Both the position numbers and the translations under genes were made by a program. A stretch of 63,529 nucleotides of DNA from contig JACQOF010000030.1 in assembly GCA_016202645.1 (NCBI GenBank), forward strand, positions 1 through 63,529, read 5' to 3'. This DNA is from a bacterium (lineage in GTDB: Bacteria > Lindowbacteria > 2-12-FULL-62-27). Below are positions 1 through 63,529 of this stretch, one piece after another (the stretch's first letter is position 1; the number at the start of each line of letters is the position of its first letter). The notes under the pieces were generated by a model. The model made no database searches and was not told the DNA's origin. It saw only the letters and a list, made by a program, of their open reading frames with translations.

Positions 1-2
1 TT

Positions 3-107
3 CACCAGTATCGCCGGCTGCGAGCGAGATACGAACGCCGGGCGGACATTCACAAGGCGTTCCTCACAATCAGCTGCATCCTCGTCTGTTGGAACTTCCT
101 ATCATGA
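3..107 (+). mobile_element. IS transposase, C-terminal fragment at window edge
   Basis: The open frame reads HQYRRLRARYERRADIHKAF and on to a TGA at 105-107. The RYERRADIH...AFL...C signature followed by an aromatic-rich tail is typical of the C-terminus of IS5-type DDE transposases. The rest lies left of the window. The 58 bases that follow, before the first phage gene, should contain the IS end, but no inverted repeat can be assigned without the other end. It marks an IS insertion at the left edge of the phage genes. Confidence 0.6.
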
Positions 108-165
108 TGGGAGTTCATTTTGTTACACGCTCTTATATTGATAGAAATACCGTTATATCCAACCC

Positions 166-579
166 ATGAAAATCGGTCTGTTGACTCCGTATCAAATGGT
201 TGCTATGGCCGGTCGCGTGAGCGTGAGGCAGAGAGACGTGCAGGACATTTTGAATGCGGCGCATGTGGATGAGGCGGAGACGATCCCGGCCACGCCGGAC
301 GCCTATGATACGACGCGGCTGGGGGTGCTGGTGGCGGATTGCACGCTACTGACCATTCGGGTGAAAAATTCGGGGGCGAATCAGATTAAATTTCTCGTTG
401 AGGGGTCTGCGGATGGGATCGAGTTTGACGAGACCATTCAGACGGAGACGACTCTGAATGCTGGGTCGGCGCACGTAGAGAGGGTGGTTGACGAGATCTT
501 CAGGCGGGTGCGCGTGCTGGTGAAAAATAAAACGGCGGGGCTGGGGTCGGCGGCGAGTATTCATATTCTTGGGGTTTGA
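166..579 (+). CDS. Phage protein, virion-associated, unknown function
   Basis: A 137-residue protein, predicted mostly beta-strand, with no recognised motif. It overlaps the next gene by four bases (stop at 577-579, next ATG at 576) and starts the + strand late operon that runs through portal and capsid. Its position upstream of a TerS-like gene and its beta-rich, charged sequence fit a small structural or decoration protein, but this is inference from context only. Confidence 0.55.
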   Translation: MKIGLLTPYQMVAMAGRVSVRQRDVQDILNAAHVDEAETIPATPDAYDTTRLGVLVADCTLLTIRVKNSGANQIKFLVEGSADGIEFDETIQTETTLNAGSAHVERVVDEIFRRVRVLVKNKTAGLGSAASIHILGV

Positions 580-845
580 GGGGGAACATGGCCATATCGG
601 GAGCGGTGTCGTCCAAGCAAAATGAGATGAAAGCGTACGCGGTGGTGATGCGGCGGACCGGATGGCGGGCTTCGCGCGGAGCGCTGTCTGTCGTGGGGCG
701 GATCATTTTTGCGCGGAACGCGAAAGAGGCGGCCGAGAAACTGGAGTCTTGCTACTACGGGTGGGCGCGGATGTTTGGCGGGGTGGCCGGCGTGGTCAAG
801 GTCGAGTGTCCGGATCCGCGGAAGACTCGGGGGATGGATGAGTGA
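576..845 (+). CDS. Small phage protein of unknown function
   Basis: An 89-residue protein overlapping its neighbours by four bases on each side (ATGA-type joints at 576-579 and 842-845), so it is translationally coupled in the late operon. The central stretch reads SVVGRIIFARNAKEAAEKLESCYYG, a likely strand plus amphipathic helix. No family recognised. Confidence 0.55.
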   Translation: MRGNMAISGAVSSKQNEMKAYAVVMRRTGWRASRGALSVVGRIIFARNAKEAAEKLESCYYGWARMFGGVAGVVKVECPDPRKTRGMDE

Positions 846-1468
846 GCGGACAGCCTTCGCCCCGGTGGGACAAGACTCATCTCAAAAAAATTCAGGGCGC
901 GGAAAAACGGCTGGGGCGGGTGGTCTGCGGGGCACGGCTGCATCGCGGAGCGGTCTGCGAGTGGCCGCCGCATAAGGACAGCGCAGCCGGACGGTGTCTC
1001 TGGCACGGCGGTCTTTCGAGCGGTGTGGCGGGGAACGAGAATGCTTTCAAGCACGGGATGTATGCCAAGCGGGTCAGGCCGCAGGAGTATGCCGAGGCGG
1101 AGGAATATGCGATCGCGTTTGTGAACCGGTATGGGCTGGATATGAATGATCCTCGGGCGCGGTGGATACTCCAGAATTTTGTGAGCAAGACGATGCGGGT
1201 TTTTCGCGGGTACGAATATATGGCCAAGAAGGGCGAAGTGATCGAGGGAGAGGTCAACCCCGTGCTGGAGTTGATCGTGCGGCTCTGCGAAAGCTGTCGG
1301 AGGGATTTGGAGATGCTGGGGATCGGCGCGGCGTCCGCGCCGGCGCCGGGAGGGCGGCCGAACGTGCTGGATCCGGCGACGCGGGATGCGATGCTTCTGA
1401 ATCTGTGGAACCGGGCGGTGGAACATGGGATCAGGTTTGAAGAGATCGAGAAAGTGGCGAGCGGCTGA
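842..1468 (+). CDS. HGGXSTG-motif phage protein, terminase small subunit-like
   Basis: The 208-residue protein opens with a Cys/His cluster, C-GARLHRGAVC-...-GRCLWHGGLSSG, followed by GNENAFKHGMYA (about residues 31-75). This C..C..C..HGG.S.G layout followed by a GN.NA.KHG motif is characteristic of HGGXSTG phage proteins, which often occupy the small terminase position and probably bind zinc. The C-terminal half is helical. It lies two genes upstream of the portal, while the large terminase is found far downstream at 21206. The DNA-recognition role is inferred from family and position. Confidence 0.6.
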   Translation: MSGQPSPRWDKTHLKKIQGAEKRLGRVVCGARLHRGAVCEWPPHKDSAAGRCLWHGGLSSGVAGNENAFKHGMYAKRVRPQEYAEAEEYAIAFVNRYGLDMNDPRARWILQNFVSKTMRVFRGYEYMAKKGEVIEGEVNPVLELIVRLCESCRRDLEMLGIGAASAPAPGGRPNVLDPATRDAMLLNLWNRAVEHGIRFEEIEKVASG

Positions 1469-1502
1469 ATCGGCGTGAGCCAAGAAATGGGGGAGAGAGA
1501 AC

Positions 1503-1808
1503 ATGATGAGATTCAGAAAAAACAGAGCGGAGTCGGCCGTGGCGGCTGTACCGCCAGCAGTTGGAACAGGTTCGGCGGCGACGGTCACGGAAGCTACAAC
1601 GGTGACTGTGACGATCGAACGCGACAAGCCGCAGAGCAAGGTGCAGGTGGTCATTCGGGATGATCGGGCGGATCTTCGGCAACACCGAGAGTTGCCGGAC
1701 GTTCATCAGACGGACCGGGAGTTTTTTCAGAAGTTCCATCGGGGAAAGCCGGAATTGAAATACGAGTTCTGGGTCCGCAGGAGATTTCCTTTCTGGAAAC
1801 CGGCGTAG
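1503..1808 (+). CDS. Hypothetical phage protein
   Basis: A 101-residue protein preceded by a purine-rich GGGGGAGAGAG ribosome site just before the ATG at 1503, and ending four bases before the portal start. It has an Ala/Val/Thr-rich N-terminal third (residues 10-40) and a charged C-terminal part ending RRRFPFWKPA. An overlapping frame (1475-1663) is less likely because it lacks a good start and breaks operon spacing. Function unknown. Confidence 0.5.
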   Translation: MMRFRKNRAESAVAAVPPAVGTGSAATVTEATTVTVTIERDKPQSKVQVVIRDDRADLRQHRELPDVHQTDREFFQKFHRGKPELKYEFWVRRRFPFWKPA

Positions 1809-1812
1809 GTAG

Positions 1813-3165
1813 ATGATTTCTTTTTTCAGAAAATTGTTCCGGACAAGACGAAGGCCGGGGCGGGATGGGCCTCTCGTTCGCGTCGTGTCGATGGGGGCGG
1901 GGACGCCCAAGCCGTCCGGGGCGAACAGGACCCGGCTTTCGACACCGGGTTACATATCGGGGGGCGGGACCGCGACCTCCGGCGATATCTACTTCATTCC
2001 ACACCCGCCGACGGAAACACCGCAGAAAATGGAACAGTACCGGGAGCTTCGGGACAACGTGCCGGACATTTCGGGCGGGATATGGGTGTGGGTTCGGATG
2101 TGCAACACGGGGCATGACGTGAACGTGTTTCGCCGGGATACGCGCGAGCAGACGTACGAGTTTTCCGAACGCATTCGGGATCTTGCGTCACGGATCGATT
2201 CGAACGGCGGGATGGATGGCCTCCTCAACCGGCTGCTCCTTTCCTATTTTACATACGGCGCGTTTGCCGGGGAGATTGTCGTCAACAACACCCGGACGGA
2301 CATTTCGACGCTGGCGCCGATTCCGGTCCGGACGATTCGGTTTGGATACAAGGCCTCCGGTGAGACACGCGGCGTACCGGCCAATGCACCGCTCCGGGCA
2401 TTTCAAGTTGTGCCGGGACAGCGCGAGCCGATCGAACTCAATCCGGAGACGTTCATCTATTACGCGCTCGACCCCGACGAGGACAATCCATATGGCCGGT
2501 CGCTCATCAACGCTCTGCCGGAGTACGTCCACTGGCAGAGGCAGATCATTCCTGCGATGGCCCGGGCCCAGCTAAACGCGGCGTGGCCGCGGATGCATTT
2601 TGTCTACCGGCCGGACACGCAAAAGCGGGGCGAGACCGAAGAGGAATACAAACAGCGGATCGATGCGAATTTCAACCAGCTCGTGGACTTGGTCGAGAAC
2701 CTGGATATCGACACCAACCTCGTGACGTACAGCAACGTCGAAATGGAATACAAACAGGCGTCGAATCCGACGGAACGCTTTTATGAAAAACTGCGCGCGC
2801 TGGAGGAACAACTCATCACCGGCATGCACCTGGTTCCGATGTTGCTTGGCCGGAGCTACGGGCCGAGCGGGACGTGGGCGGAGGCGCAGGCGCGGCTTAT
2901 GGAGCGGGCGGCGATTTCGGCACAACTTGGGATCAAGCGGATGATCGAGCGCGTGTACGACCTTGCGCTGAAATTATGGGGATACCCGGAGTACCGGACG
3001 GAAGTGCAGTTTCACCGGACGAATTTGCAGGAGTCACTCAAGCAGGCGCAGGCGGAGAAGCTGACGTTGGAGACGGGCGTCGAAATGCGCGAGGCGGGGC
3101 TGATCAATCAGGACCAGCTTGCGGCGCGGATGGGGTTGGGGGCGGCCGATAAACAGAACCTATGA
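1813..3165 (+). CDS. Phage portal protein
   Basis: The 450-residue protein has portal hallmarks: an N-terminal basic segment, an early segment reading NVPDISGGIWVWVRMCN, a central region with DEDNPYGRSLINALPEYVHWQRQI and a C-terminal helical region with many acidic and Gln residues. DNPYG..L......Y followed by a helix is typical of DUF935-like and related portals that form the dodecameric DNA entry ring. It is followed by capsid genes, as expected. Its stop overlaps the ATG of a truncated gene (3162), so the original operon continued directly. Confidence 0.75.
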   Translation: MISFFRKLFRTRRRPGRDGPLVRVVSMGAGTPKPSGANRTRLSTPGYISGGGTATSGDIYFIPHPPTETPQKMEQYRELRDNVPDISGGIWVWVRMCNTGHDVNVFRRDTREQTYEFSERIRDLASRIDSNGGMDGLLNRLLLSYFTYGAFAGEIVVNNTRTDISTLAPIPVRTIRFGYKASGETRGVPANAPLRAFQVVPGQREPIELNPETFIYYALDPDEDNPYGRSLINALPEYVHWQRQIIPAMARAQLNAAWPRMHFVYRPDTQKRGETEEEYKQRIDANFNQLVDLVENLDIDTNLVTYSNVEMEYKQASNPTERFYEKLRALEEQLITGMHLVPMLLGRSYGPSGTWAEAQARLMERAAISAQLGIKRMIERVYDLALKLWGYPEYRTEVQFHRTNLQESLKQAQAEKLTLETGVEMREAGLINQDQLAARMGLGAADKQNL

Positions 3166-3257
3166 CTACAGCACTCAACATCGAAAGTGTGTGGCAGGGA
3201 ATCGTGAAGGCAGAATTTCTAGGTAGTCATCCCACTTGTGGAACGAAACAATTTTAA
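3162..3257 (+). pseudogene. Truncated phage gene downstream of portal
   Basis: An ATG overlapping the portal stop opens a frame reading MTTALNIESVWQGIVKAEF, then ends at TAA 3255-3257 after 31 residues. The coupling to the portal indicates a genuine phage gene start, and the frame becomes AT-rich and featureless around 3215, where non-phage DNA appears to begin. I infer that this gene was cut by the insertion carrying the AT-rich gene at 3276. The remainder of the gene is not seen downstream. Confidence 0.5.
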
Positions 3258-3275
3258 GATAATGGATGGAAGAAT

Positions 3276-4031
3276 ATGAACATACATAAGGAGAAAGAAA
3301 TCATCGCTCTGTATAACTCATCAAAAATGAAAAACCTAATGCCGCATAGCCGCCGTCCAGACAGCCCAATTATTGAAGAAGAGATAAAACGTAGAGAATT
3401 AAAAGTGCTATATCATGCAACATACTCAGCATTCGTGCCTTTTATGTTTATATCGGGAGGTTTGTATTCCCGTAAGAGCTTGAAATTTGAGCCACGAACA
3501 ATATTGTCGCACTCGACAGAATCCACTCACACGACACATAACTTTTCTGACGATTATATTTGTGTGAGTTTGGAGCCTCATTGGAAGTATATATACACAA
3601 ATTTGTTCGAGCTCACAAATGATAGCATTTGTATCTTGGAAATATCACCCACGGTGCTTTGTTACGAGAATGTACTCTTCATCACCAAATATTTTAAAAA
3701 TTTGACGGCTATTGTAAGAAACAAGACCTCGATAAATGATTTTCAGGCGTTGTTTGAAAACAAAAATTCAAAGAAACCGTGCAACAGGATCAGCACTGTC
3801 TATATACCAGATCATATACCTACTCGGGACATAATTGGTATTGTCTATCCGACTGAACAGGAAAGGATGCAGTATCGTAAGATTTCGCTGAAGTTGCCGT
3901 CATTTATAGAGCCTCGGACGCAGACGGCACTATTTCCGGATAAAATGTGTAGTTATTCGAAAAAGGGGAATTGGCGGACAACACACCAAAGCGTCATGAG
4001 GATTTTGGAGCGTTTGGGGTACACTATATGA
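3276..4031 (+). CDS. AT-rich inserted gene, DarT/ADP-ribosyltransferase-like
   Basis: A 251-residue protein in visibly AT-rich DNA, unlike the flanking phage genes. The segment VLYHATYSAFVPFMFISGGLYS followed by a DYICVSLEP strand, then ICILEI...ENVLFITK and VYIPDHIPTRDIIGIVYPT, follows the order of ART-type folds such as DarT (DUF4433): an H.T strand, a GGL turn, then paired strands ending in a catalytic-Glu region. At the expected catalytic position I read RISTVYIPDHIP without an obvious Glu, so activity is uncertain. It interrupts the phage operon between portal and protease, suggesting a cargo or defence gene acquired by transfer. The family call is tentative. Confidence 0.35.
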   Translation: MNIHKEKEIIALYNSSKMKNLMPHSRRPDSPIIEEEIKRRELKVLYHATYSAFVPFMFISGGLYSRKSLKFEPRTILSHSTESTHTTHNFSDDYICVSLEPHWKYIYTNLFELTNDSICILEISPTVLCYENVLFITKYFKNLTAIVRNKTSINDFQALFENKNSKKPCNRISTVYIPDHIPTRDIIGIVYPTEQERMQYRKISLKLPSFIEPRTQTALFPDKMCSYSKKGNWRTTHQSVMRILERLGYTI

Positions 4032-4110
4032 TCTGCTCCCCGACTATGTACTATTCGGAGTGAGAGTTCCCACGGCCTTGGAGTGCTTGCTGTAATTTCC
4101 AAAAAATCTA

Positions 4111-4142
4111 TTGACATCCAGTCGAATGTCACGCATTGCGCC
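4111..4142 (+). repeat. Junction motif, copy 1
   Basis: TTGAC, eleven bases, then TGTCACGCATTGCGCC. The same two blocks with identical spacing recur at 19220-19251. Both copies sit where non-phage DNA gives way to phage DNA on the right-hand side of an insertion. Confidence 0.6.
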
Positions 4143-5331
4143 GCACATGAAGGCGGACACGGGTGTGGATTTCCGGTTTCATACGGGGCAGGTTGAGATT
4201 TTCACCAAGCAGGATGAGCAGGGGAATGAGATGCGATTTCTGCGAGGGGTGGCGTCGGACGATAAGATCGACCGGCATGGGGAGCGGTTCAGCAAGAATG
4301 CGCTAGCACGGATGGCGGAGACAGCGAAGGCGAATTTGACGTTGTTCGGGGATCATTTTCATTCCTGGGAGAACACGCTCGGCCGGGCGGTCGAGGCGGC
4401 GATCAATCCACAAGGACAATTTGAGGTTGTGTTTCAGCTTGAAGGCGAAGAGGCACAGCCGAAGATTCGGCAGCTTTGGGCGAAGCTCAAGGGGAAGACC
4501 AAGCTGGCGCTGTCGGTCGGCGGGCGGATCCTCAAGACGTTTATCGAGGACACCGGCGGGCGGCAGGTGCGGGTGTTGGATGACATTGAACTTTTGGAGG
4601 TGTCCATCGTCGGGATTCCGGCGAACCCGCGGACATGGGTGGAGGCGATTGTGAAATCTTTGGAGAAGCCAGAAGCCGGAAGCCAGCAGACAGAAGAAAA
4701 ACAAAATCGGGAGGGGAATATGGATGAAATTCAGAAATTAAAGGCTGAACACGAGGCGGCGATGGCGGCGCTCAAAGAGGAACATGAGCACGCTTTGAAT
4801 GCGTCGGCGGCCAAGGCGGATGAGGCGGTTGCCAAGCTGGGCGAACAAATTCAAAAGCTGGAGAGCGACCTTCGGGAGAGGGATACGGCGGCGGCGAAGC
4901 TCTGTGAGAAGGAGACGCAGTTGCAGGCGGAGTTTGACCGGCTGTCGAATGCGCTGACAGAGTCGCAGGCGGCTTACGAGGACCTGCGGGCGAAATACGA
5001 GCAGGCACAGCCGGCGGTTGAGGCGGGGAAGAAATACCGCGAAGACCTGGCGTTCGAGGCCCACCGGTTGGCCGGGATCGCGGAGGGCAACGGATTCAAT
5101 TCGGAGAACACGAAGCGGAAGCTGGCGGCGCTGGCGGTGGACGATCTCAAGAAGGAAATCGAAGGGCTTCGAAAACGCGTGGATGAAAAGTTTCCGGCCG
5201 CCGGACAGTCGATCCACGCGCCGTTCGATGGCCACCCCGCCGCCGCCGGCGAGCGGCAGGCGAAGGTGCGCGACATGCTGAACGAGGGCGCGCCATTATT
5301 CCAAGATCGGAAGGTGACAATCGATGGCTAA
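4126..5331 (+). CDS. Prohead protease fused to scaffold-like coiled coil
   Basis: The N-terminal about 180 residues match HK97-type prohead serine proteases: FLRGVASDDKIDRHGERFS, then LFGDHFHSWENTLGRA (His region), then KLALSVGGRI and ELLEVSIVGIPANP (Ser region). After residue about 190 the protein becomes a long charged coiled coil (KLKAEHEAAMAALKEEHEHA and onward) typical of internal scaffolds. Protease-scaffold fusions assemble and then mature the head. The start is uncertain: TTG 4111, ATG 4126 and ATG 4147 are all in frame and none has a clear Shine-Dalgarno, because the insertion junction lies right here. The stop overlaps the next gene by eight bases. Confidence 0.75.
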   Translation: MSRIAPHMKADTGVDFRFHTGQVEIFTKQDEQGNEMRFLRGVASDDKIDRHGERFSKNALARMAETAKANLTLFGDHFHSWENTLGRAVEAAINPQGQFEVVFQLEGEEAQPKIRQLWAKLKGKTKLALSVGGRILKTFIEDTGGRQVRVLDDIELLEVSIVGIPANPRTWVEAIVKSLEKPEAGSQQTEEKQNREGNMDEIQKLKAEHEAAMAALKEEHEHALNASAAKADEAVAKLGEQIQKLESDLRERDTAAAKLCEKETQLQAEFDRLSNALTESQAAYEDLRAKYEQAQPAVEAGKKYREDLAFEAHRLAGIAEGNGFNSENTKRKLAALAVDDLKKEIEGLRKRVDEKFPAAGQSIHAPFDGHPAAAGERQAKVRDMLNEGAPLFQDRKVTIDG

Positions 5332-5689
5332 AGTCAGAGGGCCTTTGCGGGGTAGTCCCGTCGTCACGGCGACGGCGCCATCCGCGGGGACGGTGAATTT
5401 GTCGGAAGGTCAGGCGGTGTCGTTCAACGGGAGCTACACCGTCGCGCACAGTCCGGACGGGGCGGAAGTTCACGGGCAAGTGTTGGACAAGCTGGTGAAC
5501 AATGATGGGGCGCTGACGGCAGTTGTCATGAATGGCGTCCTGCGGTTTTCGTATGTGGGCGCGGCTCCCGTGGTGGGCCAGTCGGTTGTGGGGAGCGCGA
5601 CGGGCGGCAAGGTCAAGGCGGCGGCGACTGGTCGGTGGCTGGTCATTGCGGTGGACACGGCGACGTCGACCGTAGACGTGGAGAGGTGA
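5324..5689 (+). CDS. Capsid cement/decoration-like protein
   Basis: A 121-residue, Gly/Ala/Val-rich, strand-dominated protein between the protease-scaffold and the major capsid gene, nine bases before the latter. Repeated short strands (VTATAPSAGTV, VVGQSVVGSATGG, WLVIAVDTATSTV) resemble the small beta-barrel head-stabilising proteins encoded at this position in many tailed phages (for example DUF2190-type). No catalytic motif. The role is inferred from position and composition. Confidence 0.5.
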   Translation: MAKVRGPLRGSPVVTATAPSAGTVNLSEGQAVSFNGSYTVAHSPDGAEVHGQVLDKLVNNDGALTAVVMNGVLRFSYVGAAPVVGQSVVGSATGGKVKAAATGRWLVIAVDTATSTVDVER

Positions 5690-5697
5690 TCTGAAAC

Positions 5698-6744
5698 ATG
5701 AAAACAACGGAACTGATGGAAAAGATGGTCGACAAGATTGAGTTTTTTACGCAAGACGTTGGTGCGCTCAAAGACCTGCGAGGCGAGCGGCTGTACTTTG
5801 AGCTGAACCGGGTCGGGGCGACGTACGGGGAATACTTCAAGGTCACGGGAACGAACATCCGGGATTACTGCCGGGACCAGTTCAAGATCGATCTGCCAAA
5901 CTGCACGATCGAGAAGTTTTTCTCGTCGGATCCGAACGCGAAGTGGCTGTTTCCGGACGTCGTGCGGGAAGGCGTTCTCTCGGGCCTGCGGCACAGGCCG
6001 ATTCACAACCGGCTCGTGGCGAGCGAGGAAACGGCGGACGGTAATTCGTATCAGGTGCCTTACGTGGACGAGAAAGAGAACGAGGCCGAGGAGGAGGTCC
6101 GCGACGTGGCCGAAGGCGCGGACATTCCGGAGAGCGAGATCAAGTACGGCGACCGGATCGTCGTGATCGGCAAGAAGGGCCGCGGGATCATCGCGTCCTA
6201 CGAGGCGATGCGGCGGATGAAGATCGACATGCTCCGGGTGCATCTGGAGCGGATCGGTCAGCGGGTCGGGATCCAGCTGGACAATCGGTGTGGAGAAGTC
6301 CTGCGACTCGGCAACTCTACGGAGTCCGCGCCGACGGTGATTCCGGTCATCACGCCGGGCGCCCTCGTGTACGAGGATTTGACCGTGGGGTTCGTCGAAC
6401 TCATGGACAACCGGAACTTCACGCCGACCAACATCCTCTGCAGTGCGACGACCAAGCGGAAGATTCTCAACATGGCGGAATTCAAGGACCCGCTGGTATT
6501 CGATTTCGCGCGCACGGGCAAGACCCCAAGTCCCTTGGGTCTGACGCTCGACGCGCTTCGAGGCCAGCCGGACAACCAGGTGACGATCTTGGACAAGGCG
6601 TTCGCGGTCGTGAAGGTCACGGAAAACGACGTTACGGTGGAGAGCGACAAGCTCATTTCAAAACAGTGGGACCGCTCCTACATCACGCTGAACGTGGATT
6701 TCGCGATTCTGTACAAGGACGCACGGGTGGTGGTGCAGATTTAG
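5698..6744 (+). CDS. Phage major capsid protein
   Basis: A 348-residue protein directly after protease and cement genes. It has an acidic N-terminal segment, a central long helix region (EEVRDVAEGADIPESEIKYG, then IASYEAMRRMKIDMLRVHLE) and a strand-rich C-terminus ending DRSYITLNVDFAILYKDARV, the arrangement expected of HK97-fold coat proteins. VNVDFA/RVVVQI-type C-termini are common in this fold. It is the last phage gene before the 12-kb non-phage block; a following AGGAGG at 6745 suggests another phage gene once started just downstream. Confidence 0.75.
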   Translation: MKTTELMEKMVDKIEFFTQDVGALKDLRGERLYFELNRVGATYGEYFKVTGTNIRDYCRDQFKIDLPNCTIEKFFSSDPNAKWLFPDVVREGVLSGLRHRPIHNRLVASEETADGNSYQVPYVDEKENEAEEEVRDVAEGADIPESEIKYGDRIVVIGKKGRGIIASYEAMRRMKIDMLRVHLERIGQRVGIQLDNRCGEVLRLGNSTESAPTVIPVITPGALVYEDLTVGFVELMDNRNFTPTNILCSATTKRKILNMAEFKDPLVFDFARTGKTPSPLGLTLDALRGQPDNQVTILDKAFAVVKVTENDVTVESDKLISKQWDRSYITLNVDFAILYKDARVVVQI

Positions 6745-6949
6745 GAGGCGATATCTTCTGCGGCAAGCTAACTTGCGAGGGACATTCAGGGTGGGATGGA
6801 ACCGCCTCCGTTTATAACGTGTGTTTCGCTCACCAAATCGTACGGACGGACATCACATAGACCGCCGTCGGTTCGATCTGGCGGCCAGCGAGATTCGTCA
6901 GAATAGGAATCTGGATGGATCCTTCGAACCAGCAGGAAAAAAACGATCC
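6745..6949. other. Unassigned junction stretch between phage and non-phage DNA
   Basis: About 200 bases with no convincing gene. It starts with AGGAGG (a ribosome site without its gene), contains a small hairpin GCAAG-CTAA-CTTGC near 6761 and a TGGAACCGC string near 6800. The true left joint of the non-phage insertion lies somewhere here. Confidence 0.4.
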
Positions 6950-7080
6950 CCCACTCTGCACCCGTCAGCCAGACAATTTCCCGGCTGTCGATGAAGCCGG
7001 CGTATGAGACGTTGACCAGCGCCGTGAGCGCCAGCATAGCGGGAGAAATTGTCAGACAGAGGAAAGGCACGATCCATGCC
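6950..7080 (-). repeat. Left copy of 131-bp direct repeat (glycosyltransferase fragment)
   Basis: Read on -, it encodes WIVPFLCLTISPAMLALTAL and onward through VSYAGFIDSREIVWL, matching 18443-18573 without gaps at roughly 85 percent DNA identity by eye. The peptide looks like the last transmembrane segments of a GT-C-type membrane glycosyltransferase. The frame is not preceded by a start or by the rest of the protein, so this is a gene remnant. It directly follows the stop of the methyltransferase gene (7088). Confidence 0.75.
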
Positions 7081-7087
7081 ATGTCCC

Positions 7088-7795
7088 CTATCTCATTTGC
7101 TTTTTCCAAACCGTATTCCACTGCACAGTGACGGTTTTGGACATGTCCATTTGGATGAGCGATTTTCGCTCGGTCGGACATTGGATTATTTTAAAACCGT
7201 TCTTGCGGGCAAGATATGTCAGCTCGTCTTTCGAATAGTGATGGAACTTGACACGGCAGCCCGTGTCATACGACCGGAGGTAGGTCACGCCGCGTTTGGA
7301 TTCTGGCAGGTCGTGTTTTTCTCGAATGAAGCGGGCCGTTGGCGGGATGATTCGGATGGATCGAACTCGCAGAATGAATAATCCGCCTGGCCGGATCATC
7401 TGCGCGACCCGCGCAAAGGTTCGTTTGATGTCCGGCCAGCCGCCGAATTGAAGGGATTGGACCGACAGCGCGCAGTCGAACCGTCGGCGGTTGAGATTTA
7501 CCGAATGAAAATCCCCCTGGATGATATCCGCCTTTAAACCTTCCCTGGCCAATCGGGCTTTGGCTTGTTGAATGGCGGTATCGGTTAATTCAATGCCCGT
7601 GACTTCAAATCCCATTTGAATGAGCGGGATCAGATGCCGGCCGGAGCCGCAACCCAAATCGACGACGGTGCGGCCCATCCGCGTTTTGAACTTTTTGATG
7701 AATCCCATGATGGTCGGGTCGGGCCGAAGGCGCGCCCATCCTTTCCTGTGCCGGATTTCCCATGCGCGTTTGACGAGCGTGGTTCGAGGTGTCAT
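7088..7795 (-). CDS. SAM-dependent methyltransferase
   Basis: A 235-residue class I methyltransferase. Motif I reads VVDLGCGSGRHLIPL (about residues 36-50), followed by VTGIELTDTAI and GDFHSV (acidic binding residues) and MIRPGGLFILRV (motif IV region). I choose ATG 7795 because it overlaps the upstream ABC gene stop (ATGA), making it the last gene of the uptake operon. A longer frame to 7909 only reads into the ABC gene. Substrate is unknown; in a metal or chelate uptake operon it could modify a chelator, but that is speculation. Confidence 0.7.
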   Translation of the reverse strand: MTPRTTLVKRAWEIRHRKGWARLRPDPTIMGFIKKFKTRMGRTVVDLGCGSGRHLIPLIQMGFEVTGIELTDTAIQQAKARLAREGLKADIIQGDFHSVNLNRRRFDCALSVQSLQFGGWPDIKRTFARVAQMIRPGGLFILRVRSIRIIPPTARFIREKHDLPESKRGVTYLRSYDTGCRVKFHHYSKDELTYLARKNGFKIIQCPTERKSLIQMDMSKTVTVQWNTVWKKQMR

Positions 7796-10272
7796 TCTGC
7801 GGCGCGAACCAATTCCCGGGTGACCGGATGGCGGGTTGTTTGGATGACCTGTTCGGTCGGTCCGGCTTCCACGATCTCTCCCCGATCCAGAACAATCAGG
7901 CGGCCGCAAAATGCCCGGGCCAGGGCGAGATCGTGGGTGATCAGGAGATAGGACATTCGATGCCGGGATTGGAGATCGCGCATGAGCGCCAGAATTTCCG
8001 CGCCCGACGCTGAATCCAGCATCGACGTCGGCTCGTCGGCGATGATCAGACTCGGACGTAAAACAATCGCCCGGGCAAGAGCGACACGCTGGCGCTGGCC
8101 GCCGGAAAGTTGCGAGGGGAAACGGCGGCGGAATTGGTCCACCGGCGTCAGGCCGACATCTTCCAGCGCCTCGGTGACACGCCGGCGACGATCCTGCGGG
8201 CCTAAATCTCCGGTCGCGCCGTGAATCACCACCGGCTCGCCGACAATGTCCTCCACGCGCATGCCGGGATGGAGCGCGTCATACGGATCCTGAAAGATCA
8301 TGTGCATCCGGCCAAGGAGGGTTCGGCGGGCGCCGTGATTTAAATCCGTCACGTCCCGGCCTTCGAAAAAAATTCGGCCTGCCGTCGGGCGGATCAGCCC
8401 CATGATGATCCGGGCAATCGTGGTCTTGCCCGCGCCGCTCCTTCCGACAATGCCGACGGACTCGCCCTGCTTGACCTCAAAGCTGACGCCGTTTAACGTT
8501 CGCCGTTCCGCCCTGCCCGGCCACATGCGATCTGACACAAAAATTCGCGTGAGGTTGTTCACTTTGAGCAAAGCGGCATTGCCTTCGGCCACAACGGGGG
8601 CTGAAGGTTTTTCGGATGGCGCTGATCCGGCCGATGTCGGAGACATCGGCACTTGGGGCGTCGGAGACGCTGATCCGGCCAACTTGGAACAAGGACCCCG
8701 CTCGACGATTTTTCCGGAAACCATGACGGCAACGGTATCCGCCACTTGCCGGACCAGCCGAACGTCGTGCGAGATGAGAATCAAGCTCGTGCCGTGGCGT
8801 TTTCGGAGGTCATTCAGCAAGGAAATAATTTCCCGGCGCGTCACGGAATCAAGTCCGCTCGTCGGCTCATCCGCGACCACCAGGGCCGGGTTATTGGCCA
8901 GCGCCATCGCAATCACCACTCGCCGGCGCATGCCGCCGGAAAGTTCGTGCGGAAAATCCTCGGCCTGGCTTGCCGAAATCCCCACCTGTTCCAGTAGGCC
9001 CAGCGCCTGCCGGCGCGATTCCGGCCTGGACAGGGGACGATGAACCATCATCGCCTCCGCGACTTGTTCGACAATCGGGATCACCGGATTCAGGGCGTTC
9101 ATCGCGTTTTGGGGAATCAGGGACACCCGCCCGCCGCGGATGGGTCGAAGCTCGGAGGCGGTCAGGCCGAGAAGGTCGGTTCCTTCCAAAACGATTCGGC
9201 CTTCGACAATCCGGCCAGGCGGCCGGACTAAATGCAGAATCGACATGGCCAGCATCGTCTTGCCGGAACCGGACGGCCCTACGATGCCGAGGACTTCGTT
9301 GCGGTTGACGTCGAACGTCACGCCGTCGACCGCCTGGAACTCTCCGCGCGCGGTATCGAAAACCGTCACCAAGTTTTTCACGGACAGAAGACACTTTCCG
9401 TCGGGATGATCTTCAGACGATGACGGCATGGGACGATCCTTCGACGACCGGCGATGCGGCGCGTCGGCGGAATGAGCGCCGTCGGACAGGGCATGGCCGA
9501 TGAAAGCGAACGAGAGGATGGTCCCGGCGATGCAAAGCCCCGGCGGCAGGATCCACCAGAGCCACGCGTCCGTGAGGAACGCGCCGCGGGCGTTGGCGTA
9601 AAAAAGCGTCACGGCCCAGCTTTTATAGACGGGATCGCCCAAGCCGAGGAAACTCAATGAGGACTCATAAAAAATCGCGCGGTTGGCCGCCCGGACAAAC
9701 TGCGGGACCACAAGGGGGAAAATTACCGGAAAAACATGGCGAGTCATGATCCAGAAATTCCCGGCGCCCATCGCCCGCGCCGCCTGCACGTGTCCGCGCT
9801 CCCGAACGGAGAGAACCTGCGCGCGCAATTCTCTTGCGGGCCGCGCCCACAAAATCGCGCTCAAGACAAGAATCTCCATGCCAATTCCGGGCCCCAAAAA
9901 GACGCTGATGACAATGGCAAGCGGCAGAAACGGAATCGACAGCGCGCAGTCCACCACCCGCATGAGCGCGAAGTCCGGCCGGCCGCGGCAATATCCGCCG
10001 ACGAGCGCGGCGGCGGTTCCAAGAAACGTGACCAGCAGCGCCGTGAGAATTCCGACCGTAAGAGATGCGCGAGCGCCGTAGATGATTTCGCTTGCTAGAT
10101 CGTGTCCGACATCGTTTGTCCCGAGCCAATGTGAAAAACTCGGAGCCTCGAACGGCCGGCCCGTTGGCGTGTAGGGGTCGTAGGGGGCGATCAGCGGCGC
10201 GGCCAGCGCAAGACAGATCAACGCGCAGAGCATGATCAGACCCGCGCGTCCCAACCGGGAACGAGTCATCAT
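7792..10272 (-). CDS. DppC-DppD-DppF triple fusion: permease plus two ABC ATPases
   Basis: One 826-residue chain holds three normally separate parts of a peptide/nickel-class importer. Residues 1-275 are a DppC-type permease (LGTNDVGHDLASEIIYGARASL, EAA loop around ARAMGAGNFWIMTRHVFP). About 290-540 is a DppD-type ATPase with Walker A GPSGSGKT, signature LSGGMRRR and DEPTSGLD. About 575-826 is a DppF-type ATPase with GRSGAGKT, LSGGQRQR and DEPTSMLD. Linkers are short and charged or Pro/Ser-rich. Both ATPases keep all motifs, so the fusion looks functional. Its start overlaps the dppB stop by an ATGA joint. Confidence 0.85.
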   Translation of the reverse strand: MMTRSRLGRAGLIMLCALICLALAAPLIAPYDPYTPTGRPFEAPSFSHWLGTNDVGHDLASEIIYGARASLTVGILTALLVTFLGTAAALVGGYCRGRPDFALMRVVDCALSIPFLPLAIVISVFLGPGIGMEILVLSAILWARPARELRAQVLSVRERGHVQAARAMGAGNFWIMTRHVFPVIFPLVVPQFVRAANRAIFYESSLSFLGLGDPVYKSWAVTLFYANARGAFLTDAWLWWILPPGLCIAGTILSFAFIGHALSDGAHSADAPHRRSSKDRPMPSSSEDHPDGKCLLSVKNLVTVFDTARGEFQAVDGVTFDVNRNEVLGIVGPSGSGKTMLAMSILHLVRPPGRIVEGRIVLEGTDLLGLTASELRPIRGGRVSLIPQNAMNALNPVIPIVEQVAEAMMVHRPLSRPESRRQALGLLEQVGISASQAEDFPHELSGGMRRRVVIAMALANNPALVVADEPTSGLDSVTRREIISLLNDLRKRHGTSLILISHDVRLVRQVADTVAVMVSGKIVERGPCSKLAGSASPTPQVPMSPTSAGSAPSEKPSAPVVAEGNAALLKVNNLTRIFVSDRMWPGRAERRTLNGVSFEVKQGESVGIVGRSGAGKTTIARIIMGLIRPTAGRIFFEGRDVTDLNHGARRTLLGRMHMIFQDPYDALHPGMRVEDIVGEPVVIHGATGDLGPQDRRRRVTEALEDVGLTPVDQFRRRFPSQLSGGQRQRVALARAIVLRPSLIIADEPTSMLDSASGAEILALMRDLQSRHRMSYLLITHDLALARAFCGRLIVLDRGEIVEAGPTEQVIQTTRHPVTRELVRAAE

Positions 10273-11246
10273 TCCTTCACGCCCTGCCGTCGAACGCGCG
10301 GATCGATCAGAGGGTACGCCAGATCTGCCATCAAATTTGCGGCCAGCACGAGAAACACAATCAGAAGAAAAGCGCCCTGCATGACGGCGTAATCGCGGGC
10401 AAGAATGCTTTCATAAATCAACCGGCCGACGCCGGGGTACGCAAATACTGTTTCGACCACCACGTTGCCGCCGAGGAGCGTGCCCAGCATGACGGTGATG
10501 CTGGTGTAAATCGGCAGAAGCGCGTTGCGGAGCGCGTGCCGGAAAACCACGCCGCGTTCGCCGACGCCCTTGGCTTCGGCCATGACGATGTAGTCCTCCC
10601 GGAGCGCGGTAACCATCGAATACCGCGTGATGAGAAACACGCTCCCGACATGCGTGACGGTGAGCGTCGCCACCGGAAGAATGAGCCGCCGGACCACTTC
10701 GATGACCTGCGACATGCCGCCGGCCGCGCCAATCGGAACGGCGCCAAAGGCGGGCAGAAGTCCCAGCGTCACGGAAAAAACGCCGATGAGCATCATGGCG
10801 ACCCAGAATGCCGGCATGGAATCGAGGAGCATGACGAACGACAGAATTCCGATATCCTCTTTTTGGCCTCGTTTCCACGCGGCGAAAACTCCAAGCGTCA
10901 TGCCGAGGAGAACGCTGACGATCAGAGCGCTTCCGCCAAGAAGCAGTGTCCACGGCACGCGTTCGGCAAGGATTGCCGTCACGGGTTTGCCGAACCTCAG
11001 CGAAATTCCCCAGTCACCCGTCACGATGCCCGCCAGATAGCGCCCATATTGTTCGAGAATGGGGCGATCAAGGCCCACTTCGCTCAACAATTTCGCGCGC
11101 TCCGCGTCCGTGAGTTCGCTGACCGCCCGGCCGAGCAGAAAGTAAGCCGGATCGCCGGGCGCCAGACGCGGCAGGGCGAAGTTGATCGTCAACGCCACAA
11201 ACAGAGACAGGCCGTAAGCGAGGATTCGGCCGGAGAAACGATTCAT
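10269..11246 (-). CDS. Peptide/nickel-type ABC permease, DppB family
   Basis: A 325-residue inner-membrane permease. It has the DppB N-terminus (FALPRLAPGDPAYFLLG after the first membrane helix), the periplasmic region GLDRPILEQYGRYLAGIVTGDWG, and the C-terminal EAA loop EAKGVGERGVVFRHALRNAL. Start ATG 11246 is preferred over an upstream in-frame ATG at 11387 because an AAGG-type site precedes it and it lies eight bases after the dppA stop. It pairs with the permease part of the downstream fusion. Confidence 0.85.
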   Translation of the reverse strand: MNRFSGRILAYGLSLFVALTINFALPRLAPGDPAYFLLGRAVSELTDAERAKLLSEVGLDRPILEQYGRYLAGIVTGDWGISLRFGKPVTAILAERVPWTLLLGGSALIVSVLLGMTLGVFAAWKRGQKEDIGILSFVMLLDSMPAFWVAMMLIGVFSVTLGLLPAFGAVPIGAAGGMSQVIEVVRRLILPVATLTVTHVGSVFLITRYSMVTALREDYIVMAEAKGVGERGVVFRHALRNALLPIYTSITVMLGTLLGGNVVVETVFAYPGVGRLIYESILARDYAVMQGAFLLIVFLVLAANLMADLAYPLIDPRVRRQGVKE

Positions 11247-11253
11247 CGCCCGC

Positions 11254-12867
11254 CTACCTTTCCACAACATCCGCCGCGATTCCGGCGCGCGCGGAACGCG
11301 AAAGAAAAGACCATTTGTGCACGATGCCCTGACCGGGGACTTGCGCCCATCCCGCATACGCGCCGGGGCGGTAGGCCCAGTATTCATCCGGATAGTAAAG
11401 AATGAGACTCGTCGGAAATTCGTTGAACAATTCCTGCATCGCGAATCCCGCCTGCCTGCGTTCTTCCACCGATTCCGATTTTTGCCATCGTTCGATCAGG
11501 GCGTCCATTTCAGGATATGGGACTCCCTCCCGCCAGAGATATCCGGACTTGTGGGACATCACAAATTGGTCCGGGTCGGCGACGCTGTGCGGCGTGATGG
11601 ACGAAATCTGGATGTCGAAATCGTGCGCGCCGGCAAATTTTCGAAAGGCGCCCGGCTCGAGCGATTTGATCCTGGCCTTGAGGCCGACCGCGGCAAGTTG
11701 CGGCGCCAAGAGTTCGGCGGCCCGCACGTGCGTCGGTTCAGTCGAAGCCGCGGACAGTGTGATTTCAAAAGGCTTGCCGTCAGGCGATTCGCGAAACCCG
11801 TCGCTGTCGCGATCGACAAACGCGAGTTTGTCCAGAATCGCCCGCGATGCGGCCTGATCAAACGGAATGTGAATGCCGGATTTTGTCCACGGCGATTCCG
11901 GATGAGGATAGCCCATCGATCCGGGCTTCCCGCGGCCCAACACGATCGTCTCGACGAAACCATGCCGATCGACCGCCAGATTCAACGCCTTCCGAAATTC
12001 CTTGATCGAAAAGGGGAGACGCTTAAAATTCATGAGCGCCTCCACGCCTGAAAGGGCATGGGTCCGGACAACCTTGATCTCACGAATCCGGCGAAACGGC
12101 TCGATCAGTTCCGGCGGCAAAATCCTTGCGGCGGCGTCAATCTCGCCCGTCTTCAGCGCAATGAACGTGGTCGACGGATCCTTGATGATCGGCATCACGA
12201 TCTCGTCCACCGCCGGCGCGCCCAGAAAATATTCTGTGTTGGCCTTGAAACGATAAAACTGTTCGGCTGCGTGCTCGACCAGACGGTAGGGACCTGTTCC
12301 GACCGGCAGAGTGTCTGTAAAAGTTCGAGGCGCCGTGATTCCGTTCCAGACATGTTTCGGGATGATCGGCAGATCCGCCGCCGTCACGAGATCGAAGGCC
12401 GGGCACGGATCGGCGCAGACCACGGTCAGCGTCCGGCTGTCCTCCACGAAAACAGACTGCACGTTCGGAACTTTACTTGTGTGATGCGACCAGCGATTGA
12501 CCGGCCCGTCGCGGTAGTAATCGAATGTGAACTTCACATCGTCCGCGCCGAACGGAACACCGTCGTGCCACCGGATTCCCGAACGCAGGCGCACACGCCA
12601 TGTCCGGCTGTCCACCCTCCGAACGGATTCGGCCAGATGCGGCATCGGCCGGCCGACATAGGGCGAAGGCGCCATGAGTTTGTCGTACACCAACTCCAGC
12701 AGAAAATCCGAGTGCGCGTCGCCGGCCGTATAAGGCGTCACGTTGCCCGCGTCCCGTGGAATCGCAACCGTCAACCGGCGCGGCACCGGATCCGATGGAG
12801 GTTTGCCGCAGGACGCCAACGCCGCCGCGGCCGCGAAGAGAAGAACAAACGCCGCGTAACGATTCAC
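11254..12867 (-). CDS. Solute-binding lipoprotein of DppA/NikA family
   Basis: A 537-residue SBP_bac_5 protein. The N-terminus is a lipoprotein signal with lipobox LASC (Cys at about residue 20). Family motifs include LAESVRRVDSRTWRVRLRSG, RWHDGVPFGADDVKFTFDY, GTGPYRLVE and a C-terminal QELFNEFPTSLILYYPDEYW region. It should sit on the periplasmic face of the inner membrane and deliver a peptide, metal-chelate or nickel-type ligand to DppB and the DppCDF fusion. The gene follows the IspH-like gene by 12 bases in the same operon. Confidence 0.85.
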   Translation of the reverse strand: MNRYAAFVLLFAAAAALASCGKPPSDPVPRRLTVAIPRDAGNVTPYTAGDAHSDFLLELVYDKLMAPSPYVGRPMPHLAESVRRVDSRTWRVRLRSGIRWHDGVPFGADDVKFTFDYYRDGPVNRWSHHTSKVPNVQSVFVEDSRTLTVVCADPCPAFDLVTAADLPIIPKHVWNGITAPRTFTDTLPVGTGPYRLVEHAAEQFYRFKANTEYFLGAPAVDEIVMPIIKDPSTTFIALKTGEIDAAARILPPELIEPFRRIREIKVVRTHALSGVEALMNFKRLPFSIKEFRKALNLAVDRHGFVETIVLGRGKPGSMGYPHPESPWTKSGIHIPFDQAASRAILDKLAFVDRDSDGFRESPDGKPFEITLSAASTEPTHVRAAELLAPQLAAVGLKARIKSLEPGAFRKFAGAHDFDIQISSITPHSVADPDQFVMSHKSGYLWREGVPYPEMDALIERWQKSESVEERRQAGFAMQELFNEFPTSLILYYPDEYWAYRPGAYAGWAQVPGQGIVHKWSFLSRSARAGIAADVVER

Positions 12868-12879
12868 CGGACTAATCGT

Positions 12880-13785
12880 TCAGGCGGGCGCGACGGATGG
12901 CGAAATCTCATCGACATATTTTGCGACTTCGTCAATCGACCACTGCGGCACGGTGATTCCGCCGATGACTCCGACCGTCTCCGCATGCTCGAGCCATGCC
13001 GGCTGAATATCCTCCTTCCGGGAAATTCGGTGGATCCGGGCATGGACGGCCGAAGCCACCTCAAAGGAACTGCGTGAGCCGTCGCCGCCGTCGTTGATCA
13101 GAATCACCACGTCGGACTCCATCGCAACCCTCCGCGCGGCGGCCTGCCGATCATACGAGTCACTGCAGACCGTCTCCACAATTTTGACCGGTAACTGCCT
13201 CTGCCGGACGCGGTCCACGACCTTGCTCCACGTTTCGGTGTTGCCGGTCACCTGCCCGATCAACGCCAGCTTTTGTCCTTCCCGAACGGCAATCCCGTCG
13301 GCGTCTTCGGCCTTCTCCAATACCGTACAGCTCCTGCCGTGTTTAGCCGCCAGCCGCTCCGCCTCGGTGCAGTGATGACTGCCCTTGTTGCCCATGACCA
13401 GCAGATCGAATCCGTCCCTGGCAAGGCCTTCGGCCTGCCGATCCATCGTGGCGATGAACGGGCACTGAAAATCCTTCAACAGGTTCACGCCTTTTTCTTT
13501 CAGCTCGCTCTTCGTTTCCGCCGGGAACCCGTGGAATCCGAGCACTAGCCGATCGCCCGGTTTCAACTGCGCCGGATCGTGGACGACGGTGACGTTCCGA
13601 AGATTCGGGTACCGTTCCATGATATTGGGATCCTTGCGTTCAATCCGTTTCAGCGTGTCCCAGTCTCCCCCGGAATTCTGGTGAGCCGCAAGAAACGGCC
13701 CCTCTTTTTGGGCCGCCCTGTTCATTTTATCGTAGGCATTCACGATGCCGACGCACAATCCGATTTCGGACTTGATGACTTTCAT
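12880..13785 (-). CDS. IspH/LytB-like iron-sulfur protein, divergent paralogue
   Basis: A 301-residue protein with the three-fold IspH layout. Three cysteines expected to ligate an Fe-S cluster are present: LCVGIVNA (residue 11), DFQCPFI (about 108) and ETVCSDSYDRQ (about 208), as is the late VGVIGGITVPQWSIDEV strand. The substrate-binding residues of true IspH are altered: the GH..HPE motif reads GNKGSHHCTE, so the catalytic Glu position is not conserved, and the SxN pair reads differently. I infer an IspH-fold redox or cluster protein with another job. It lies between the TonB receptor and dppA in one operon, preceded by GGAAGG. Confidence 0.7.
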   Translation of the reverse strand: MKVIKSEIGLCVGIVNAYDKMNRAAQKEGPFLAAHQNSGGDWDTLKRIERKDPNIMERYPNLRNVTVVHDPAQLKPGDRLVLGFHGFPAETKSELKEKGVNLLKDFQCPFIATMDRQAEGLARDGFDLLVMGNKGSHHCTEAERLAAKHGRSCTVLEKAEDADGIAVREGQKLALIGQVTGNTETWSKVVDRVRQRQLPVKIVETVCSDSYDRQAAARRVAMESDVVILINDGGDGSRSSFEVASAVHARIHRISRKEDIQPAWLEHAETVGVIGGITVPQWSIDEVAKYVDEISPSVAPA

Positions 13786-13807
13786 GTGTCTCTGCCTTCC
13801 TTTCTTG

Positions 13808-15994
13808 TCAATACTCCGTCGTCAGCGCGAATTTGAAATTGATTCCCGGCTCGACGATCGGATTGAAATCGGTCTGAGCCGACGAGACCGACTCGCGGGT
13901 TAAATGGTTCTTGAACTGTTTGTTCAAAATGTTATCAACCCCGAGCGTCAGCCGCATCGGCCTCGCGCCGCCGTAGATTTTTTGCAAATCGACGCCGCCC
14001 CGCAGATCAAACACCGAGTATCCCGGCGTCCGAAACTCCGCGGTCGGATCGATCTGATTCTGCCGGTCGACCATCCGGCAGGCCAGTTCCGCGTCGAAAC
14101 GGCCGGCAGGATCGTCATGCCGGACGCCCGCCAGCGCCGTCATCGGCGGCGCCGCCGACATGGGCTTCCGGTCGGTCTTGTTCGTTCCTCTCACGTACGA
14201 GAGATTGCCAAACATCGTCCGGCCCCGTCCCAACGGCGCCGACCATTCGAGTTCGTATCCCTCGTATTCGACGCGTGAAACATTCTGCCTCTGGGTCACA
14301 TTGTTCCCCGCGAAGACGGTGTTCACGGACACGATGAGGTCCCTCACCTGCGTGATAAAATAGGTGAACCGGCCCCGGGCCTTCTTCGTGTGGAATCTAA
14401 ATCCTCCCTCGTACGTTTTCCCCTTTTCCGATTTCAATTCCGGATTCGGAATCTGCTTGACCGTGAAGCCGTATTTTTCCAGCGGCTCCGGCGCGCGAAA
14501 CGACGTGGCCGCGCTCAGGTTCAGATCGAGCGTTTCCGACAGGCGGTAGATCAGGCCGAAACTGCCGGTCCGCGCGTCCTCGGCGGTTCTGGGGTTGGCC
14601 TTCAGGATCGCGGTGGCGGCGGCGGTCGTCGCGGGCTCGAATTCCGTCTTGAAGACCGCGTGGTCATAGCGGCCTGTCGCCGTCATCGACAGCCGCTCCG
14701 TGGCCTCGATCTCGTCCTGGAAAAAAAGTCCGACGTCCTTGAAGATCGCGTCCGGGAAATCCTTCTTCGTCTTGTCGGTCTGATTGTTGAGCGATCCGTC
14801 CGCGTTGAAGTACTTGGCGATGGTGCGGGTGATGGTTCCATGCCGTTTGTCAAACACGAAATCCGATCCGAGGGTGAGGCGGTGTTTCAAATTTGTCAGT
14901 GCGCCTCGCGACGGCCTGCCGCCCCGGTCAACGTCGAAGACCGTAAACACATTGAGTCCCCACGTCGTCACAGGCGTGCTCTGAATGCTCGTCGTGTCCG
15001 ACCGCGTCTTGGAGCGGTCGATATGGTTCGGCGTCGATTTCTGTTTTTTGTAGAACCATCCGGCCCGCACGGGCGGAAGACCCTTCATCAGCTCTCTGCC
15101 CTCATAAAATACGCTCACGTCATCCTGATCGCCCGGATCGAACGTGCGGATGATGGTGGGCGGCCCGGGGGCGCCGAGGCCGTTGGGAAACCCGATGTTC
15201 TTTCCACGGATGATTTTCGCGGTGACGTCGAAATGGTGTTTCTCCGAATACTCGTATCCCGATTTGAGATCCATGCTGAAATTTTTGAACTGGCTGTTCT
15301 TGATGTCGCCCGCGGGCGTGCGCGTGTTGTCGGCGTCCCAGAAGGTCATCCCAAGGAGCGAATCGAACCCCGTCCGCGCGCCGCCAAGTTCCAGCCGGCC
15401 CCGGGCGTACTCGTTCACGGTGCTGTAGCCGGCGTTGGTACGCGCCTGCCACCGGAATGTTCCGTCCGGATTGGGTCTGGCGCGCCGCGTGATGACGTTC
15501 ACCACGCCGGTCAGGCCATCGCTGCCGTAGATGGACGAGCCCGCGCCGCCGCGGATGACTTCGATCCGCTCCACCTGATCTGGGTCAAACAGGGTAAACG
15601 TCCGGACCCGGCCGCCGCGCACAGGCTGGCCATCCACGAGCACCGGCACGCGGGCCTCCTGCGAACTCATGCCGCGGATGTTCACCTGCGTCCCCAGAAT
15701 CCCGTCGCGGCTCTGATGAACGCCCGGCATGTCCTTGAGCACGTCCGTCAGACTGTACGGCATCCGTTCCACGATGTCCTGCCTCGTCATGACGCCGACC
15801 GTGGCCGGCACCTCATCCACGGATTTTTCCAGCCGCGTCGCCGTCACCTGAACAGTCGGAAGGACGAACACCTCGTCCGACGATTGGGCCTCCTCTGCGG
15901 CGGCGGGAAAGGCAAACAGAATCAGAAATAGAATTTTTAAGAAAGTTGAAAATTGAAAATTGAGCATTGAGAATTGAGCCTCTTTCTTTTTCAT
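13808..15994 (-). CDS. TonB-dependent outer-membrane receptor
   Basis: A 728-residue receptor. After a signal segment ending FAFPAAAEE comes a TonB-box-like VFVLPTVQVTATR, then the plug (VGVMTRQDIVERMPYSLTDVLKDMPGV, NIRGMSSQEARVPVLVDGQPV, IEVIRGGAGSSIYGSDGLTGVVNVITR) and a C-terminal barrel. The C-terminus ends FALTTEY, with an aromatic terminal residue as in outer-membrane barrels. ATG 15994 overlaps the tonB stop (ATGA), fixing the start. Residues about 6-18 are encoded by a seven-base tandem repeat, which is odd for a signal peptide. The ligand is unknown, but the operon suggests a metal chelate or similar. Confidence 0.9.
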   Translation of the reverse strand: MKKKEAQFSMLNFQFSTFLKILFLILFAFPAAAEEAQSSDEVFVLPTVQVTATRLEKSVDEVPATVGVMTRQDIVERMPYSLTDVLKDMPGVHQSRDGILGTQVNIRGMSSQEARVPVLVDGQPVRGGRVRTFTLFDPDQVERIEVIRGGAGSSIYGSDGLTGVVNVITRRARPNPDGTFRWQARTNAGYSTVNEYARGRLELGGARTGFDSLLGMTFWDADNTRTPAGDIKNSQFKNFSMDLKSGYEYSEKHHFDVTAKIIRGKNIGFPNGLGAPGPPTIIRTFDPGDQDDVSVFYEGRELMKGLPPVRAGWFYKKQKSTPNHIDRSKTRSDTTSIQSTPVTTWGLNVFTVFDVDRGGRPSRGALTNLKHRLTLGSDFVFDKRHGTITRTIAKYFNADGSLNNQTDKTKKDFPDAIFKDVGLFFQDEIEATERLSMTATGRYDHAVFKTEFEPATTAAATAILKANPRTAEDARTGSFGLIYRLSETLDLNLSAATSFRAPEPLEKYGFTVKQIPNPELKSEKGKTYEGGFRFHTKKARGRFTYFITQVRDLIVSVNTVFAGNNVTQRQNVSRVEYEGYELEWSAPLGRGRTMFGNLSYVRGTNKTDRKPMSAAPPMTALAGVRHDDPAGRFDAELACRMVDRQNQIDPTAEFRTPGYSVFDLRGGVDLQKIYGGARPMRLTLGVDNILNKQFKNHLTRESVSSAQTDFNPIVEPGINFKFALTTEY
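15946..15980. repeat. Five tandem 7-bp repeats inside the receptor start
   Basis: On + the units are TTGAAAA, TTGAAAA, TTGAGCA, TTGAGAA and TTGAGCC. They lie between the receptor start codon and its hydrophobic signal core. Seven is not a multiple of three, so gain or loss of one unit would shift the frame. Confidence 0.8.
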
Positions 15995-16692
15995 TTCACG
16001 CGGACGCCTTCTTTGAGACTGAACTCCACCGGCACAACGCATATGCCTTCGATGGGCTTTGCCCCCCGCATCGCGGGAACGAACTTCCATCGCCGGACCG
16101 CATCCAGCGCGGCGCCGTCGAGAAGAGAAAAGTCGCTGGTCTTGTCGACGGAAACGGCCAGGACGCCGCCCGTTTCCGAAATTCGTACCTTGAGCAGCAC
16201 CAGACCCTCGGCCCACCGGCGGCGCGCCTCGATCGGATAATCCGGCGGCGGATTGTGGGAATAGGCCGGAAGAACGACGCGCATGTCCTGTGTCCCCTCC
16301 TCGGCCGATCCGGCAGTTTGCGTCACCTCGGTCGGTTCCGATGGGCTCTCCAGCGCCGGTTCGTCCGAGCGAGAAAATTTCGGGCCGACTGCCGCAGCAG
16401 GGATTATTTCTTCGACAGGCTTGACGGCCGGCTCCGCCATCGGCGGCGCCGGCCGGCTCGTTTGACGTTCAGGCTCGGTCCGGCGTTCGGATGCCTTCGC
16501 CTCCACCACCTCCAGCCAGATTCGGCCGACCGATGATTCGAGGGGAAGCTGCGCCGCCGTATGACGGGGCGGCGTAAAAATGAGGACGGCCGCATGAGAC
16601 GCCAGGGAAACGAGCAGGGCGACGCTCAAGATTCGGATGGAGCAGAGATCCGGCCAGCGGGCCGTGGCCTCCGGGTTGGAAAAAATGACCAT
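15991..16692 (-). CDS. tonB: TonB energy-transducing protein
   Basis: A 233-residue TonB-family protein. It has an N-terminal cytoplasmic stub and membrane anchor (SIRILSVALLVSLASHAAVLIF), a Pro/Glu-rich periplasmic spacer (about residues 65-140) and a C-terminal TonB domain with PPPDYPIEARRRWAEGLVLLKV and LDGAALDAVRRWKFVPA. It transmits proton-motive force from ExbB/ExbD to the receptor encoded by the next gene. It lies three bases after exbD and overlaps the receptor start. Confidence 0.9.
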   Translation of the reverse strand: MVIFSNPEATARWPDLCSIRILSVALLVSLASHAAVLIFTPPRHTAAQLPLESSVGRIWLEVVEAKASERRTEPERQTSRPAPPMAEPAVKPVEEIIPAAAVGPKFSRSDEPALESPSEPTEVTQTAGSAEEGTQDMRVVLPAYSHNPPPDYPIEARRRWAEGLVLLKVRISETGGVLAVSVDKTSDFSLLDGAALDAVRRWKFVPAMRGAKPIEGICVVPVEFSLKEGVRVK

Positions 16693-16695
16693 GAC

Positions 16696-17127
16696 CTAGG
16701 GCGTCGACGGCGACGCCGTTTCGAGGGAAATTTTTGCCAGGCCCGCCTGCCGGCAGGCATCCATCACCGCAATGACGGTGTCGTAACGTGCCGCCCGGTC
16801 GACAAACAGATAGACCTCACGGGCGGCGGGGAAGGAGGCCCGATGAGACTGAAGGCGGCCCGGCAGTTCATTTTTACTGACGCGCTCCTTGTTCATAAAA
16901 ATTTCGCCGGATTCGGTAATTGTCAACGTCAACCTATCGGCGCGGTCGGGGTCGGCGGCGACGGCGCCGGGCAGATGGACCTTGATACCGCGGTGGACGG
17001 TCATGTTGAGCATGCCGTAGAGAAGCACAGTCAGGATCAGAAAAATGGTGTCAATCATGGGGACCATGTCGATGTGGACGGACTCCTGCTCGGATTGGGC
17101 GTCGAAAAATCTTCTCCGGATTCTCAT
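16696..17127 (-). CDS. exbD: ExbD/TolR family proton-channel subunit
   Basis: A 143-residue protein with one transmembrane helix containing the essential Asp (VPMIDTIFLILTVLLYGML) and a periplasmic domain ending DTVIAVMDACRQAGLAKISLE, both typical of ExbD. Its start overlaps the exbB stop by four bases. Confidence 0.9.
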   Translation of the reverse strand: MRIRRRFFDAQSEQESVHIDMVPMIDTIFLILTVLLYGMLNMTVHRGIKVHLPGAVAADPDRADRLTLTITESGEIFMNKERVSKNELPGRLQSHRASFPAAREVYLFVDRAARYDTVIAVMDACRQAGLAKISLETASPSTP

Positions 17128-17759
17128 GGCGTGCGCGCTTTCTCATCCTCATTTTCCTCCGCCTCGTGAATGGCGATTTCCATATCCGCGAGGGCCGATT
17201 CCATCCGATGCCGGGCCCGCGAGACTTGGGACCGGAAAAAAATATGAAACACAAGTGTCGGCATGGCGATGATGAGCCCGAAGACCGTGGTGATCAGCGC
17301 CTGGGAGACGCCGGCCGCCACCTGCTGGACGTTTTCGACATGGCCTCCGAGCGCGTCAAAGGCCTGCACGATGCCGAGGACCGTGCCGAAAATTCCAAGA
17401 AGTGGCGACAGGGTGACGATGGCTTCAAACACCGGCATGAACTTTTTCATGTGGATGTAATGATCGGACGCGGACTGGTCGAGCGCGACGAAAAGGCTCG
17501 TGTGAGGCCCGCCGGCCCGAAGGCCGTCGTGGAACATCGAAAGGACGTAATCCTCCTTCCCCCGGCTACACAGATCGAGCGCCTCCGGGCGCCGGCCCGC
17601 GCCTACCATCTGCAATACTTGGCTTACATCCTGCGGCCGCTCACGCCGCCACACCCAGATCCAGAACCAGAGGCGCTCGAAAAAGAACGCCATCGACAGG
17701 AGCGAACACATGAGCAGAGGCCACATCACCGGCCCCCCGCGGTGGAAATACTCGATCAT
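17124..17759 (-). CDS. exbB: ExbB/TolQ family proton-channel subunit
   Basis: A 211-residue three-helix membrane protein with the MotA/TolQ/ExbB core: GPVMWPLLMCSLLSMAFFFE near the N-terminus and SPLLGIFGTVLGIVQAF followed by GVSQALITTVFGLIIAMPTL. ATG 17759 is chosen because GGAGGG sits eight bases upstream; a frame start at 17795 has no such site. It is the first gene of the uptake operon and faces the Fur-family gene across about 200 bases. Confidence 0.9.
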   Translation of the reverse strand: MIEYFHRGGPVMWPLLMCSLLSMAFFFERLWFWIWVWRRERPQDVSQVLQMVGAGRRPEALDLCSRGKEDYVLSMFHDGLRAGGPHTSLFVALDQSASDHYIHMKKFMPVFEAIVTLSPLLGIFGTVLGIVQAFDALGGHVENVQQVAAGVSQALITTVFGLIIAMPTLVFHIFFRSQVSRARHRMESALADMEIAIHEAEENEDEKARTP

Positions 17760-17787
17760 CCGCCATCCCTCCAAACGGTGTGGGACA

Positions 17788-17808
17788 AATTGCAATCAAG
17801 TGGCAATT
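17788..17808. promoter_or_regulatory. Candidate operator for the Fur-family regulator
   Basis: AATTGC, nine bases, then GCAATT: a perfect 6-bp inverted repeat 29 bases upstream of exbB, in the divergent region between exbB and the fur-like gene. Size and position suit a metalloregulator operator. Not a canonical E. coli Fur box. Confidence 0.4.
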
Positions 17809-17957
17809 ATGGGGCTGCTCGCTATTGCGGTCAAGGTGCCAAATAATATTACAAAAATTTCGCAATTTCTGATTTGGAGGGGATTCGTCGAAATCCAGCG
17901 AAACCGGCGTCATGCGCCTTTACCCTCACAACGCAGTTTGATAAAAATCAAAGCAAG

Positions 17958-18425
17958 ATGAAGGTCGACGAACCGGTCATGGGTAGAGTTGCGAAATTCA
18001 TCAAACAGAGCGGCCATTCGATGACGGGCCCGCGGTATGATGTGCTCAAGTTGTTGTCGGCCCCGGCCGCCCATTTTACCGCGGATGAAATTTACGCGGC
18101 GGTCGGCAAATATCGGGTCGATCGCTCAACTCTTTATCGGGTGCTCGATCTGCTTTGTGAACTTCGGGTCGTCCGCAAAGTCCCGGCCGGAAACCGCAGG
18201 CCCTATTACGAATTGTCGGAAATTTTCTCCGAAGACCACGCGCATCTGATCTGCACAAGCTGCAAGCGCCTCATCAATCTGCCCGAGGCCGCCCGTCTGA
18301 AACGACTGATATCCAGAATGGAGAAGCCAATCGGCAGGAAATACAATTTTAAAGTGTTGGGCAATCGGTTGGAATACCAGGGTCTATGCCCCGATTGCGC
18401 CCGTCCCCCCGCCTTGAAAGGATAA
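17958..18425 (+). CDS. Fur-family metalloregulator
   Basis: A 155-residue protein. The winged helix is at residues about 15-80 (TGPRYDVLKLLSA, FTADEIYAAVGKYRVDRSTLYRVLDLL) and a metal-binding C-terminal domain follows with EDHAHLICTSCKRLINL and a final CPDC, giving two CxxC pairs for structural zinc. ATG 17958 is preferred over an upstream in-frame ATG at 17874 because the family normally starts a few residues before this helix. Divergent orientation to the ExbBD-TonB-receptor operon suggests it controls that operon in response to a metal. Whether iron, zinc or nickel cannot be told from sequence. Confidence 0.85.
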   Translation: MKVDEPVMGRVAKFIKQSGHSMTGPRYDVLKLLSAPAAHFTADEIYAAVGKYRVDRSTLYRVLDLLCELRVVRKVPAGNRRPYYELSEIFSEDHAHLICTSCKRLINLPEAARLKRLISRMEKPIGRKYNFKVLGNRLEYQGLCPDCARPPALKG

Positions 18426-18728
18426 ACAGGCCGAGGACAACGCCCCACTCAACCACCGTCAGCCAGAGGATTTCCCGGCTTTCGATGAAGCCCGCATAGG
18501 ACACAATGACCAGCGCCGTGAGCGCCAGCAGGGCGGGAGAAATTGTCAGGCAAAGGAAAGGCACGATCCACGTCACATACCAGAGGTTGACGATCGGGGA
18601 GAGCGCGAGCGACGCAAAGAGCAGGATGAGGATGGCTCCGGCCACGCGGCGGGTGCTGTCAAATCTTTTTCGCGCGAGAAGCGCCATCAGGCCGAGAATC
18701 GCCGCGCCGCCGATGAATTTGGCCGCCT
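18426..18728 (-). pseudogene. Membrane glycosyltransferase C-terminal fragment
   Basis: The frame reads hydrophobic helices (AGAILILLFASLALSPIVNL, WYVTWIVPFLCLTISPALLA) typical of the end of GT-C polyprenol-dependent glycosyltransferases; WY.TW..PFL is a common motif there. An in-frame TAG at 18729-18731 precedes it, and the N-terminal catalytic part is absent. The 3' end runs into the tail of the fur-like gene on the other strand. It contains the right copy of the 131-bp direct repeat. Confidence 0.6.
18443..18573 (-). repeat. Right copy of 131-bp direct repeat
   Basis: Gap-free match to 6950-7080 in the same orientation (for example CCAGCGCCGTGAGCGCCAGC is shared exactly). The two copies bracket the uptake operon plus the Fur-family gene, 7088-18425. 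Confidence 0.75.
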
Positions 18729-18739
18729 AGGTTCCGATG

Positions 18740-19076
18740 GCGAACTTGATGATCCGAAAGAGAGCGGCGTGAGCGCCTCCGCCATCGTGCCACGTTCGGC
18801 GGCCGAGCCCGTGATGGCCGATTCGCCAAAAATTTCTGCGGGATTCAATATGTCGAGCGTCAATTTCCTGCCATCCTCCACCAGCCGTGAAATCTTGACA
18901 TGACCTTCTTTGAGCAGAAATACGGAGTCAGGTGTGTCTCCCGAAAAAAAGAGGATCCCCTTTTCCGGAAACGGCGCCATCGTCGTCATGTCCGCTATCA
19001 TCTGCATTTCCTCGCGCGAGAGTTCCGAAAAGAGATTAAATTGCTTCAGATACCAGAACTTCATCAATTCAGTCAT
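18740..19076 (-). pseudogene. Truncated CRP/FNR-like cyclic-nucleotide-binding domain
   Basis: From ATG 19076 the frame reads MTELMKFWYLKQFNLFSEL, then GILFFSGDTPDSVFLLKEGHVKISRL and LTLDILNPAEIFGESAITG, the cNMP-binding beta-roll of CRP/FNR regulators. After AEALTPL the homology stops (about 18765) and the frame runs into unrelated Ser/Pro/Arg codons. The C-terminal DNA-binding domain is missing. The gene was evidently cut at this joint, next to the glycosyltransferase fragment. Confidence 0.65.
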
Positions 19077-19219
19077 GGCAGGGAACGGCATCCTCCGCCA
19101 AAGAATGCCACACGAATCAACCACCCTGCGCCAAGAGCGCAGGGAATCACAAGTTTAACCGCTTGTATGAGAAATACGAATCAACACCCACGAGATGTAT
19201 ACGAGGTGGAAAATGATTC

Positions 19220-19251
19220 TTGACTTCCCATAAATTGTCACGCATTGCGCC
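19220..19251 (+). repeat. Junction motif, copy 2
   Basis: TTGAC, eleven bases, TGTCACGCATTGCGCC, identical in both blocks and spacing to 4111-4142. Phage DNA resumes immediately to the right, with AGGAGG and the ATG of a phage gene at 19269. Confidence 0.6.
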
Positions 19252-19268
19252 TCTCGGAGGTAGGAGGC

Positions 19269-19676
19269 ATGGCATTACATTTTTTCAAGTCGGCTGGCGG
19301 GGTCGGTCCAATCGCCGACGACGCCGGACAATCCGGGGCGAACATTTTTGATGACGTGACGTTTGACGGAACGGGCGGTCAGTCGCGGGATCAGGGGCTG
19401 TTTGTTCGGAATTCGGACACTACGCGGCAACATCAAAACATTTTGATTACGATCGACGACAGCGATCCGGTGCTGGATCCGGCGATGGTGCGGTTGGCAA
19501 CGACTTCGGCGGGGTTGGATGGCGCCACGCCAGGGGCGGCGTTGACACTGCCGAACCTTGGGGCGGGGCCGAGCGAGACGCAGATGTTCGTGCGACTGAG
19601 CATTCCTCCGAGTACATCCGTCGGAAATTTTGTGGGGCTGCGACTCGTCATCAATTCGATCGAATTGGCCGTGTAA
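19269..19676 (+). CDS. Phage structural protein, unknown
   Basis: A 135-residue protein starting at ATG 19269, six bases after an AGGAGG-type site; an upstream in-frame start at 19245 would lie in the junction sequence. The chain is strand-rich, with NIFDDVTFDGTGGQSRDQGLFVRN and LFVRLSIPPSTSVGN-like stretches resembling virion surface proteins. It is the first phage gene right of the 12-kb non-phage block. Confidence 0.55.
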   Translation: MALHFFKSAGGVGPIADDAGQSGANIFDDVTFDGTGGQSRDQGLFVRNSDTTRQHQNILITIDDSDPVLDPAMVRLATTSAGLDGATPGAALTLPNLGAGPSETQMFVRLSIPPSTSVGNFVGLRLVINSIELAV

Positions 19677-19685
19677 ACAGACGCA

Positions 19686-21209
19686 ATGACAACGCCGGCG
19701 GAGCTACACCCGGATGGAGACTATTTCGCAGGGCTCAATTCCGGCGTTGTCGTTGTTTTTACGGACAGGGTTCTGGAAACGAAGGTCAATCCGTCGACAG
19801 GGCATGTCTGGCATGGGGTGATCAAGAGGGTCAAAGGGGGGTTCACGACGGGGCTTTCGATCAATCGATCGAACGGGTGGTTCACTCAGTTCTACCTCTC
19901 GTCGATCGGAGAGACGAACTCAGACAACGGACAGAATTTGCAGGTCTTCATCGGTTCACACAAGATTGTTTCCGTATTTTTTGTCAATGCAGACGGACCG
20001 GAATCGGGCGTGATGACGTTCACGATCGGGGGGGTGCCATCGGTAGGATGGTACTGGGTCCGGCCGCCAGGAGGAGATCCGCTGGCCGGGCGGGCGACAC
20101 ACGACGAATGGTTCAACTACGAAATGCTCGATTTTCTTTCCGATCCTGCCAGCACGACTCAACACAGTTTTTCGATTTCAGCGCCGAGATGGGTCGGTAT
20201 TCGCCAGAGCTACGCCGTGATGCGGGCATCGGTCACCCAAAATCAGAGTGTGCGCGCGGGCGTGGCTGTACAGGTTCGGGACACATTCACGCGGGCGAAT
20301 ACGACTGTGCGAATTGGAAGGCGGGCTGTAACACGCGCGGGGACAAAGGCAAGAGTTGGGCAGCACGTTCCAGTGAGGGTGTCGATTCGTGTGCGCGTCG
20401 GGGCCACGACACCGGTGCGGGCGGCGGTGGTGATTCACGTCGTCAACTCTATCGTCCGGGCGAAGATCAAGGCGAAGATCGGGAAGGTCGCGGGGGTGCA
20501 TGTCGTCGTCCGGGTGCGGGTGTTTCGGCAGAGTCGTATCGGCACGATCCTTCAAGTGCATGTCGTGTTCATCAACGTGGAGGATATGAAACTGCAGATG
20601 CAGATTCTGTTCGGCTCGGACACGGCGCTGGTGGTCAAGACGTTTACGACCGTGCCGGTCGTTACCGGCGTGGCGTTCACGCAGAATCTGGAGCATGTCC
20701 TGATTCTGCCGGGGACAGAAACCGTAAGGCGATTGAACGTGCCGGTATGGAGCGCCGCGGGTCTGTATGAAATCGATCATGTTCTCGGCCGATTTCGGTG
20801 GCTTGGCGAAAGCGCCGAATCCATCGAGCTGACTTACCGGCACAGCACCCTCCAGATCAATGACGCGAACATCGTGGGGTCGATCATCAAGGCGTCGTCG
20901 TTTATTCAGGAACGGTTGAAGCCCAACGCCAACTTGCCGGACCCGCGCTTTCGGCGAGGCGGAGCGGAACTGGCCATGTCGTTTCTGCTCGATGCGGCGA
21001 TTTGGAATGTCACGAACGCACTGTCGACGCAAGGCGGCGGCGCGGCTGTCGTCGGAACACGGCGGGTGGATCTGATGCAGACACAGAAACGGGAGTTCGA
21101 GCGCCGGGCTTACGAGACACTCGGGCCGTTTTTGGTGGATCCGGTTCCGGGAATGACGAGGCGCGCGGCGCTGGCGAGGCCGAAGGCTATCCAGGTGTAC
21201 GAGGGATGA
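19686..21209 (+). CDS. Phage structural protein with basic V-R-V repeat region
   Basis: A 507-residue protein in three parts. Residues 1-180 are a beta-rich domain. Residues about 180-300 are a remarkable run of short Val/Arg alternations (VRAGVAVQVRD, VRIGRRAVTRAG, VRVSIRVRVGATTPVRAAVV, VHVVVRVRVF), apparently repeats of about 15-25 residues and strongly basic. Residues 300-507 are a mixed domain followed by a helix-rich tail. The stop overlaps the terminase ATG. I do not recognise the family; position suggests a neck, tail or fibre component. Confidence 0.5.
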   Translation: MTTPAELHPDGDYFAGLNSGVVVVFTDRVLETKVNPSTGHVWHGVIKRVKGGFTTGLSINRSNGWFTQFYLSSIGETNSDNGQNLQVFIGSHKIVSVFFVNADGPESGVMTFTIGGVPSVGWYWVRPPGGDPLAGRATHDEWFNYEMLDFLSDPASTTQHSFSISAPRWVGIRQSYAVMRASVTQNQSVRAGVAVQVRDTFTRANTTVRIGRRAVTRAGTKARVGQHVPVRVSIRVRVGATTPVRAAVVIHVVNSIVRAKIKAKIGKVAGVHVVVRVRVFRQSRIGTILQVHVVFINVEDMKLQMQILFGSDTALVVKTFTTVPVVTGVAFTQNLEHVLILPGTETVRRLNVPVWSAAGLYEIDHVLGRFRWLGESAESIELTYRHSTLQINDANIVGSIIKASSFIQERLKPNANLPDPRFRRGGAELAMSFLLDAAIWNVTNALSTQGGGAAVVGTRRVDLMQTQKREFERRAYETLGPFLVDPVPGMTRRAALARPKAIQVYEG

Positions 21210-22834
21210 GCACCGCCACGGTCGAGATTGATTCCCACCTGGCAAAAATTCGGGATGAGGGGGCGCGGAGTCGGATTGCCACGCTGACGGATGTCGTCCT
21301 CTGGGCGAATGAAAAATTTGGCTGGCAGATGAGGCCCCGACAGGACGACATGCTACGGGCGGTTCATCGGTTCAACAAGATCGCCTACCGGATCGGGCGG
21401 CAGTTCGGGAAGACCGAGTGTCTGGCTCTGATCGCGCTGTATTTTGCGTGGGTGAAGATGTGCCCGACGATGCGGGGACCGGCGTCGGGATTACGCGGAG
21501 CGAGGATTCTGATGGCTTCAGCGAAGGACGATTGGGCGGAGACGCTTTACGATCGGACGCGGACGCTCATGGAATCGAACGAGGAAATGCGGATGATGAT
21601 TCACGAAGGCATGGATCGGAAGACCGAGCGCGATGTTGCAAGATCGGCCATACGGATCCGGTTGTCTCCATATAAAAGGATCATCCTGCCGAACGGGAGT
21701 TTCATCGACTTTCGGGGGCCGGGCGACAAAGGCGAGGGGCCGCGGTCGAAGACTTACGACGTGAAGATCATCGACGAGGCCGACTACATGCCCAAGGCGT
21801 TCTGGGCAGCGGAGGGACCGACGTCGATCAATGCGCCGGCGGCGCTGACGATTCTGTCTTCGACACCGACCGGCAAGCGTGAGCATTTTTACCGGGCATG
21901 CACGGACCCCAAGATGGGATACAAAGAGTTTCACATTTCCGGTGAAGAAAATCCGAACATGACGGAGGAGAAAAAGCGGGAGCTTCTGGAGGAGTTGGGA
22001 CCGGAAGGGTACGACCGGGAGATCCGGGCGAACTGGGGCAACATCATGGCCGGCGTGTTTGCGGCCGAGTGCATCGATCGGGCGATTTATGAGGGGGAGT
22101 TCTTGAGGGTGCGGGTGGTGGCGGCGGAGACCAAGGATTTGGAAGGGGACGTGTTGCGGCTGTTGCATGATTGGGTGGTGGCGGAGCGAGCAAAGGAACT
22201 CTTGGTCGGGTGCGATCTTGGCACGTCGGCAGGGAGCCCATGTGAGATTCTGTTCGCCGAGGCCGGAGGGGATGACCTCGATGTAATCGGAATCGTCACG
22301 CTGGTTGGGGCGTCATGGCCGCAGATTGAAAATGTGCTGAAAGCGGTGGACCAGAAGATTCGGGTTCGGGACATGGCTATTGACGCGACAGGCGTGGGGG
22401 CGCCGGTGTGTGAGAATTTGCAATATCGAGGGGGCTTCCGGTGCCGGCTTCTCCCTTTTGATTTTTCGAGCAATCTTGTCGTGGGCGATGGGATGCGGAA
22501 GAACTCGAAGGTCTGGGCGACAGATGCGCTCGTTTCGATGTTGCAGAGAGGGAATCTCGGATTGCCTAATGATGACGACCTTCTCTACCAGTTCCGGAAT
22601 CATACGGTGGATTTGTCGCGCGGGCGGCCGAAGTATTCGAAGGTGGATGACCACATTGTCGATGCGGCGCGGTGTCTCGCCTATGCGTTTTTCAAAGATT
22701 ATTTTCCGGGAGAGACGCCGCCGCCCGGACAGGACGCGGCGGTGCCGACGGTGGAGCTTCGGGCGGTCAAGCAGAAAACGGACATGCCCACACATACGGG
22801 AAAGACGAAAGTCTGTGGCATCCTCATCCGGTAA
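21206..22834 (+). CDS. terL: Phage terminase large subunit
   Basis: A 542-residue packaging motor. The ATPase domain has a Walker A variant RIGRQFGKTE (about residues 62-71) and Walker B VKIIDEADYM (about 186-195), then the coupling motif LSSTPTGK. The C-terminal RuvC-like nuclease domain shows VGCDLGTSAG, a DMAIDATGVG strand and HIVDAARCLAYA, providing acidic metal ligands. ATG 21206 overlaps the previous stop (ATGA). Unusually, the gene lies after structural genes and just before lysis genes, far from the TerS-like gene at 842. Confidence 0.9.
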   Translation: MSTATVEIDSHLAKIRDEGARSRIATLTDVVLWANEKFGWQMRPRQDDMLRAVHRFNKIAYRIGRQFGKTECLALIALYFAWVKMCPTMRGPASGLRGARILMASAKDDWAETLYDRTRTLMESNEEMRMMIHEGMDRKTERDVARSAIRIRLSPYKRIILPNGSFIDFRGPGDKGEGPRSKTYDVKIIDEADYMPKAFWAAEGPTSINAPAALTILSSTPTGKREHFYRACTDPKMGYKEFHISGEENPNMTEEKKRELLEELGPEGYDREIRANWGNIMAGVFAAECIDRAIYEGEFLRVRVVAAETKDLEGDVLRLLHDWVVAERAKELLVGCDLGTSAGSPCEILFAEAGGDDLDVIGIVTLVGASWPQIENVLKAVDQKIRVRDMAIDATGVGAPVCENLQYRGGFRCRLLPFDFSSNLVVGDGMRKNSKVWATDALVSMLQRGNLGLPNDDDLLYQFRNHTVDLSRGRPKYSKVDDHIVDAARCLAYAFFKDYFPGETPPPGQDAAVPTVELRAVKQKTDMPTHTGKTKVCGILIR

Positions 22835-23501
22835 TTGGCCGATCCGGAAGATCGAGGTGGCAGACGTGTGGAAAGTGGTCCGTGGCCCCCTACGTGAATG
22901 GATCGGGATTGTTCTTCACCATGGGGCGGCCAATGCCAAGGCGGAGCGGCACGACATTCAGGCGTATGCGAATTTTCACACGTTGCCCGTCGCCCAAGGC
23001 GGGAGGGGATATTCGGACATGGGATACCATTTCGGGATCGAGGAGGATGGTGGGGTTTGGATATCTGCCGCGGGGACTGAATCCGACAGCACCCTACGAC
23101 GCCAGCTCCGCCCTCCCGGCTCCGCTGAAACATCGTCTTCGGGTGCGACGCCGTCCATGGCGTCGGCCCGGTGGATCCAGCAGAGGCCGGGGAGCCATAC
23201 GAAGGCGACAAAATCGTTGGACGGAAAAATCGTGATGCCTGCCGGCGTCAATTCATCGTGTGTCGGGATTTGTTTTGCGGGGAATTTTAACGATCAGGAA
23301 TTGTCACGCGCGGCGTTTGAGAGCGGGGTGCGGCTGTGCGTTGCGTTGCTGCGCGGCGGGATACACGAGAGTGCTGACGTGATCTACCCCCACAGCCGCT
23401 TTCAGGAAAAGGACTGCCCGGGCAAACGATTTCCGTTCGAGGAGTTTGTCCGGACTGTCTCGGTCGAGTTGAGACTTCGATCAGGGGTGACACAATCGTG
23501 A
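22815..23501 (+). CDS. Phage endolysin, N-acetylmuramoyl-L-alanine amidase (Amidase_2 fold)
   Basis: A 228-residue protein with amidase_2/PGRP signatures: IVLHHGA (first zinc His), FHTLP...GYSDMGYHFGIEEDGGVW, GICFAGNFN and a C-terminal H-x-x-FQEKDCPGKRFPFEEF (second His and Cys ligands). The preferred start is GTG 22815, overlapping the terminase end; the frame is open further upstream only as a shadow. Between GGVW and RPGSHT there are about 40 extra Ser/Ala/Pro-rich residues where homologues normally have a short loop. It cleaves peptidoglycan for host lysis and overlaps the holin gene. Confidence 0.8.
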   Translation: MASSSGNWPIRKIEVADVWKVVRGPLREWIGIVLHHGAANAKAERHDIQAYANFHTLPVAQGGRGYSDMGYHFGIEEDGGVWISAAGTESDSTLRRQLRPPGSAETSSSGATPSMASARWIQQRPGSHTKATKSLDGKIVMPAGVNSSCVGICFAGNFNDQELSRAAFESGVRLCVALLRGGIHESADVIYPHSRFQEKDCPGKRFPFEEFVRTVSVELRLRSGVTQS

Positions 23502-23965
23502 GTCTCATGGGATTGTTCGGCGGGCTCTTTCAGGGCGGCAACGCCGGCGGGGTTGTGAAGGCCATCGGGGATGTGATCGACAAATTTGTCGAGACGGCGG
23601 ACGAGAAGCGGGCGGCGGATATGGTCAAGGCGAAACTTCGGATGCAGGAGATGACTCTCCAGCACGAATTCGAGCTGGCTGTCCGGGAACACGACATCGA
23701 GGTCACGAAAGTGGCGGGCGAAAACATCCGGGCCGAGACGATGAGCGGCGACAAGTTCACGAGCCGGGCACGGCCGCTTTTCCTCTACATTTGCAACTTC
23801 ATCCTGCTTTGGAACTACGTGGTGGTGCCTCTCCTGGGAAGAACGCCCATCGAATTCCCAGAGCCGATGTGCAGGCTGTTCGGGTCGGTGATGCTCGGGT
23901 ACGTCGGAGCGCGGACTTGGGAGAAAGCGCAAATATTTGGGAAAGCGAGTGCGTCGGAACCATGA
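23498..23965 (+). CDS. Phage holin, GTA_holin_3TM-like
   Basis: A 155-residue protein with an amphipathic N-terminus (GLFGGLFQGGNAGGVVKAIGDVI), a long charged helix (DEKRAADMVKAKLRMQEMTL) and C-terminal membrane segments (PLFLYICNFILLWNYVVVPLL and LFGSVMLGYVGARTWEK). This layout fits the three-helix holins found in phages and gene transfer agents. It starts with GTG 23498 overlapping the endolysin stop (GTGA). It would permeabilise the inner membrane for endolysin release. Confidence 0.7.
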   Translation: MSLMGLFGGLFQGGNAGGVVKAIGDVIDKFVETADEKRAADMVKAKLRMQEMTLQHEFELAVREHDIEVTKVAGENIRAETMSGDKFTSRARPLFLYICNFILLWNYVVVPLLGRTPIEFPEPMCRLFGSVMLGYVGARTWEKAQIFGKASASEP

Positions 23966-24231
23966 GCGAGAACGAGGAAATCCTGGCGGCGCTGAATAAT
24001 CTGAACGTCAAGCAGGATGAACAGATGGAGCTTCTGACGGAGATCCGGATTCAGAACGCAAAGCTCGATGGGCGGATGGACACGATCGAGTCGAAACTCG
24101 CAGGCAAGATCGCGGTGCTGACGGAGAAGGTGTCGAGTCATGCGAAACAACTCGATTGGAACTGGAGGGTGTGGCTGGCGTTTTTGGGAGGGTCGGGCCT
24201 ATCGTGGGGAATTTGGCGGGCGATCGGTTAA
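23962..24231 (+). CDS. XhlA-like lysis accessory protein
   Basis: An 89-residue protein: an N-terminal coiled coil (MSENEEILAALNNLNVKQDE, then ESKLAGKIAVLTEKVSSHAKQ) followed by one C-terminal transmembrane segment (VWLAFLGGSGLSWGIWRAIG). This is the architecture of XhlA/haemolysin-like proteins encoded beside holins. ATG 23962 overlaps the holin stop. It is the last gene of the + strand late operon; convergent genes begin at 24286. Confidence 0.6.
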   Translation: MSENEEILAALNNLNVKQDEQMELLTEIRIQNAKLDGRMDTIESKLAGKIAVLTEKVSSHAKQLDWNWRVWLAFLGGSGLSWGIWRAIG

Positions 24232-24285
24232 ACTATATATTACTCAAGATTGATCGATATGTTCGATTACAACTATTCAATCCAA

Positions 24286-24606
24286 CTATATGCGCCGCTT
24301 CCCCCACGCCCATTTCTTGCCGATGAATACAAAAACCGTCGCGTTTTTATGATAACGCCGTACCACGCTGACAACTTTCCTCCTGGTAATATCTCTTATA
24401 TATGGCGACGCATTTTCAGATAGGGGACCCCTGAAAATACCCACAAAGGTATTGGCAGGCAATTTGGATTCTCGACCATCCTTTGTGACAACGAATTTGT
24501 TGATCTGGAGTACAGCGAGCGTCCTCTTAATGCGGCTGTAAGTCCTCCACCTTTCTGATCGACGTACGCCGTGCAAATCAAATGTCACAACGATGGCAAC
24601 ACTCAT
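24286..24606 (-). CDS. Cas2/VapD-fold small protein behind ABC-3C operon
   Basis: A 106-residue protein with a predicted beta-alpha-beta-beta-alpha-beta order: VAIVVTFDLH (strand ending in Asp, as in Cas2), YSRIKRTLAVLQ (helix), NKFVVT, NTFVGIFRG, DITRRKVVSVVRRYH (helix) and ATVFVFIGKKWAWGKRR. This is the ferredoxin-like pattern of Cas2/VapD nucleases. It lies 52 bases downstream of the ABC-3C ATPase on the same strand and is probably cotranscribed. No CRISPR array or cas1 is nearby. Family assignment is structural guesswork from the translation. Confidence 0.4.
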   Translation of the reverse strand: MSVAIVVTFDLHGVRRSERWRTYSRIKRTLAVLQINKFVVTKDGRESKLPANTFVGIFRGPLSENASPYIRDITRRKVVSVVRRYHKNATVFVFIGKKWAWGKRRI

Positions 24607-24658
24607 GTTCTAACGACTGGCAACACCAGATATGAAGCAACATGGCATGCCCACGCGA

Positions 24659-26608
24659 TCACGCGCCTTCATCCCCACGCGGCCACGCGTCCGGGACGAG
24701 CTTGAGTCCCTTCCGCCAGCGCTCGGATATGGCTTCCTGGTACCAGTCTTCGTTGATATCTGCGTGCTCTGTGATGATGACCTGCATTTTTGGGGATAGT
24801 GAGGAAACGACATCGACAACGAACCTGAACATCCGCGAGACTGCCAACCGATCGTCTTCGGAGATGAGAGCCATCGATCCCTCGACGTCCTTCTCCGCCG
24901 GGAAGTAGACCTGCGACGGCTGGTCCAGAAAGAGGAACCTGGGAACCGGACGCCCACGCTGCGTGAACCAATCGTGCAGCGCGAGATGCCCAATGAGGTG
25001 GTAGCCAACCCAGTTTTCGCCGCTACCCATGCGATCCATGGGTACCGGACCGTCTGCAGTATCAGCGATGATCGTCAGTTTCTTGATGTCCAACCGCAGT
25101 GGGAATTTCGAGTGCTCAAGGTCAAGAGTTTTGGCCCACGTAGTCATCTTCTGGCCAAGAATGGACACGATGGACTCGATCCGCTCGCGCACACGTTCAT
25201 CGCTGAGATCTTCTTCCAGTACCGCGCATTGTGAAGACAAACGTTCCGCCTGCTCACGGAGTGCTTTCGTGTCCGGCAGATCTGGAAGGCTTTCGAGATA
25301 TAGGCTCACACGGCCGAGGACATGTGCCCGCTTCGTCGATTCATCTTGGACCTGCACAAGCCGTTCATTTTCGAAACGGACTGACTCCATCTCAAGGTGG
25401 TTCTTCGTGAGAGCCTCGCGGACATTCAGAAGCCTTTTTTCGAGTTCCGCAATCGCCTTCTCTATTTGTGGCGTAGCACGTGTGACGGATTCGAGCTTCG
25501 ACGATACTGTCTCAAGTACCGTCTTTACGTCCGTGACAGACGGGACTTGAAGTGTGGCTGGAAGTTCCTGCGAACACAGAGGACACGCCTGCCCTGGCTC
25601 AGAGCCCTCGAAGATGTCGATCGTCTTGAGACGGGCCTGCTGCTCCGTCACCTCATGTGAGAAACCTTTTTCATCGTGTTCAAACGCACGGGCCGCATCG
25701 ATCTCGTCCCGGAGCCGACGCTGTTCATCGAGCAAGCGATATCGATGTTCTGACAACCGAGAAAACTCGGTCCCATCAGCGAATGCCATATCGGCACCGG
25801 TCAATGCCATACGCGACATATCACGTAGGGCCGCTATGGTAGCCTCCCAACCCTGCGGATCGGAGGCAGTAAGGCCCGCATCACGTGCTTGGGCAAGAAG
25901 AGCAGCCGCCTTGCTCACACCCTCACCTCGAAGAGCTGCCAGCTCCCCAAGTCGCCGCTCACACAACCGCAACTGCTCTCGTAGCCGGCGAAGTTCTTCG
26001 CGTTTGCGTACGAATTCGTCGTCCACTGCCCCGATGAAATACGGGAGCGTGTCCTTTAGCGCTTGCGCGAAGAAACTGTCGCCGGCACCGTGGAACAGCT
26101 GTTGCCGACGGATGATCTCGTCCTGGGGCTGGAAGCAGAGGGCCAGTGCGTGCCTTACATTTGCGGAGAGTGGTAGGCGGGTCTGTCCGGGCGGTGGCTC
26201 ATGAACATTGTCGCTGATTCCGCTCCATCCTGTGAGGAGAGCAGCGAGACCCTTTGTGTTGGTCGTCTGCCGCAGGGCATTCGCTTGGGGCACATCGACA
26301 AGTTCTCCGATTTCGACGAAGCACTCCTCGCTCGAAGCTGCGCGTACCCCGGGACAGCGCCGCGCGACGAATGCCTGCCCATTGGCGAGCTGTAATCGGA
26401 TGCCGAACCACGCGACCGCTCGACGGATGATCCCCTCCGGAACCCGGCACTCACCGCTTCCAAAGCAGTAGTCGACGATGTCCACTAGGGCGGACTTGCC
26501 TGTCTTCGATGCGCCAGTGATGACGTTCACGGCGCCAAGGCGAAAACTCAGCACGCGCCGCTGACCGTCGTGGCTGAATAGCACAATATCCAGCAACTGC
26601 ATGCTCAT
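24659..26608 (-). CDS. ABC-three-component system ATPase (DUF3732, SMC-like)
   Basis: A 649-residue SMC/Rad50-type ATPase. Walker A is VITGASKTGKSALVDIVDYC (residues about 30-49), the DUF3732 hallmark. A coiled coil spans about 230-530 with a CPLCSQ half zinc-hook-like motif in the middle. The C-terminal head has FLFLDQPSQVYFP (Walker B/D-loop) and VIITEHADI. ATG 26608 overlaps the next gene (ATGA). In ABC-3C systems this subunit is thought to sense or remodel nucleic acid and trigger the effector partner. Confidence 0.85.
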   Translation of the reverse strand: MSMQLLDIVLFSHDGQRRVLSFRLGAVNVITGASKTGKSALVDIVDYCFGSGECRVPEGIIRRAVAWFGIRLQLANGQAFVARRCPGVRAASSEECFVEIGELVDVPQANALRQTTNTKGLAALLTGWSGISDNVHEPPPGQTRLPLSANVRHALALCFQPQDEIIRRQQLFHGAGDSFFAQALKDTLPYFIGAVDDEFVRKREELRRLREQLRLCERRLGELAALRGEGVSKAAALLAQARDAGLTASDPQGWEATIAALRDMSRMALTGADMAFADGTEFSRLSEHRYRLLDEQRRLRDEIDAARAFEHDEKGFSHEVTEQQARLKTIDIFEGSEPGQACPLCSQELPATLQVPSVTDVKTVLETVSSKLESVTRATPQIEKAIAELEKRLLNVREALTKNHLEMESVRFENERLVQVQDESTKRAHVLGRVSLYLESLPDLPDTKALREQAERLSSQCAVLEEDLSDERVRERIESIVSILGQKMTTWAKTLDLEHSKFPLRLDIKKLTIIADTADGPVPMDRMGSGENWVGYHLIGHLALHDWFTQRGRPVPRFLFLDQPSQVYFPAEKDVEGSMALISEDDRLAVSRMFRFVVDVVSSLSPKMQVIITEHADINEDWYQEAISERWRKGLKLVPDAWPRGDEGA

Positions 26609-27102
26609 GGTCGCACTCCGATCAGCGCCATGACTGTCGCGGCATCTCCGGCTTTTGAGAACCACCTTCCTACAAACTCCGCACGCTTCGCACACACACG
26701 TACCTCGTCGGTCGAAGTCTTCAGGTAAGTCGTGACCTTCTTCTTCCAATCGAAGTTCGCTTCGAGAAGTCCTTTCCCAAGGAGCAGAAACCCATGCAAA
26801 CCACCGAAGCTCAGTGCTTCCTTCGTGAATGGTACGAGCTTTCGAGATCCGTCAACGATGCATGCCCTCGCAAGTGGATGCTCATCGAGCCACACAGATA
26901 GGGAAGTTGTAACTGATAGAGGCAACGAATCTCTCGTCCTCTGGTGAAGGACCATCGGTAGAACCAAGAAAGTGGGCTCGAAAGGTAGCGCCACACCTGC
27001 GTCTCCAGCATGACCTTGGGCGGCATGCCAGAGAAGTAATGCAGAGAAACTCGGGCTGATCAGCCCCCGTTCCTCGGATGATCGCATAGTCCAAGCCGTC
27101 AT
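26605..27102 (-). CDS. ABC-three-component system middle component
   Basis: A 165-residue protein with the middle-component signature: an N-terminal SSEERGLISPSFSALLLW segment, FEPTFLVLPMVLHQRTRDSLP, and the C-terminal KRAEFVGRWFSKAGDAATVM followed by ALIGVRP, which is nearly diagnostic. Gene order (effector, middle component, ATPase, each joined by ATGA overlaps) matches described ABC-3C cassettes. It probably bridges ATPase and effector. Confidence 0.8.
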   Translation of the reverse strand: MTAWTMRSSEERGLISPSFSALLLWHAAQGHAGDAGVALPFEPTFLVLPMVLHQRTRDSLPLSVTTSLSVWLDEHPLARACIVDGSRKLVPFTKEALSFGGLHGFLLLGKGLLEANFDWKKKVTTYLKTSTDEVRVCAKRAEFVGRWFSKAGDAATVMALIGVRP

Positions 27103-28322
27103 GCCTCCCTCCCTCCAACACCCAAGAGAGAGGCTAGCCGGGATCGAAAATCAGGATGCCAGCCAACGCGTACTTCGTTGGCAAGCATGTGATAAGAACC
27201 GCGTGATACGAACGGCTCCGTCACGTTGGTGCGAATCGGTATGACAACACGTTCAGCCCATTTTAGTACATCGCGAGCGGCCTTTTTCTTTGCGACCTCA
27301 GTGGCATCTCTACCCACCTCATCATTCATCGCCTCGAATACGATCTCCCACTCCTCAATCAACTTTTGCTCGTACTTCGCGATATCCCCGATTAGGACTA
27401 GATCGTTCCGAAGCCATCGCGAGCGTTGTTCGAACGCACGGTAGTAGTCTCGAACGGCCGCGGCGATCCGCTTCTTGCCGGCCTCAATGATCTCGAGTTG
27501 GCGAACAAAGGTATAATCCGTGTGTGCGGCTTGGGTCGCATCGTCGAGAGTGAATGCGAGCAGGTCGTCATCGATCGGGAGTGAATCCTGCTTGAACTGG
27601 TCGCGCAGGTCCGACATTTCCGATTCGATCTCGACCGCAAAAATTCTGTCACCTCGGCCAACTGCACTAAGTTGCTTTAGTACACGGCGTAGCCACCAGC
27701 CTTCAATTCGTTCTAGAAAGGCCTCGTGATACCTACGTTCTACAGCCCAGAAAACCTCCATACGCAATTCTTGGTCAATTGCACTCACGGTTGGGGCGGC
27801 GTCAATAACGACAACCATCTCCAATATGGTCCGACGAATCGATGGGGGCGCACTTAGAAATACTGAGTATGCCGACGCATTTGCAGCGTTCGTAGATGAC
27901 TGCGCCGTGCTCCCGAGAGCCGTAAGTGCGGCGGCGACGTCTCGCTCTTCCAAGCGGAGATGATCTGCAGCAGATCCCATTGGAGCTGTTGCTGTCGTCA
28001 GGAGGTGCAAAGCTGTGCCGGTGGGAATCGATTTGTCGGCATGGCCTTCAAACCATATGCGAAGCGACTTCCACAGATCCGGGCTCGCATCCGACAGGGA
28101 GGCCTCTCGGCTGCGATGATGCTTGGTCTGAAGGAGCTGCTCTGGGGTGCCTCCCATAGTTTCAAAAGCGATGTCGTCAAGCGTCTCGATCGAAACAAGA
28201 AAATCTGTCGACGACTTGATCCGGCGGAGCGCCCAGAGCAACGCCACCCGGACCTGGTAAAGGTAGCCAAGTGCGGCATCCGCTGCAGAGAACTGGCTTA
28301 TCCCACTTTCAGTCATCTCCAT
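27099..28322 (-). CDS. ABC-three-component effector protein, nuclease-like N-terminus
   Basis: A 407-residue protein. The N-terminal domain reads AALGYLYQVRVALLWAL, then FLVSIETLDDIAFETMGGTPE and LLQTKHH: an E...D...Q.KH layout typical of restriction-endonuclease-fold effectors (DUF4297/Cap4-like), with Asp, Glu and Lys as plausible catalytic residues. The C-terminal half is helical and ends with VRVGWHPDFRSRLASLLGVG, a feature of ABC-3C C-terminal-domain proteins. It is first in the operon. By family logic it would degrade DNA when the ATPase is triggered. Confidence 0.7.
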   Translation of the reverse strand: MEMTESGISQFSAADAALGYLYQVRVALLWALRRIKSSTDFLVSIETLDDIAFETMGGTPEQLLQTKHHRSREASLSDASPDLWKSLRIWFEGHADKSIPTGTALHLLTTATAPMGSAADHLRLEERDVAAALTALGSTAQSSTNAANASAYSVFLSAPPSIRRTILEMVVVIDAAPTVSAIDQELRMEVFWAVERRYHEAFLERIEGWWLRRVLKQLSAVGRGDRIFAVEIESEMSDLRDQFKQDSLPIDDDLLAFTLDDATQAAHTDYTFVRQLEIIEAGKKRIAAAVRDYYRAFEQRSRWLRNDLVLIGDIAKYEQKLIEEWEIVFEAMNDEVGRDATEVAKKKAARDVLKWAERVVIPIRTNVTEPFVSRGSYHMLANEVRVGWHPDFRSRLASLLGVGGREA

Positions 28323-28520
28323 CGCCTCATAGCAGATGTAAAGAAATTCGATTTAGCTGCACGGCAAGATCAAATCAGGGACAGGCGTAAATCTCAAGAG
28401 GCCGATTTTAATTGTAGGATAATTTGTCATATCTAACACATTCAGTGAAAGTATCCTTCGAGACATCACCACCACACATAATTCAGTATATCCCCATAAA
28501 CTCATCCCCGGGGAAAATTC

Positions 28521-28562
28521 TATACACCACAAAATAAGACTGCACAGTTATTGTGGTGTAAA
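28521..28562. promoter_or_regulatory. 42-bp palindromic site B at 3' end of nucleotidyltransferase gene
   Basis: TATACACCACAA, 18 bases, TTGTGGTGTAAA. Same arms and same 18-base gap as site A at 29547. The last codons of the nucleotidyltransferase (F-T-P-Q-stop, TTTACACCACAATAA on -) lie within it. Confidence 0.7.
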
Positions 28563-29231
28563 TAGCAATTTAAATTTTTCAAGGATGGGGCGTTCAAGGG
28601 GGAGAGTGAGCCATGCTTGTTGAAGACTTGTAGATAGGAGCGTACGCCATTTCTTAGGAAGCGCATACGTGGCTCGCTTAAATTCCACTGGATCGACAAT
28701 GGAGAGGACTGTCACAGCCTGTTCGATATCCTTTTCTCTCTTTTCCTTTTTTCGGCGGCGCTGGGCAATTATAAGCTTTTGCTGGCTGAAGTTGATGGGG
28801 TTCGGCACTCTTACTTTGATCCCTTTTTCCTCGATCACGATTGGATCCTGAAATAACAGGTCCAAGAATCTCAATTGCGTGGCCTTTACGCCAAGGGCTC
28901 TGATCAGCCTAGGCTTATCCTCTCCCTTGCCTCGCTCCGGCGTCAGGAATTCAATTTTGAGGTCCGGGTGCACAAAACATGTTTCTCCTGAAGGTTTAAA
29001 ATCTACACTGAATCCGAGGGGGGCAAGAGCGGCTTGCAGGTCAACTGCTACCTTTCTTGGATAGGGTCGAGGCAACAGGAAGTCGATATCCAGTGTTCGA
29101 AGCGGCATCGGGCGGGCTCCCAAATGCCTTTGATACAGCAGAAAAGACCAGCTGCCGATAAGCTCCACGCCGTCTTCCCACAGACCCAAATCATCAAAGA
29201 CTTTTAGAATATCCTCAAAAAGATCAGCCAC
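28548..29231 (-). CDS. Nucleotidyltransferase-fold protein, toxin-like
   Basis: A 227-residue protein with a minimal nucleotidyltransferase motif: VELIGSWSFLLYQ followed by LRTLDIDFLLPRPYP, supplying the GS...D.D metal-binding triad. It resembles the GSU2403/NTP_transf_8 group. The C-terminal half is helical and basic (QRRRKKEKREKDIEQA). The gene overlaps its upstream partner by eight bases and its final codons form part of palindrome B. Pairing with a small basic upstream protein and an autoregulatory-looking promoter suggests a toxin-antitoxin-like module, but toxicity is not shown. Confidence 0.6.
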   Translation of the reverse strand: MADLFEDILKVFDDLGLWEDGVELIGSWSFLLYQRHLGARPMPLRTLDIDFLLPRPYPRKVAVDLQAALAPLGFSVDFKPSGETCFVHPDLKIEFLTPERGKGEDKPRLIRALGVKATQLRFLDLLFQDPIVIEEKGIKVRVPNPINFSQQKLIIAQRRRKKEKREKDIEQAVTVLSIVDPVEFKRATYALPKKWRTLLSTSLQQAWLTLPLERPILEKFKLLFTPQ

Positions 29232-29535
29232 GGCGGAGTTTCTTTCGACGGACCTTCACCAGCAGGCGCAGACTCTGCTTGACATCGCGCAACTGTTTCT
29301 GAAGCAAGCGCCGTTCCTGGATGGACTTCTCCAATTGGACAGGCCGATCCTTCCCCAAGTATCGGGAGACGACCTTTTCATTCCTCCGGAACTTCAGGTA
29401 GAAGTATTCTCGACCAGCAAGACGCCGTTTCAGAATGCTGCCTTTTGGTAATTGCCGGAGGCGCGACCGGATGCGGACTTCCTGGCTCCGGTAGTGCTTC
29501 CAACTGTCGTTGAGAATGCCTTTGAGAATCGCCAT
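29224..29535 (-). CDS. Small basic partner of nucleotidyltransferase
   Basis: A 103-residue, very basic protein: LPKGSILKRRLAGREYFYLKFRRNEKVVSRYLG (a short beta-hairpin-like segment around residues 29-60) then a helix QLEKSIQERRLLQKQLRDVKQ. The GSI..R...GR.Y.YL layout is seen in small proteins next to nucleotidyltransferases. It is first in the two-gene operon. The promoter lies so close that the mRNA would be almost leaderless (see 29545-29573). It may be the antitoxin or DNA-binding regulator of the palindromes. Confidence 0.5.
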   Translation of the reverse strand: MAILKGILNDSWKHYRSQEVRIRSRLRQLPKGSILKRRLAGREYFYLKFRRNEKVVSRYLGKDRPVQLEKSIQERRLLQKQLRDVKQSLRLLVKVRRKKLRRG

Positions 29536-29544
29536 GTCGAAATG

Positions 29545-29573
29545 ATTTTACACCACAAAAGTTGAAATGGCAA
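29545..29573 (-). promoter_or_regulatory. Promoter of the two-gene nucleotidyltransferase module
   Basis: On -, -35 TTGCCA (29568-29573), 17-base spacer, -10 TAAAAT (29545-29550). The start codon at 29535 begins about 10 bases after the -10, implying a leader of only two or three bases. The -10 overlaps the inner arm of palindrome A. Confidence 0.6.
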
Positions 29574-29588
29574 TATTTGTGGTGTAAA
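29547..29588. promoter_or_regulatory. 42-bp palindromic operator A
   Basis: TTTACACCACAA, 18 bases, TTGTGGTGTAAA: a perfect 12-bp inverted repeat covering the -35/-10 region of the operon, as expected of an autoregulatory operator. It matches site B at 28521-28562. Confidence 0.75.
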
Positions 29589-29601
29589 CGCGGATCGAGC
29601 A

Positions 29602-29811
29602 TCAATCGCCTTGTTGTGCTCGGCGTTGTTGACGGTTGTCCAATTCTTCGGAGATGTACGCCTCATTTTCACCGAGGAAATCACGGATGTCATCCACGTT
29701 GTCGAGGATGATCCGTGCGATGGCCGGCGTGATGATGCGGCTGATGTTCATGGTGCGGTCGAATATAACGAGCGCCGGGACGCCGGCGTAGGTGGTGCTA
29801 CGGGAAGCCAT
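29602..29811 (-). CDS. Small protein of unknown function
   Basis: A 69-residue protein: a hydrophobic strand region (YAGVPALVIFDRTMNISRII) and an acidic helix (NVDDIRDFLGENEAYISEELD). ATG 29811 has AAGGAG eight bases upstream. It overlaps the end of the preceding gene (29798) by 14 bases and is probably the last gene of the ArdC operon. No family recognised. Confidence 0.5.
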   Translation of the reverse strand: MASRSTTYAGVPALVIFDRTMNISRIITPAIARIILDNVDDIRDFLGENEAYISEELDNRQQRRAQQGD

Positions 29812-30046
29812 GATCGGGCTCCTTCTCCGCCGGTGGCGGGAGGAAGTTGCCCATCTCGGTCAGGAGATGGGGCGCGTGTTTTCGCGTGTAGGCGATAGCA
29901 ACCGCCCGGGCGTGGGACAAGGCGACGGCGAAGATGACTTTTCGCGGGTCGGATTCCGTTACTCGGAAATTATCGAGCGCGGGATCCCGGCCATCACAAA
30001 AGACCGGGATACCACTTTTGCCGATTCGCTGAATGGAGTTGGACAT
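29798..30046 (-). CDS. Small protein of unknown function
   Basis: An 82-residue protein starting MSNSIQRIGKSGIPVFCDGR. ATG 30046 is favoured over 30070 because AAGGAGAG lies seven bases upstream. The central stretch KVIFAVALSHARAVAIAYTRKHAPHLL is a likely amphipathic helix. It follows ardC by about 20 bases and overlaps the next small gene. Function unknown. Confidence 0.5.
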   Translation of the reverse strand: MSNSIQRIGKSGIPVFCDGRDPALDNFRVTESDPRKVIFAVALSHARAVAIAYTRKHAPHLLTEMGNFLPPPAEKEPDHGFP

Positions 30047-30066
30047 GGGTTGCTCTCCTTCGTCTA

Positions 30067-30933
30067 TCAATTCGAAGCGACGTGAACCGCCACGCGGTTC
30101 AAAATGAAGTCAACCGCCTTCTGGGCGTGGGTCGCGGCCGTGAAAATTAGACGGTGGTTGTTTTCGAATGTCTCGATCCAGCTCTGAATATACGCCGCCG
30201 AACGATCAACCTGTGAGGCCAGGATGCCGGTCTCGGCGCAGAGGAACGTCGCGCCCATTTCGGCGACCAGTTCTTCCTTCGAATAGGCGTCGTGTTTGTC
30301 GTCGCCGGACAGCCAATCCCGGCGGGACAGTCTTGTGGCATGGCCGGTGCTGTGAACGAGCTCGTGGAAGAGCGTCGCGTAGTAGTCCTCCGGGCGGTCG
30401 AAGCGTTCGGGTGAAGGCAGACAGATCGCGTCGTTCACGGGGCTGTAGTACGCACGTGTATGGCCATGTTCGATGTGCGGGCGCGTGGGCATGTTATCGA
30501 CGGCGAGTTCCGCGGCTTCGATCGGCGAGAATGAATTGTCCACGTCCGCGTAGCTGGGGATTTTGCCGTCGAGATTCTCGCATTGGGACGAATTGAACAC
30601 GTTGTAGTAACGAAGCATGGGTACTTTCTTGGGTTGTCCATCCGGGGCAATTTCCTCGGCGAATTTGAGGATCCTCCAGAACACGACCGGCAAAGCCTTT
30701 TCTCCCGCCCGAATAGAACCGCCCAGTTCGTTGGCTTGCCGCATCGTGAGGAAGTACGGACTTTCATAACCCAGCGACCACAGAAGAAAGAAGTTTGTCC
30801 CATGGTAGGGCAGTTTCGTGACAAGATTTTTTGGGGTCTGTTGGCGCGTATGCCACGACCGTTGCCACGGGATGATCCCCTGTTTCATTCTGTCGATGAT
30901 GCGTTCGGTGATGATTTGATAGACCTTGTTCAT
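30067..30933 (-). CDS. ArdC-like antirestriction protein (ssDNA-binding plus zincin)
   Basis: A 288-residue protein. The N-terminal DUF1738-type ssDNA-binding domain shows ITERIIDRMKQGIIPWQRSW, then NLVTKLPYHGTNFFLLWSLGYESPYFLT. The C-terminal zincin domain has the HExxH-type motif FHELVHSTGH (His, Glu, His) with Glu in ELVAEMGATFL as a further ligand. ArdC proteins protect incoming plasmid or phage DNA. It sits in the early gene cluster behind a hairpin (30967-30991), which fits mobile-element use. Confidence 0.85.
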   Translation of the reverse strand: MNKVYQIITERIIDRMKQGIIPWQRSWHTRQQTPKNLVTKLPYHGTNFFLLWSLGYESPYFLTMRQANELGGSIRAGEKALPVVFWRILKFAEEIAPDGQPKKVPMLRYYNVFNSSQCENLDGKIPSYADVDNSFSPIEAAELAVDNMPTRPHIEHGHTRAYYSPVNDAICLPSPERFDRPEDYYATLFHELVHSTGHATRLSRRDWLSGDDKHDAYSKEELVAEMGATFLCAETGILASQVDRSAAYIQSWIETFENNHRLIFTAATHAQKAVDFILNRVAVHVASN

Positions 30934-30966
30934 TTTTCCTCACCTCCGGTTTTTGAAAGAAAATCA

Positions 30967-30991
30967 GCCGTCTCCGCAACGCAGAGACGGC
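30967..30991 (-). terminator. Hairpin between the 58-residue gene and ardC
   Basis: GCCGTCTC (30967-30974) pairs with GAGACGGC (30984-30991). On - the stem is followed by TGATTTTCTTTC, a weak T-rich run, so it may attenuate readthrough into ardC. Confidence 0.45.
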
Positions 30992-30997
30992 CGTGGA

Positions 30998-31174
30998 TTA
31001 CGCGAGTGGGTTGTCGTGGATTTGGGAGGCGGGATCACGGAGACGACGAATCACCTCTAACCCGCCCTTTTTGTAGACGGTCAGCGTCACGAGATTTCCG
31101 TCCGGATCGAAGACCGCCCAGAATCTGTCGTACTTTTCGAGAGTGAAATCTCGGGTGGCGGCTTCTGTGCTCAT
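30998..31174 (-). CDS. 58-residue protein coupled to the nuclease gene
   Basis: A short gene with ATG 31172-31174 overlapping the nuclease stop (ATGA) and a TAA at 30998-31000. It reads MSTEAATRDFTLEKYDRFWA, then VFDPDGNLVTLTVYKKGGLE. The FWAVFDPDGNLVTLTVYKKGG segment looks like a compact beta-hairpin domain. The coupling indicates it is real. Function unknown. Confidence 0.6.
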   Translation of the reverse strand: MSTEAATRDFTLEKYDRFWAVFDPDGNLVTLTVYKKGGLEVIRRLRDPASQIHDNPLA

Positions 31175-31950
31175 TCGTCGTCACCGCCGTTCTGGGCATA
31201 GTTCGGCAACGTGCTACCGAGACAACGCTGGCGGAATTCGCACCAGCCGCAGGCCGGCGTGACGTTGCGGGGGAAGATGCCGGCGCTGACCGCTTTGCCG
31301 ACCTGGTTGATCGTCTGGATCAAGTGGTCGAAGTGCTCCTTGGTCCGGACCGTGCGAAGTTCCATGAGCTGGCCTTTCGGGAACTTCTTGGTCGGCTTCA
31401 CGATCACGCGGTAGATGACTTCGATCGGGCCGGGGAGTTTTTTCTCGAATGCCAAACCGAAGGCGTAAACGCTGGGTTGGATCTGCAGGTCCGCTTGGGG
31501 CTGGGACCACGCGCGTTTGGAGGTTTTTATCTCGAGGACGGTCTTGCCTTCGACCATCGCGTCGACCGTACCGGTCAGGACCACGTTGTTGCCGTCGATC
31601 TGAAACGGCGTTTCAACGGCGGTGATTTTGAGCGGGATAGCCTGCTCGTGATAGGTCGTGACCAGCGTTCGGACCAAGTCGTTGATTTCGGCTGGGGTCA
31701 GATCGTTGTCGTATTCCTTGCTGGTTGCGGCGTCGACGGAGAGAGAGGATTCGGTCAACGCATCCTGCAGGGATTTGCCGATGTGGATCGCCTCGACGCC
31801 GGCGTGCGTGGCGGTGCCGACGATGAAGAATGTGTGGTTCGGTGTCGGCACTTGGTCAATGTAGCGCAGGCGGAACTTGTACGGGCAGGACAGGTAGGCG
31901 GTGATCTTGCTCGCGGATAGATAGACCCTTCCATTGTTCAAGTCGATCAC
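31171..31950 (-). CDS. PD-(D/E)XK nuclease, RecB/Cas4-like
   Basis: A 259-residue nuclease. It opens with LSASKITAYLSCPYKFRLRYI, the standard RecB-family entry motif (first Cys of an Fe-S cluster), followed by FIVGTATHAGVE, the catalytic VLTGTVDAMVEGKTVLEIKTSKR (Asp, Glu-x-Lys) and a QPSVYAFGL motif. The end has CGWCEFRQRCLG, completing a four-cysteine Fe-S cluster as in Cas4/AddB. It lies between the DDNVPF protein and a 58-residue protein in the early operon, suggesting a recombination or replication exonuclease. Confidence 0.8.
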   Translation of the reverse strand: MIDLNNGRVYLSASKITAYLSCPYKFRLRYIDQVPTPNHTFFIVGTATHAGVEAIHIGKSLQDALTESSLSVDAATSKEYDNDLTPAEINDLVRTLVTTYHEQAIPLKITAVETPFQIDGNNVVLTGTVDAMVEGKTVLEIKTSKRAWSQPQADLQIQPSVYAFGLAFEKKLPGPIEVIYRVIVKPTKKFPKGQLMELRTVRTKEHFDHLIQTINQVGKAVSAGIFPRNVTPACGWCEFRQRCLGSTLPNYAQNGGDDE

Positions 31951-32028
31951 TCCTTTTAAACAACCATGCGAGGGATGGAACCTCGACGGCTGTGGGATGT
32001 TCCCCGCGACGCGGGGGGCAACGCTTGC

Positions 32029-32955
32029 TTAGAACGGGACGTTGTCGTCGTGGGCGACGCCGGCATGGGCAAGCTCGCCGTTTTTGGATTCGACGACTTT
32101 CTTCTTGAGCGCGTCGATGAGCTTGGAGATTTTGAAACTGGAGAGCTGCGGCAGGGGGTAAACCCGGCCTTTGCAAAGTTCCTTGATCGTCGACTCCACG
32201 AATTCATGAGCGTTGGTTTCACCGACGAGTCGGCCAAGCTGGTTGATCAGCGACTCGGCGTAGGAGAGTTGGCGAGGCTGGGCGAGGACGAAGGCTTTCT
32301 TGCCCGGCGCGGAGTTGGGCGATTCGGCCTTGGATGTCCGGTCGGTCTTCGCGACAAGTTCCAGAGCCTTGTCGATAATCTCGGACGCGTGGCCTTTGCT
32401 GAGGTCGGCGAAGTACGCGCCATCGAGTCCGACGGCGTTGTCGAGATGTTGGCCCGTGGACTTTTCGTAACGCCGCGAGAGTTTTTCGTAGAGGCTGACT
32501 TGCGCGGGGCTGGCCGGATCGTCCGGGCGTTTGACGGACTTCTTACCGTTGCCGTTGTGCCCGTTGTTGCCGTTCGGCTTTGCGGTCGACGCGGCAGGTT
32601 TCGGAGCCGGGGTTGGCGCGGGCACCGTGGGTGCCGCAACGGGAGCGGTTTTTGTTTCAGCAACCGCAACCGATTTCGTTTCAGTCTGAACCGGAGCGGC
32701 TTTAGACTTGGCTGCCAAATCATCAAGCTCGGCCTGGACTTCAAGCGGCGGTGTGCCAACTTGGGACGATGGTTCGTTCCGATGGATCGCGTGAACGACG
32801 GCCTTTTCACACTCGGCCATGAGCTCGTGCGCGATCTTCGTGGCGTCCGAGAGCACCGCGCCCTCGAACATCTTGTCGATCGACACGCTGTAAAATGCGT
32901 GCTCGCCGTAGTCACCGAGGTTGACGCGGCGGGCGTAGGTGGTGTGGACTTTCAT
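32029..32955 (-). CDS. Early protein with SSB-like acidic C-terminal tip
   Basis: A 308-residue protein of unknown family. The N-terminal domain (MKVHTTYARRVNLGDYGEHA and on to about residue 75) resembles small beta-rich domains of phage or plasmid recombination proteins. Residues 80-150 are a Pro/Ala/Thr linker ending in NGNNGHNGNGKK, and a helical C-terminal half follows. The last six residues are DDNVPF, very like the D-D-D-I-P-F tip by which bacterial SSB recruits partners. ATG 32955 is used; upstream codons lack a ribosome site. It precedes the RecB-like nuclease. Confidence 0.55.
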   Translation of the reverse strand: MKVHTTYARRVNLGDYGEHAFYSVSIDKMFEGAVLSDATKIAHELMAECEKAVVHAIHRNEPSSQVGTPPLEVQAELDDLAAKSKAAPVQTETKSVAVAETKTAPVAAPTVPAPTPAPKPAASTAKPNGNNGHNGNGKKSVKRPDDPASPAQVSLYEKLSRRYEKSTGQHLDNAVGLDGAYFADLSKGHASEIIDKALELVAKTDRTSKAESPNSAPGKKAFVLAQPRQLSYAESLINQLGRLVGETNAHEFVESTIKELCKGRVYPLPQLSSFKISKLIDALKKKVVESKNGELAHAGVAHDDNVPF

Positions 32956-33080
32956 GGGTCTCAAACCTCCTGTTTTTGTGGATTTTTCGCGCCATGCGCG
33001 ATTTGTGGAAACGAGTGGTTGATCTATGTGGAGTGATTCCAAAGTGTTGTGACGAAACTGCGCACGCCCCCTGTTTGGAT

Positions 33081-33111
33081 AAAAAACCGGCGGTGGGAGG
33101 ATCACCGCCGG
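33081..33111 (-). terminator. Intrinsic terminator on the minus strand
   Basis: CCGGCGGTG (33087-33095) and CACCGCCGG (33103-33111) form a 9-bp stem with a 7-base loop. On - it is followed by six T (33081-33086 are A). It would stop transcription arriving from the right before the 32955 gene. Confidence 0.65.
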
Positions 33112-33553
33112 GATGAAGGATATGAGTCAGTGCCCCGCGCTCATGAGGCGCGCCAATACGAACGAATGTGAGCGCGAGGCGTATATATTCCGGAGGGCCG
33201 CACGGGTGGGTGATGTGCGGGGTGCCCACCCTCCGGGGTGGAGACTTGCGAGGCAATTTTGAGCGAGGGCTCGCTCGGGATAGATATGTGTTCAGAGATT
33301 ACGCGCTCTGTAACGACGTGGACTTCCGACCACGCTCACCGCTCGGCCAGGCCATACAAGCCCCGGCCGTCATCACGGTGTTTTTACAAGTCCTGTCCGT
33401 CGGACTGTGTTATTTGCACGACCCGTGTGGGGATGAAGCACGGTAATCAACGCCGGCGAGTCACGCCTTGTTGCCGTGATCTTCCGGAGTCACCGTCCCT
33501 GGTAGGACGTTTTTGACCTGCTTGTTTTTGAATTGAATGTTTGCCGCGAATGA
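33112..33553. other. Stretch without a supported gene
   Basis: Short open frames exist on both strands (for example 33168-33446 on +) but none has a convincing start, ribosome site or recognisable protein. Only a weak CCACCC...GGGTGG hairpin near 33226-33241 was seen. Confidence 0.4.
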
Positions 33554-33661
33554 AAAGCGGCTGATCACAACGTGACAGCCGCTTTCGCGGCGATGTTTTC
33601 ACATCGCCGGTGGGTCAGGTGTGGTTCACCGGGGAGATTTCGGCGGTCACGATGACCGCCG
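33554..33661. other. Cluster of four consecutive hairpins
   Basis: Four stem-loops stand back to back in 108 bases: AAAGCGGCTG/CAGCCGCTTT (33554-33585), GGCGATGT/ACATCGCC with a TTTC loop (33589-33608), CCGGTG/CACCGG (33607-33632) and CGGCGGTCA/TGACCGCCG with a CGA loop (33641-33661). No open frame explains it. Candidates are a structured RNA, an oriT- or single-strand-origin-like site, or a terminator array. Confidence 0.55.
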
Positions 33662-33713
33662 CCAGACGTTGCCATGGAGGGCAATGATGCGATTCTGACG
33701 AGTCGCCGACCGA

Positions 33714-33809
33714 CGAACGGACACCGCCAGCGACCGGACGACGGACATGAGGGCGAACGGACGTCGCCGTGAGACTTCAGGCTGTCAGTCGAACGGACGA
33801 CGCCGAGAG
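33714..33809 (+). repeat. Degenerate repeats CGAACGGACGNCGCC, three copies
   Basis: Units at 33714 (CGAACGGACACCGCCAG), 33754 (CGAACGGACGTCGCCGTGAG) and 33790 (CGAACGGACGACGCCGAGAG), spaced 40 and 36 bases. Two more lie at 35559-35606. The gap to 34011 holds otherwise only a CCCCTCGCC/GGCGAGGGG hairpin (33909-33930). Confidence 0.55.
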
Positions 33810-34011
33810 GCCGAATGCCGTCGCCGGGAGCGGGACGGTGCCGTGAGGACGCGGCGGCGAAGTCGCTCCGCCGGCAGGCTTCCCGCGTGCGCCCGCACGC
33901 GGCCAGTTCCCCTCGCCCTGGGGCGAGGGGCGCAGGGGAGTGGGGATCGGGGGCCGGTTTTTTCGTTTCTTTCGTTTATTTCGTTGCGGATTCGGACCGC
34001 TCCGCGACGGA

Positions 34012-35133
34012 CTATGCGGCGAGCCACTCCATGTAACGACGTTGGCGAAGAAAGCACACGATCGGAGTCAGATCGAAGTGGCCATATTTCAATTCACGGG
34101 CTGGATCCGGGTCGACCTGGAACTCATGGGGGTCGATGCTCTCGCCTCTGGCGACTGCCGGGAACGGCGAAGGCTCGCCAGCGTCGGGCATCAGGTCCGG
34201 ATATGGTTCGCAAATTTCGTCGGCCGTCAATGCCCTGATCGTGCCATCGGCGAATTTTTTCAGCGAATGGTCGGGCATGTCGGCCGGATCGCGGAACATT
34301 GACGCGGTGGCGCGGCAATGCGGCGGGATGTAATGGCTGAACGGGTCGTAATGCCACTGCATCCTCGCGGCGCGTGCTCTGTCCTCGGGCGTCTCGTGTT
34401 TGGGGTCGGCGTTTTTTCGGCTCGTCTGCCGAATGTCGAGCAGGATGTCGTGAAGGGTGCGGTCAATCCCCATCGCGTCAATCAGGACCATGTGGGAGCC
34501 GAGGTCAACCGTTTTGCCGTTGGCCTTGCGAAGTCCCCCTTTGGCGCGAAGGACCGAATAGCGGCGCGTCTCAATGTCGAGCGTCCCGAATTGTCGTTTG
34601 ACCTTCGTCGTGACCAGCACGTCGCCCACGGTCAACGCGGTCTGACCCTGTGAGAGATAGGCCAAGTCGTTCAAGTTGGCAAGGCGGCGTTTGCCGTTTG
34701 CGCCGCGTGAAAAGCTCTCGTCAATCAGAACGTGCGCGACTCTGTGGCCGTCCTCTGTTTCGATCACGGGCAACAGGTGGAAGGTCTGCGCGTCGATCGG
34801 GAGACCCGCGGCGCGCGCGGCGCGGATGGTGTAGGCCGTGCCGTGGGAATGGCCGTCCCAGAACGCAAGGAGCCGGTCAGCCGAGGCCACGATCTGATCG
34901 TCCCGAAGCAAAGCGGCGCGTTTGCCGTGCGTGTCCCAGTCCGGGCGAATGACACGGGACGGAATCCGGCGCCAGTGCGCCCACAAGTCGGCGAAGGTGT
35001 CAGGGCCGGCCGCCCCGCCGGAGATAACCTCCGTGATGGGTGTGACGCGGTGGATAGCGTCGAGAGCTGCAAAGACGACGGCGCGGTAATGATCGCCCGT
35101 CAAACAACGTGAACCTGAAACGGCTAATCTCAT
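34012..35133 (-). CDS. SLOG-family (DUF2493/YspA-like) protein with extra C-terminal domain
   Basis: A 373-residue protein. Residues 1-120 follow the DUF2493 SLOG pattern: LAVSGSRCLTGDHY, EVISGGAAGPDTFADLWA, WDTHGKRAALLRDDQIV, ADRLLAFWDGHSHGTAYTI. SLOG domains bind nucleotides or nucleotide-derived signals. The remaining 250 residues are unusual for the family and unrecognised, including a charged LRKANGKTVDLGSHMVLID segment and DPFSHYIPPHCRATASMFRDP. GGAGGG precedes the ATG at 35133. Such genes are common on phages and plasmids. Confidence 0.65.
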   Translation of the reverse strand: MRLAVSGSRCLTGDHYRAVVFAALDAIHRVTPITEVISGGAAGPDTFADLWAHWRRIPSRVIRPDWDTHGKRAALLRDDQIVASADRLLAFWDGHSHGTAYTIRAARAAGLPIDAQTFHLLPVIETEDGHRVAHVLIDESFSRGANGKRRLANLNDLAYLSQGQTALTVGDVLVTTKVKRQFGTLDIETRRYSVLRAKGGLRKANGKTVDLGSHMVLIDAMGIDRTLHDILLDIRQTSRKNADPKHETPEDRARAARMQWHYDPFSHYIPPHCRATASMFRDPADMPDHSLKKFADGTIRALTADEICEPYPDLMPDAGEPSPFPAVARGESIDPHEFQVDPDPARELKYGHFDLTPIVCFLRQRRYMEWLAA

Positions 35134-35178
35134 GTCTCATCCCTCCTGTGGTCATTTTGTGACGACGAAAATTTTTTT

Positions 35179-35213
35179 CGTCCGCCTCATCAGTTCCCGA
35201 ACTGAGGCGGACG
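35179..35213. terminator. Bidirectional intrinsic terminator
   Basis: CGTCCGCCTCA (35179-35189) and TGAGGCGGACG (35203-35213) form an 11-bp stem flanked by a T-run on the left and an A-run on the right, so it can act on both strands. It lies between the SLOG gene start and a long gene-poor stretch. Confidence 0.75.
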
Positions 35214-36126
35214 GAAAAAATCAACACATGATGTAGACGGGTACGTGGATGTCTCCACACAACCGGGGACAGGGATGTCCCCGGAAGATTGCAGGGATGC
35301 GGGGAGTCCGAGGGGAACACCTCGGATGAAATACGCCGAATGGAGCACGCCGACCCGAGGATGCGTAAAATTGCGCCCCAGATGACAAGCGCCACGCACC
35401 ACAGGGTCGGAGTCAAGGGGCACGGGATCGCTGCAAAAATAAAAGCACCAGCGGCGGGTTTGGAGACGGCCACCGTTCCAAATCTCCAATGGCCGTGGCC
35501 GTCTCCTTTGAATACCTTTTATTTTTGCGGACGATGCCCCTTGCCGCCGCCGACCGAGCGAACGGACGTCGCCGTGCCGCTACTGCGGCACGGACGACGC
35601 CGAGAGCGACGACGGCGGGAATTCGGGCGGAATGCGGCGTACCGCTGGCTGTTTATCTGCCGGCAAGCGGGCTCCTGGGATAGCCCCTCCGAAAGCTGTT
35701 TTGCGCTCGCCATGAATATCCACCGGCGTGGGCGAGCGTTTCAATGAGGACCCGTATTTCGTTCCCGGAATCGTGCTCGCTGGGCGGCCGATTTCGTCCT
35801 GCGGCGGTTTTCGCCGCAGGGCGACGGCCGCCGAAAAAGCGCTGACGTTGCATTCACGATCACGGGTCCGCGCATTGCCTCTGCCGCCGCGGTTGATCGG
35901 GAAGCGCAGACGTGGGCGGGTTCGTCCCGGCCGCCAGAGGCGGACGGGACGAGCGCCGCCGACGATCTCGCGTTGCGGACGGAACCGGCACGGGGCGGCG
36001 AGATTTTGATGCGGCACGGATATGCGCTCGTGCGGCACCACGCGTGTCTGCGGCGCGTAGGCGTGAGGCGGGTGCGTCCGCACCCGCCCACTAAGCCTGC
36101 CGGCGTTTGAGGCGAAGTAAAGGGTG
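35214..36126. other. Gene-poor GC-rich stretch
   Basis: About 0.9 kb with only arbitrary open frames on both strands and no recognisable protein. It holds a palindrome CCGGGGACA-GGGA-TGTCCCCGG (35263-35284), two CGGACG repeats (35559-35606) and a CCTGCGGCG/CGCCGCAGG hairpin (35798-35820). Confidence 0.45.
35559..35606 (+). repeat. Degenerate repeats CGAACGGACGNCGCC, two further copies
   Basis: CGAACGGACGTCGCCGTG at 35559-35576 is identical over 18 bases to the unit at 33754; CACGGACGACGCCGAGAG at 35589-35606 matches the unit at 33790 over 16 bases. The two sets flank the SLOG gene. Confidence 0.55.
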
Positions 36127-36143
36127 TAGTATTTAATACTAAT
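36127..36143. promoter_or_regulatory. Palindromic operator TAGTATTTAATACTAAT, copy 1
   Basis: This 17-mer recurs exactly at 38174-38190 upstream of repA. Here it lies just upstream of a -35 box serving the HTH gene. Confidence 0.65.
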
Positions 36144-36146
36144 TTA

Positions 36147-36175
36147 TTGACTACTGGACAAATCACTGGTAAATG
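36147..36175 (+). promoter_or_regulatory. Promoter of the HTH gene
   Basis: TTGACT (36147-36152), 17-base spacer, TAAATG (36170-36175). The GTG start codon follows at 36222 after a GGGGGTGG purine run. Confidence 0.5.
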
Positions 36176-36221
36176 CGATATAGACACTGTAACGCCGAAA
36201 AACTGATGGGGGTGGTCCATT

Positions 36222-36500
36222 GTGACGGTTTCAGAAACCGAATCGAACGACGCACAGAAAACTGCTGAAATCTGTAAACGTAAACCCGGTATTCCGGACG
36301 TGCCCATTCCATCCGGCCCGTACATGAATTCAGTAGAAGCCGCCTGTTATTTGCGATTGTCGCTCGGCACGATCGCCAATCTTGTATCCGAGGGGAAGAT
36401 TCCTTTTGCAAAAGCCGGCCGGCGGCGCGTCTTTCGCAGGACCGACCTCGATGAATATGTCGAGAAGTCGTACAGGCCGGCAGTCCACAACTCGTTTTAG
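36222..36500 (+). CDS. Helix-turn-helix excisionase/MerR-like DNA-binding protein
   Basis: A 92-residue protein with GTG start. Residues 36-85 (MNSVEAACYLRLSLGTIANLVSEGKIPFAKAGRRRVFRRTDLDEYV) follow the HTH_17/excisionase pattern: ...EAA.YL.LS..TI..LV..G.IP..K.G...RF...DLD.Y. Such proteins direct integrase polarity or regulate replication genes. Its promoter carries the same operator as repA. The stop overlaps the convergent gene at 36497. Confidence 0.75.
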   Translation: MTVSETESNDAQKTAEICKRKPGIPDVPIPSGPYMNSVEAACYLRLSLGTIANLVSEGKIPFAKAGRRRVFRRTDLDEYVEKSYRPAVHNSF

Positions 36501-37012
36501 GCCGGCTCTTCAGGCGGCTCCTTCCTGGGAAACGGAATAATTTTGTTCTGCCCAGGATCTTTCTTCACAGAAGATTCCTCGAAGCCCGGCAACGGTGCCT
36601 GTGGCGGGGTCTCCTTGAAAGTTTCCGGCCGGTAGATTTCTTCTTTGTTTTTCATTCGAAAGTGCCGCACCAAATCTTCGACACCCCGCCGCTGGCCATC
36701 CTTTAAGTCTTCGATCCCGAGCAAAGATCCTCGGGCCCATTTCGTGGCCAGGATTCCATCCCCGGGCCGTTTCTGATGCACACCTATATCCTCGCCGAGA
36801 ACATAAAGCGCCTGCTGATAAGGGATGACATTTGGTATTCCCGAGGATGAGAGGATCTTCAAATACTGATCCAAAGTTGGCACCACACGCCCGGTGAAAA
36901 TTTTCCGGAATTCGGGAGTCTTTAGGAATGGCAGATCAAGATGACGGGTGATTCGACGTAAGAAGACATGTAGCCTCAGTGGCTTCTTCAACGGGGTCGC
37001 GGGCGCGTTCAA
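36497..37012 (-). CDS. Unknown protein next to origin-like region
   Basis: A 171-residue protein with no recognised family. The N-terminal two thirds are basic and helical (FLRRITRHLDLPFLKTPEFRKIF, TLDQYLKILSSSGI), and the last 45 residues are Pro/Glu/Lys-rich and probably disordered. It is read away from repA with the 375-base origin-like stretch between them, so a role in replication or partition is possible but unproven. Confidence 0.45.
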   Translation of the reverse strand: MNAPATPLKKPLRLHVFLRRITRHLDLPFLKTPEFRKIFTGRVVPTLDQYLKILSSSGIPNVIPYQQALYVLGEDIGVHQKRPGDGILATKWARGSLLGIEDLKDGQRRGVEDLVRHFRMKNKEEIYRPETFKETPPQAPLPGFEESSVKKDPGQNKIIPFPRKEPPEEPA

Positions 37013-37387
37013 TTACCACGGGAATGCTGCTTCGACTTCGACTGCGTTTGCTTCATCGTCGGCCTCCTCGATACGGATATCCCCCTCAGAATTCCAGTGA
37101 TTCGGGAGTCGACGGATATTCCTGAACGACATTGATCAAGTATCGCGACAGATCACAGATCAGTCAAAAACAGATCTTCCCTGGCTGAATCATTTTTGTT
37201 CAGAGGATCGAGCAGCGGGATATCCACACTCGCGCAGCGGATACTACGAGTTTCTAAAAGGGATACTACCAGTACAGTGTGACAAGATGCACAGGCCAGA
37301 CGTGACAACATATCGCACGTTCTCTCGGACGACCGTGTGACAGGATACCGTGCATAATTCCCAGAATCCACATGGAACTGTGGACAA
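37013..37387. other. Origin-like region with iterons and DnaA boxes
   Basis: A gene-free stretch immediately downstream of repA. It contains two GGATACTAC repeats (37239, 37261), three (T/C)GTGACA repeats (37278, 37301, 37336), a DnaA-box-like ATATCCACA (37220-37228) and a reverse TTGTCCACA box (37379-37387). This is the usual composition of a plasmid oriV beside a RepA gene. The minimal origin cannot be defined by eye. Confidence 0.5.
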
Positions 37388-38158
37388 CTATTGTGGAACC
37401 GACGGCGGAGATGGTTTCAAGATCAGATGTCGGGCTTCGAGTTCGACTTTCGCATCCGGATAGACCGCGAGTACCCGGATGAGATTTTCGCGTAACGCGC
37501 GTTTAAAAAAGCGCAGCCGGGAATAATCAGCTCCAAACTGACAGAACAGGGCACATAGGGGAACAGCCGTTGCGGTACGGAGATAACTGAAGCGGTAGGT
37601 GAGCCAAGCATAGAGGTCGATAGCCAGAGATGAACGTTTCAAAACGCAGACTGCATCCGGGCGTAATGGAACCGACGATTGCGCGGCATGAAGATAAAAC
37701 TCCGCCGTTACGTGGATCTCTGTTTGAAAGAGAGATCGTTCATACGGTCGCTTGGGATCCCACCAGAGTTCAAACTCAACTGCGACTCTCATTTGCTCGA
37801 TCACGCCGGACATTCGACCGAATGCGATGGTTGACGCCAGAAGCCGGGTGACTTGGTCGTAGAATCGCCGACGCGTGTGGCCATCCGGACTCAAGCCAAG
37901 CCCTGCCAAAAACGAATGGTAGGACTCGTCGAGTTCTATTCGCCGTTGCCCTGTGATCAGAATCCGCCTGGTGAGCCACATGAGAAACAGCCTTGGGTAA
38001 CTGGCGTAGGGCAGACCCAGATTCGGATTGGCCCGGACGTTGAGGACGTAGTCGTTGGCGCGGCGGGTCCAGAGGGTTTCGCCGGCTCGGTTGGAATGGG
38101 GAAGGTTCGCCACAACAAATGACTTCGGAAGATAGACGGGGTTGGTCTTGGCATTCAT
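37388..38158 (-). CDS. repA: Plasmid-type replication initiator RepA
   Basis: A 256-residue protein matching the PF04796 RepA pattern: NLGLPYASYPRLFLMWLTRRILI (the LPYGS.PRL..WL motif), IELDESYHSFLAGLGLSPDGHTRRRFYDQVTRLLASTIAF and a C-terminal winged-helix-like half (LTYRFSYLRTATAVPLCALFCQFG). Such proteins bind iterons and open the plasmid origin. The gene starts 14 bases after the shared palindromic operator, with DnaA boxes upstream (38211-38239) and iteron-like repeats downstream. Confidence 0.75.
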   Translation of the reverse strand: MNAKTNPVYLPKSFVVANLPHSNRAGETLWTRRANDYVLNVRANPNLGLPYASYPRLFLMWLTRRILITGQRRIELDESYHSFLAGLGLSPDGHTRRRFYDQVTRLLASTIAFGRMSGVIEQMRVAVEFELWWDPKRPYERSLFQTEIHVTAEFYLHAAQSSVPLRPDAVCVLKRSSLAIDLYAWLTYRFSYLRTATAVPLCALFCQFGADYSRLRFFKRALRENLIRVLAVYPDAKVELEARHLILKPSPPSVPQ

Positions 38159-38171
38159 GCGGCCGCAAGGT

Positions 38172-38190
38172 ATTAGTATTTAATACTAAT
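38172..38190. promoter_or_regulatory. Palindromic operator, copy 2, upstream of repA
   Basis: ATTAGTATTTAATACTAAT, a perfect 19-bp palindrome about a central T, 14 bases upstream of the repA start. It contains the 17-mer of 36127-36143. Confidence 0.7.
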
Positions 38191-38210
38191 GTCAATGTGT
38201 TTGGGGCAAT

Positions 38211-38239
38211 TTGTCCACAATACCAACAGGCTATCCACA
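38211..38239 (+). other. DnaA-box pair upstream of repA
   Basis: TTGTCCACA (38211-38219) and CTATCCACA (38231-38239), each one or two bases from the TTATCCACA consensus, in the divergent region between repA and the regulator gene. Confidence 0.5.
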
Positions 38240-38243
38240 AACC

Positions 38244-38272
38244 TTGACATGGCCGGGCGCGGCTGGGATAAT
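38244..38272 (+). promoter_or_regulatory. Promoter of regulator-integrase operon
   Basis: TTGACA (38244-38249), 17-base spacer, GATAAT (38267-38272): a strong sigma-70 type promoter 29 bases upstream of the 38301 start. Confidence 0.7.
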
Positions 38273-38300
38273 TCGCGCACTACCTCAAAGGGGGTCATCC

Positions 38301-38732
38301 ATGGAGCAAGGTGAAAGGATATACGAAATATTCCGCAAGCGTTCCAAGGCGCGCGAGCTGACCGTTCAAGAAATCGTCAACAGGCTCGGCAAGAAGGACA
38401 CAACCCACTACAGCCTTTATCAGTTCTCCATCGGCAAGAGCATGCCGCCGATTCACAAACTCGCCGCGTATTTCGAATCCGTGGGCATGCGGCTCCTTCT
38501 TGAGGCGGACGGGAACGTCTATGCGCTCGAGTTCAAGGACCGGGTTCAGCCCAAGCGGGAGGGCGACCGGATTATGGTCGGCGAGCGCGTGAATGTCGGA
38601 GGCGAGTACGAGGATCTCACACCGGACCAGGTCAGCGCCGTCGAAGCCTTGGTCGCTTCGTTCCGTTCCACTAATAAGCGCGTAAAGCGATCCCGGGTCG
38701 AATCAACGGCCAAGGTCAGACGGGCCGCGTAG
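38301..38732 (+). CDS. Helix-turn-helix regulator
   Basis: A 143-residue protein starting MEQGERIYEIFRKRSKAREL. The segment LTVQEIVNRLGKKDTTHYSLYQFSIGKSMPPIHKLAAYFESVGMRL reads like an XRE-type helix-turn-helix with a recognition helix near residues 30-45, ending with the typical L..YF...G..L phrase. The C-terminal half is polar, with DLTPDQVSAVEALVASFRS. It sits 12 bases before the integrase and is divergent from repA, the classic position of an element's master regulator. Confidence 0.65.
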   Translation: MEQGERIYEIFRKRSKARELTVQEIVNRLGKKDTTHYSLYQFSIGKSMPPIHKLAAYFESVGMRLLLEADGNVYALEFKDRVQPKREGDRIMVGERVNVGGEYEDLTPDQVSAVEALVASFRSTNKRVKRSRVESTAKVRRAA

Positions 38733-38744
38733 GGGACAAATCAC

Positions 38745-39851
38745 ATGGGCGTTCGAGCGATCACGCGATTACCGAATGGCGAATATCGCGTCAATTTCTA
38801 TTACTGGAATCAGATCGGCATGAAGCATCGCGGGCGGAAGAAATTCCGAACGATGCGGCTTGCGGAGACGTTCTATGCCGAGAGGGTTCGAGAATTCGAA
38901 ACAAAGGTGCACGTCGGCTCGAAGGAGCGAGGGACGATCACGGTGAAACAATTCCTGGACCAGCATTATTATCCCTGGGCGCAGAAGGCCAAGAAATCTT
39001 ATCCCGTGGAACGAGTCTTCATGAGGAATACCGAATCACGATGGGGAGAACGCAGGCTCTCGTCCATCACGGTGTTTGATATTGAGAAGTGGCGGATTGA
39101 AATGAAGCAGAAGGTCTGCCCGGCGACTGTCAGCAGACGGCTCGCGTATCTGCGGTCCTTATTCAAATTCGCGCATGCCGGCATGACGGACGAGGACGGC
39201 CACACGGTCGGCGGCGGATTCATCGGCGACAACCCGATGCGACATGTCCGAAGTCCAAAAACGAAGCTATCTCTCCGGCCGCCGACGATTCTGGCGCCGG
39301 ATGAAATTGCGAGGCTCAAGCCCGATGGGACGCGCGGGATGGATCTCGTTTTATTCTGCATTTATTCGGGTATGCGCCGGGGTGAGATATTCCGGATGCG
39401 ATACGAGGACATCGACCGTGTGGCCGGCGTCATCCGGATCCCCGTCACGAAAAACGACGAGCCGCGGATTATTCCGTTGACGAAACAGCTTGCCGGTATT
39501 ATTGACAGACAACCGGTGGATGATTCGGGATTTGTTTTTTCATGGAAGGGAAGGCAGACTAGGGACTGTCGTAGCGCGATCAATCAGGCGCTCTGGCGGG
39601 CAGGGATCACACGGCGGGTCCGGATGCACGACCTTCGCCACACGTTCGGCTCGTACCTGGCCATGAACGGGGTAGACCTGGACGAAAGGATGGCACTCAT
39701 GGGACACAAGACAATCACGGCGGCGCGGATTTATACCCATTATTATACGAAACGCCTGTCGGAGTCGATGGAGAGGCTGATGGAGGCCTATGAGGCGGCC
39801 GATGAGAAAACAAAAGGGCACAAAAAGGGCACTGAGGCGATTGCCGTATGA
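38745..39851 (+). CDS. int: Tyrosine integrase/recombinase
   Basis: A 368-residue site-specific recombinase with the full catalytic set: Arg211 (IYSGMRRGEIFRMRYEDI), Lys236 (PVTKNDEPR), His295 and Arg298 (HDLRHTFGSYLA), His321 (MGHKTITAA) and Tyr330 (ARIYTHYY). Residues 1-60 form an Arm-type DNA-binding domain and 65-165 the core-binding helices. It ends 36 bases before tRNA-Thr, so it probably integrates the element at or near that tRNA. Unusually, it is at the 5' side of the tRNA. Confidence 0.9.
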   Translation: MGVRAITRLPNGEYRVNFYYWNQIGMKHRGRKKFRTMRLAETFYAERVREFETKVHVGSKERGTITVKQFLDQHYYPWAQKAKKSYPVERVFMRNTESRWGERRLSSITVFDIEKWRIEMKQKVCPATVSRRLAYLRSLFKFAHAGMTDEDGHTVGGGFIGDNPMRHVRSPKTKLSLRPPTILAPDEIARLKPDGTRGMDLVLFCIYSGMRRGEIFRMRYEDIDRVAGVIRIPVTKNDEPRIIPLTKQLAGIIDRQPVDDSGFVFSWKGRQTRDCRSAINQALWRAGITRRVRMHDLRHTFGSYLAMNGVDLDERMALMGHKTITAARIYTHYYTKRLSESMERLMEAYEAADEKTKGHKKGTEAIAV

Positions 39852-39867
39852 GGCGTACTTTTATAAT
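39841..39867 (+). promoter_or_regulatory. tRNA-Thr promoter overlapping the integrase 3' end
   Basis: TTGCCG (39841-39846), 15-base spacer, TATAAT (39862-39867). The -35 lies inside the last codons of the integrase, so the element itself would supply the tRNA promoter. Confidence 0.45.
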
Positions 39868-39887
39868 TCTCTCTTGTAGTTAGGGTT

Positions 39888-39960
39888 GCCAACGTAGCTC
39901 AGACGGTAGAGCAACGCACTCGTAATGCGTAGGTCGGCGGTTCGATTCCGCCCGTTGGCT
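39888..39960 (+). tRNA. tRNA-Thr(CGT)
   Basis: A 73-nt cloverleaf: acceptor GCCAACG pairs with CGTTGGC, T-arm GGCGGTTCGATTCCGCC, and the anticodon stem encloses CTCGTAA with anticodon CGT. CCA is not encoded. It marks the boundary between the mobile element and chromosomal genes. Confidence 0.95.
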
Positions 39961-40009
39961 TTTGTTTGTTTTGCTTGATCGGTCTGCCTCCCTATGTTTG
40001 CATTGGGAT

Positions 40010-40921
40010 ATGAGAGTTGTATGGATTGTGCTTGCGGGGGCGGCGGTGTTGGGGTGTTCGGCGCGGAAGGCCGCCATCGGCACTCTGGGGACCGCGCTGG
40101 GGGATGCGGTGGCGCGGGGCGGGACCACGTATTCCCGGGATGACGATCCGGAACTCATTGCGGAGGCCGGGCCGGCGGCGCTGAAGACGATTGAAGGATT
40201 GATCGACGAGTCTCCGGCTCACACCGGGCTGCTCCTTACCGCCGCCAGCGGATTTACCCAGTATGCGTATGCCTATGTTCAGTGCGAGGCCGACTACGTC
40301 GAGGACCGGGACCTGGCGCGGTCGACGGAGCTTCGGGATCGCGCCCGGAAACTCTACCGGCGGGCTTTGGACTATGGTCTTCGGGGAATCGAGTCGTCCC
40401 ACCGGGATTTTCAGAAAAAATTGGATACGGATGCGCCGGCGGCTCTGGCGTCGATGCGTCGGCGCGATGTGCCGCTTCTCCACTGGACCGCGAACGCCTG
40501 GGGCGGGCTGATTGCCCTGTCGAAGGACAACGCGGATATGATGGCGGACCTGCCGCTCGTCGCGTCGATCGCCCGCCGGGCCCTGGAGCTGGAGCCGGAA
40601 TTTGGCGACGGCGCTCTCCACGATTTTTTTATCGCCTACGAAGGCGGCCGTCCGGCGGCGGCCGGCGGTTCGGCCGAGGCGGCCCGGCGGCATTTGGCGG
40701 AGGCCCGCCGGATCGGCGGCAACCGGCGGGTTGCGCCTTTGGTGATCTTCGCCGAAACGGTGCTGGTTGCCGAGCAGAACCGCGCGGAGTTTGAGCGGCT
40801 GATCGGCGAGGAGCTGGCGATGGACGTTGAACTCGACAAGAACCACCGCTTGGCGAATTTGATCCACCAGAAACGGGCGCGGTGGCTTCTGAACCGGATG
40901 GACACGCTCTTTGTGGAATAG
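40010..40921 (+). CDS. TRAP transporter T-component (TatT-like lipoprotein)
   Basis: A 303-residue lipoprotein: signal VVWIVLAGAAVLGCSARK with lipobox LGC, then helical TPR-like repeats (GLLLTAASGFTQYAYAYVQ, ARKLYRRALDYGLRGIES, VPLLHWTANAWGGLIALS, ALELEPEFGDGALHDFF). This matches the trimeric TatT proteins (TP0956-like) that work with TatP-type TRAP binding proteins. ATG 40010 is used. The stop region overlaps the tatP start by 11 bases. Confidence 0.8.
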   Translation: MRVVWIVLAGAAVLGCSARKAAIGTLGTALGDAVARGGTTYSRDDDPELIAEAGPAALKTIEGLIDESPAHTGLLLTAASGFTQYAYAYVQCEADYVEDRDLARSTELRDRARKLYRRALDYGLRGIESSHRDFQKKLDTDAPAALASMRRRDVPLLHWTANAWGGLIALSKDNADMMADLPLVASIARRALELEPEFGDGALHDFFIAYEGGRPAAAGGSAEAARRHLAEARRIGGNRRVAPLVIFAETVLVAEQNRAEFERLIGEELAMDVELDKNHRLANLIHQKRARWLLNRMDTLFVE

Positions 40922-41927
40922 ATTCGCCTGTCTGGCCGCCGTCTGTCTCTTGGCCGCCGTCCCCGCGTCGGCGCAGAAGGTTGTCGTGAAAATGGCGACG
41001 CTCGCGCCCAAGGGGTCCGCCTGGCATTTGATCCTGCAGGAAATGGGCGAGCGGTGGAAGGAGGCGTCGGGCGGAAAGGTGTCGCTCATTCTCTATCCGG
41101 GAATGGTGGCGGGCGACGACGCCGACGTGGTCCGCAAAATGCGCCTCGGGACTTTGAACGCGGCGCTCCTCACCAGCGTGGGCCTCGCCAATGTCGACCG
41201 GTCGATTTTGGCTCTCCAAGTTCCCATGATGTATGACTCGTACGAGGAACTCGACTACGTCCTCGACCGGATGAGCCCGAAACTTCGGAGCGAATACGAA
41301 AAAAAAGGTTTCGTCGTTCTCAACTGGGCGGACGGCGGCTGGGTTCATTTCTTCACCCAGTCGCCCGTCCATACGCCCGAAGACATGAAAGCCCTCAAGC
41401 TGTTTTCCTGGGCCGGCGACAACGAGGCGATCGAGCTTTGGAAAGCCGCCGGATTTAATCCCATTCCCCTGCCTTCGACTGAAATCTCCACCGCCCTCAA
41501 GACCGGCCTCGTCAGCTCGCTGTCGACGACTCTTCAGGCCGCCGTCATTTTCCAGTGGTACGACGCCGCACCGAACATGACGGACCTCAAATGGGCGGCT
41601 CTGCTCGGCGCCTCGGTGATCTCCAAATCAACCTGGAATAAAATCCCCGAGACGCTCCGTCCGGCGCTCCTCGCGGCGGCGCAGGAAGCCGGCCGAAAGA
41701 TGCGCAAGACAATCCGGGCGTCCGGCCCGGGGGAAATCCAGGCGATGAAGAAGCGGGGACTGAACGTCGTGCATCTGGACACCGCCGAAGCGGCGGTCTG
41801 GAGAAAAGCGGCGGAGGAGTTGTACCCGAGGATCCGGGACCGGATCGTGCCGGCTCGGGCGTTTGACGACGCTCTGAATTACAGGAAGGCCTACCGCAAA
41901 GAGATATCCGCCGCGCCTGGCAAGTGA
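40911..41927 (+). CDS. TRAP substrate-binding protein (DctP/TatP family)
   Basis: A 338-residue periplasmic binding protein with a signal peptide (CLAAVCLLAAVPASAQ). DctP motifs include ATLAPKGSAWHLILQEMGERW, MVAGDDADVVRKMRLGTLNAA, MKALKLFSWAGDNEAIELWKAAGFNPIPL and the late GLVSSLSTTLQAA. The start is TTG 40911, within the tatT 3' end, suggesting coupled translation. It captures an unidentified, possibly organic-acid-like, ligand for the downstream permease. Confidence 0.85.
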   Translation: MWNRFACLAAVCLLAAVPASAQKVVVKMATLAPKGSAWHLILQEMGERWKEASGGKVSLILYPGMVAGDDADVVRKMRLGTLNAALLTSVGLANVDRSILALQVPMMYDSYEELDYVLDRMSPKLRSEYEKKGFVVLNWADGGWVHFFTQSPVHTPEDMKALKLFSWAGDNEAIELWKAAGFNPIPLPSTEISTALKTGLVSSLSTTLQAAVIFQWYDAAPNMTDLKWAALLGASVISKSTWNKIPETLRPALLAAAQEAGRKMRKTIRASGPGEIQAMKKRGLNVVHLDTAEAAVWRKAAEELYPRIRDRIVPARAFDDALNYRKAYRKEISAAPGK

Positions 41928-43732
41928 ACTTCAAAGGCGTTCTGGACCGGATCGAGGCGGGCGCGCTGGTCGGCGCGCTGACGCTCTTCACAGCCCTGCC
42001 GCTGATCGACGCCGTCGGCCGGCCCCTCGGCGGGTTTCACATTCCCGGCTCCGCGTCCTATCTTCAACACCTCACGCTCTGGCTGACGTTCCTCGGAGGG
42101 CTTCTCGCGGCCGGCCGCCGCGCGCACTTGAAACTTTCCATGACGGAGATGTGGGCCGAAGGCGGCCTGCGGTCCGCGGCGACGCTGATCGGCTCGACCG
42201 TGGCCGCGGCGGTCTGCGCCGTACTGGCGCGCGCCAGCATGAGCGTGGTCGAGGCGGACCGGGAGATGGGGTCGGTTTTGCCGATCGGTCTTCCGGAATG
42301 GGTCAGCGAATGCGTGATGCCGGCCGCGCTGGGACTCATGGCGGTCCGGTTCATCCTCCAGTCTTCAAACCATCTCGCCGGGAAACTGACGGCGCTCGCC
42401 GGCGTCGCGGCGGCGTTTGGTCTCCATTTTTTTGCGGAATCAGCGGGGGCGTGGACGGCGCCGATGATCGGATTCATTCTCCTCGCGGCCATTCTCGGCG
42501 CGCCGATGTTTGTCGCGATGGGAGGCATCGCGCTCTTTCTATTTTTTAAGGACGGCACGCCCGTGGCGGCGGTGCCGGCGGAAATCTACCGCCTCATCGC
42601 CTCGCCCACTCTGCCGGCCATCCCGCTTCTCACGGCGTGCGGCTACATCCTGGCCGAATCAAAAGCCTCGGAACGGCTGGTCCGGTTTTTCCGGGCCATC
42701 TTCGGATGGATGCCCGGCGGCGTGTCGGTTCTGGTGCTGTCGGTCTGCGTTCTCTTCACGACCTTCACCGGCGGTTCCGGCGTGACGATCATCGCGCTCG
42801 GAGGACTCGTGCTTCCGATTCTCCTCAAGGACGGCTATCCGGAGGGATTTTCCATCGGCCTTGTGACGGCGGCGGGAAGTCTCGGCCTGCTGTTTCCGCC
42901 GAGCCTGCCGGTCATTCTCTACAGCGTCGTGGCCAACGTCCCGGCCGACCAGTTGTATCTGGCGGGTCTGGTTCCGGGACTGCTTCTGGTTGTGATCGTC
43001 GCGGTCTACAGCTCTATCGTCGGTTTCCGGATGCGGGCGGCCCGACAGACGTTTTCCGGCCGGGAGGCCTTGGCCGCGTTCTGGGAGGCGAAGTGGGAAC
43101 TGTCGGTGCCGGTTCTGGTGATCGTCCTTTTCGGAACGGGCATGACGTCGATGGTGGAAGCGGCGGCGGCGGCCTGCGCATATTCGGTCCTGATCGAGTG
43201 CTTCATTTTCCGGGACATCCACGTGACGCGGGGTCTACCGACGGTCCTCCTCAAATCCGCAACGCTGGTGGGCGCGGTCCTCATGCTGCTCTCGACCGCG
43301 ATGGGCCTCACGAGTTATCTGGTGGACGCGCAGATCCCGGACCTGCTCCTGGCCGAAGTCCAATCCCGGATCGACTCGCCGGTGGTTTTTCTTCTGGCCC
43401 TGAATGCCCTGCTTCTCGTCCTCGGCAGTGTCCTGGAAATCTATTCGGGCATCGTCATTCTCGCGCCGCTTCTGGTGCCCATGGGCCTCGCCTACGGCAT
43501 CGACCCGGTGCATCTTGGAATCATTTTCCTGGCCAATCTGGAACTCGGATTCATTTTCCCGCCGGTGGGCCTCAACCTCCTCCTGGCCTCATCGCGTTTC
43601 GGCAAGCCCCTCACGTCGCTCTACCGGCACGTCTGGGTATTCCTGCTCATCCGCGGCGCCGGGGTCCTCCTCATCACCTATCTGCCGCAACTTTCGACCG
43701 GGATCCTGCGGTGGATGGGACGGTATCCATAG
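41924..43732 (+). CDS. TRAP transporter fused permease (DctQ-DctM)
   Basis: A 602-residue membrane protein. Residues 1-150 are the small DctQ-like subunit (four helices). From about 165 the large DctM-like subunit follows with GAPMFVAMGGIALFLFF, AIPLLTACGYILAESKAS, FTTFTGGSGVTIIALGGLVLPIL, AGSLGLLFPPSLPVILYSVV and LGIIFLANLELGFIFPPVGLNLLLAS. Fused QM permeases import solute using a sodium or proton gradient. GTG 41924 overlaps the binding-protein stop. Confidence 0.9.
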   Translation: MNFKGVLDRIEAGALVGALTLFTALPLIDAVGRPLGGFHIPGSASYLQHLTLWLTFLGGLLAAGRRAHLKLSMTEMWAEGGLRSAATLIGSTVAAAVCAVLARASMSVVEADREMGSVLPIGLPEWVSECVMPAALGLMAVRFILQSSNHLAGKLTALAGVAAAFGLHFFAESAGAWTAPMIGFILLAAILGAPMFVAMGGIALFLFFKDGTPVAAVPAEIYRLIASPTLPAIPLLTACGYILAESKASERLVRFFRAIFGWMPGGVSVLVLSVCVLFTTFTGGSGVTIIALGGLVLPILLKDGYPEGFSIGLVTAAGSLGLLFPPSLPVILYSVVANVPADQLYLAGLVPGLLLVVIVAVYSSIVGFRMRAARQTFSGREALAAFWEAKWELSVPVLVIVLFGTGMTSMVEAAAAACAYSVLIECFIFRDIHVTRGLPTVLLKSATLVGAVLMLLSTAMGLTSYLVDAQIPDLLLAEVQSRIDSPVVFLLALNALLLVLGSVLEIYSGIVILAPLLVPMGLAYGIDPVHLGIIFLANLELGFIFPPVGLNLLLASSRFGKPLTSLYRHVWVFLLIRGAGVLLITYLPQLSTGILRWMGRYP

Positions 43733-43737
43733 TATTT

Positions 43738-43751
43738 TCTCCAATTGGAGA
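43738..43751. other. 14-bp perfect palindrome after TRAP operon
   Basis: TCTCCAATTGGAGA, six bases after the permease stop. No T-run follows, so a terminator role is doubtful; it could be a protein-binding site. Confidence 0.35.
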
Positions 43752-43787
43752 TTATGTTGCGCACGGATCAAGGATACGCCCGTAGGC

Positions 43788-43815
43788 TTGACAATTTCCC
43801 CTCGTAACGTATAAA
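43788..43815 (+). promoter_or_regulatory. Promoter of initiator tRNA
   Basis: TTGACA (43788-43793), 16-base spacer, TATAAA (43810-43815), about 38 bases upstream of the tRNA. Confidence 0.7.
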
Positions 43816-43853
43816 CGTCCGGAGCTTCCGCGCGTGCGCGTGGAGGACAGGGA

Positions 43854-43927
<74 letters not shown>

Positions 43928-43985
43928 CGATATTCCCGAGCCGAGGGGACTCGGATCATCTTAGGATTACCTGAGGAGGCAAAGT

Positions 43986-44249
43986 ATGGCGAAGAAGAAA
44001 AGAAAGCCGAGCGCGGCATTCATGAAACCGGTGACGCCGAGCGCGGCGCTGGCGGCCATTGTCGGAAGCAAGCCGCTTCCGCGGACAGAGGTCACCAAGA
44101 AATTATGGGCCTACATCAAGCGAAAGAAACTGCAGGATCCGAAGGCCCGGCGGAACATCATCGCGGATGCGACGCTGAAGGCTGTTTTGGGCAAGGGCAA
44201 GGTCGACATGTTTGAGATGACCAAGCTCGTCAGCAAAAACCTGAAGTAG
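43986..44249 (+). CDS. SWIB-domain protein
   Basis: An 87-residue protein: a Lys-rich N-terminus (MAKKKRKPSAAF) followed by a full SWIB/MDM2 domain (LAAIVGSKPLPRTEVTKKLWAYIKRKKLQDPKARRNIIADATLKAV and FEMTKLVSKNLK). GAGGAGG lies upstream of ATG 43986. In bacteria such small SWIB proteins occur alone or fused to topoisomerase and are thought to be chromatin-associated. It may share the tRNA-fMet promoter. Confidence 0.9.
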   Translation: MAKKKRKPSAAFMKPVTPSAALAAIVGSKPLPRTEVTKKLWAYIKRKKLQDPKARRNIIADATLKAVLGKGKVDMFEMTKLVSKNLK

Positions 44250-44295
44250 AGCATAACCAAGTCAGTCGAGGGCGGGACCCTTTTATAAGAATGAA

Positions 44296-44315
44296 CTGCG
44301 GCCCATAGGCCGCAG
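44296..44315. terminator. Strong hairpin after SWIB gene
   Basis: CTGCGGCC-CATA-GGCCGCAG: a perfect 8-bp stem with a 4-base loop, 46 bases after the SWIB stop. There is no T-run, so termination is possible but not certain. Confidence 0.45.
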
Positions 44316-44376
44316 CCAGGGCGGTTCGTCCGTACAGATTCAGGGGGTGGTTGGGTCGAGAGGGGGAGTATGGGGC

Positions 44377-45945
44377 ATGAACCATTCCAAATTCACATGT
44401 CTCGGCGGCGCGATCCTTTTGTGCATCCTGCTACATGGATCCATAGCCTGTCTGGCTGTCTCGGCCGCGGATACCCCCTCCATTCGAATTCGGATCATCT
44501 TCCCGCCTGACGGGATGCGCGTGCCCGCGGTCGACCGGCTTTTTGTGTTTGGCTCGGTTGAGCCGCCTGGCGCTCGAGTCAGGATCAACGGCATAGACAC
44601 CCCCATCATCCAAACTGCCACGGGCGGCTGGCTGGGCGTTGTCCCGGTTCAGCCTCGTACGTCGGAGATTGCCGTTACCGCGCGCCTGCCGGGCGGATCC
44701 GAAATCCGAGAAGTTCGGCGACTTCGGCCCCGGCGCGGCGGCGGGGACGGGGACGAATCCGAAGATCGTGTGGTCAGCGTCCTGCCGGACGAACGCGTCT
44801 GGCGCCCGTCGCGTATGGGACGGATCGTGGACGACACGGTATTTCTCCGGTCCGGTCCGGACGACGGCGTCGAGCAGGCCGGCTACGAATTCCGGCTGGA
44901 CTCGGATGTCCTCGTGACGGTTGTCGGAAAAATCGGCCGGTCACTGCATGTGAGGCTGTCCCAGGTCGAATCCGTTTGGATTGATGATTTTGCCGTGAAA
45001 CTTCTGCCAAAAAATACCGAAATCCCCAAAAGCCACGTCCACGCTTGGACGGCGTCCCGGACGGAACGGTCGACGCTCCTCCAGACCGCCTTGAATAACC
45101 GCCTGCCCTACCGGCTGACGGCTTCGTTGGACGGCATGACCCTCACGCTTAAAATCTACGGGGCGATCTCGAACACCGACTGGTTTCACTACGCCTCCGG
45201 CGACCCGTGGATCCAGCAGGCCGCATGGTCGCATCCGGCGGAGGAGGTCTATCAGCTGGACATCGCGCTGAAACAGCCGGTCTGGGGATACGATCTCGGA
45301 TACCGGAACAGTAAACTTACACTCGAATTGTTTGACCCGCCGCCCCAGCCTCCAGAAAAATCGCGGCGCCGGGCGCTGGCGTCGCCGCTCGAAGGCGTCA
45401 CCGTCTGTCTCGACCCCGGCCATCCGCCGATGGGCGCGACGGGGCCGCATGGAACCCCGGAGGCGGTCGTCAGCTGGGCGCTGTCGGAAAAACTTCGGGA
45501 AGTGCTCGAGACCCGCGGCGCGCGGGTGGTGCTGACGCGGACACAGCATGACACGGTGGCGCTGCCGGTCCGGGTCAAGCGCGCGCTCGCCGCGAAGGCT
45601 GACCTCTTCGTTTCCCTGCACGCCAACGCCCTTCCGCCAGGCGACGATCCGTTCCAGAAAAACGGATTCGGAGTTTACTTCTACCAGCCCTTGAGCCTCC
45701 CGCTCGCGGAATCCGTCCACGGCGCCCTCCGGGAATATATTCCTCTCCGGGATGATGGCCTCCATTTCGGAAATCTCCACGTCCTCCGCCAAACCGCCAT
45801 GCCCTCGGTCCTGATCGAGCACGGCTATCTCATCTGGCCCCCGGAAGAGGACCTCCTGCTCGATCCTGATTTTCAGAGACGCTGCGCGCTTGCGACCGTT
45901 TCTGGAATCGAGGCGTTTCTGAAACGGCGGCAGGCGCGGCGCTGA
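44377..45945 (+). CDS. N-acetylmuramoyl-L-alanine amidase (Amidase_3, AmiC-type)
   Basis: A 522-residue secreted enzyme. A signal peptide is followed by an Ig-like N-terminal domain (FPPDGMRVPAVDRLFVFGSV...) and an SH3-like region. The catalytic domain spans about residues 335-520: VCLDPGHPPMGATGPHGTPEA (zinc His and Glu), VVLTRTQ, ADLFVSLHANA (second His), GVYFYQ and PSVLIEHGYLI (catalytic Glu). It splits the amide bond between MurNAc and the peptide in the periplasm. ATG 44377 is chosen over an out-of-frame ATG at 44370. The 3' end overlaps addA on the other strand by 116 bases. Confidence 0.85.
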   Translation: MNHSKFTCLGGAILLCILLHGSIACLAVSAADTPSIRIRIIFPPDGMRVPAVDRLFVFGSVEPPGARVRINGIDTPIIQTATGGWLGVVPVQPRTSEIAVTARLPGGSEIREVRRLRPRRGGGDGDESEDRVVSVLPDERVWRPSRMGRIVDDTVFLRSGPDDGVEQAGYEFRLDSDVLVTVVGKIGRSLHVRLSQVESVWIDDFAVKLLPKNTEIPKSHVHAWTASRTERSTLLQTALNNRLPYRLTASLDGMTLTLKIYGAISNTDWFHYASGDPWIQQAAWSHPAEEVYQLDIALKQPVWGYDLGYRNSKLTLELFDPPPQPPEKSRRRALASPLEGVTVCLDPGHPPMGATGPHGTPEAVVSWALSEKLREVLETRGARVVLTRTQHDTVALPVRVKRALAAKADLFVSLHANALPPGDDPFQKNGFGVYFYQPLSLPLAESVHGALREYIPLRDDGLHFGNLHVLRQTAMPSVLIEHGYLIWPPEEDLLLDPDFQRRCALATVSGIEAFLKRRQARR

Positions 45946-48900
45946 AAAACGCCTGAATCCATCCGGCGGCGTCTTCCGCCCGGACGGGTTCCTTGAGGAG
46001 GGTCTGGGCGCCGATCAGAAATTGCAGGGCGATGGTGACTTCGCTGATATCAAGCGCGCGGCAGACCGCCAGGGCATAAGCCATGAGCTGGCCGCGGTAG
46101 GGGCCGAAATTCTCTTTCGGGCTTTCGTACTTGTAGTCGACGATGGTTACGGCGGTGTCTTCCACCAGCAGGAGATCCATCTTGCCGTTGATTTCGCGGC
46201 GGTCCATCCGAAGGAAAAATGGGTATTCCCGCAAACAGCCCGCGGCGCCGCGGGTCCGCATCGTTCCGGCCAGGCTTCCCTTCAGAAACCGGTGGAGGTT
46301 GTCGGAGAGTTCTTCAAGCTGGGTTTCTGGAATGTCGGAGGACCGGCGGAGATGGCGGATGCGCTCGTCGATCCATTGGGCCTGCCGGGCGGGATCCGAA
46401 TGGAGAGGGATGCGCGCGAGCAGGTCATGCGCGAGGTTGCCGAGCGCGACGGCGAAACGGAATGTCCCGACGGCCCGTTGACTCCGCGCGGGTTCTTCGG
46501 TGAGAAAATCCCTCGCGGTGTGCACGCTCCGGCGAGGGGGCGGACAGGGATGTCCAGTCCCCGGAGCTCCAGACTCAGGAAATCCCAGGACGGGATTTCC
46601 TTCAATCTGCGAAGGGGGCGTGATGAATCCCGCCCCGGAAGATTCGCAGAGCCTTCGCAGGGACTCGGGATCGGGCGGCGCGGCTTCCGGAGGATCGGCC
46701 TGCCGCAGTATGGGGACGTCCCGGATTTCCATCCACTTTTCCGAACCGTTTTCAATTTCCGACAAAAACGACGCGAGGATCGGCCAGAACGTTTTCCGGT
46801 CCCATACCCTGGGCCGGCCGTCCTTGCGGATTCCCGCCGAGGCCGGCCCCGGCAGGATGAGCCGGTCGATGGCGCGGGTCAGGGCCACGTAGAGCAGGCG
46901 TTCGCGTTCCTCGGTTTCCGCCGATTCTTCCCGCGCGCAGGATTCCTCATAGCCGGGCGTTTTCCAGGTACTGCCGGAATACGGCACGTCGACCCGAAAG
47001 GCCAATCGCCCGGAGCGACGGTCGGTCCCCTCGATCGGTCCGGCGAAAAAATGGATGAGCGGCGCCGAAGCGCCGGTCTGTCCGAGAAGGTCCGGCAGAA
47101 CGACGACCGGAAACTGCAGGCCCTTGGCCTGGTGGATCGTCATGAGCTTGACGCAGTCGGATCCCTCCGAATCGTCCGCCGCGGACTGCCGCTCTCTCTG
47201 CCGGACCAGCCGCCAGGCGGTTTCGAGAAAGGCGCGGTGCGGATCCGGCCGGTGATCGGCGAACTGCGAGGCGAGGCGCAGGAGGCAATCGACATTTTTC
47301 ATCCGCGCGGCCGATTCGCCCAGCCCGGCGGAAATCGCGTGAAATCCGGATTCGCCGATGACCCAGGACAGGAGCGCCGCCGGCGTCATCCGGGCGCGCG
47401 CGCGAATATCCTGGACGAGGCGTTTGAAGCGATCGAGGGATTCCCGGTCTCTGGCGGAAAGTTCGCCGGGTGCGGGCCCATCCGACAGAAACGCACGCCG
47501 GATGTCTCCGCCCTCCGATATCAGAAGCAATCCCGCGTCGGACAATCCGCCGACGCATGACCTGAGCGCGCCGAAACAGGCCATGTGGTCGGAGGGATCG
47601 AAAACGGAAGTCAGAACATTGAGCAGATCAAACACCTCGCGGGACTCGAACGCCCGGCCGCCTTTCACGATCTCGTACGGGATCCCGTTTTGCCGGAAGG
47701 ATTCCTCGAAGGGTTCCATGGAGGACATTTTCCTGAAGAGCAGAGCGTAGTCCTGAAGGGGCCGGCCGGCGGAACGGATCTCCGCCACCACCGCCGCCGC
47801 TTCGGTCTCGCGCCGCGCGCCGGCGTTCTGGCCGGGCGGAAGGCGAAGCCACAAAATCGGCGGGCATGGATGTCCTGTCTCCAACGCTCCAGGATCAGAA
47901 CATCCCGGGATGGGATGTTCTTCAATTTCGGGAAATTCCATCCGCTGGAAGGGCGGGTGACGGCGGTCCCCGATCCGTTCGGCGGACCACACATGATTTC
48001 CGAAGAGCCGGTTGACCGCGTCGACCAGTTCCCGGCGGCTGCGGTGATTGCGCTTGAGCGAGAGCGCGGAGCCTTCCGCCGCGAGTTTTTTCCAGAGGCG
48101 GTTGAATTCGTCCACGTCGGCGCCGCGAAACCGGTAGATGGATTGTTCCCAGTCACCCACCGCAAAAAGCGCGGCTGTCCGGCCGTCGACCAGACGCTCG
48201 ACGATGCGGACCTGAATGGGATTGACGTCCTGAAACTCGTCCACGAGGACGGCCTCGAATCGGTCCCGGTAATGCCGGCGGACTTCCGGATGGCCGCTCA
48301 AGAGCCGGATCGTCAGTTGTTCCAGATCGGAAAAGTCGAGACACCCGCGCCGCCGCTTGGCGTCGGTGTAGAGAAGGTCCATCCTTAGAAGAAGTTCCCG
48401 AAGGGTGGCGATCGAGTCGCGCTCGATGTTCACGGCCAGTTGATCGCCGATGAGAGCGAGTTCGTGGCTGAGAGACTCGAATAACTCCGAAAATCCGGCC
48501 GGCATCTTCCCCGGCACGGTCTTGAGGCGCCGTTCCGAGTAGTCCCAGCGGGCCCGTTCCAGGCCGTGGAAGAACAGTTCCGTTCCGGCCTCGGGGCCGG
48601 CGGTGTTCAGGACGCCGGACAGCGCCGCAGAGATCTCGCCGATCCGGATCTGAAGACGCTCGCCGGACGGCGCCCCGGCCGCCAGTTGATTCAGCGACGC
48701 GGCGGCCGCCCGGAAATCCGGGACGGCGGGATCCTGTCCCGGCTCAAGGTCGTCCGGAAGGACCGCGTAGGACTGGAGTTTCTGGTGGAGCGCGGCGAGC
48801 GCGTCGACCAGGCTCTCGCTGTGGGGACCGCCGCCGTGCAGAAGAAACCGCGCGGACATGTCGGCCGCCCGGACGTCGCGGACCGCCGCGTCGAGCACGG

Positions 48901-49342
48901 CGCGGACGCCGGCGGCCTCCCGCATCGCGTCGGCTTCCTCCTCCGGCAGAAGCTGGAACGAGGGGTCGATGCCGGCCTCGGCGGCCTGTTCCCGGAGGAT
49001 GCGCGCGCCGAACGCGTGGATGGTGGATATCCATCCGCCGGCCAGCTGTTGCCGGCACTGATCCAGCCGCGCGGCTTTTTGAAGATCCCGTTCGGCGTCG
49101 AGCCTCAGGGCCAGTTCCTGCCGGACGCGGACCTGCATTTCGGCGGCGGCTTTTTCCGTGAAGGTAAACGCGAGAATCCTCCCGGGGTCGACGCCCTGCT
49201 CGAGAATGTCGATGTATTTCGCGACGAGCGTCGCCGTCTTGCCGCTGCCGGCGCCGGCGCAGAGGCAGAGGTTCTTCCCATGCCCGAGGGCCGCGGTCTG
49301 TTCGGCGTTCGGCTTGAAGGGCTCTTTGATTTCCGTCGACAT
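45830..49342 (-). CDS. addA: AddA-type helicase-nuclease
   Basis: A 1170-residue UvrD-family helicase with a C-terminal nuclease. Helicase motifs: NAEQTAALGH (Q motif), CAGAGSGKTATLVAKYIDIL (Walker A, about residues 27-46), AFTFTEKAAAEM, DFSDLEQL, VLVDEFQDVNPIQ (Walker B), DWEQSIYRFRGA, LKRNHRSR, MTIHQAKGLQFPVVVLPDL and LLYVALTRAIDRLILPGP. The C-terminal PD-(D/E)XK part has GKMDLLLVEDTAVTIVDYKYE. ATG 49342 shares its A with the addB stop (TGATG). Two 59-bp hairpin elements lie inside the frame. With AddB it processes double-strand ends for recombination. Confidence 0.9.
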   Translation of the reverse strand: MSTEIKEPFKPNAEQTAALGHGKNLCLCAGAGSGKTATLVAKYIDILEQGVDPGRILAFTFTEKAAAEMQVRVRQELALRLDAERDLQKAARLDQCRQQLAGGWISTIHAFGARILREQAAEAGIDPSFQLLPEEEADAMREAAGVRAVLDAAVRDVRAADMSARFLLHGGGPHSESLVDALAALHQKLQSYAVLPDDLEPGQDPAVPDFRAAAASLNQLAAGAPSGERLQIRIGEISAALSGVLNTAGPEAGTELFFHGLERARWDYSERRLKTVPGKMPAGFSELFESLSHELALIGDQLAVNIERDSIATLRELLLRMDLLYTDAKRRRGCLDFSDLEQLTIRLLSGHPEVRRHYRDRFEAVLVDEFQDVNPIQVRIVERLVDGRTAALFAVGDWEQSIYRFRGADVDEFNRLWKKLAAEGSALSLKRNHRSRRELVDAVNRLFGNHVWSAERIGDRRHPPFQRMEFPEIEEHPIPGCSDPGALETGHPCPPILWLRLPPGQNAGARRETEAAAVVAEIRSAGRPLQDYALLFRKMSSMEPFEESFRQNGIPYEIVKGGRAFESREVFDLLNVLTSVFDPSDHMACFGALRSCVGGLSDAGLLLISEGGDIRRAFLSDGPAPGELSARDRESLDRFKRLVQDIRARARMTPAALLSWVIGESGFHAISAGLGESAARMKNVDCLLRLASQFADHRPDPHRAFLETAWRLVRQRERQSAADDSEGSDCVKLMTIHQAKGLQFPVVVLPDLLGQTGASAPLIHFFAGPIEGTDRRSGRLAFRVDVPYSGSTWKTPGYEESCAREESAETEERERLLYVALTRAIDRLILPGPASAGIRKDGRPRVWDRKTFWPILASFLSEIENGSEKWMEIRDVPILRQADPPEAAPPDPESLRRLCESSGAGFITPPSQIEGNPVLGFPESGAPGTGHPCPPPRRSVHTARDFLTEEPARSQRAVGTFRFAVALGNLAHDLLARIPLHSDPARQAQWIDERIRHLRRSSDIPETQLEELSDNLHRFLKGSLAGTMRTRGAAGCLREYPFFLRMDRREINGKMDLLLVEDTAVTIVDYKYESPKENFGPYRGQLMAYALAVCRALDISEVTIALQFLIGAQTLLKEPVRAEDAAGWIQAFFSAAPAAVSETPRFQKRSQARSVSENQDRAGGPLPGAR
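46542..46600. repeat. 59-bp double-hairpin element in addA, copy B
   Basis: GGACA-GGGA-TGTCC at the left and GGAAATCCC-AGGAC-GGGATTTCC (46578-46600) at the right. On - it encodes NPVLGFPESGAPGTGHPCPP within AddA. Same length and layout as copy A (47862-47920). Confidence 0.7.
47862..47920. repeat. 59-bp double-hairpin element in addA, copy A
   Basis: Left hairpin GGGCAT-GG-ATGTCC (one G-T pair), right hairpin GAACATCCC-GGGAT-GGGATGTTC (47898-47920). On - it encodes HPIPGCSDPGALETGHPCPP. The stem differs from copy B with compensating changes on both arms. Confidence 0.7.
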
Positions 49343-52300
49343 CACGATGCAGGTCCGTCCTCGGCGGCGTCCGCTTCGTCCGCGTCCCCGTCGGGCACGA
49401 CGGCCGGCAGGATTCCGCAGGCGGTCCGGCAGGGACAATGGCCGCACTGGTCGGGGTCGGCGGGGGTGACGTCACAGGCGCCGATTTCAAACCCGGCGAG
49501 AAGTTCCTTGAGACGCTGATCGAAGGTCTGAAGCAGTTCGTCGAGCGGCTCGGCGGCGGGCTTGCCCGCGTCAACATCTGTCGGAAGATTCTTGCGGCGG
49601 CCCCGTTGCTTCAGGAGGTCGACCGGTTCGGCGCGGTGACGGAGAGCATAGTAGAACAACTCGACCGGCGTCCGGCCGCCGTGTTTCTGCCGGATGGCCA
49701 GGGCGTAGGCGGGCATTTGGATTTCCGTCACGCCGAGTTTGGATTTTTTGGACTGAAGGGCCCTCGCTTGGGCGGTTTTGTAATCGATGACTCGGAACGT
49801 CCCGTCCGCGCGGCGATCCAGACGGTCCAGCCGCCCGACGGCGTCGAGGTCGGGGGACAGCTTCAGGACAAGACGGTCTTCGAGCGCATCCGGCCACCAG
49901 CCCTTCTCGACGCTCTGGACGTCCAGTTCCACGAGACTGTCGGCGACTCTCTGAATGAGCCGGGCCTGGGCCGGCCACAGAGGCCCGGCGGATCCGCGGG
50001 CCATATATTTTCCGGCGGTTTCCTCCAGGAGATTCCGGAAATCCGCCCGGCGGTCCAGCAGAATCTCCGCCGCTTTTTCGTCCGGCCGCGCCGGATGCCC
50101 GGCCAGGATGGCCTTCCACCACGCGCAGACGGTTTCGTGGATGAGGCTTCCAAGGTCCGCCGGCGAGATCGCCTCCCGGGGACGCTCCGTTTCCGGAAGA
50201 TGCAGGACATGCCGGGCGAATCCCAGAAAGGCGCAGCGGGAGAAAGTCTCAAGCGCGGAAACGGAAATATTTTTTTCGAAGCGGATGGCCCGGCCGACCC
50301 GGCCGGTGTGCTCGAACGCCAGCCGTCGTCTCGGTTCGAGGCGGCGCTGCCGGAAAAAAGCGAGTCGCCGGCGCTCGATGTCGGCCCGCGCGACAATCTC
50401 GCGGATCCTGCCGGGATCGACTCCGCCGGGCGGGTCCGCCGCTTCGCGGCTGAAAACCGCGCGAACGGCGTCGATCTCCCGTTCCCGGGCGTCCTTCGGC
50501 CCGGTGGGCGGCGGAATAAAAAACAGAGCGCGGTTGCGGGGCGCCACGTGAAGCAGAACGTCGTCGATATAGACGGAGGGCGACTGGATTTTGCCGGAGG
50601 CGTCTTTCTCGGAAAAAGACATCGTTGCGGATTTCCGGACGGCCAGAAGCGCCAAAAAAAACATGAAATTCTCGCGGAGCCGCTCGCGCTCGGCCGTCAG
50701 AAACGGGGCCGGCGCACCGGATTTTTCCCGGGCGACGTTGTTCATCCGAACCCGCTCCGCGTCCTTGAGAAGAACTTCTTGGATCGGCTCGGTCGGAAAA
50801 ACGCCGGCGTTCATGCCCAGAATAAAAAGATGGTTTACCGAACGCCCCGGCAGATCGCCCAGCCCCAGCATCGCCACGCCGCCGCCCGGCCGCCGGGACT
50901 GGGGACGGTCGGCGAGAGCGGCTTCGAGAAGTCTCGAAAAATCTGAACACGGGAGGGTGTCCGACCACCCGTCGAAAATTCGCGCCAGACGGGCCCGGCG
51001 TTCCGCCAGCCACCGGCCGATTTCCTCGTCGAGCAGAAAGGACCGGGACTCGAGCAGTTTCCACAGGGCGTCGAGGTGGTCCGACGCGGTGACGGCCGCA
51101 TTGAGGTTGGACATGTCCCCGAAGGCGGTGAGGACGGCGGTTGACAGGGTTTTCAGACGGCGCGCCTGAACGGGATTTCTGGACTCGATGAAGGCGGCCT
51201 GGGATTTTAATTGAAGAGAAATGTCCTTCAGGCCCCGGATCGCCCGGGACTGGCGCAGGTCGAGGCCGATGTCCGGGTCCTGAAAGGCCCGCGGCATATC
51301 CCAGGGCGGGCGCGCCGCGAAGGCCAGCAGGTCTTCCCTCGCGAAATCGGATTCGATCAGATGGTAAACCGACAAAATGTTCCGGACGGCCTCCCGGGCC
51401 TCCGTGTCCTCTTCGCGGTCGCCGACGTCGAGCGGGATTTCAAAATTGTCGAACACGGCGAGAAACTCGTCCTCGACCCGGGCGGACCGCCGCAAAATCG
51501 CGATATCCTCCGGTGGCACACCGGCGTCCAGGAGCGCCCGTATCGAACGCGCAGCTGCGCGCCATTCGGCCCGGGCGTCGCCGGCGCGGATGATTTTTAG
51601 GGGAATTTCCGGAGAGAGAGTTTCATAGGGGCGCTTCGCGGCTCGCGCCTCTTCCTGGAGCGCGACGGGCGAGAGAAAAATCCGGTCGAGTAGAGGCCGC
51701 AGGGCCTGGCCTTCCTCCCAATCCACCGATAGATGGCTGTCAAGCCGGTGCACGTCCGATTCGCCGAGAGATTCAAACCGCGCATAGAGATCGGTCAGCC
51801 AGCGGTTGGCCCGCCGCTGTTCGGGCGGGACCGGCAGGCGGACCTGGACGTCGACGATCCGGGCAAGCGCGAGAATGACTTCAAAAAAAAGCGGCCGCAC
51901 ATCGACGATCCCCTCAATCACAATTTTTTCCAGGCCGTGAAAGACGGGAATTTCCTTCCAGCGCGAGGGAAGATCCGCCAGGACGCGTTCCTCGGCGGAC
52001 ACCCGGTCGGCGGCGCCGATCCGGTCGAGCGCGGACTGGTAGGCCTGGAAGAGATCGCGCAGGCCGTCCGCGCGGCGCGGCGGGATGTCCGCCTTCTGCG
52101 TGAGTTCATGCAGACGGTCCGGCCCGATCAGGCCTTCCCGGCATTCGTCAAAAAAAATCAGCAGGCTTTTCCAGAATCCGGGATGGCCGGTGATGGAGGA
52201 AAATCCGGTATCGCCGGGACGGCTCGCGTGTTCCCTCGCCAGTCTCCCCGCCAGCGCCATCCGCTCGGACTCGGCCAGAAGGATTTGCTCCGGATAAAGC

Positions 52301-52446
52301 CACGCCCACAAGGTTTGTACAAACTCGGATTTCGACATGGCCATAAATCCGAGCCGCGCCGCCCGCCCCGCCCGGTCCAACTCCCGGCGGCGCGCCTCCC
52401 GGGCCGATATGGCGGTGGGACACAACACAAGCGTATGCGAGAACAT
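49342..52446 (-). CDS. addB: AddB-type nuclease/inactivated helicase partner
   Basis: A 1034-residue partner of AddA. The N-terminus lacks a classical Walker A, as in helicases that have lost activity. It contains UvrD-like segments (RVEDEFLAVFDNFEIPLDVG, VNHLFILGMNAGVFP) and a C-terminal PD-(D/E)XK nuclease with LDAVGRLDRLDRRADGTFRVIDYKTA. Cysteines at FSRCAFLGFARHVL and CGHCPCRTACG are placed to form the 4Fe-4S staple of AddB nucleases. It overlaps addA by one base. Confidence 0.8.
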   Translation of the reverse strand: MFSHTLVLCPTAISAREARRRELDRAGRAARLGFMAMSKSEFVQTLWAWLYPEQILLAESERMALAGRLAREHASRPGDTGFSSITGHPGFWKSLLIFFDECREGLIGPDRLHELTQKADIPPRRADGLRDLFQAYQSALDRIGAADRVSAEERVLADLPSRWKEIPVFHGLEKIVIEGIVDVRPLFFEVILALARIVDVQVRLPVPPEQRRANRWLTDLYARFESLGESDVHRLDSHLSVDWEEGQALRPLLDRIFLSPVALQEEARAAKRPYETLSPEIPLKIIRAGDARAEWRAAARSIRALLDAGVPPEDIAILRRSARVEDEFLAVFDNFEIPLDVGDREEDTEAREAVRNILSVYHLIESDFAREDLLAFAARPPWDMPRAFQDPDIGLDLRQSRAIRGLKDISLQLKSQAAFIESRNPVQARRLKTLSTAVLTAFGDMSNLNAAVTASDHLDALWKLLESRSFLLDEEIGRWLAERRARLARIFDGWSDTLPCSDFSRLLEAALADRPQSRRPGGGVAMLGLGDLPGRSVNHLFILGMNAGVFPTEPIQEVLLKDAERVRMNNVAREKSGAPAPFLTAERERLRENFMFFLALLAVRKSATMSFSEKDASGKIQSPSVYIDDVLLHVAPRNRALFFIPPPTGPKDAREREIDAVRAVFSREAADPPGGVDPGRIREIVARADIERRRLAFFRQRRLEPRRRLAFEHTGRVGRAIRFEKNISVSALETFSRCAFLGFARHVLHLPETERPREAISPADLGSLIHETVCAWWKAILAGHPARPDEKAAEILLDRRADFRNLLEETAGKYMARGSAGPLWPAQARLIQRVADSLVELDVQSVEKGWWPDALEDRLVLKLSPDLDAVGRLDRLDRRADGTFRVIDYKTAQARALQSKKSKLGVTEIQMPAYALAIRQKHGGRTPVELFYYALRHRAEPVDLLKQRGRRKNLPTDVDAGKPAAEPLDELLQTFDQRLKELLAGFEIGACDVTPADPDQCGHCPCRTACGILPAVVPDGDADEADAAEDGPAS

Positions 52447-52582
52447 GGGTAATTCGCCCCCTCGCGAAGAACGATGTCAGGAGCCCCGCCAAATGTCAAG
52501 AAAGTCGACAGTTGAACTTCTACAGGACGTTTGATAAAGAACTATGAATCACCGAATCAGAGCAACAGGGAGGAATGCTTCA

Positions 52583-52852
52583 GTGCCGACGTACGAATAC
52601 GAATGTGGAGACTGCGGCCACGGCTGGGAACTCTTTCAGCAGATCACCGCCGGTCCCGTTAGAAAATGTCCCAAATGCAAAAAACCGAAGGCACGCCGCC
52701 TATTGTCCTCGGGCGGCGGCATCATCTTCAAGGGCTCGGGCTTCCACACGACAGATTATCGATCGTCCACGTACAAGAAAGCGGCCGCGGCCGATAAACC
52801 CTCGGGCGATTCCAAGCCGAAGGAAGCCTCAAAAGAAGCCTCGAAATCCTGA
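52583..52852 (+). CDS. FmdB-family zinc-ribbon protein
   Basis: An 89-residue protein: PTYEYECGDCGHGWELFQQI, CPKCKKPKARRLLSSGGGIIFKGSGFHTTDYR. Two CxxC pairs form a zinc ribbon, and the S.GG..FKGSGF..TDYR tail is diagnostic of FmdB. The likely start is GTG 52583 with GGGAGG about ten bases upstream; an in-frame ATG at 52544 would add a non-conserved extension. The C-terminus is Lys/Ser/Pro-rich. Role unknown, possibly regulatory. Confidence 0.85.
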   Translation: MPTYEYECGDCGHGWELFQQITAGPVRKCPKCKKPKARRLLSSGGGIIFKGSGFHTTDYRSSTYKKAAAADKPSGDSKPKEASKEASKS

Positions 52853-52891
52853 CTGAACTTTTTCATCTATTGAATGCAGTGTTTTTAACTT

Positions 52892-52928
52892 CATCCTCCC
52901 CCCTTGAGGGGGAGGTCGGGAGGGGGGT
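52892..52928. repeat. C-rich/G-rich hairpin repeat, copy 1
   Basis: CCTCCCCC-CTTGA-GGGGGAGG followed by TCGGGAGGGGGG. A second copy at 55744 has paired stem changes. It lies 40 bases after the fmdB stop. Confidence 0.6.
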
Positions 52929-53046
52929 AACACTTAATCATTCCCCGCACACCCGCTACACTTCTTCCGGCGTTGTGACGCCTTCCTTCATCCGAATAAA
53001 TCCGTCCTCCACCAGCAACCGATACCCGGTCCAAACTGAAGGCCAT

Positions 53047-53358
53047 TGCCGGGGGAGGGAATTGAACCCTCACGGCCCTTGCGGGCCACAGGATTTTCGT
53101 GCCGCGACGGCTTTCGCCGCCCGTGAGGTTCGCGGTCTGGACTGTCCCTTCGCCGTGGCCTTTCGGCTGTAGGCGCCGCCCGTCCAGTCTCTACACCTTC
53201 CCTCCTTCGCTGCAGCTCCGGAGGACTTGGCTCGGGATTGCCACCGCCATGACGCGTTGAGGGTTCCCCGACTTTGAGCGGTTCTGCATCTTCGGTTTCC
53301 CGAAGGGCACTCAATTTTCAATCAAGTCCTGAGCGTCTGCCAGTTCCGCCACCCCGGC
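53047..53358 (-). tRNA. tRNA-Leu(TAA), interrupted by a group I intron
   Basis: Exon 1 is 53324-53358, exon 2 is 53047-53097 (minus strand). Joined, they give an 86-nt class II tRNA: acceptor GCCGGGG/CCCCGGC, discriminator A, anticodon stem CAGGA/TCCTG enclosing CTTAAAA with anticodon TAA, a long variable arm TGTGGCCCGCAAGGGCCGT, and T-arm GAGGGTTCAATTCCCTC. The intron splits the anticodon after its first base, the same site as in cyanobacterial and plastid trnL. CCA is not encoded. Confidence 0.9.
53098..53323 (-). ncRNA. Group I intron (IC3-like) in tRNA-Leu(UAA)
   Basis: A 226-nt intron without an ORF. P1: exon ACTT pairs with the intron internal guide GAGT, leaving the required U.G pair at the 5' splice site. 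The last intron base is G. Conserved blocks match trnL introns: GGCAATCCCGAGCCAAG (P4/Q region; plastid trnL has GGCAATCCTGAGCCAA), GAAGGTGTAGAGACTGGACG (R region) and ACAGTCCAGACC (S region), with CTGGAC/GTCCAG able to form P7, the guanosine-binding helix. It should be self-splicing. Confidence 0.88.
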
Positions 53359-53369
53359 TTGTTGACACG

Positions 53370-53398
53370 ATTATAGTAGCAGGAACGGAGAAATACAA
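53370..53398 (-). promoter_or_regulatory. tRNA-Leu promoter
   Basis: On -, TTGTAT (53393-53398), 17-base spacer, TATAAT (53370-53375), 11 bases before the tRNA 5' end. Confidence 0.6.
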
Positions 53399-53437
53399 AA
53401 AGGATGGTAGCACGTTCCGGCGCAGGCAACGTGGGCG

Positions 53438-54139
53438 TCAGGGAGTTGAAATGAAAATAAAACTCGCGAAGCGGCCGCGGTCGGATCTTGCGCGGAAGGA
53501 AAAGTAGCGGCTCGAATCGCAGGCGGTGCAGTGACGTGAAGGCCGGATATGTGTTGCCGGTATTCCGGCCGTCTTAAGTTGCGCCCCGGCGATGCCGGGC
53601 AGTGAGGCCTTTAGACGCGTTCCGGACTTCCGGAAAAACCGGCGCGTCCAGGATCCGTGCCGGGCCGCGAATGATCTACGAACCTCCTCGCCCACCTCAT
53701 AACAGGACACGTGAATGCAGGGGCCGATCACTGCCCGGATATGTTTCGGACCGCAACGCGCGGCGCGACAGATCGATGTCACGGCTTTTCCGAGGATGCC
53801 CGCGAGAAGCCCGCGCCAGCCGGCATGGACGGCGGCAACTGCGCGGCCGCGCGCGTCGAAGAGGAGGATCGGCAGACAGTCAGCTGTGCGGATGCAGAGG
53901 ACCAGTTCTGGCTGGGTTGTCACACAACCATCTGTCGCGGCCAGAATACCGCCGGCGCTCCCGCCTCCAACTCGGCGCACGCGGTCGCCATGGACTTGAT
54001 CCATCCAGACAAACCGGCCTGGCGGCAGTCCCATCCGTTCCGCCAGACACCGCATGAATGCCGCGCGAGGGCGCGCTTCCGCGGCGGTGCGCTCGGCGCT
54101 CCCGAACGGTTTTTCAGTCCATCCGAAGTGAACTCCCAT
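53438..54139 (-). CDS. pgeF: PgeF/YfiH multicopper-oxidase-fold protein
   Basis: A 233-residue protein of the laccase-domain DUF152/YfiH family: WMDQVHGDRV, DGCVTTQPELVLCIRTADCLPILL, VAAVHAGWRGLLAGI, IGPCIHVSCYEVGEEV and CTACDSSRYFSFRA...GRFASFI. Conserved His, Cys and His residues form the metal/active site. In other bacteria PgeF removes wrongly built peptidoglycan precursors or acts as a purine nucleoside phosphorylase-like enzyme. It is divergent from the metallopeptidase gene with only 18 bases between them. Confidence 0.85.
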   Translation of the reverse strand: MGVHFGWTEKPFGSAERTAAEARPRAAFMRCLAERMGLPPGRFVWMDQVHGDRVRRVGGGSAGGILAATDGCVTTQPELVLCIRTADCLPILLFDARGRAVAAVHAGWRGLLAGILGKAVTSICRAARCGPKHIRAVIGPCIHVSCYEVGEEVRRSFAARHGSWTRRFFRKSGTRLKASLPGIAGAQLKTAGIPATHIRPSRHCTACDSSRYFSFRARSDRGRFASFIFISTP

Positions 54140-54157
54140 CGCCTCTTATGATAACTT

Positions 54158-54517
54158 ATGGGTCGGATGAAAATCTCCGAGTCGGATTTCAAAACAGAAA
54201 TCAGAAGGGCGATGTCACGCCTGCCCATATTCCTGCGCGAGGCCGTTCAGGAAGCCGGGATAGCGGTTGTGGCTGAAAAGTCGCCGCCGCCGGGCGAAGG
54301 CGGGGCAGAGGCGCCGTTTGCGTATTTTTCAGGGCCTTCAGGCGCCGAGGCCCTGGGAAAAGAATCGCCCTACCCGCCGACCATTGTGATGTTCCGGTCG
54401 ACGTTCGAGTCCGAGTGCCGGACGGCGGCCGAATTCCGGGAGGAAATTTACAGGACGCTGGTCCATGAGCTGGGGCATTTTTTGGGGTTTGAGGAAGAAT
54501 CGATCGAGGATGTCTGA
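54158..54517 (+). CDS. Minimal zincin metallopeptidase (DUF1025/PF06262-like)
   Basis: A 119-residue protein with a C-terminal zinc motif LVHELGHFLGFEEESIEDV: HExxH plus a downstream Glu, as in small bacterial zincins, and a conserved IVMFRSTFESEC...FREEIYRTL lead-in. About residues 40-60 form a short Gly/Pro loop. It ends one base before cinA, so the two are co-transcribed. An alternative in-frame ATG at 54167 is possible. Substrate unknown. Confidence 0.8.
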   Translation: MGRMKISESDFKTEIRRAMSRLPIFLREAVQEAGIAVVAEKSPPPGEGGAEAPFAYFSGPSGAEALGKESPYPPTIVMFRSTFESECRTAAEFREEIYRTLVHELGHFLGFEEESIEDV

Positions 54518-55738
54518 ATGAGACCGAGGCGGAAGACCGGGCTGGGAATGCTGGCGATCGGGAACGAAGTGGCCGAGGGCCGCGTCGCGAATGAAAACGG
54601 GCGATGGCTGGCCCGGCGGCTTGGGCCGGCGTTGACGGTGACAGCGCGGGACGACGCGGCGGAGGTGATTTCGGCGTTGAGGTATCTCAATCGATGCCGG
54701 ACGGTCATCGTCTCCGGAGGCCTCGGACCCACGGCTGACGATCTCACCCGGGATTTCGTTTGCCGGTGGATCCGGTGCGGCCTGGCCACGCACGCGCCGA
54801 CTCTTGGAAAAATCACGCGGAAAATGAGGAGGCTGGGTCGCCCGACGCCGAATAACATGGCGCAGGCGTTATACCCGGCGGCCGCCCGGCCGCTCGCGAA
54901 CCGCACCGGCGGCGCGGTGGGATTCAGATGTGTTCGGAACGGCACGGCCTATTATTTTTTACCGGGAGTGCCGTCCGAGTTTCAGGAGATGGTCGAGGCA
55001 CACGTCCGCGCAGGGCCTGGGAATGCGGCACGGATATATCGGTTTTGGGGTATTCCGGAATCCACAGTGGACTCGATTCTTCAGAACCGCCTGCCGGCTT
55101 CGCTCAAAACACGGTATGGAATATATCCGTCGGTTCAGGGCGTCCAAGTTATCTTGCGGCATCCCGCGTCCGCGTTGAGGATGAGGTTCGATCGGGTGGT
55201 TCGGGCTCATCTGGGAAAATGGCTGGTGTCGGAGAGCTCCCGCACGCCCGAGAAAATTCTGGTCGATGTGATGTCCAAACGACGCCTGAAACTGGCCGCG
55301 GCGGAGTCCTGCTCGGCGGGGATGTTCTGCGCAACGATGGCCGGCGTTCCGGGCGCCAGCCGCGTTTTGCTTGGCGGTCTCTGCGCCTATGACAACCGCA
55401 TCAAAATGTCGGAGTTGGGAGTGGCGGCAAAAACACTGATTCGCCACGGGGCGGTGAGCGTCGAAAGCGCGCGGGAAATGGCGTCCGGTGTCCTGCGGAA
55501 ATTCAAATCCGATGTGGCGGTCGCCATCACGGGCATCGCCGGCCCGGCCGGAGGAACGCCCGATAAACCGGTCGGCACGGTCCACTTCGGGTTTGCCTTT
55601 GCCCGCCGGACAGGCGTGCGCCCCACCCTGCGGACGGAAAAAGCATTCTTTACGGGCGGCCGCCAGGCCATCCGGGAAAAATCAGTCTATTGTGCGATTT
55701 GGAAACTCGTGAATCTGCTGAGTGTACCCGGTCGGTAA
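54518..55738 (+). CDS. cinA: CinA competence/damage-inducible family protein
   Basis: A 406-residue two-domain protein. The N-terminal MoaB/MogA-like domain has LAIGNEVAEGRVANENGRWLA, VIVSGGLGPTADDLTRDFV and FLPGVPSEFQEM. The C-terminal CinA domain has LAAAESCSAGMFCATMAGVPGASRVLLGG and AITGIAGPAGGTPDKPVGTV. The C-terminal part is an NMN deamidase in characterised members and the N-terminal part an ADP-ribose pyrophosphatase. It follows the metallopeptidase directly. Confidence 0.9.
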   Translation: MRPRRKTGLGMLAIGNEVAEGRVANENGRWLARRLGPALTVTARDDAAEVISALRYLNRCRTVIVSGGLGPTADDLTRDFVCRWIRCGLATHAPTLGKITRKMRRLGRPTPNNMAQALYPAAARPLANRTGGAVGFRCVRNGTAYYFLPGVPSEFQEMVEAHVRAGPGNAARIYRFWGIPESTVDSILQNRLPASLKTRYGIYPSVQGVQVILRHPASALRMRFDRVVRAHLGKWLVSESSRTPEKILVDVMSKRRLKLAAAESCSAGMFCATMAGVPGASRVLLGGLCAYDNRIKMSELGVAAKTLIRHGAVSVESAREMASGVLRKFKSDVAVAITGIAGPAGGTPDKPVGTVHFGFAFARRTGVRPTLRTEKAFFTGGRQAIREKSVYCAIWKLVNLLSVPGR

Positions 55739-55743
55739 AAACT

Positions 55744-55777
55744 CTTCCCCCCTTGAGGGGGAAGCTGGATGGGGGGT
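55744..55777. repeat. C-rich/G-rich hairpin repeat, copy 2
   Basis: CTTCCCCC-CTTGA-GGGGGAAG followed by CTGGATGGGGGGT, six bases after the cinA stop. Relative to copy 1 the stem changes C-G to T-A on both arms, so the structure is conserved. Confidence 0.6.
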
Positions 55778-55800
55778 CTCATCGCCTCTCTTGTTGAATT

Positions 55801-56967
55801 TTAGTTACTCAGATTACTCTTCCCCGTCCGGTCCGGCAGCGCCGGCGGCACGAGCGAGCTGGACGGCGGGATGCCGCCCTGGCTGGTGGAAATTTCCGTG
55901 ATGATGTCCGTGACTTCACTGAATGTGGATTGCTCGGCCTGAGTGGTGATGCTTTCGGGGCCGTCGGAAGATTCCAGAGAAGATTGGGTGGCCTCGGCTT
56001 CGGTTGCGGAGACGCCTTCCGGCGTCACCGTCACCTGCGCGTCGGCCTCCTGGGCGGAACCCGGAGAAACAAGAGTGGAGGGATCGTCCGCGTCGCCGAC
56101 GATGAGGCGCTGATCGGTCGCGACCGAAACGGTGTATTCGAATGTCGCGTTGTCGAGCAGCTGCAGGGACTCCATATCCGCCGCCGCGTCGATTTGCTGA
56201 TCGGTGTTTTCGAGAAATTCGTTGAATAATTCAATGGCGGCCTCCGGCGTCGCTTCCACCGCCTGGTCCGCGGTCATCCCGGCGGCCTCCTCGCGCTGTT
56301 CTTCCTGTTCCCGCTGGCGCGCCTCTCGCTGATCCTCACGCTCCTGCCGCCGCGCCTCTCTGCGCTCCTCCTGAGCTTTTTTCTTTTCTTCCTTCGCTTT
56401 TGCCTTCTCGGAAAGTCCCAATATCGGGAGGACGGCTTTGGGAAGATTCTGGACGGAGACCAAGGATACCATGCCTCGACCCTCGGTGATTTTGACTTCT
56501 GTGCCGGCTGAGGGAAAATGTGAAACCTCGATGCGCGTGCCCCGGACACCGGCAACGCTGGTGGGAGTGACGATATTGAATTTGTTTGTCTTCTGGCCGT
56601 TCTGGGTCACCTTCGCGGAAACCTTGCCGATCTGGAGAAACATCTCGGTGTAGCTTTCCTCGCCGGCCTGCACGCATCGTCCGACGACGAACTGCGTCAG
56701 AGGAAGGATGTCGGTCTTGCTGTCCTTGAATACCAGAACGGCGTGGCCGTCGACGCCGGCTGAGAGTTGGTCTCCGGGATCGATCTTCATGCCCTCATAC
56801 GCCGCGATCCAATCCTTGCCGCCGCGCTTTTTGATCTCGATTTCGCCGCGTATTTCCGCCAATTGCCCGGTGGCGGCCTGCGGTTCGGCGGAATGGCCCG
56901 GAGAAACAGCGCTCAGGAGAAGATACACGACCAGCGCCGGGACGAGAACCACGATTCTCTTCTTCAT
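55801..56967 (-). CDS. FecR-domain secreted protein with charged coiled coil
   Basis: A 388-residue protein with a signal peptide (VLVPALVVYLLLSAVSPGHS). Residues about 35-165 are a FecR-type domain: GQLAEIRGEIEIKKRGGKDW, LSAGVDGHAVLVFKDSKTDILPL, VTPTSVAGVRGTRIEV. Then a run of E/R/K/Q repeats (about 185-240; EERREARRQEREDQREARQREQEEQREE), and an acidic, Ser/Thr-rich C-terminus. It probably sits in the periplasm or at the surface. ATG 56967 overlaps the barrel-protein stop (ATGA). Last gene of the surface operon. Confidence 0.75.
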   Translation of the reverse strand: MKKRIVVLVPALVVYLLLSAVSPGHSAEPQAATGQLAEIRGEIEIKKRGGKDWIAAYEGMKIDPGDQLSAGVDGHAVLVFKDSKTDILPLTQFVVGRCVQAGEESYTEMFLQIGKVSAKVTQNGQKTNKFNIVTPTSVAGVRGTRIEVSHFPSAGTEVKITEGRGMVSLVSVQNLPKAVLPILGLSEKAKAKEEKKKAQEERREARRQEREDQREARQREQEEQREEAAGMTADQAVEATPEAAIELFNEFLENTDQQIDAAADMESLQLLDNATFEYTVSVATDQRLIVGDADDPSTLVSPGSAQEADAQVTVTPEGVSATEAEATQSSLESSDGPESITTQAEQSTFSEVTDIITEISTSQGGIPPSSSLVPPALPDRTGKSNLSN

Positions 56968-58424
56968 AGGTCCACCGAAATCTTGAAGCGGATGAGGGTC
57001 TCGGGATTTTTCGTCAGATAGGCGGCCCCTGGGTAAAACTTGCCGATTTTCAGCTGGTACTTCACGTCGCTCATGAGCCGCCAGGTCATCCAGACGTCAA
57101 ATTCATGGCCTATTTTCTTCGAAGCCCCGGCGCCCCGGATCATGTATGGGTCTGACGTCGCGCCGCTCGCCTTGTCCCGCCAGTAGTAGTAGAGATCCGG
57201 ATGGATGATGAACCCGGACCAGAGGCGGTTCCTGGACCAGCCGAAGGGCTTGAATCCAAATCCGGTTTTGCTGACGCGGATGTTGGTCAGAGTCGGCGCC
57301 AGGGCGAATCCGAGATTGGCGCCGCCGAATGCCATGAATCGGCTGTCTTTTCCGCCGGTGCCGCTGCCGTTCAGGGAGCCGCTCCCGCCTGTCGTAGAAA
57401 ATATGTTTCCGACGGCGTCGCCGTCGCCGCTGCCGTACAGGTAATCCGTATGAACGGATAGATTCAGAGCGCCGCTGAAGTAATACGCGAGACGGGCGTG
57501 GATGGCGGAAGCGTCGACGCTGACGCGGCTTCCGGGCGCGGGATTGTTGGCGTTTGAATCAGAAAAAGTTTTGCCGCTTTCGAGGATGTATTGAAATTGG
57601 TAGTGAAGACGTGAGAAGACGCGCCCAAAAAAGGTGGCGCCCAGATACAGCGAATCAAATTGGTGCTTCTGCCCGGCGTCATCCGCTGTCTCCGGGTTGC
57701 CGTCCTTGTTCCAGACGCTGAAAAAATTCAGGCTCTGGTTCTGCGTGTAATGCCAGAAATATTGCATGCCCGAAAACCACCGCTTGGTACGGCCGGGATT
57801 CCGTGACAGAAAATCGATGTTGTTGTCGCCGGGCTGTTGCCGGACCAGAAATGCCTCGAAGGCCTGCCGGGGCGTCTTCAGATCGTACTTGAGGCCGTCG
57901 GCAACCAGCGCGAACACGAGGGAATTTTTGACCTCGACGTATTGGCGCCCGGCGGTGACTCGCTGCTTGAACGGGGCCCCGCCGAAATCGTGTTCCAGAT
58001 AGGCCATTTCGACCGACGGCTGGATCCAGTCGTGCTTCCGAATCGACGGCGTCGTCCGGCTGTTCAGCGTATAGGTCGTTCCGAGCCGCGCGTAGGCGCG
58101 GGTCCGGCCGGAACCGCTCCGGCCTGAAGCGTAAAAGCGGAGATCGTGATCCCAGACGTGGTCGAGCAAGTCCGGGGTGGAACGGTCGCGGTCGTCCTGG
58201 TCGGATCCGGCGTACGAGCTGGAGAGCCATGATCCGAAATTCATCCGCCATCCCGGGCTGCGCTGATAAGTCTCCCAGGATTTTTCCGTCCGGCGAAGCT
58301 CGTCGAGGGCCTCCTGACGTTCCCGCCGGATTTCCTCCGCCGAATGCTGGGCGTCGGCGGACGGGATACGGACGCCCAGCGCCGCCAGAATAACTCCGCA
58401 GATCAACAGTCGTCTCAAATTCAT
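56964..58424 (-). CDS. Outer-membrane beta-barrel protein (alginate-export-like)
   Basis: A 486-residue protein with a signal peptide (LLICGVILAALGVRIPSADA), a short periplasmic coiled coil (AEEIRRERQEALDELRRTEKSW) and a long barrel of alternating polar/hydrophobic strands (AYARLGTTYTLNS, SLVFALVADGLKYDLK, GMQYFWHYTQNQSLNFFSVW, GSWL etc.) ending RFKISVDL. The strand pattern resembles the alginate_exp family. ATG 58424 shares a base with the preceding stop (TGATG); a GTG at 58427 is an alternative. It lies between the giant surface protein and the FecR protein. Confidence 0.7.
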   Translation of the reverse strand: MNLRRLLICGVILAALGVRIPSADAQHSAEEIRRERQEALDELRRTEKSWETYQRSPGWRMNFGSWLSSSYAGSDQDDRDRSTPDLLDHVWDHDLRFYASGRSGSGRTRAYARLGTTYTLNSRTTPSIRKHDWIQPSVEMAYLEHDFGGAPFKQRVTAGRQYVEVKNSLVFALVADGLKYDLKTPRQAFEAFLVRQQPGDNNIDFLSRNPGRTKRWFSGMQYFWHYTQNQSLNFFSVWNKDGNPETADDAGQKHQFDSLYLGATFFGRVFSRLHYQFQYILESGKTFSDSNANNPAPGSRVSVDASAIHARLAYYFSGALNLSVHTDYLYGSGDGDAVGNIFSTTGGSGSLNGSGTGGKDSRFMAFGGANLGFALAPTLTNIRVSKTGFGFKPFGWSRNRLWSGFIIHPDLYYYWRDKASGATSDPYMIRGAGASKKIGHEFDVWMTWRLMSDVKYQLKIGKFYPGAAYLTKNPETLIRFKISVDL

Positions 58425-61400
58425 CACCTCACGATCGCCAGTTTATCAACCAGCTTCGTCCCGCTCGACTGGATAATGTAAATATAAACGCCGGACCCGA
58501 GCCGCTGGCCGTGCCGGTCGGTCGTGTCCCACTGGGTCAGGTTCGATCCCAAAAATCCGGTGGTCTCGATTTGCCTGACCAGGCGGCCGCCGACGTCGAA
58601 AATCCGAATCGTTACCGGCGCGGTCGCGCCGAGATTATACTTGAAGGTTATCTTGCCCGTGGACTCGTCCGGGCCGGGGTTCGGGTAGACGAAGGTGTGT
58701 TCCTTCGAAAGCGGCGCGGCGAGATAGGCGGCCAGTAGCTCCGGCATGCCAACAAGGACGCTGACTTGGCTGGGCGCGTTGAGTCCGCCGACGTTGGACA
58801 GAAGAACCGTTGTCTGTTTCCGGAGATCCATCGGGCCTTGCGGGCCGCCCACCAGGAAGGCGGCGTACTTGCTCGGAATTCCGCCGATGCCGTCCAGCGA
58901 GAGCAGAACGGGTCCGTTCAGATCCGTCGCCACATCGATGTTCCAAGTCTGGAGCGTTGCGATTGGATCGACGAAACTCGCGGCACGGGAGACGCCCGCT
59001 GGGTCTTCGATCGAGACAGACAGATATTCCGTGGCCACGGGCGGGGGCTCACGGCGGCTGGCGAGAGCGGCGTCGGCCGGTGTGGCCTTGACCCCGATAT
59101 AATTTTGCACGTCCTGGATCTGGCCCTTCTGAGCAGTCACGCGGACGAACCAGTCCTGATCGGACGTGTTGTCGTAATTCCCGGCGATGAATTTCGGCGC
59201 CTGATTCCAGATTTCGGCGGCGGTGTCGGACGGGGTCGACGGGTTCGGATAGACGTACATGGAACAGGACTGCAGCGCGTACAGAGCAAACCCAACCATC
59301 GGCTTGAGCTGGATACGGGAGAGAGTCGGCGTCAACGGATCGGGGCCCCAGCTGTAGCCGTTGCCATTGTACCAGTAGATGACGTTCTCGATGAGGCCCG
59401 CGGTCGCCGCTTCGGCCGGCGTCAGAAGACCCGACGTGGAGGACTTGAAGCGGACGCTTGAATCCCAGTCGACGAAGAAGTACTGCCCGTTGCCGACCAT
59501 GTTCCAGGCGGTGTTGAGCTGGTAGGCGAGCGTATCGAAGCCCTCTGTACCCTGCGTGACCAACCGGCCGCCGGTGGCGCTGTAGACCCAGTAAGCCCGG
59601 CCGCGGGAGACGGTGGTCGGCTGGATATATTTATTGAAGATCGGATCGGCGCTGGCGTTTTCATCCCACCAGAACACCAGCGCGTCCGTCAGGTCATCCT
59701 TGATCAGGGCGTCGACGGAACTGGCGCTGAGCGTGACCTTGTTCGACGTCACCATCTTCCACTTGGCGGCGGCCACGTCGATGCCGTCGGCGTAGGCGAG
59801 GAAGATCGCCGACACGGCGGTGTTCGAGTCGGAGGTTGCCTTGATCTCGTATACGCCGGCGGCGGCGCCAAGCGTGAATGTCTCCGAGATGTAGCCTTCG
59901 GTGTCGGTGAAACTGGTCTTGGTCGTGGCCGAGGAGACGCCGCCGAAGTAGCCGCCGCTGCTGGACGGCCGCGCAATCGTAAACGTGACGGGGGAATACG
60001 GCACGGGCTGGGGCGTCAGTCGCGTGTCGATGACTTGGAGACGGATCGGCAGGGTCAGGGTCAGGGTCTGGGTGATTTGCGCGAGCTGATGATTGCCGCT
60101 GATGATGTTGATGGTGCCGACGTACTGCACGGCTGAACCGGTGTCGACGCCGAAGGCCCGCGTGTCCGAGTAGGGGCCGACGTTGCCCAGATGGTCGATG
60201 GCACGGACGCGCCAATAGTAGGTGTCGGCGGCGAGGCCCGTGTCAAAGTACGTGTCGGACGTGAATGCGCCGTCGATGGTGTCGGCAAAAATCGTTGTGA
60301 CGAAGTATACCGTATCGGAGATTTCCAGGACATAGGAATCGATTCCCACGCTGTCGGAAACGGCAACCCAGGTGAAGGTCGGCGTCGTGTCCTGCGTGAG
60401 CGTGTCGGCGAGCGGAAGGCTCAGGGTGACTTTGCCGACGCCGGTGTCGAACAGGAACCCGCGCACGGAACTCGTGTCCTCCGTCCCCGCTGTGTTGCGG
60501 CCAAGCACGCGCCAGAAATAGGTGTCTTCGACGGTCAGAGCGGCGATCACGGCGTTCGTCGTCAGGACGGTGGTCGCGCTGGCGACACTGGTGAAGACGC
60601 TGCTGAACGAGAGCTGGAGGGTATAGGTTTCGGCGTTTCCGGTCCAGGCGAAATAGGGCTGGATCACGTTGGTGCTGTGGCCGCTTGCCGGAGAGACCAG
60701 AGTGACGCTGATCTGGGTGGTGTCGATTGAGAAAAAGAATGTGTCGGAATAGGCGCCCCGGTTGCCCAGACGGTCGATGGCCCGGACGCGCCAGTAGTAG
60801 GTGTCGGCGGCCAGCGCGGTTGGCGTGTCGGAAGTCCGCGAGCCGCTGATGGTGTCGGCGAAGGCCAGGGTGGAGAAAATCTTGCTGAGAGAGACTTCAA
60901 GCGCGTAGGAATCGACGCCGACGCTGTCGGACAGAGCATTCCAGGTGAGCACCGGGCGAGTATCGTTGATGATTTCGCTGTCGGCCGGAGAGTTCAGGAC
61001 AACGATGTTGACGTGGGTGTCCAGGACAAATCCCCGGGTTGTCGATGGGGTCCCGACGTTCCTCAGATGGTCTATGCCGCGGACACGCCAGTAATACGTG
61101 TCGTTGTAGAGGCCGGTGATGGTGTCGGATGTTGAATTGGCATCCAAGGTATCGGTGAAGAGGACGCTGGAAAACGCCACGGAGATGGAAACATCCAGCA
61201 CGTAGGAGTCGATGCCGACGCTGTCGCTCAGGGCTGACCAGGACACAACCACGGATGAATTCGTGGTCTCGTGACCGTTGGCCGGTGCCACCGCGGTAAC
61301 CTGTCGGACGGACGTGTCCACGAGGAAGCCGTCGAACTGGGTGTCGTAGAAATTAAGGCTGTTTCGGCCGATGACCCGCCAGTAGTACGTGTCCTCCACT

Positions 61401-63529
61401 GTGAAGCTCCGCGTGACGGTGGTCTCAGTCGTGTCGGTGACGGCGGCGATGAGGCTGGTGAAATTGCTGTCCCGGGCAAGCTGCCAGGTATAGGTCTCGG
61501 CGTTCAGGCTCCCCCAGAGAAAGACGATGGTGGTGACGTTGGTCTCGTTCCCGCCGATCGGAGCAATCAGGGTGACGACGTTGCCGGTGTCGATCTGAAG
61601 CGTGAACGTGTCGCCGAAGGCGCCGGAATTTCTCAGTTTGTCAACAGCCCGGACACGCCAGTAATAGGTGTCGGCGAAGAGAGAATCCGGGGTATTGCTG
61701 GTCAGCGCCCCGGAAATTGTATCGGAGTAGGCCATGGTCAGGAAGTACGGGCTCTTGGAAACTTCGATCGCATAGGAGTCGATCCCCACGCTGTCGGCTA
61801 CGGCCTGCCAGGTAAAGGTGGGCGTTGTGTCGCCCGTACGGGTCCCGTTGGCCGGGCTGACCAAAGTGACCGTGTCGACGTCGGTGTCGAGGACAAATCC
61901 GCGGGCTGTGGGGAAGGTGCCCCGGTTCCCCAGGTTGTCGATCGCCTGCACTCGCCAATAGTAGGTGTCATTGTAGAGGCCGGTGATCGTGTCGCTGGTC
62001 AGGACGCCATCAATGGTGTCGACAAACGCCAGGGTTGTGAAGGCGGTTGTCCGGGAAACTTCCATCACATAACTGTCAATCCCGACACTGTCCGTGACGG
62101 CGGCCCAGCCTGCCAGGAAATTGGCCGTGCTGGTTTCGTGGCCGGCGGCCGGGTAGGACAGGCTGACGGTATTGACGATGGTGTCGGTCACGAATCCACG
62201 GATGGTCAGGAACGGGCCTTCATTGCTGAAATTGTCGGTCCCGCGCACACGCCAGTAATAGGTGTCGTTGTAGAGGCCGGTGATGGTGTCGCTGAGAAAC
62301 ACGCCGTCGACGGTGTCCGTGAAAACGAGGAGCAAAAATGCCGTGTCCCGGGAGACTTCGACGGAGTAGGAATCGATGCCTGAGCTGTCGACGATGGCCT
62401 GCCAGCTGACGAGGAAGTTGATGACGTTCGTTTCGTGGCCGTCCGCGGGCAGGGACAGGGTTACGGGGTCAACGGTGGTGTCGATGAAGAGCCTCCGCGT
62501 GTCGGAATAGATTCCCATGTTGCCGAGCTGGTCGATCGCCCGGACGCGCCAGTAGAAGGTGTCCGTGGTCAGATTCGCGGCGGTGTCGCTGGTGAGGGCC
62601 CCATCAATCGTGTCCTTGAACGCCAATGTCTCAAATCCCGGAGATAGAGAAACTTCGATCGCGTAACTGTCAATGCCGGAACTGTCCAACACGGCATTCC
62701 AGGTGAATAGGATCTCAATGTTTTTCGTCTCATAATCGTCTAGAGGAAGCGCAAGCGTGACTTTGCCGACAAGGGTGTCCGTCAGGAAAGCGCGCGTGTC
62801 GGACATTGGACCGATATTTCCCAAATCGTCGGTCGCACGGACCCGCCAGTAGTAGGTGTCGTTGTATAGCCCTGTGACGGTGTCGCTGGTCAGAAGTCCG
62901 TCCAGTGTGTCGGTGAAGGTGACATTCGTGAAGCTCAAATTGGTTGCGACTTCCAGGTGGTAACTGTCCACGCCAACACTGTCCGAAACCGCGGACCAAC
63001 CCACCAGAATGTTGATCACGGTGGTGTCGTGGCGGTCCGCAGGGTAGGACAAGGCGACTTGGTTCACGATCGTGTCCGTCACAAACCCGCGGGTGTCCGA
63101 GTACGGCCCGGCGTTGCCGAGATTGTCGACGGCACGAATGCGCCAGTGGTAGGTGTCGTTGTAAAGGCCGGTGAGGGTGTCGCTCGAAAGGGCCCCGTCA
63201 AGGGTGTCCGTGAAGATCATGTTGGAAAAAGTTGGATTCGTCGCGACTTCGATCGCGTAGCTGTCCACACCGACGCTGTCCGCGCCGACCGTCACCCAGC
63301 TCACCAGGATGCCGATGGCCGTGGTTTCGTGGGCGTTGGCCGGGGCGGTAAGCGTCACGGCGTTGACGATGGTGTCGGTCACAAATCCCCGCGCGGTCCC
63401 GAAGGTTCCCTGATTGCCCAGGTTGTCGATGGCGCGGACCCGCCAGTAGTAGGTGTCGTTGTAGAGGCCGGTGATCGTGTCGCTCGTGAGGGCCCCGTCC
63501 AGCGTGTCCGTGAACACCAGGTTCACAAA
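58424..63529 (-). CDS. Giant surface protein with Ig/FN3-like repeats and FlgD-type C-terminus (5' end outside window)
   Basis: About 1700 residues are visible; the N-terminus is beyond the right edge. Roughly the first 1100 residues are eleven complete repeats plus one partial repeat of 85-100 residues, each with phrases like V.L..PA.GHET, SDSVGIDSYAIEVS and GLYNDTYYWRVRAIDNLGN. They look like FN3/Ig-like folds. A non-repeat region follows, with KWKMVTSNKVTLSASSVDAL and AWNMVGNGQYFFVDW. The last 90 residues (YPNPGPDESTGKITFKYNLG ... LGSGVYIYIIQSSGTKLVDKLAIVR) form a FlgD-Ig/sorting-type C-terminal domain. Likely cell-surface or secreted, perhaps adhesive. Confidence 0.8.
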   Translation of the reverse strand, partial: FVNLVFTDTLDGALTSDTITGLYNDTYYWRVRAIDNLGNQGTFGTARGFVTDTIVNAVTLTAPANAHETTAIGILVSWVTVGADSVGVDSYAIEVATNPTFSNMIFTDTLDGALSSDTLTGLYNDTYHWRIRAVDNLGNAGPYSDTRGFVTDTIVNQVALSYPADRHDTTVINILVGWSAVSDSVGVDSYHLEVATNLSFTNVTFTDTLDGLLTSDTVTGLYNDTYYWRVRATDDLGNIGPMSDTRAFLTDTLVGKVTLALPLDDYETKNIEILFTWNAVLDSSGIDSYAIEVSLSPGFETLAFKDTIDGALTSDTAANLTTDTFYWRVRAIDQLGNMGIYSDTRRLFIDTTVDPVTLSLPADGHETNVINFLVSWQAIVDSSGIDSYSVEVSRDTAFLLLVFTDTVDGVFLSDTITGLYNDTYYWRVRGTDNFSNEGPFLTIRGFVTDTIVNTVSLSYPAAGHETSTANFLAGWAAVTDSVGIDSYVMEVSRTTAFTTLAFVDTIDGVLTSDTITGLYNDTYYWRVQAIDNLGNRGTFPTARGFVLDTDVDTVTLVSPANGTRTGDTTPTFTWQAVADSVGIDSYAIEVSKSPYFLTMAYSDTISGALTSNTPDSLFADTYYWRVRAVDKLRNSGAFGDTFTLQIDTGNVVTLIAPIGGNETNVTTIVFLWGSLNAETYTWQLARDSNFTSLIAAVTDTTETTVTRSFTVEDTYYWRVIGRNSLNFYDTQFDGFLVDTSVRQVTAVAPANGHETTNSSVVVSWSALSDSVGIDSYVLDVSISVAFSSVLFTDTLDANSTSDTITGLYNDTYYWRVRGIDHLRNVGTPSTTRGFVLDTHVNIVVLNSPADSEIINDTRPVLTWNALSDSVGVDSYALEVSLSKIFSTLAFADTISGSRTSDTPTALAADTYYWRVRAIDRLGNRGAYSDTFFFSIDTTQISVTLVSPASGHSTNVIQPYFAWTGNAETYTLQLSFSSVFTSVASATTVLTTNAVIAALTVEDTYFWRVLGRNTAGTEDTSSVRGFLFDTGVGKVTLSLPLADTLTQDTTPTFTWVAVSDSVGIDSYVLEISDTVYFVTTIFADTIDGAFTSDTYFDTGLAADTYYWRVRAIDHLGNVGPYSDTRAFGVDTGSAVQYVGTINIISGNHQLAQITQTLTLTLPIRLQVIDTRLTPQPVPYSPVTFTIARPSSSGGYFGGVSSATTKTSFTDTEGYISETFTLGAAAGVYEIKATSDSNTAVSAIFLAYADGIDVAAAKWKMVTSNKVTLSASSVDALIKDDLTDALVFWWDENASADPIFNKYIQPTTVSRGRAYWVYSATGGRLVTQGTEGFDTLAYQLNTAWNMVGNGQYFFVDWDSSVRFKSSTSGLLTPAEAATAGLIENVIYWYNGNGYSWGPDPLTPTLSRIQLKPMVGFALYALQSCSMYVYPNPSTPSDTAAEIWNQAPKFIAGNYDNTSDQDWFVRVTAQKGQIQDVQNYIGVKATPADAALASRREPPPVATEYLSVSIEDPAGVSRAASFVDPIATLQTWNIDVATDLNGPVLLSLDGIGGIPSKYAAFLVGGPQGPMDLRKQTTVLLSNVGGLNAPSQVSVLVGMPELLAAYLAAPLSKEHTFVYPNPGPDESTGKITFKYNLGATAPVTIRIFDVGGRLVRQIETTGFLGSNLTQWDTTDRHGQRLGSGVYIYIIQSSGTKLVDKLAIVR

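Follow-up and report, generated by a model that had tools for sequence, protein, structure and literature searches.

We consider it probable, at odds of about two in three, that the metal-uptake cassette described here is cargo lying in a recurrent slot between independently promoted phage blocks of a prophage-like element, and that this slot was filled by captured host-type DNA. On this reading, an apparent mobile cassette flanked by repeats becomes a phage cargo slot occupied by an entire operon for nutrient uptake, whose size far exceeds the 1-5 kb of the defence hotspots of P2 and P4. The feature is real, ordinary in kind, and unusual in size and content. The window, that is the whole stretch of 63,529 nucleotides analysed, is the entire contig C146 of the MAG-type draft genome G000 (2.9 Mb, 146 contigs, 82% complete). 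For comparison, we used G000 together with G001 and G002, three genomes of this little-known phylum that are all drafts, G001 and G002 being members of the same family. Coordinates of the features are collected in Table 1.

Table 1. Phage blocks, slots, cassette genes and flanking fragments, with positions in the window.
Feature	Position	Strand	Match or remark
Phage block A: DUF6385-like, terminase small subunit-like, portal (1813-3165)	166..3165	+	G001:C17 41595-44569, 89% DNA
Phage block B: protease, decoration protein, major capsid (5698-6744)	4111..6744	+	
Block-head motif TTGACATCCAGTCGAATGTCACGCATTGC before protease	4111..4139	+	
Variable slot B/C: cassette and host-gene fragments	6745..19219	.	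Closed in G001 (90 bp); other genes border in G002
Left GT fragment (host membrane glycosyltransferase-like gene)	6943..7087	-	89.7% to C111:2330-2474
Class I SAM methyltransferase	7088..7909	-	
ABC importer: NikC-like permease and two NikD/E-like ATPases, one 826-aa ORF	7792..10272	-	
NikB-like permease	10269..11387	-	
Substrate-binding protein SBP_bac_5 (NikA/Opp type)	11254..12867	-	
Divergent LytB/IspH-like protein	12880..13785	-	
TonB-dependent outer-membrane receptor	13808..16216	-	
TonB, ExbD, ExbB energising complex	15991..17795	-	
Fur-family regulator, divergent from operon	17874..18425	+	
Right GT fragment, one in-frame stop	18422..18770	-	84.8% to C111:2315-2663
5' part of crp/fnr-like gene, fused to right GT fragment	18766..19080	-	75% to C7:8786-9101
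Second block-head motif copy, directly before block C	19220..19248	+	
Phage block C: two proteins of unknown function, terminase large subunit, amidase, holin	19272..24231	+	
Slot C/D cargo: Lamassu LmuA/B/C and nucleotidyltransferase	24286..29535	-	
Block D: ArdC, PD-(D/E)XK exonuclease, RepA-like, others	29578..38158	-	29578-34605 87-91% DNA to G001
Tyrosine integrase, element end, beside tRNA-Thr 39888-39960	38745..39851	+	

In the window, blocks A to D, the integrase and the tRNA follow one another in one order within 40 kb. As the initial annotation had noticed, late phage genes surround the cassette: the portal, protease, decoration protein and capsid to its left and the terminase large subunit, amidase and holin to its right. 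The capsid and portal proteins are 96 and 95% identical to those of G001, and 94 and 91% identical to those of G002. Purifying selection acts on the portal, capsid and terminase genes (dN/dS 0.05-0.09; 0.055 for the capsid against G001). The G002 capsid gene is gap-free when aligned in frame, yet contains one in-frame TAG. Two short in-frame inserts were seen in these genes: one of 26-28 aa, with the pattern TLRR.LRPPG.AET...GA.PSMAS (23066-23164), belongs to the G000 amidase and is missing in that of G001, and a related one (L036 9119-9197) occurs in the G001 terminase and is missing in that of G000. The gap between portal and protease contains a 251-aa ORF in a stretch of 43% G+C with no family match (3276-4031), which is probable recent cargo.

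The junction between blocks B and C differs in each of the three genomes. In G001, the capsid gene is followed 90 bp on by the counterpart of the gene at 19272 of the window, the gap containing a strong hairpin. This is the uninterrupted phage arrangement that had been proposed as something to look for in a relative. Blocks D, C and B remain together there, and the order and orientation on both sides match G000. In G002, AddA and AddB, encoded on the other strand, come directly after the capsid gene, and block C is found on another contig, preceded by a helicase/PLD defence-like set with ZacB/ZacC and DISARM-like matches; as the two sides of the junction lie on separate contigs, the G002 slot is not closed. 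The other gaps vary as well. The portal-protease (A/B) gap measures 0.9 kb in G000 and about 0.7 kb in G002; in G001 it has about 26 kb of non-phage genes (pilus/secretion-type genes, lepB and tRNA-Val). Slot C/D holds Lamassu and a nucleotidyltransferase in G000 versus about 1.1 kb in G001. Like moron and defence hotspots, the B/C junction has conserved phage genes on both sides and contents that differ among relatives, G002 being read from two contigs only. For G001, the probable element end is another integrase (26% identity), which lies beside tRNA-Tyr. Elsewhere in G001, on contig C35 (L038 10925-11100), a 3' piece of the capsid gene stands alone, 176 bp long and with the same end base, near AddAB-type and conjugation-type genes, which suggests a decayed second capsid copy.

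The same promoter-like motif stands at the head of block B and of block C in both G000 and G002. It is 29 bp long and follows the pattern TTGACNT-N9-TGTCACGCATTGC, and the copies before the protease contain the inverted repeat TGACAT-N8-ATGTCA. Five zero-mismatch copies were found in the three genomes (two in G000, two in G002 and one in G001), all of them at block starts, and the reversed motif used as a control gave no matches in the same genomes. At the B/C junction of G001, no block-head motif precedes block C: either it was lost by deletion there, or the slot is not ancestral. The simplest reading is that the motif would act as a phage promoter or operator, each block forming a separate unit. 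Since block C has its own motif in G000 and G002, it is probably a separate transcription unit, and the earlier wording that the cassette interrupts the late operon, correct as to its place among the late genes, is too strong.

Direct repeats do bracket the uptake cassette from the methyltransferase to the Fur gene, as first reported. They span 6949-7081 and 18443-18575 (133 nt, 86% identity, same orientation, 11,494 bp apart, E=1e-36) and are clearly the longest repeat pair within 5000-21000. Each is part of a 3' fragment of the same glycosyltransferase-like (GT) gene, a name given by reading the sequence and tentative as a family assignment; the window GT fragment had no match in Pfam. The left fragment abuts the methyltransferase stop (7088), and the right one begins at the Fur stop (18423-18425) and extends beyond the repeat first described, so that the two are unequal in length (145 and 349 bp). 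A third homologue, overlooked in the initial annotation, is intact on contig C111 of the same genome as the gene of a 586-aa membrane protein, and an orthologue is present on contig C4 of G001. Over the shared core of 129 bp, the two fragments have 18 differences, 13 of which are at third codon positions (chance expectation one third; binomial P about 0.0009). Over the same 129 bp, the left fragment differs from the intact C111 gene at 10 positions and the right one at 15, and uninterrupted identity extends over at most 24 bp between the two fragments and 44 bp against C111.

This third-position bias indicates that both repeats diverged as coding genes before their arrival and do not form a pair duplicated on site. 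On-site duplicates would have diverged as remnants without such a bias, so the fragments come from two already different alleles of a working gene. The right GT fragment overlaps by 5 bp the crp-like fragment, which consists of the first 104 codons of that gene, and this fusion makes the flanks look like debris of the host chromosome. In G001, the GT and crp-like genes are on one contig, about 29 kb apart and in the same orientation; a deletion in such a chromosome would yield the fusion. Judged from their sequence, the repeats are incidental host-gene debris and not a recombination device. A long target-site duplication, also considered, was discarded on the codon-position bias, the unequal fragment lengths and the third homologue. 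We also asked whether gene fragments litter this genome generally. In a self-comparison of 0.74 Mb, the matches listed were mainly repetitive surface-type proteins and dispersed repeats of 80-110 bp, so that, judged from these, debris of the GT or crp type does not seem to be a general trait. A dispersed repeat of ~80 bp (77-99% identical copies at 46539-46620 and 47859-47926, and in L073, L076, L094, L101 and others) sits inside ORFs of different genes and in different frames, twice in the AddA-like gene, and resembles in-frame palindromic elements like those of Rickettsia. More generally, codon-position bias between flanking repeats offers a fast test to tell gene-fragment debris from true duplication scars.

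The cassette is mostly on the strand opposite to the late genes and carries its own regulator. With SBP_bac_5, two permeases and two ATPases, it has the components of a nickel/metallophore ABC importer. By its gene content, the operon should import a metal or a metal chelate across both membranes, and the neighbouring Fur probably controls it; upstream of exbB, no strong Fur box was found, the best score being not unusual. As in Nik/Opp-type nickel/metallophore importers with TonB-dependent receptors, SBP_bac_5, NikB/C/D/E-like proteins, TonB-ExbBD and the receptor occur together, in one operon beside Fur, but here NikC, D and E are in one ORF, and the operon also includes a methyltransferase and a divergent IspH-like protein. 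The IspH-like protein falls short of IspH (HMBPP reductase) itself, with 113 bits against a cut-off of 276 and the catalytic HPE motif aligned to SHH; by inspection, GLCVG, FQCPF and TVCSD retain the three expected iron-sulphur cluster cysteines. The search for the cassette elsewhere, which the initial annotation had proposed, gave nothing: the cassette is missing from both family members, G001 and G002, the IspH-like protein has no close relative in 386 genomes, GTDB contigs and plasmids, and a scan for the receptor was empty. The tetranucleotide profile of the cassette is native (correlation 0.952 versus a mean of 0.928 for genome pieces). A foreign origin is therefore unsupported by composition, and with a profile typical of the genome, a same-lineage donor is more likely than a distant one.

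Altogether, we propose the following course of events. With separate promoters for blocks B and C, insertions between the two would be tolerated, and DNA could accumulate there without silencing the downstream block. The B/C slot would have taken up a host-type chromosomal segment consisting of the complete TonB-dependent uptake operon with the GT and crp-like fragments at its ends. As different alleles, the two GT fragments would differ in the time of their joining or in their donor, and illegitimate end joining or deletion is the most likely route. This suggests a simple rule, namely that a promoter of its own for each late block lets a prophage-like element accept large inserts.

Other explanations have to be weighed against this one. 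The initial annotation held that the repeats were left by single-crossover integration of a circle or by a tandem duplication, and that the cassette could be excised by recombination between them. The repeats are indeed direct and near the cassette ends, and the site is closed in G001. However, either mechanism would start with identical repeats, and those found here are about 14% divergent, mostly at third codon positions, unequal in length, and, as two members of a trio of host-gene homologues, each separately related to the intact C111 copy. Nor does the cassette have the make-up of an att-flanked integrative element, the repeats being only 86% identical and no recombinase gene being found within 7088-18425. 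Excision by recombination between the repeats is unlikely because they have at most 24 exact bases in common. The codon-position bias, as read from the sequence, largely refutes this origin, which we regard as highly improbable.

A misjoin of chromosomal and prophage contigs during metagenome assembly would fit a draft in 146 contigs at 82% completeness, the several joints with unrelated gene fragments and the host-like composition of the cassette. It would nevertheless require two wrong joins with matched orientation, in a place where the order and orientation of the blocks on both sides agree with G001, where block C is headed by its own motif as in G002, and where the search for a long identical repeat capable of misleading an assembler gave only 24 bp between the fragments and 44 bp to C111; we hold it quite unlikely. 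A chromosomal rearrangement could also have scattered the phage blocks, the cassette then being ordinary chromosome between prophage pieces and not phage cargo. Host-gene fragments at the flanks, host-like composition, the presence of lepB, tRNA-Val and pilus-type genes in the A/B gap of G001, and the location of blocks B and C on different contigs in G002 all point in this direction. Against this, G000 keeps its blocks, integrase and tRNA in a single order over 40 kb, G001 still has D, C and B side by side, and the GT neighbours in C111 and on the G001 contig C4 are not cassette genes, so that this explanation, too, is unlikely.

If the cassette is cargo in a phage slot, the kind of element that carries it is of interest. 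The accessory (moron) and defence hotspots of P2-like phages and P4-like satellites measure about 1-5 kb and contain mainly defence genes (Rousset et al. 2022, PMC9122126). The slots described here have in common with them high-turnover genes between two conserved phage genes and the presence of defence genes (Lamassu here, ZacB/ZacC-like in G002), but they differ by an 11-kb nutrient-uptake operon, by their place between head-gene blocks, and by the common promoter-like motif of these blocks. Capsid-forming PICIs carry an integrase, capsid, protease, portal and both terminase genes, and are without tail genes (PMC10690885). The element here likewise has an integrase, capsid, protease, portal and both terminases, the match of the small subunit being weak. 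No tail gene was found by PHROGs among the proteins tested, nor did inspection of the stretch from block A to the integrase in G001 reveal one, no element having been seen complete. The element may be a degraded prophage. More speculatively, and in our view with rather doubtful standing, it could be a head-only integrative element spread through the family (genes for capsid, packaging and lysis but not for tails), with blocks under a common palindromic promoter and slots for large defence or nutrient-uptake cargo, serving as a capsid-forming satellite or a gene-transfer-agent-like vehicle for host DNA. Such a possible head-only carrier is a more interesting lead than the repeats. In contrast to the capsid-forming PICIs, the element has an amidase, a holin, a RepA-like gene and a very large cargo, and no helper is known.

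Follow-up and report, generated by a model that had tools for sequence, protein, structure and literature searches.

A group I intron in a tRNA-Leu(UAA) gene outside cyanobacteria and its probable descent from a spare tRNA carried by integrative elements

The tRNA-Leu(UAA) gene on the minus strand of the window (the whole stretch of DNA analyzed here, 63,529 nucleotides) is split by a group I intron, and we consider it probable that this gene descends from a spare tRNA-Leu(UAA) borne by an integrative element, which would have replaced a host gene broken at the sequence CTTAAAA. Bacterial tRNA group I introns are usually regarded as neutral passengers or ancient relics. For trnL(UAA) introns outside cyanobacteria, the sequences described below lean slightly towards another reading, namely that such introns are kept by selection because they mask the attachment site of a replacement tRNA while splicing keeps this tRNA usable. 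A self-splicing intron would then offer protection from the integrase of the element that carries it and perhaps also from competing elements.

With introns allowed, ARAGORN reports a tRNA-Leu(taa) with a 226-nt intron after gene position 35 and, once the exons are joined, a clean tRNA-Leu(UAA) of 86 nt. This agrees with the initial annotation, made from the letters of the window, which had given no strand and had described exon junctions restoring an intact tRNA around an ORF-less intron of the same length. In an E-value threshold search, RF00028 covers the locus end to end (model positions 1-253, 39.5 bits, E=1.5e-8), a covariance-model match that falls below the gathering score of 50, and this is the one RF00028 match in the whole 2.9-Mb bin containing the window (G000). 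The locus was called neither by ARAGORN without introns nor by Rfam at gathering thresholds. Gene and intron comprise the following features:

53358-53047, minus strand: tRNA-Leu(UAA) gene with group I intron (ARAGORN with introns and RF00028 end-to-end match)
53358-53324, minus strand: 5' exon, 35 nt, last letters ..GGACTT, through U34 (ARAGORN and sequence)
53323-53098, minus strand: group I intron, 226 nt, ORF-less, after U34, with terminal G at 53098 (ARAGORN, RF00028 and covariation)
53097-53047, minus strand: 3' exon, AAAATCCTG...CCGGCA (ARAGORN and sequence)
53312-53309, minus strand: internal guide GAGU, forming P1 with exon ACUU (53327-53324), U.G at the splice site (structure written from sequence)
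53176-53281, minus strand: P3 (53281-53276 with 53181-53176), enclosing P4-P6 (100% paired; 5/6 pairs compensated)
53140-53189, minus strand: P7 (53189-53185 with 53144-53140), the guanosine-binding helix, enclosing P3' and P8 (100% paired, 38 introns)
53102-53135, minus strand: P9 domain (written structure and alignment counts)

P1, P2, P3, P4, P6, P7, P8 and P9 as well as the terminal G are all found in the window intron, and its P7 block GAAGGUGUAGAGACU is the same as in Azoarcus. In an alignment of 38 trnL introns, pairing is present in 95.5% of cells across the helices, and 26 pairs are altered on both sides, while shuffles give 12.3 and slid controls 9-11. Across this alignment, no variation is seen in P6 or in most of P4 and P7, and the U.G pair of P1 at the splice site, which had been noticed at the outset together with the terminal G, occurs in 38/38 introns. 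Sequence and covariation confirm that tRNA-Leu(UAA) is split here by a genuine group I intron with a covarying ribozyme. Its transcript would have to lose this IC3-like group I ribozyme before reading UUA codons, and we infer that splicing takes place in the cell.

Relatives of the intron were collected from 85,000 named genomes with the exon-plus-core motif ACTT..GAGCCAAG..AAGGTGTAGAGACT, yielding at least 118 stretches, and 89 among the matches listed are strict trnL(UAA) genes with the same insertion point. Hosts of these 89, again among the matches listed, are mainly Alphaproteobacteria, and further hosts are found in Beta-/Gammaproteobacteria, Bacteroidota, Acidobacteriota, Planctomycetota, Bdellovibrionota and Eremiobacterota. 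The motif used for the named loci (GTGTAGAGACT) was derived from the window intron, and the sample is therefore biased to similar introns; introns obtained independently of the motif, L212, L213 and L223 via the integrase and the copy of the sister genus (G002) via RF00028, lie in the same clade. Identity of the window intron amounts to 82.5% with the G002 intron and to up to 79% with proteobacterial introns. In the tree, the window and G002 introns are paired (support 99/94) and nested in an 86-row non-cyanobacterial clade (97/91), a clade found on elements. An intron of this core type, without a surrounding tRNA, was also seen in a Methanosarcinaceae archaeon record (L034, JAIPUR010000020.1), apparently inside an ORF of this archaeal bin.

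Many of the intron-bearing trnL genes are preceded by a second, intronless trnL(UAA) 5' half, which stops right after CTTAAAA and lies ~0.1 kb, 0.2 kb or 1.35-1.56 kb away. With each locus's own exon as probe, an orphan 5' half was found upstream on the same strand in 16/89 trnL-intron loci among the matches listed, and control placements for the 89 loci listed gave a single case, downstream on the opposite strand, with 0 for the opposite strand upstream and 0 for the same strand downstream. Similarity ends directly past CTTAAAA in nearly all orphan-half loci. Among the matches listed, some three in four named trnL-intron loci have no orphan half within 2.5 kb, and none was found near non-Leu tRNA introns (Asn, Lys, Arg) among the loci checked. 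The 1.5-kb gap is occupied by a tyrosine recombinase of 400-450 aa (type A) with weak Pfam scores and no NCBIfam match, whose aligned family retains R..H-x-x-R..Y-type blocks; other elements harbor a P4-like integrase (Arm-DNA-binding and Phage_integrase domains) at their far end. Matching trnL 3' halves are found on the same contigs as the 5' halves. Six complete elements with attL and attR on one contig span 12, 22, 31, 35, 49 and 58 kb, and their halves, rejoined by script, restore a perfect intronless tRNA-Leu(UAA) in 6/6 cases. Element cargo, read by eye, includes T4SS/conjugation genes, a relaxase and resistance to arsenic or metals. The intron is inserted at CTT|AAAA, within the 7-nt core CTTAAAA in the anticodon loop.

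The tyrosine integrase of such an element recombines at CTTAAAA in the anticodon loop of the intronless host trnL(UAA), and insertion destroys this gene, of which an orphan 5' half remains as attL and a 3' half as attR. The element supplies its own complete trnL(UAA) with the intron inside the core. We propose that splicing would give back a normal tRNA and keep the spare usable, while the intron most likely prevents the spare from serving the integrase as another attachment site. Type-A elements have attL and spare in one orientation, with the integrase gene between them; if the core of the spare were uninterrupted, the integrase would be free to excise its own gene or to shed the spare. In G000, the element would have decayed or the spare moved, leaving the split gene as the only trnL(UAA) found.

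The reverse search, with the type-A integrase as sole query, covered 289 Alphaproteobacteria and 398 genomes from a single order; of 41 new loci examined, 33 were assigned to a target tRNA. Sixteen of the elements found in this way are located at trnL(UAA). Fifteen carry an intron-split spare downstream, the contig of the sixteenth ends within the first bases of the spare, and an intronless spare was found in 0/16, counts that are not independent, since several elements are close kin and many of the 16 come from one order. At class I tRNAs (tRNA-Met, -Phe and -Arg), 12 elements leave the tRNA complete at the junction. Five elements at tRNA-Leu(CAA) (L241, L242, L247, L249, L250) show an orphan 5' half together with an intronless spare Leu(CAA), so that a spare can also be kept by means other than the intron. 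Compared with the target, the anticodon loop is changed in 4/5 of these spares and the stem in 1/5, which suggests that identity to attB has to be avoided in a spare and would point to masking here, too.

An alternative to a selected function takes the intron as a passenger: elements would have captured an intron-bearing tRNA once, with no effect on integration. Related elements indeed carry related introns, and the Leu(CAA) elements need none. However, intron-split trnL(UAA) spares are accompanied by integrases of two types, type A as well as the P4-like Arm-DNA-binding one, element-borne introns are scattered over the tree (16 changes), and the Leu(CAA) spares have a loop or stem unlike that of the target, as if a match to attB were to be avoided. 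We regard the passenger reading as possible, with a minority of the weight, and selection for masking of the attachment site as the reading to which these observations incline.

The phylum sample of G000 consists of three genomes of one family (G000, G001 and G002), while the Cyanobacteriota sample, reached via a named cyanobacterial locus, was drawn from a much larger one; the contig thus lies outside the cyanobacteria, and the non-cyanobacterial context proposed for it from the outset holds. An intact intronless trnL(UAA) was not found in the G000 bin (82% complete) or the G002 bin (88% complete), and the split gene is therefore probably the working copy. G001 harbors an intact intronless trnL(UAA) close to trnC and trnT. 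In G002, the order is trmL-like gene, trnL 5' half, intron-bearing trnL, HNH-type ORF, NYN-domain ORF, degenerate trnL 3' end, trnC and trnT, with the trnL pieces at the following positions:

11764-11732 in G002: trnL 5' half
11499-11179 in G002: intron-bearing trnL
9118-9093 in G002: degenerate trnL 3' end

By this layout, the native trnL of G002 is broken and an intron-bearing copy sits inside the break, the remnant of an element. A second tyrosine integrase gene lies beside trnT in G002 (L172 7781-8884, G002:C169), followed by Peptidase_M78 and XRE-type genes, and probably belongs to a separate element. Further group I introns were seen in this phylum: G002 has one in tRNA-Asn(GUU) after U35 (L009 1501-1743, G002:C151), with similar tRNA-Asn introns in at least 4 other genomes of different families (L004-L007), and the 23S rRNA gene of G001 contains one, placed by eye near E. 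coli position 2593 (L008 1501-1810, G001:C11).

In G000, trnT-trnC has no adjoining trnL, and the intron-bearing trnL is found elsewhere, between an FmdB-like and a YfiH/laccase-like ORF (names by eye). Within the window, no orphan trnL halves flank this copy; no attL or attR was found next to it, no ORF beside it was recognized by eye as an integrase, and the type-A profile has no match in the window. With no integrase, attL or attR beside the window copy, its origin from an element rests on the clade, the sister genus and the displaced position. The window exons are close to G001 trnL and look native for the phylum, and entry of the intron into a resident gene would also fit. Under this alternative, a related tRNA intron would have been the source from which the intron entered the phylum's own trnL directly, through homing or reverse splicing, to be passed on vertically to G000 and G002, the link to elements elsewhere being a separate matter. 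The sister position of the window and G002 introns (99/94) agrees with such a history as do the exons, but direct entry does not explain why the G002 copy lies inside a disrupted intronless trnL adjoining an orphan 5' half; moreover, the gene neighborhood in G000 differs from trnT-trnC, and the intron contains no endonuclease ORF. Direct entry appears unlikely to us, and descent from an element-borne spare the probable course.

Of the two routes considered in the initial annotation, lateral transfer gains support and a concrete vehicle in the integrative elements, whereas a wider ancient distribution fits poorly. In a domain-wide sample of 386 genomes, the strict motif was present in G000, G002 and 2 others only, and the trnL intron of this type is sporadic, not general. 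Vertical inheritance of a trnL(UAA) intron widespread in early bacteria and mostly lost since then would account for its presence in many phyla, for the insertion site common with cyanobacteria and for the joining of both groups in one tree. Against it stand the mere 2 genomes besides G000 and G002 among 386, the presence and absence of the intron within one family, with an intronless trnL in 1/3 phylum genomes, and its occurrence on ICEs, plasmids and a huge phage. We consider this history very improbable, even if the cyanobacterial and non-cyanobacterial clades may share a deep common origin.

Eleven cyanobacterial trnL introns were gathered separately with RF00028. Their identity to the window intron is 54-58%, no higher than that of tRNA-Asn introns, and a branch of length 1.24 (99/95) sets them apart in the tree. 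The description as a cyanobacterial/plastid-type intron thus stands for the site in tRNA-Leu(UAA) and fails for the lineage: compared with cyanobacterial and proteobacterial introns, the intron core falls in the non-cyanobacterial clade, and membership in the cyanobacterial trnL intron lineage was rejected, as the window intron groups outside it. Transfer from a cyanobacterium or plastid, which would match the tRNA, the insertion point and the general core motifs, is hardly credible in view of 54-58% identity to cyanobacterial introns versus 77-82% to non-cyanobacterial ones and of the 99/95 branch between the groups.

Copies of the gene also occur on plasmids and in a phage. The window gene matched ~1,290 plasmid records. 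An enterobacterial copy, a complete intron-split trnL(UAA), is present in 1,280 PLSDB plasmids (1,273 at >=99%) and in 635/5,426 complete E. coli genomes, and no annotated feature lies beneath it among the matches listed for plasmids and E. coli genomes. In the two plasmids whose aac(3)-II neighborhood was inspected, pCTX-M3 (NC_004464.2; L260 3995-4293) and the E. coli plasmid CP042600.1 (L261 3995-4292), the copy adjoins an AAA ATPase (tmrB-like) gene and aac(3)-II. The 5' exon of this copy is identical to its counterpart in P4-type ICEs, and its 3' exon agrees over the first 30 nt with that of one such ICE (L073). The copy beside aac(3)-II suggests that this module includes part of an alphaproteobacterial ICE. 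A Bradyrhizobium conjugative plasmid likewise carries the complete split gene, and so does the 735-kb uncultured phage LR756501.1 (L263 3001-3291), whose tRNA-Leu(UAA) has an intron of this kind with a length of 205 nt.

If the proposed mechanism is true, one large intron class has a job: the element breaks an essential tRNA gene and substitutes an integrase-proof copy. This would explain why the intron lies exactly at the anticodon loop, why it is sporadic in many phyla and why it occurs on clinical plasmids. Intron-split trnL genes escape standard tRNA annotation, and many genomes may have no other trnL(UAA).

Intron and tRNA are of known kinds, and a search of the open-licence literature returned no paper that makes such a connection between group I introns, tRNA genes and integrases; an intron-split spare tRNA on elements hitting the same tRNA thus appears undescribed there. 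The cyanobacterial and plastid trnL(UAA) intron shares the gene, the insertion after U34, the IC3-like core and the lack of an ORF, but differs in sequence and forms a separate clade, and the window intron has a non-cyanobacterial host and element-borne relatives. Proteobacterial tRNA group I introns, among them those of Azoarcus tRNA-Ile(CAU), tRNA-Arg(CCU) and tRNA-Ile2 of Acidovorax/Burkholderia, are likewise small IC3-type introns in a tRNA anticodon loop; they occupy other tRNAs, and the portions of these reports available to us mention no link to integrative elements (PMC4033280, PMC8450103). Group I introns in the T-loop of tmRNA are similar in being small and in residing in an RNA gene targeted by islands, yet the available portion of that report describes no intron-split spare on an element (PMC11915505). 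Closest in integration anatomy are tRNA-targeting ICEs/IMEs and genomic islands of the Islander type, which have a tyrosine integrase, an att core in a tRNA gene, and attL and attR. Unlike in Islander-type islands, however, the tRNA at the junction is left unrestored in the elements described here, and a complete spare is carried instead, split by an intron at the core.
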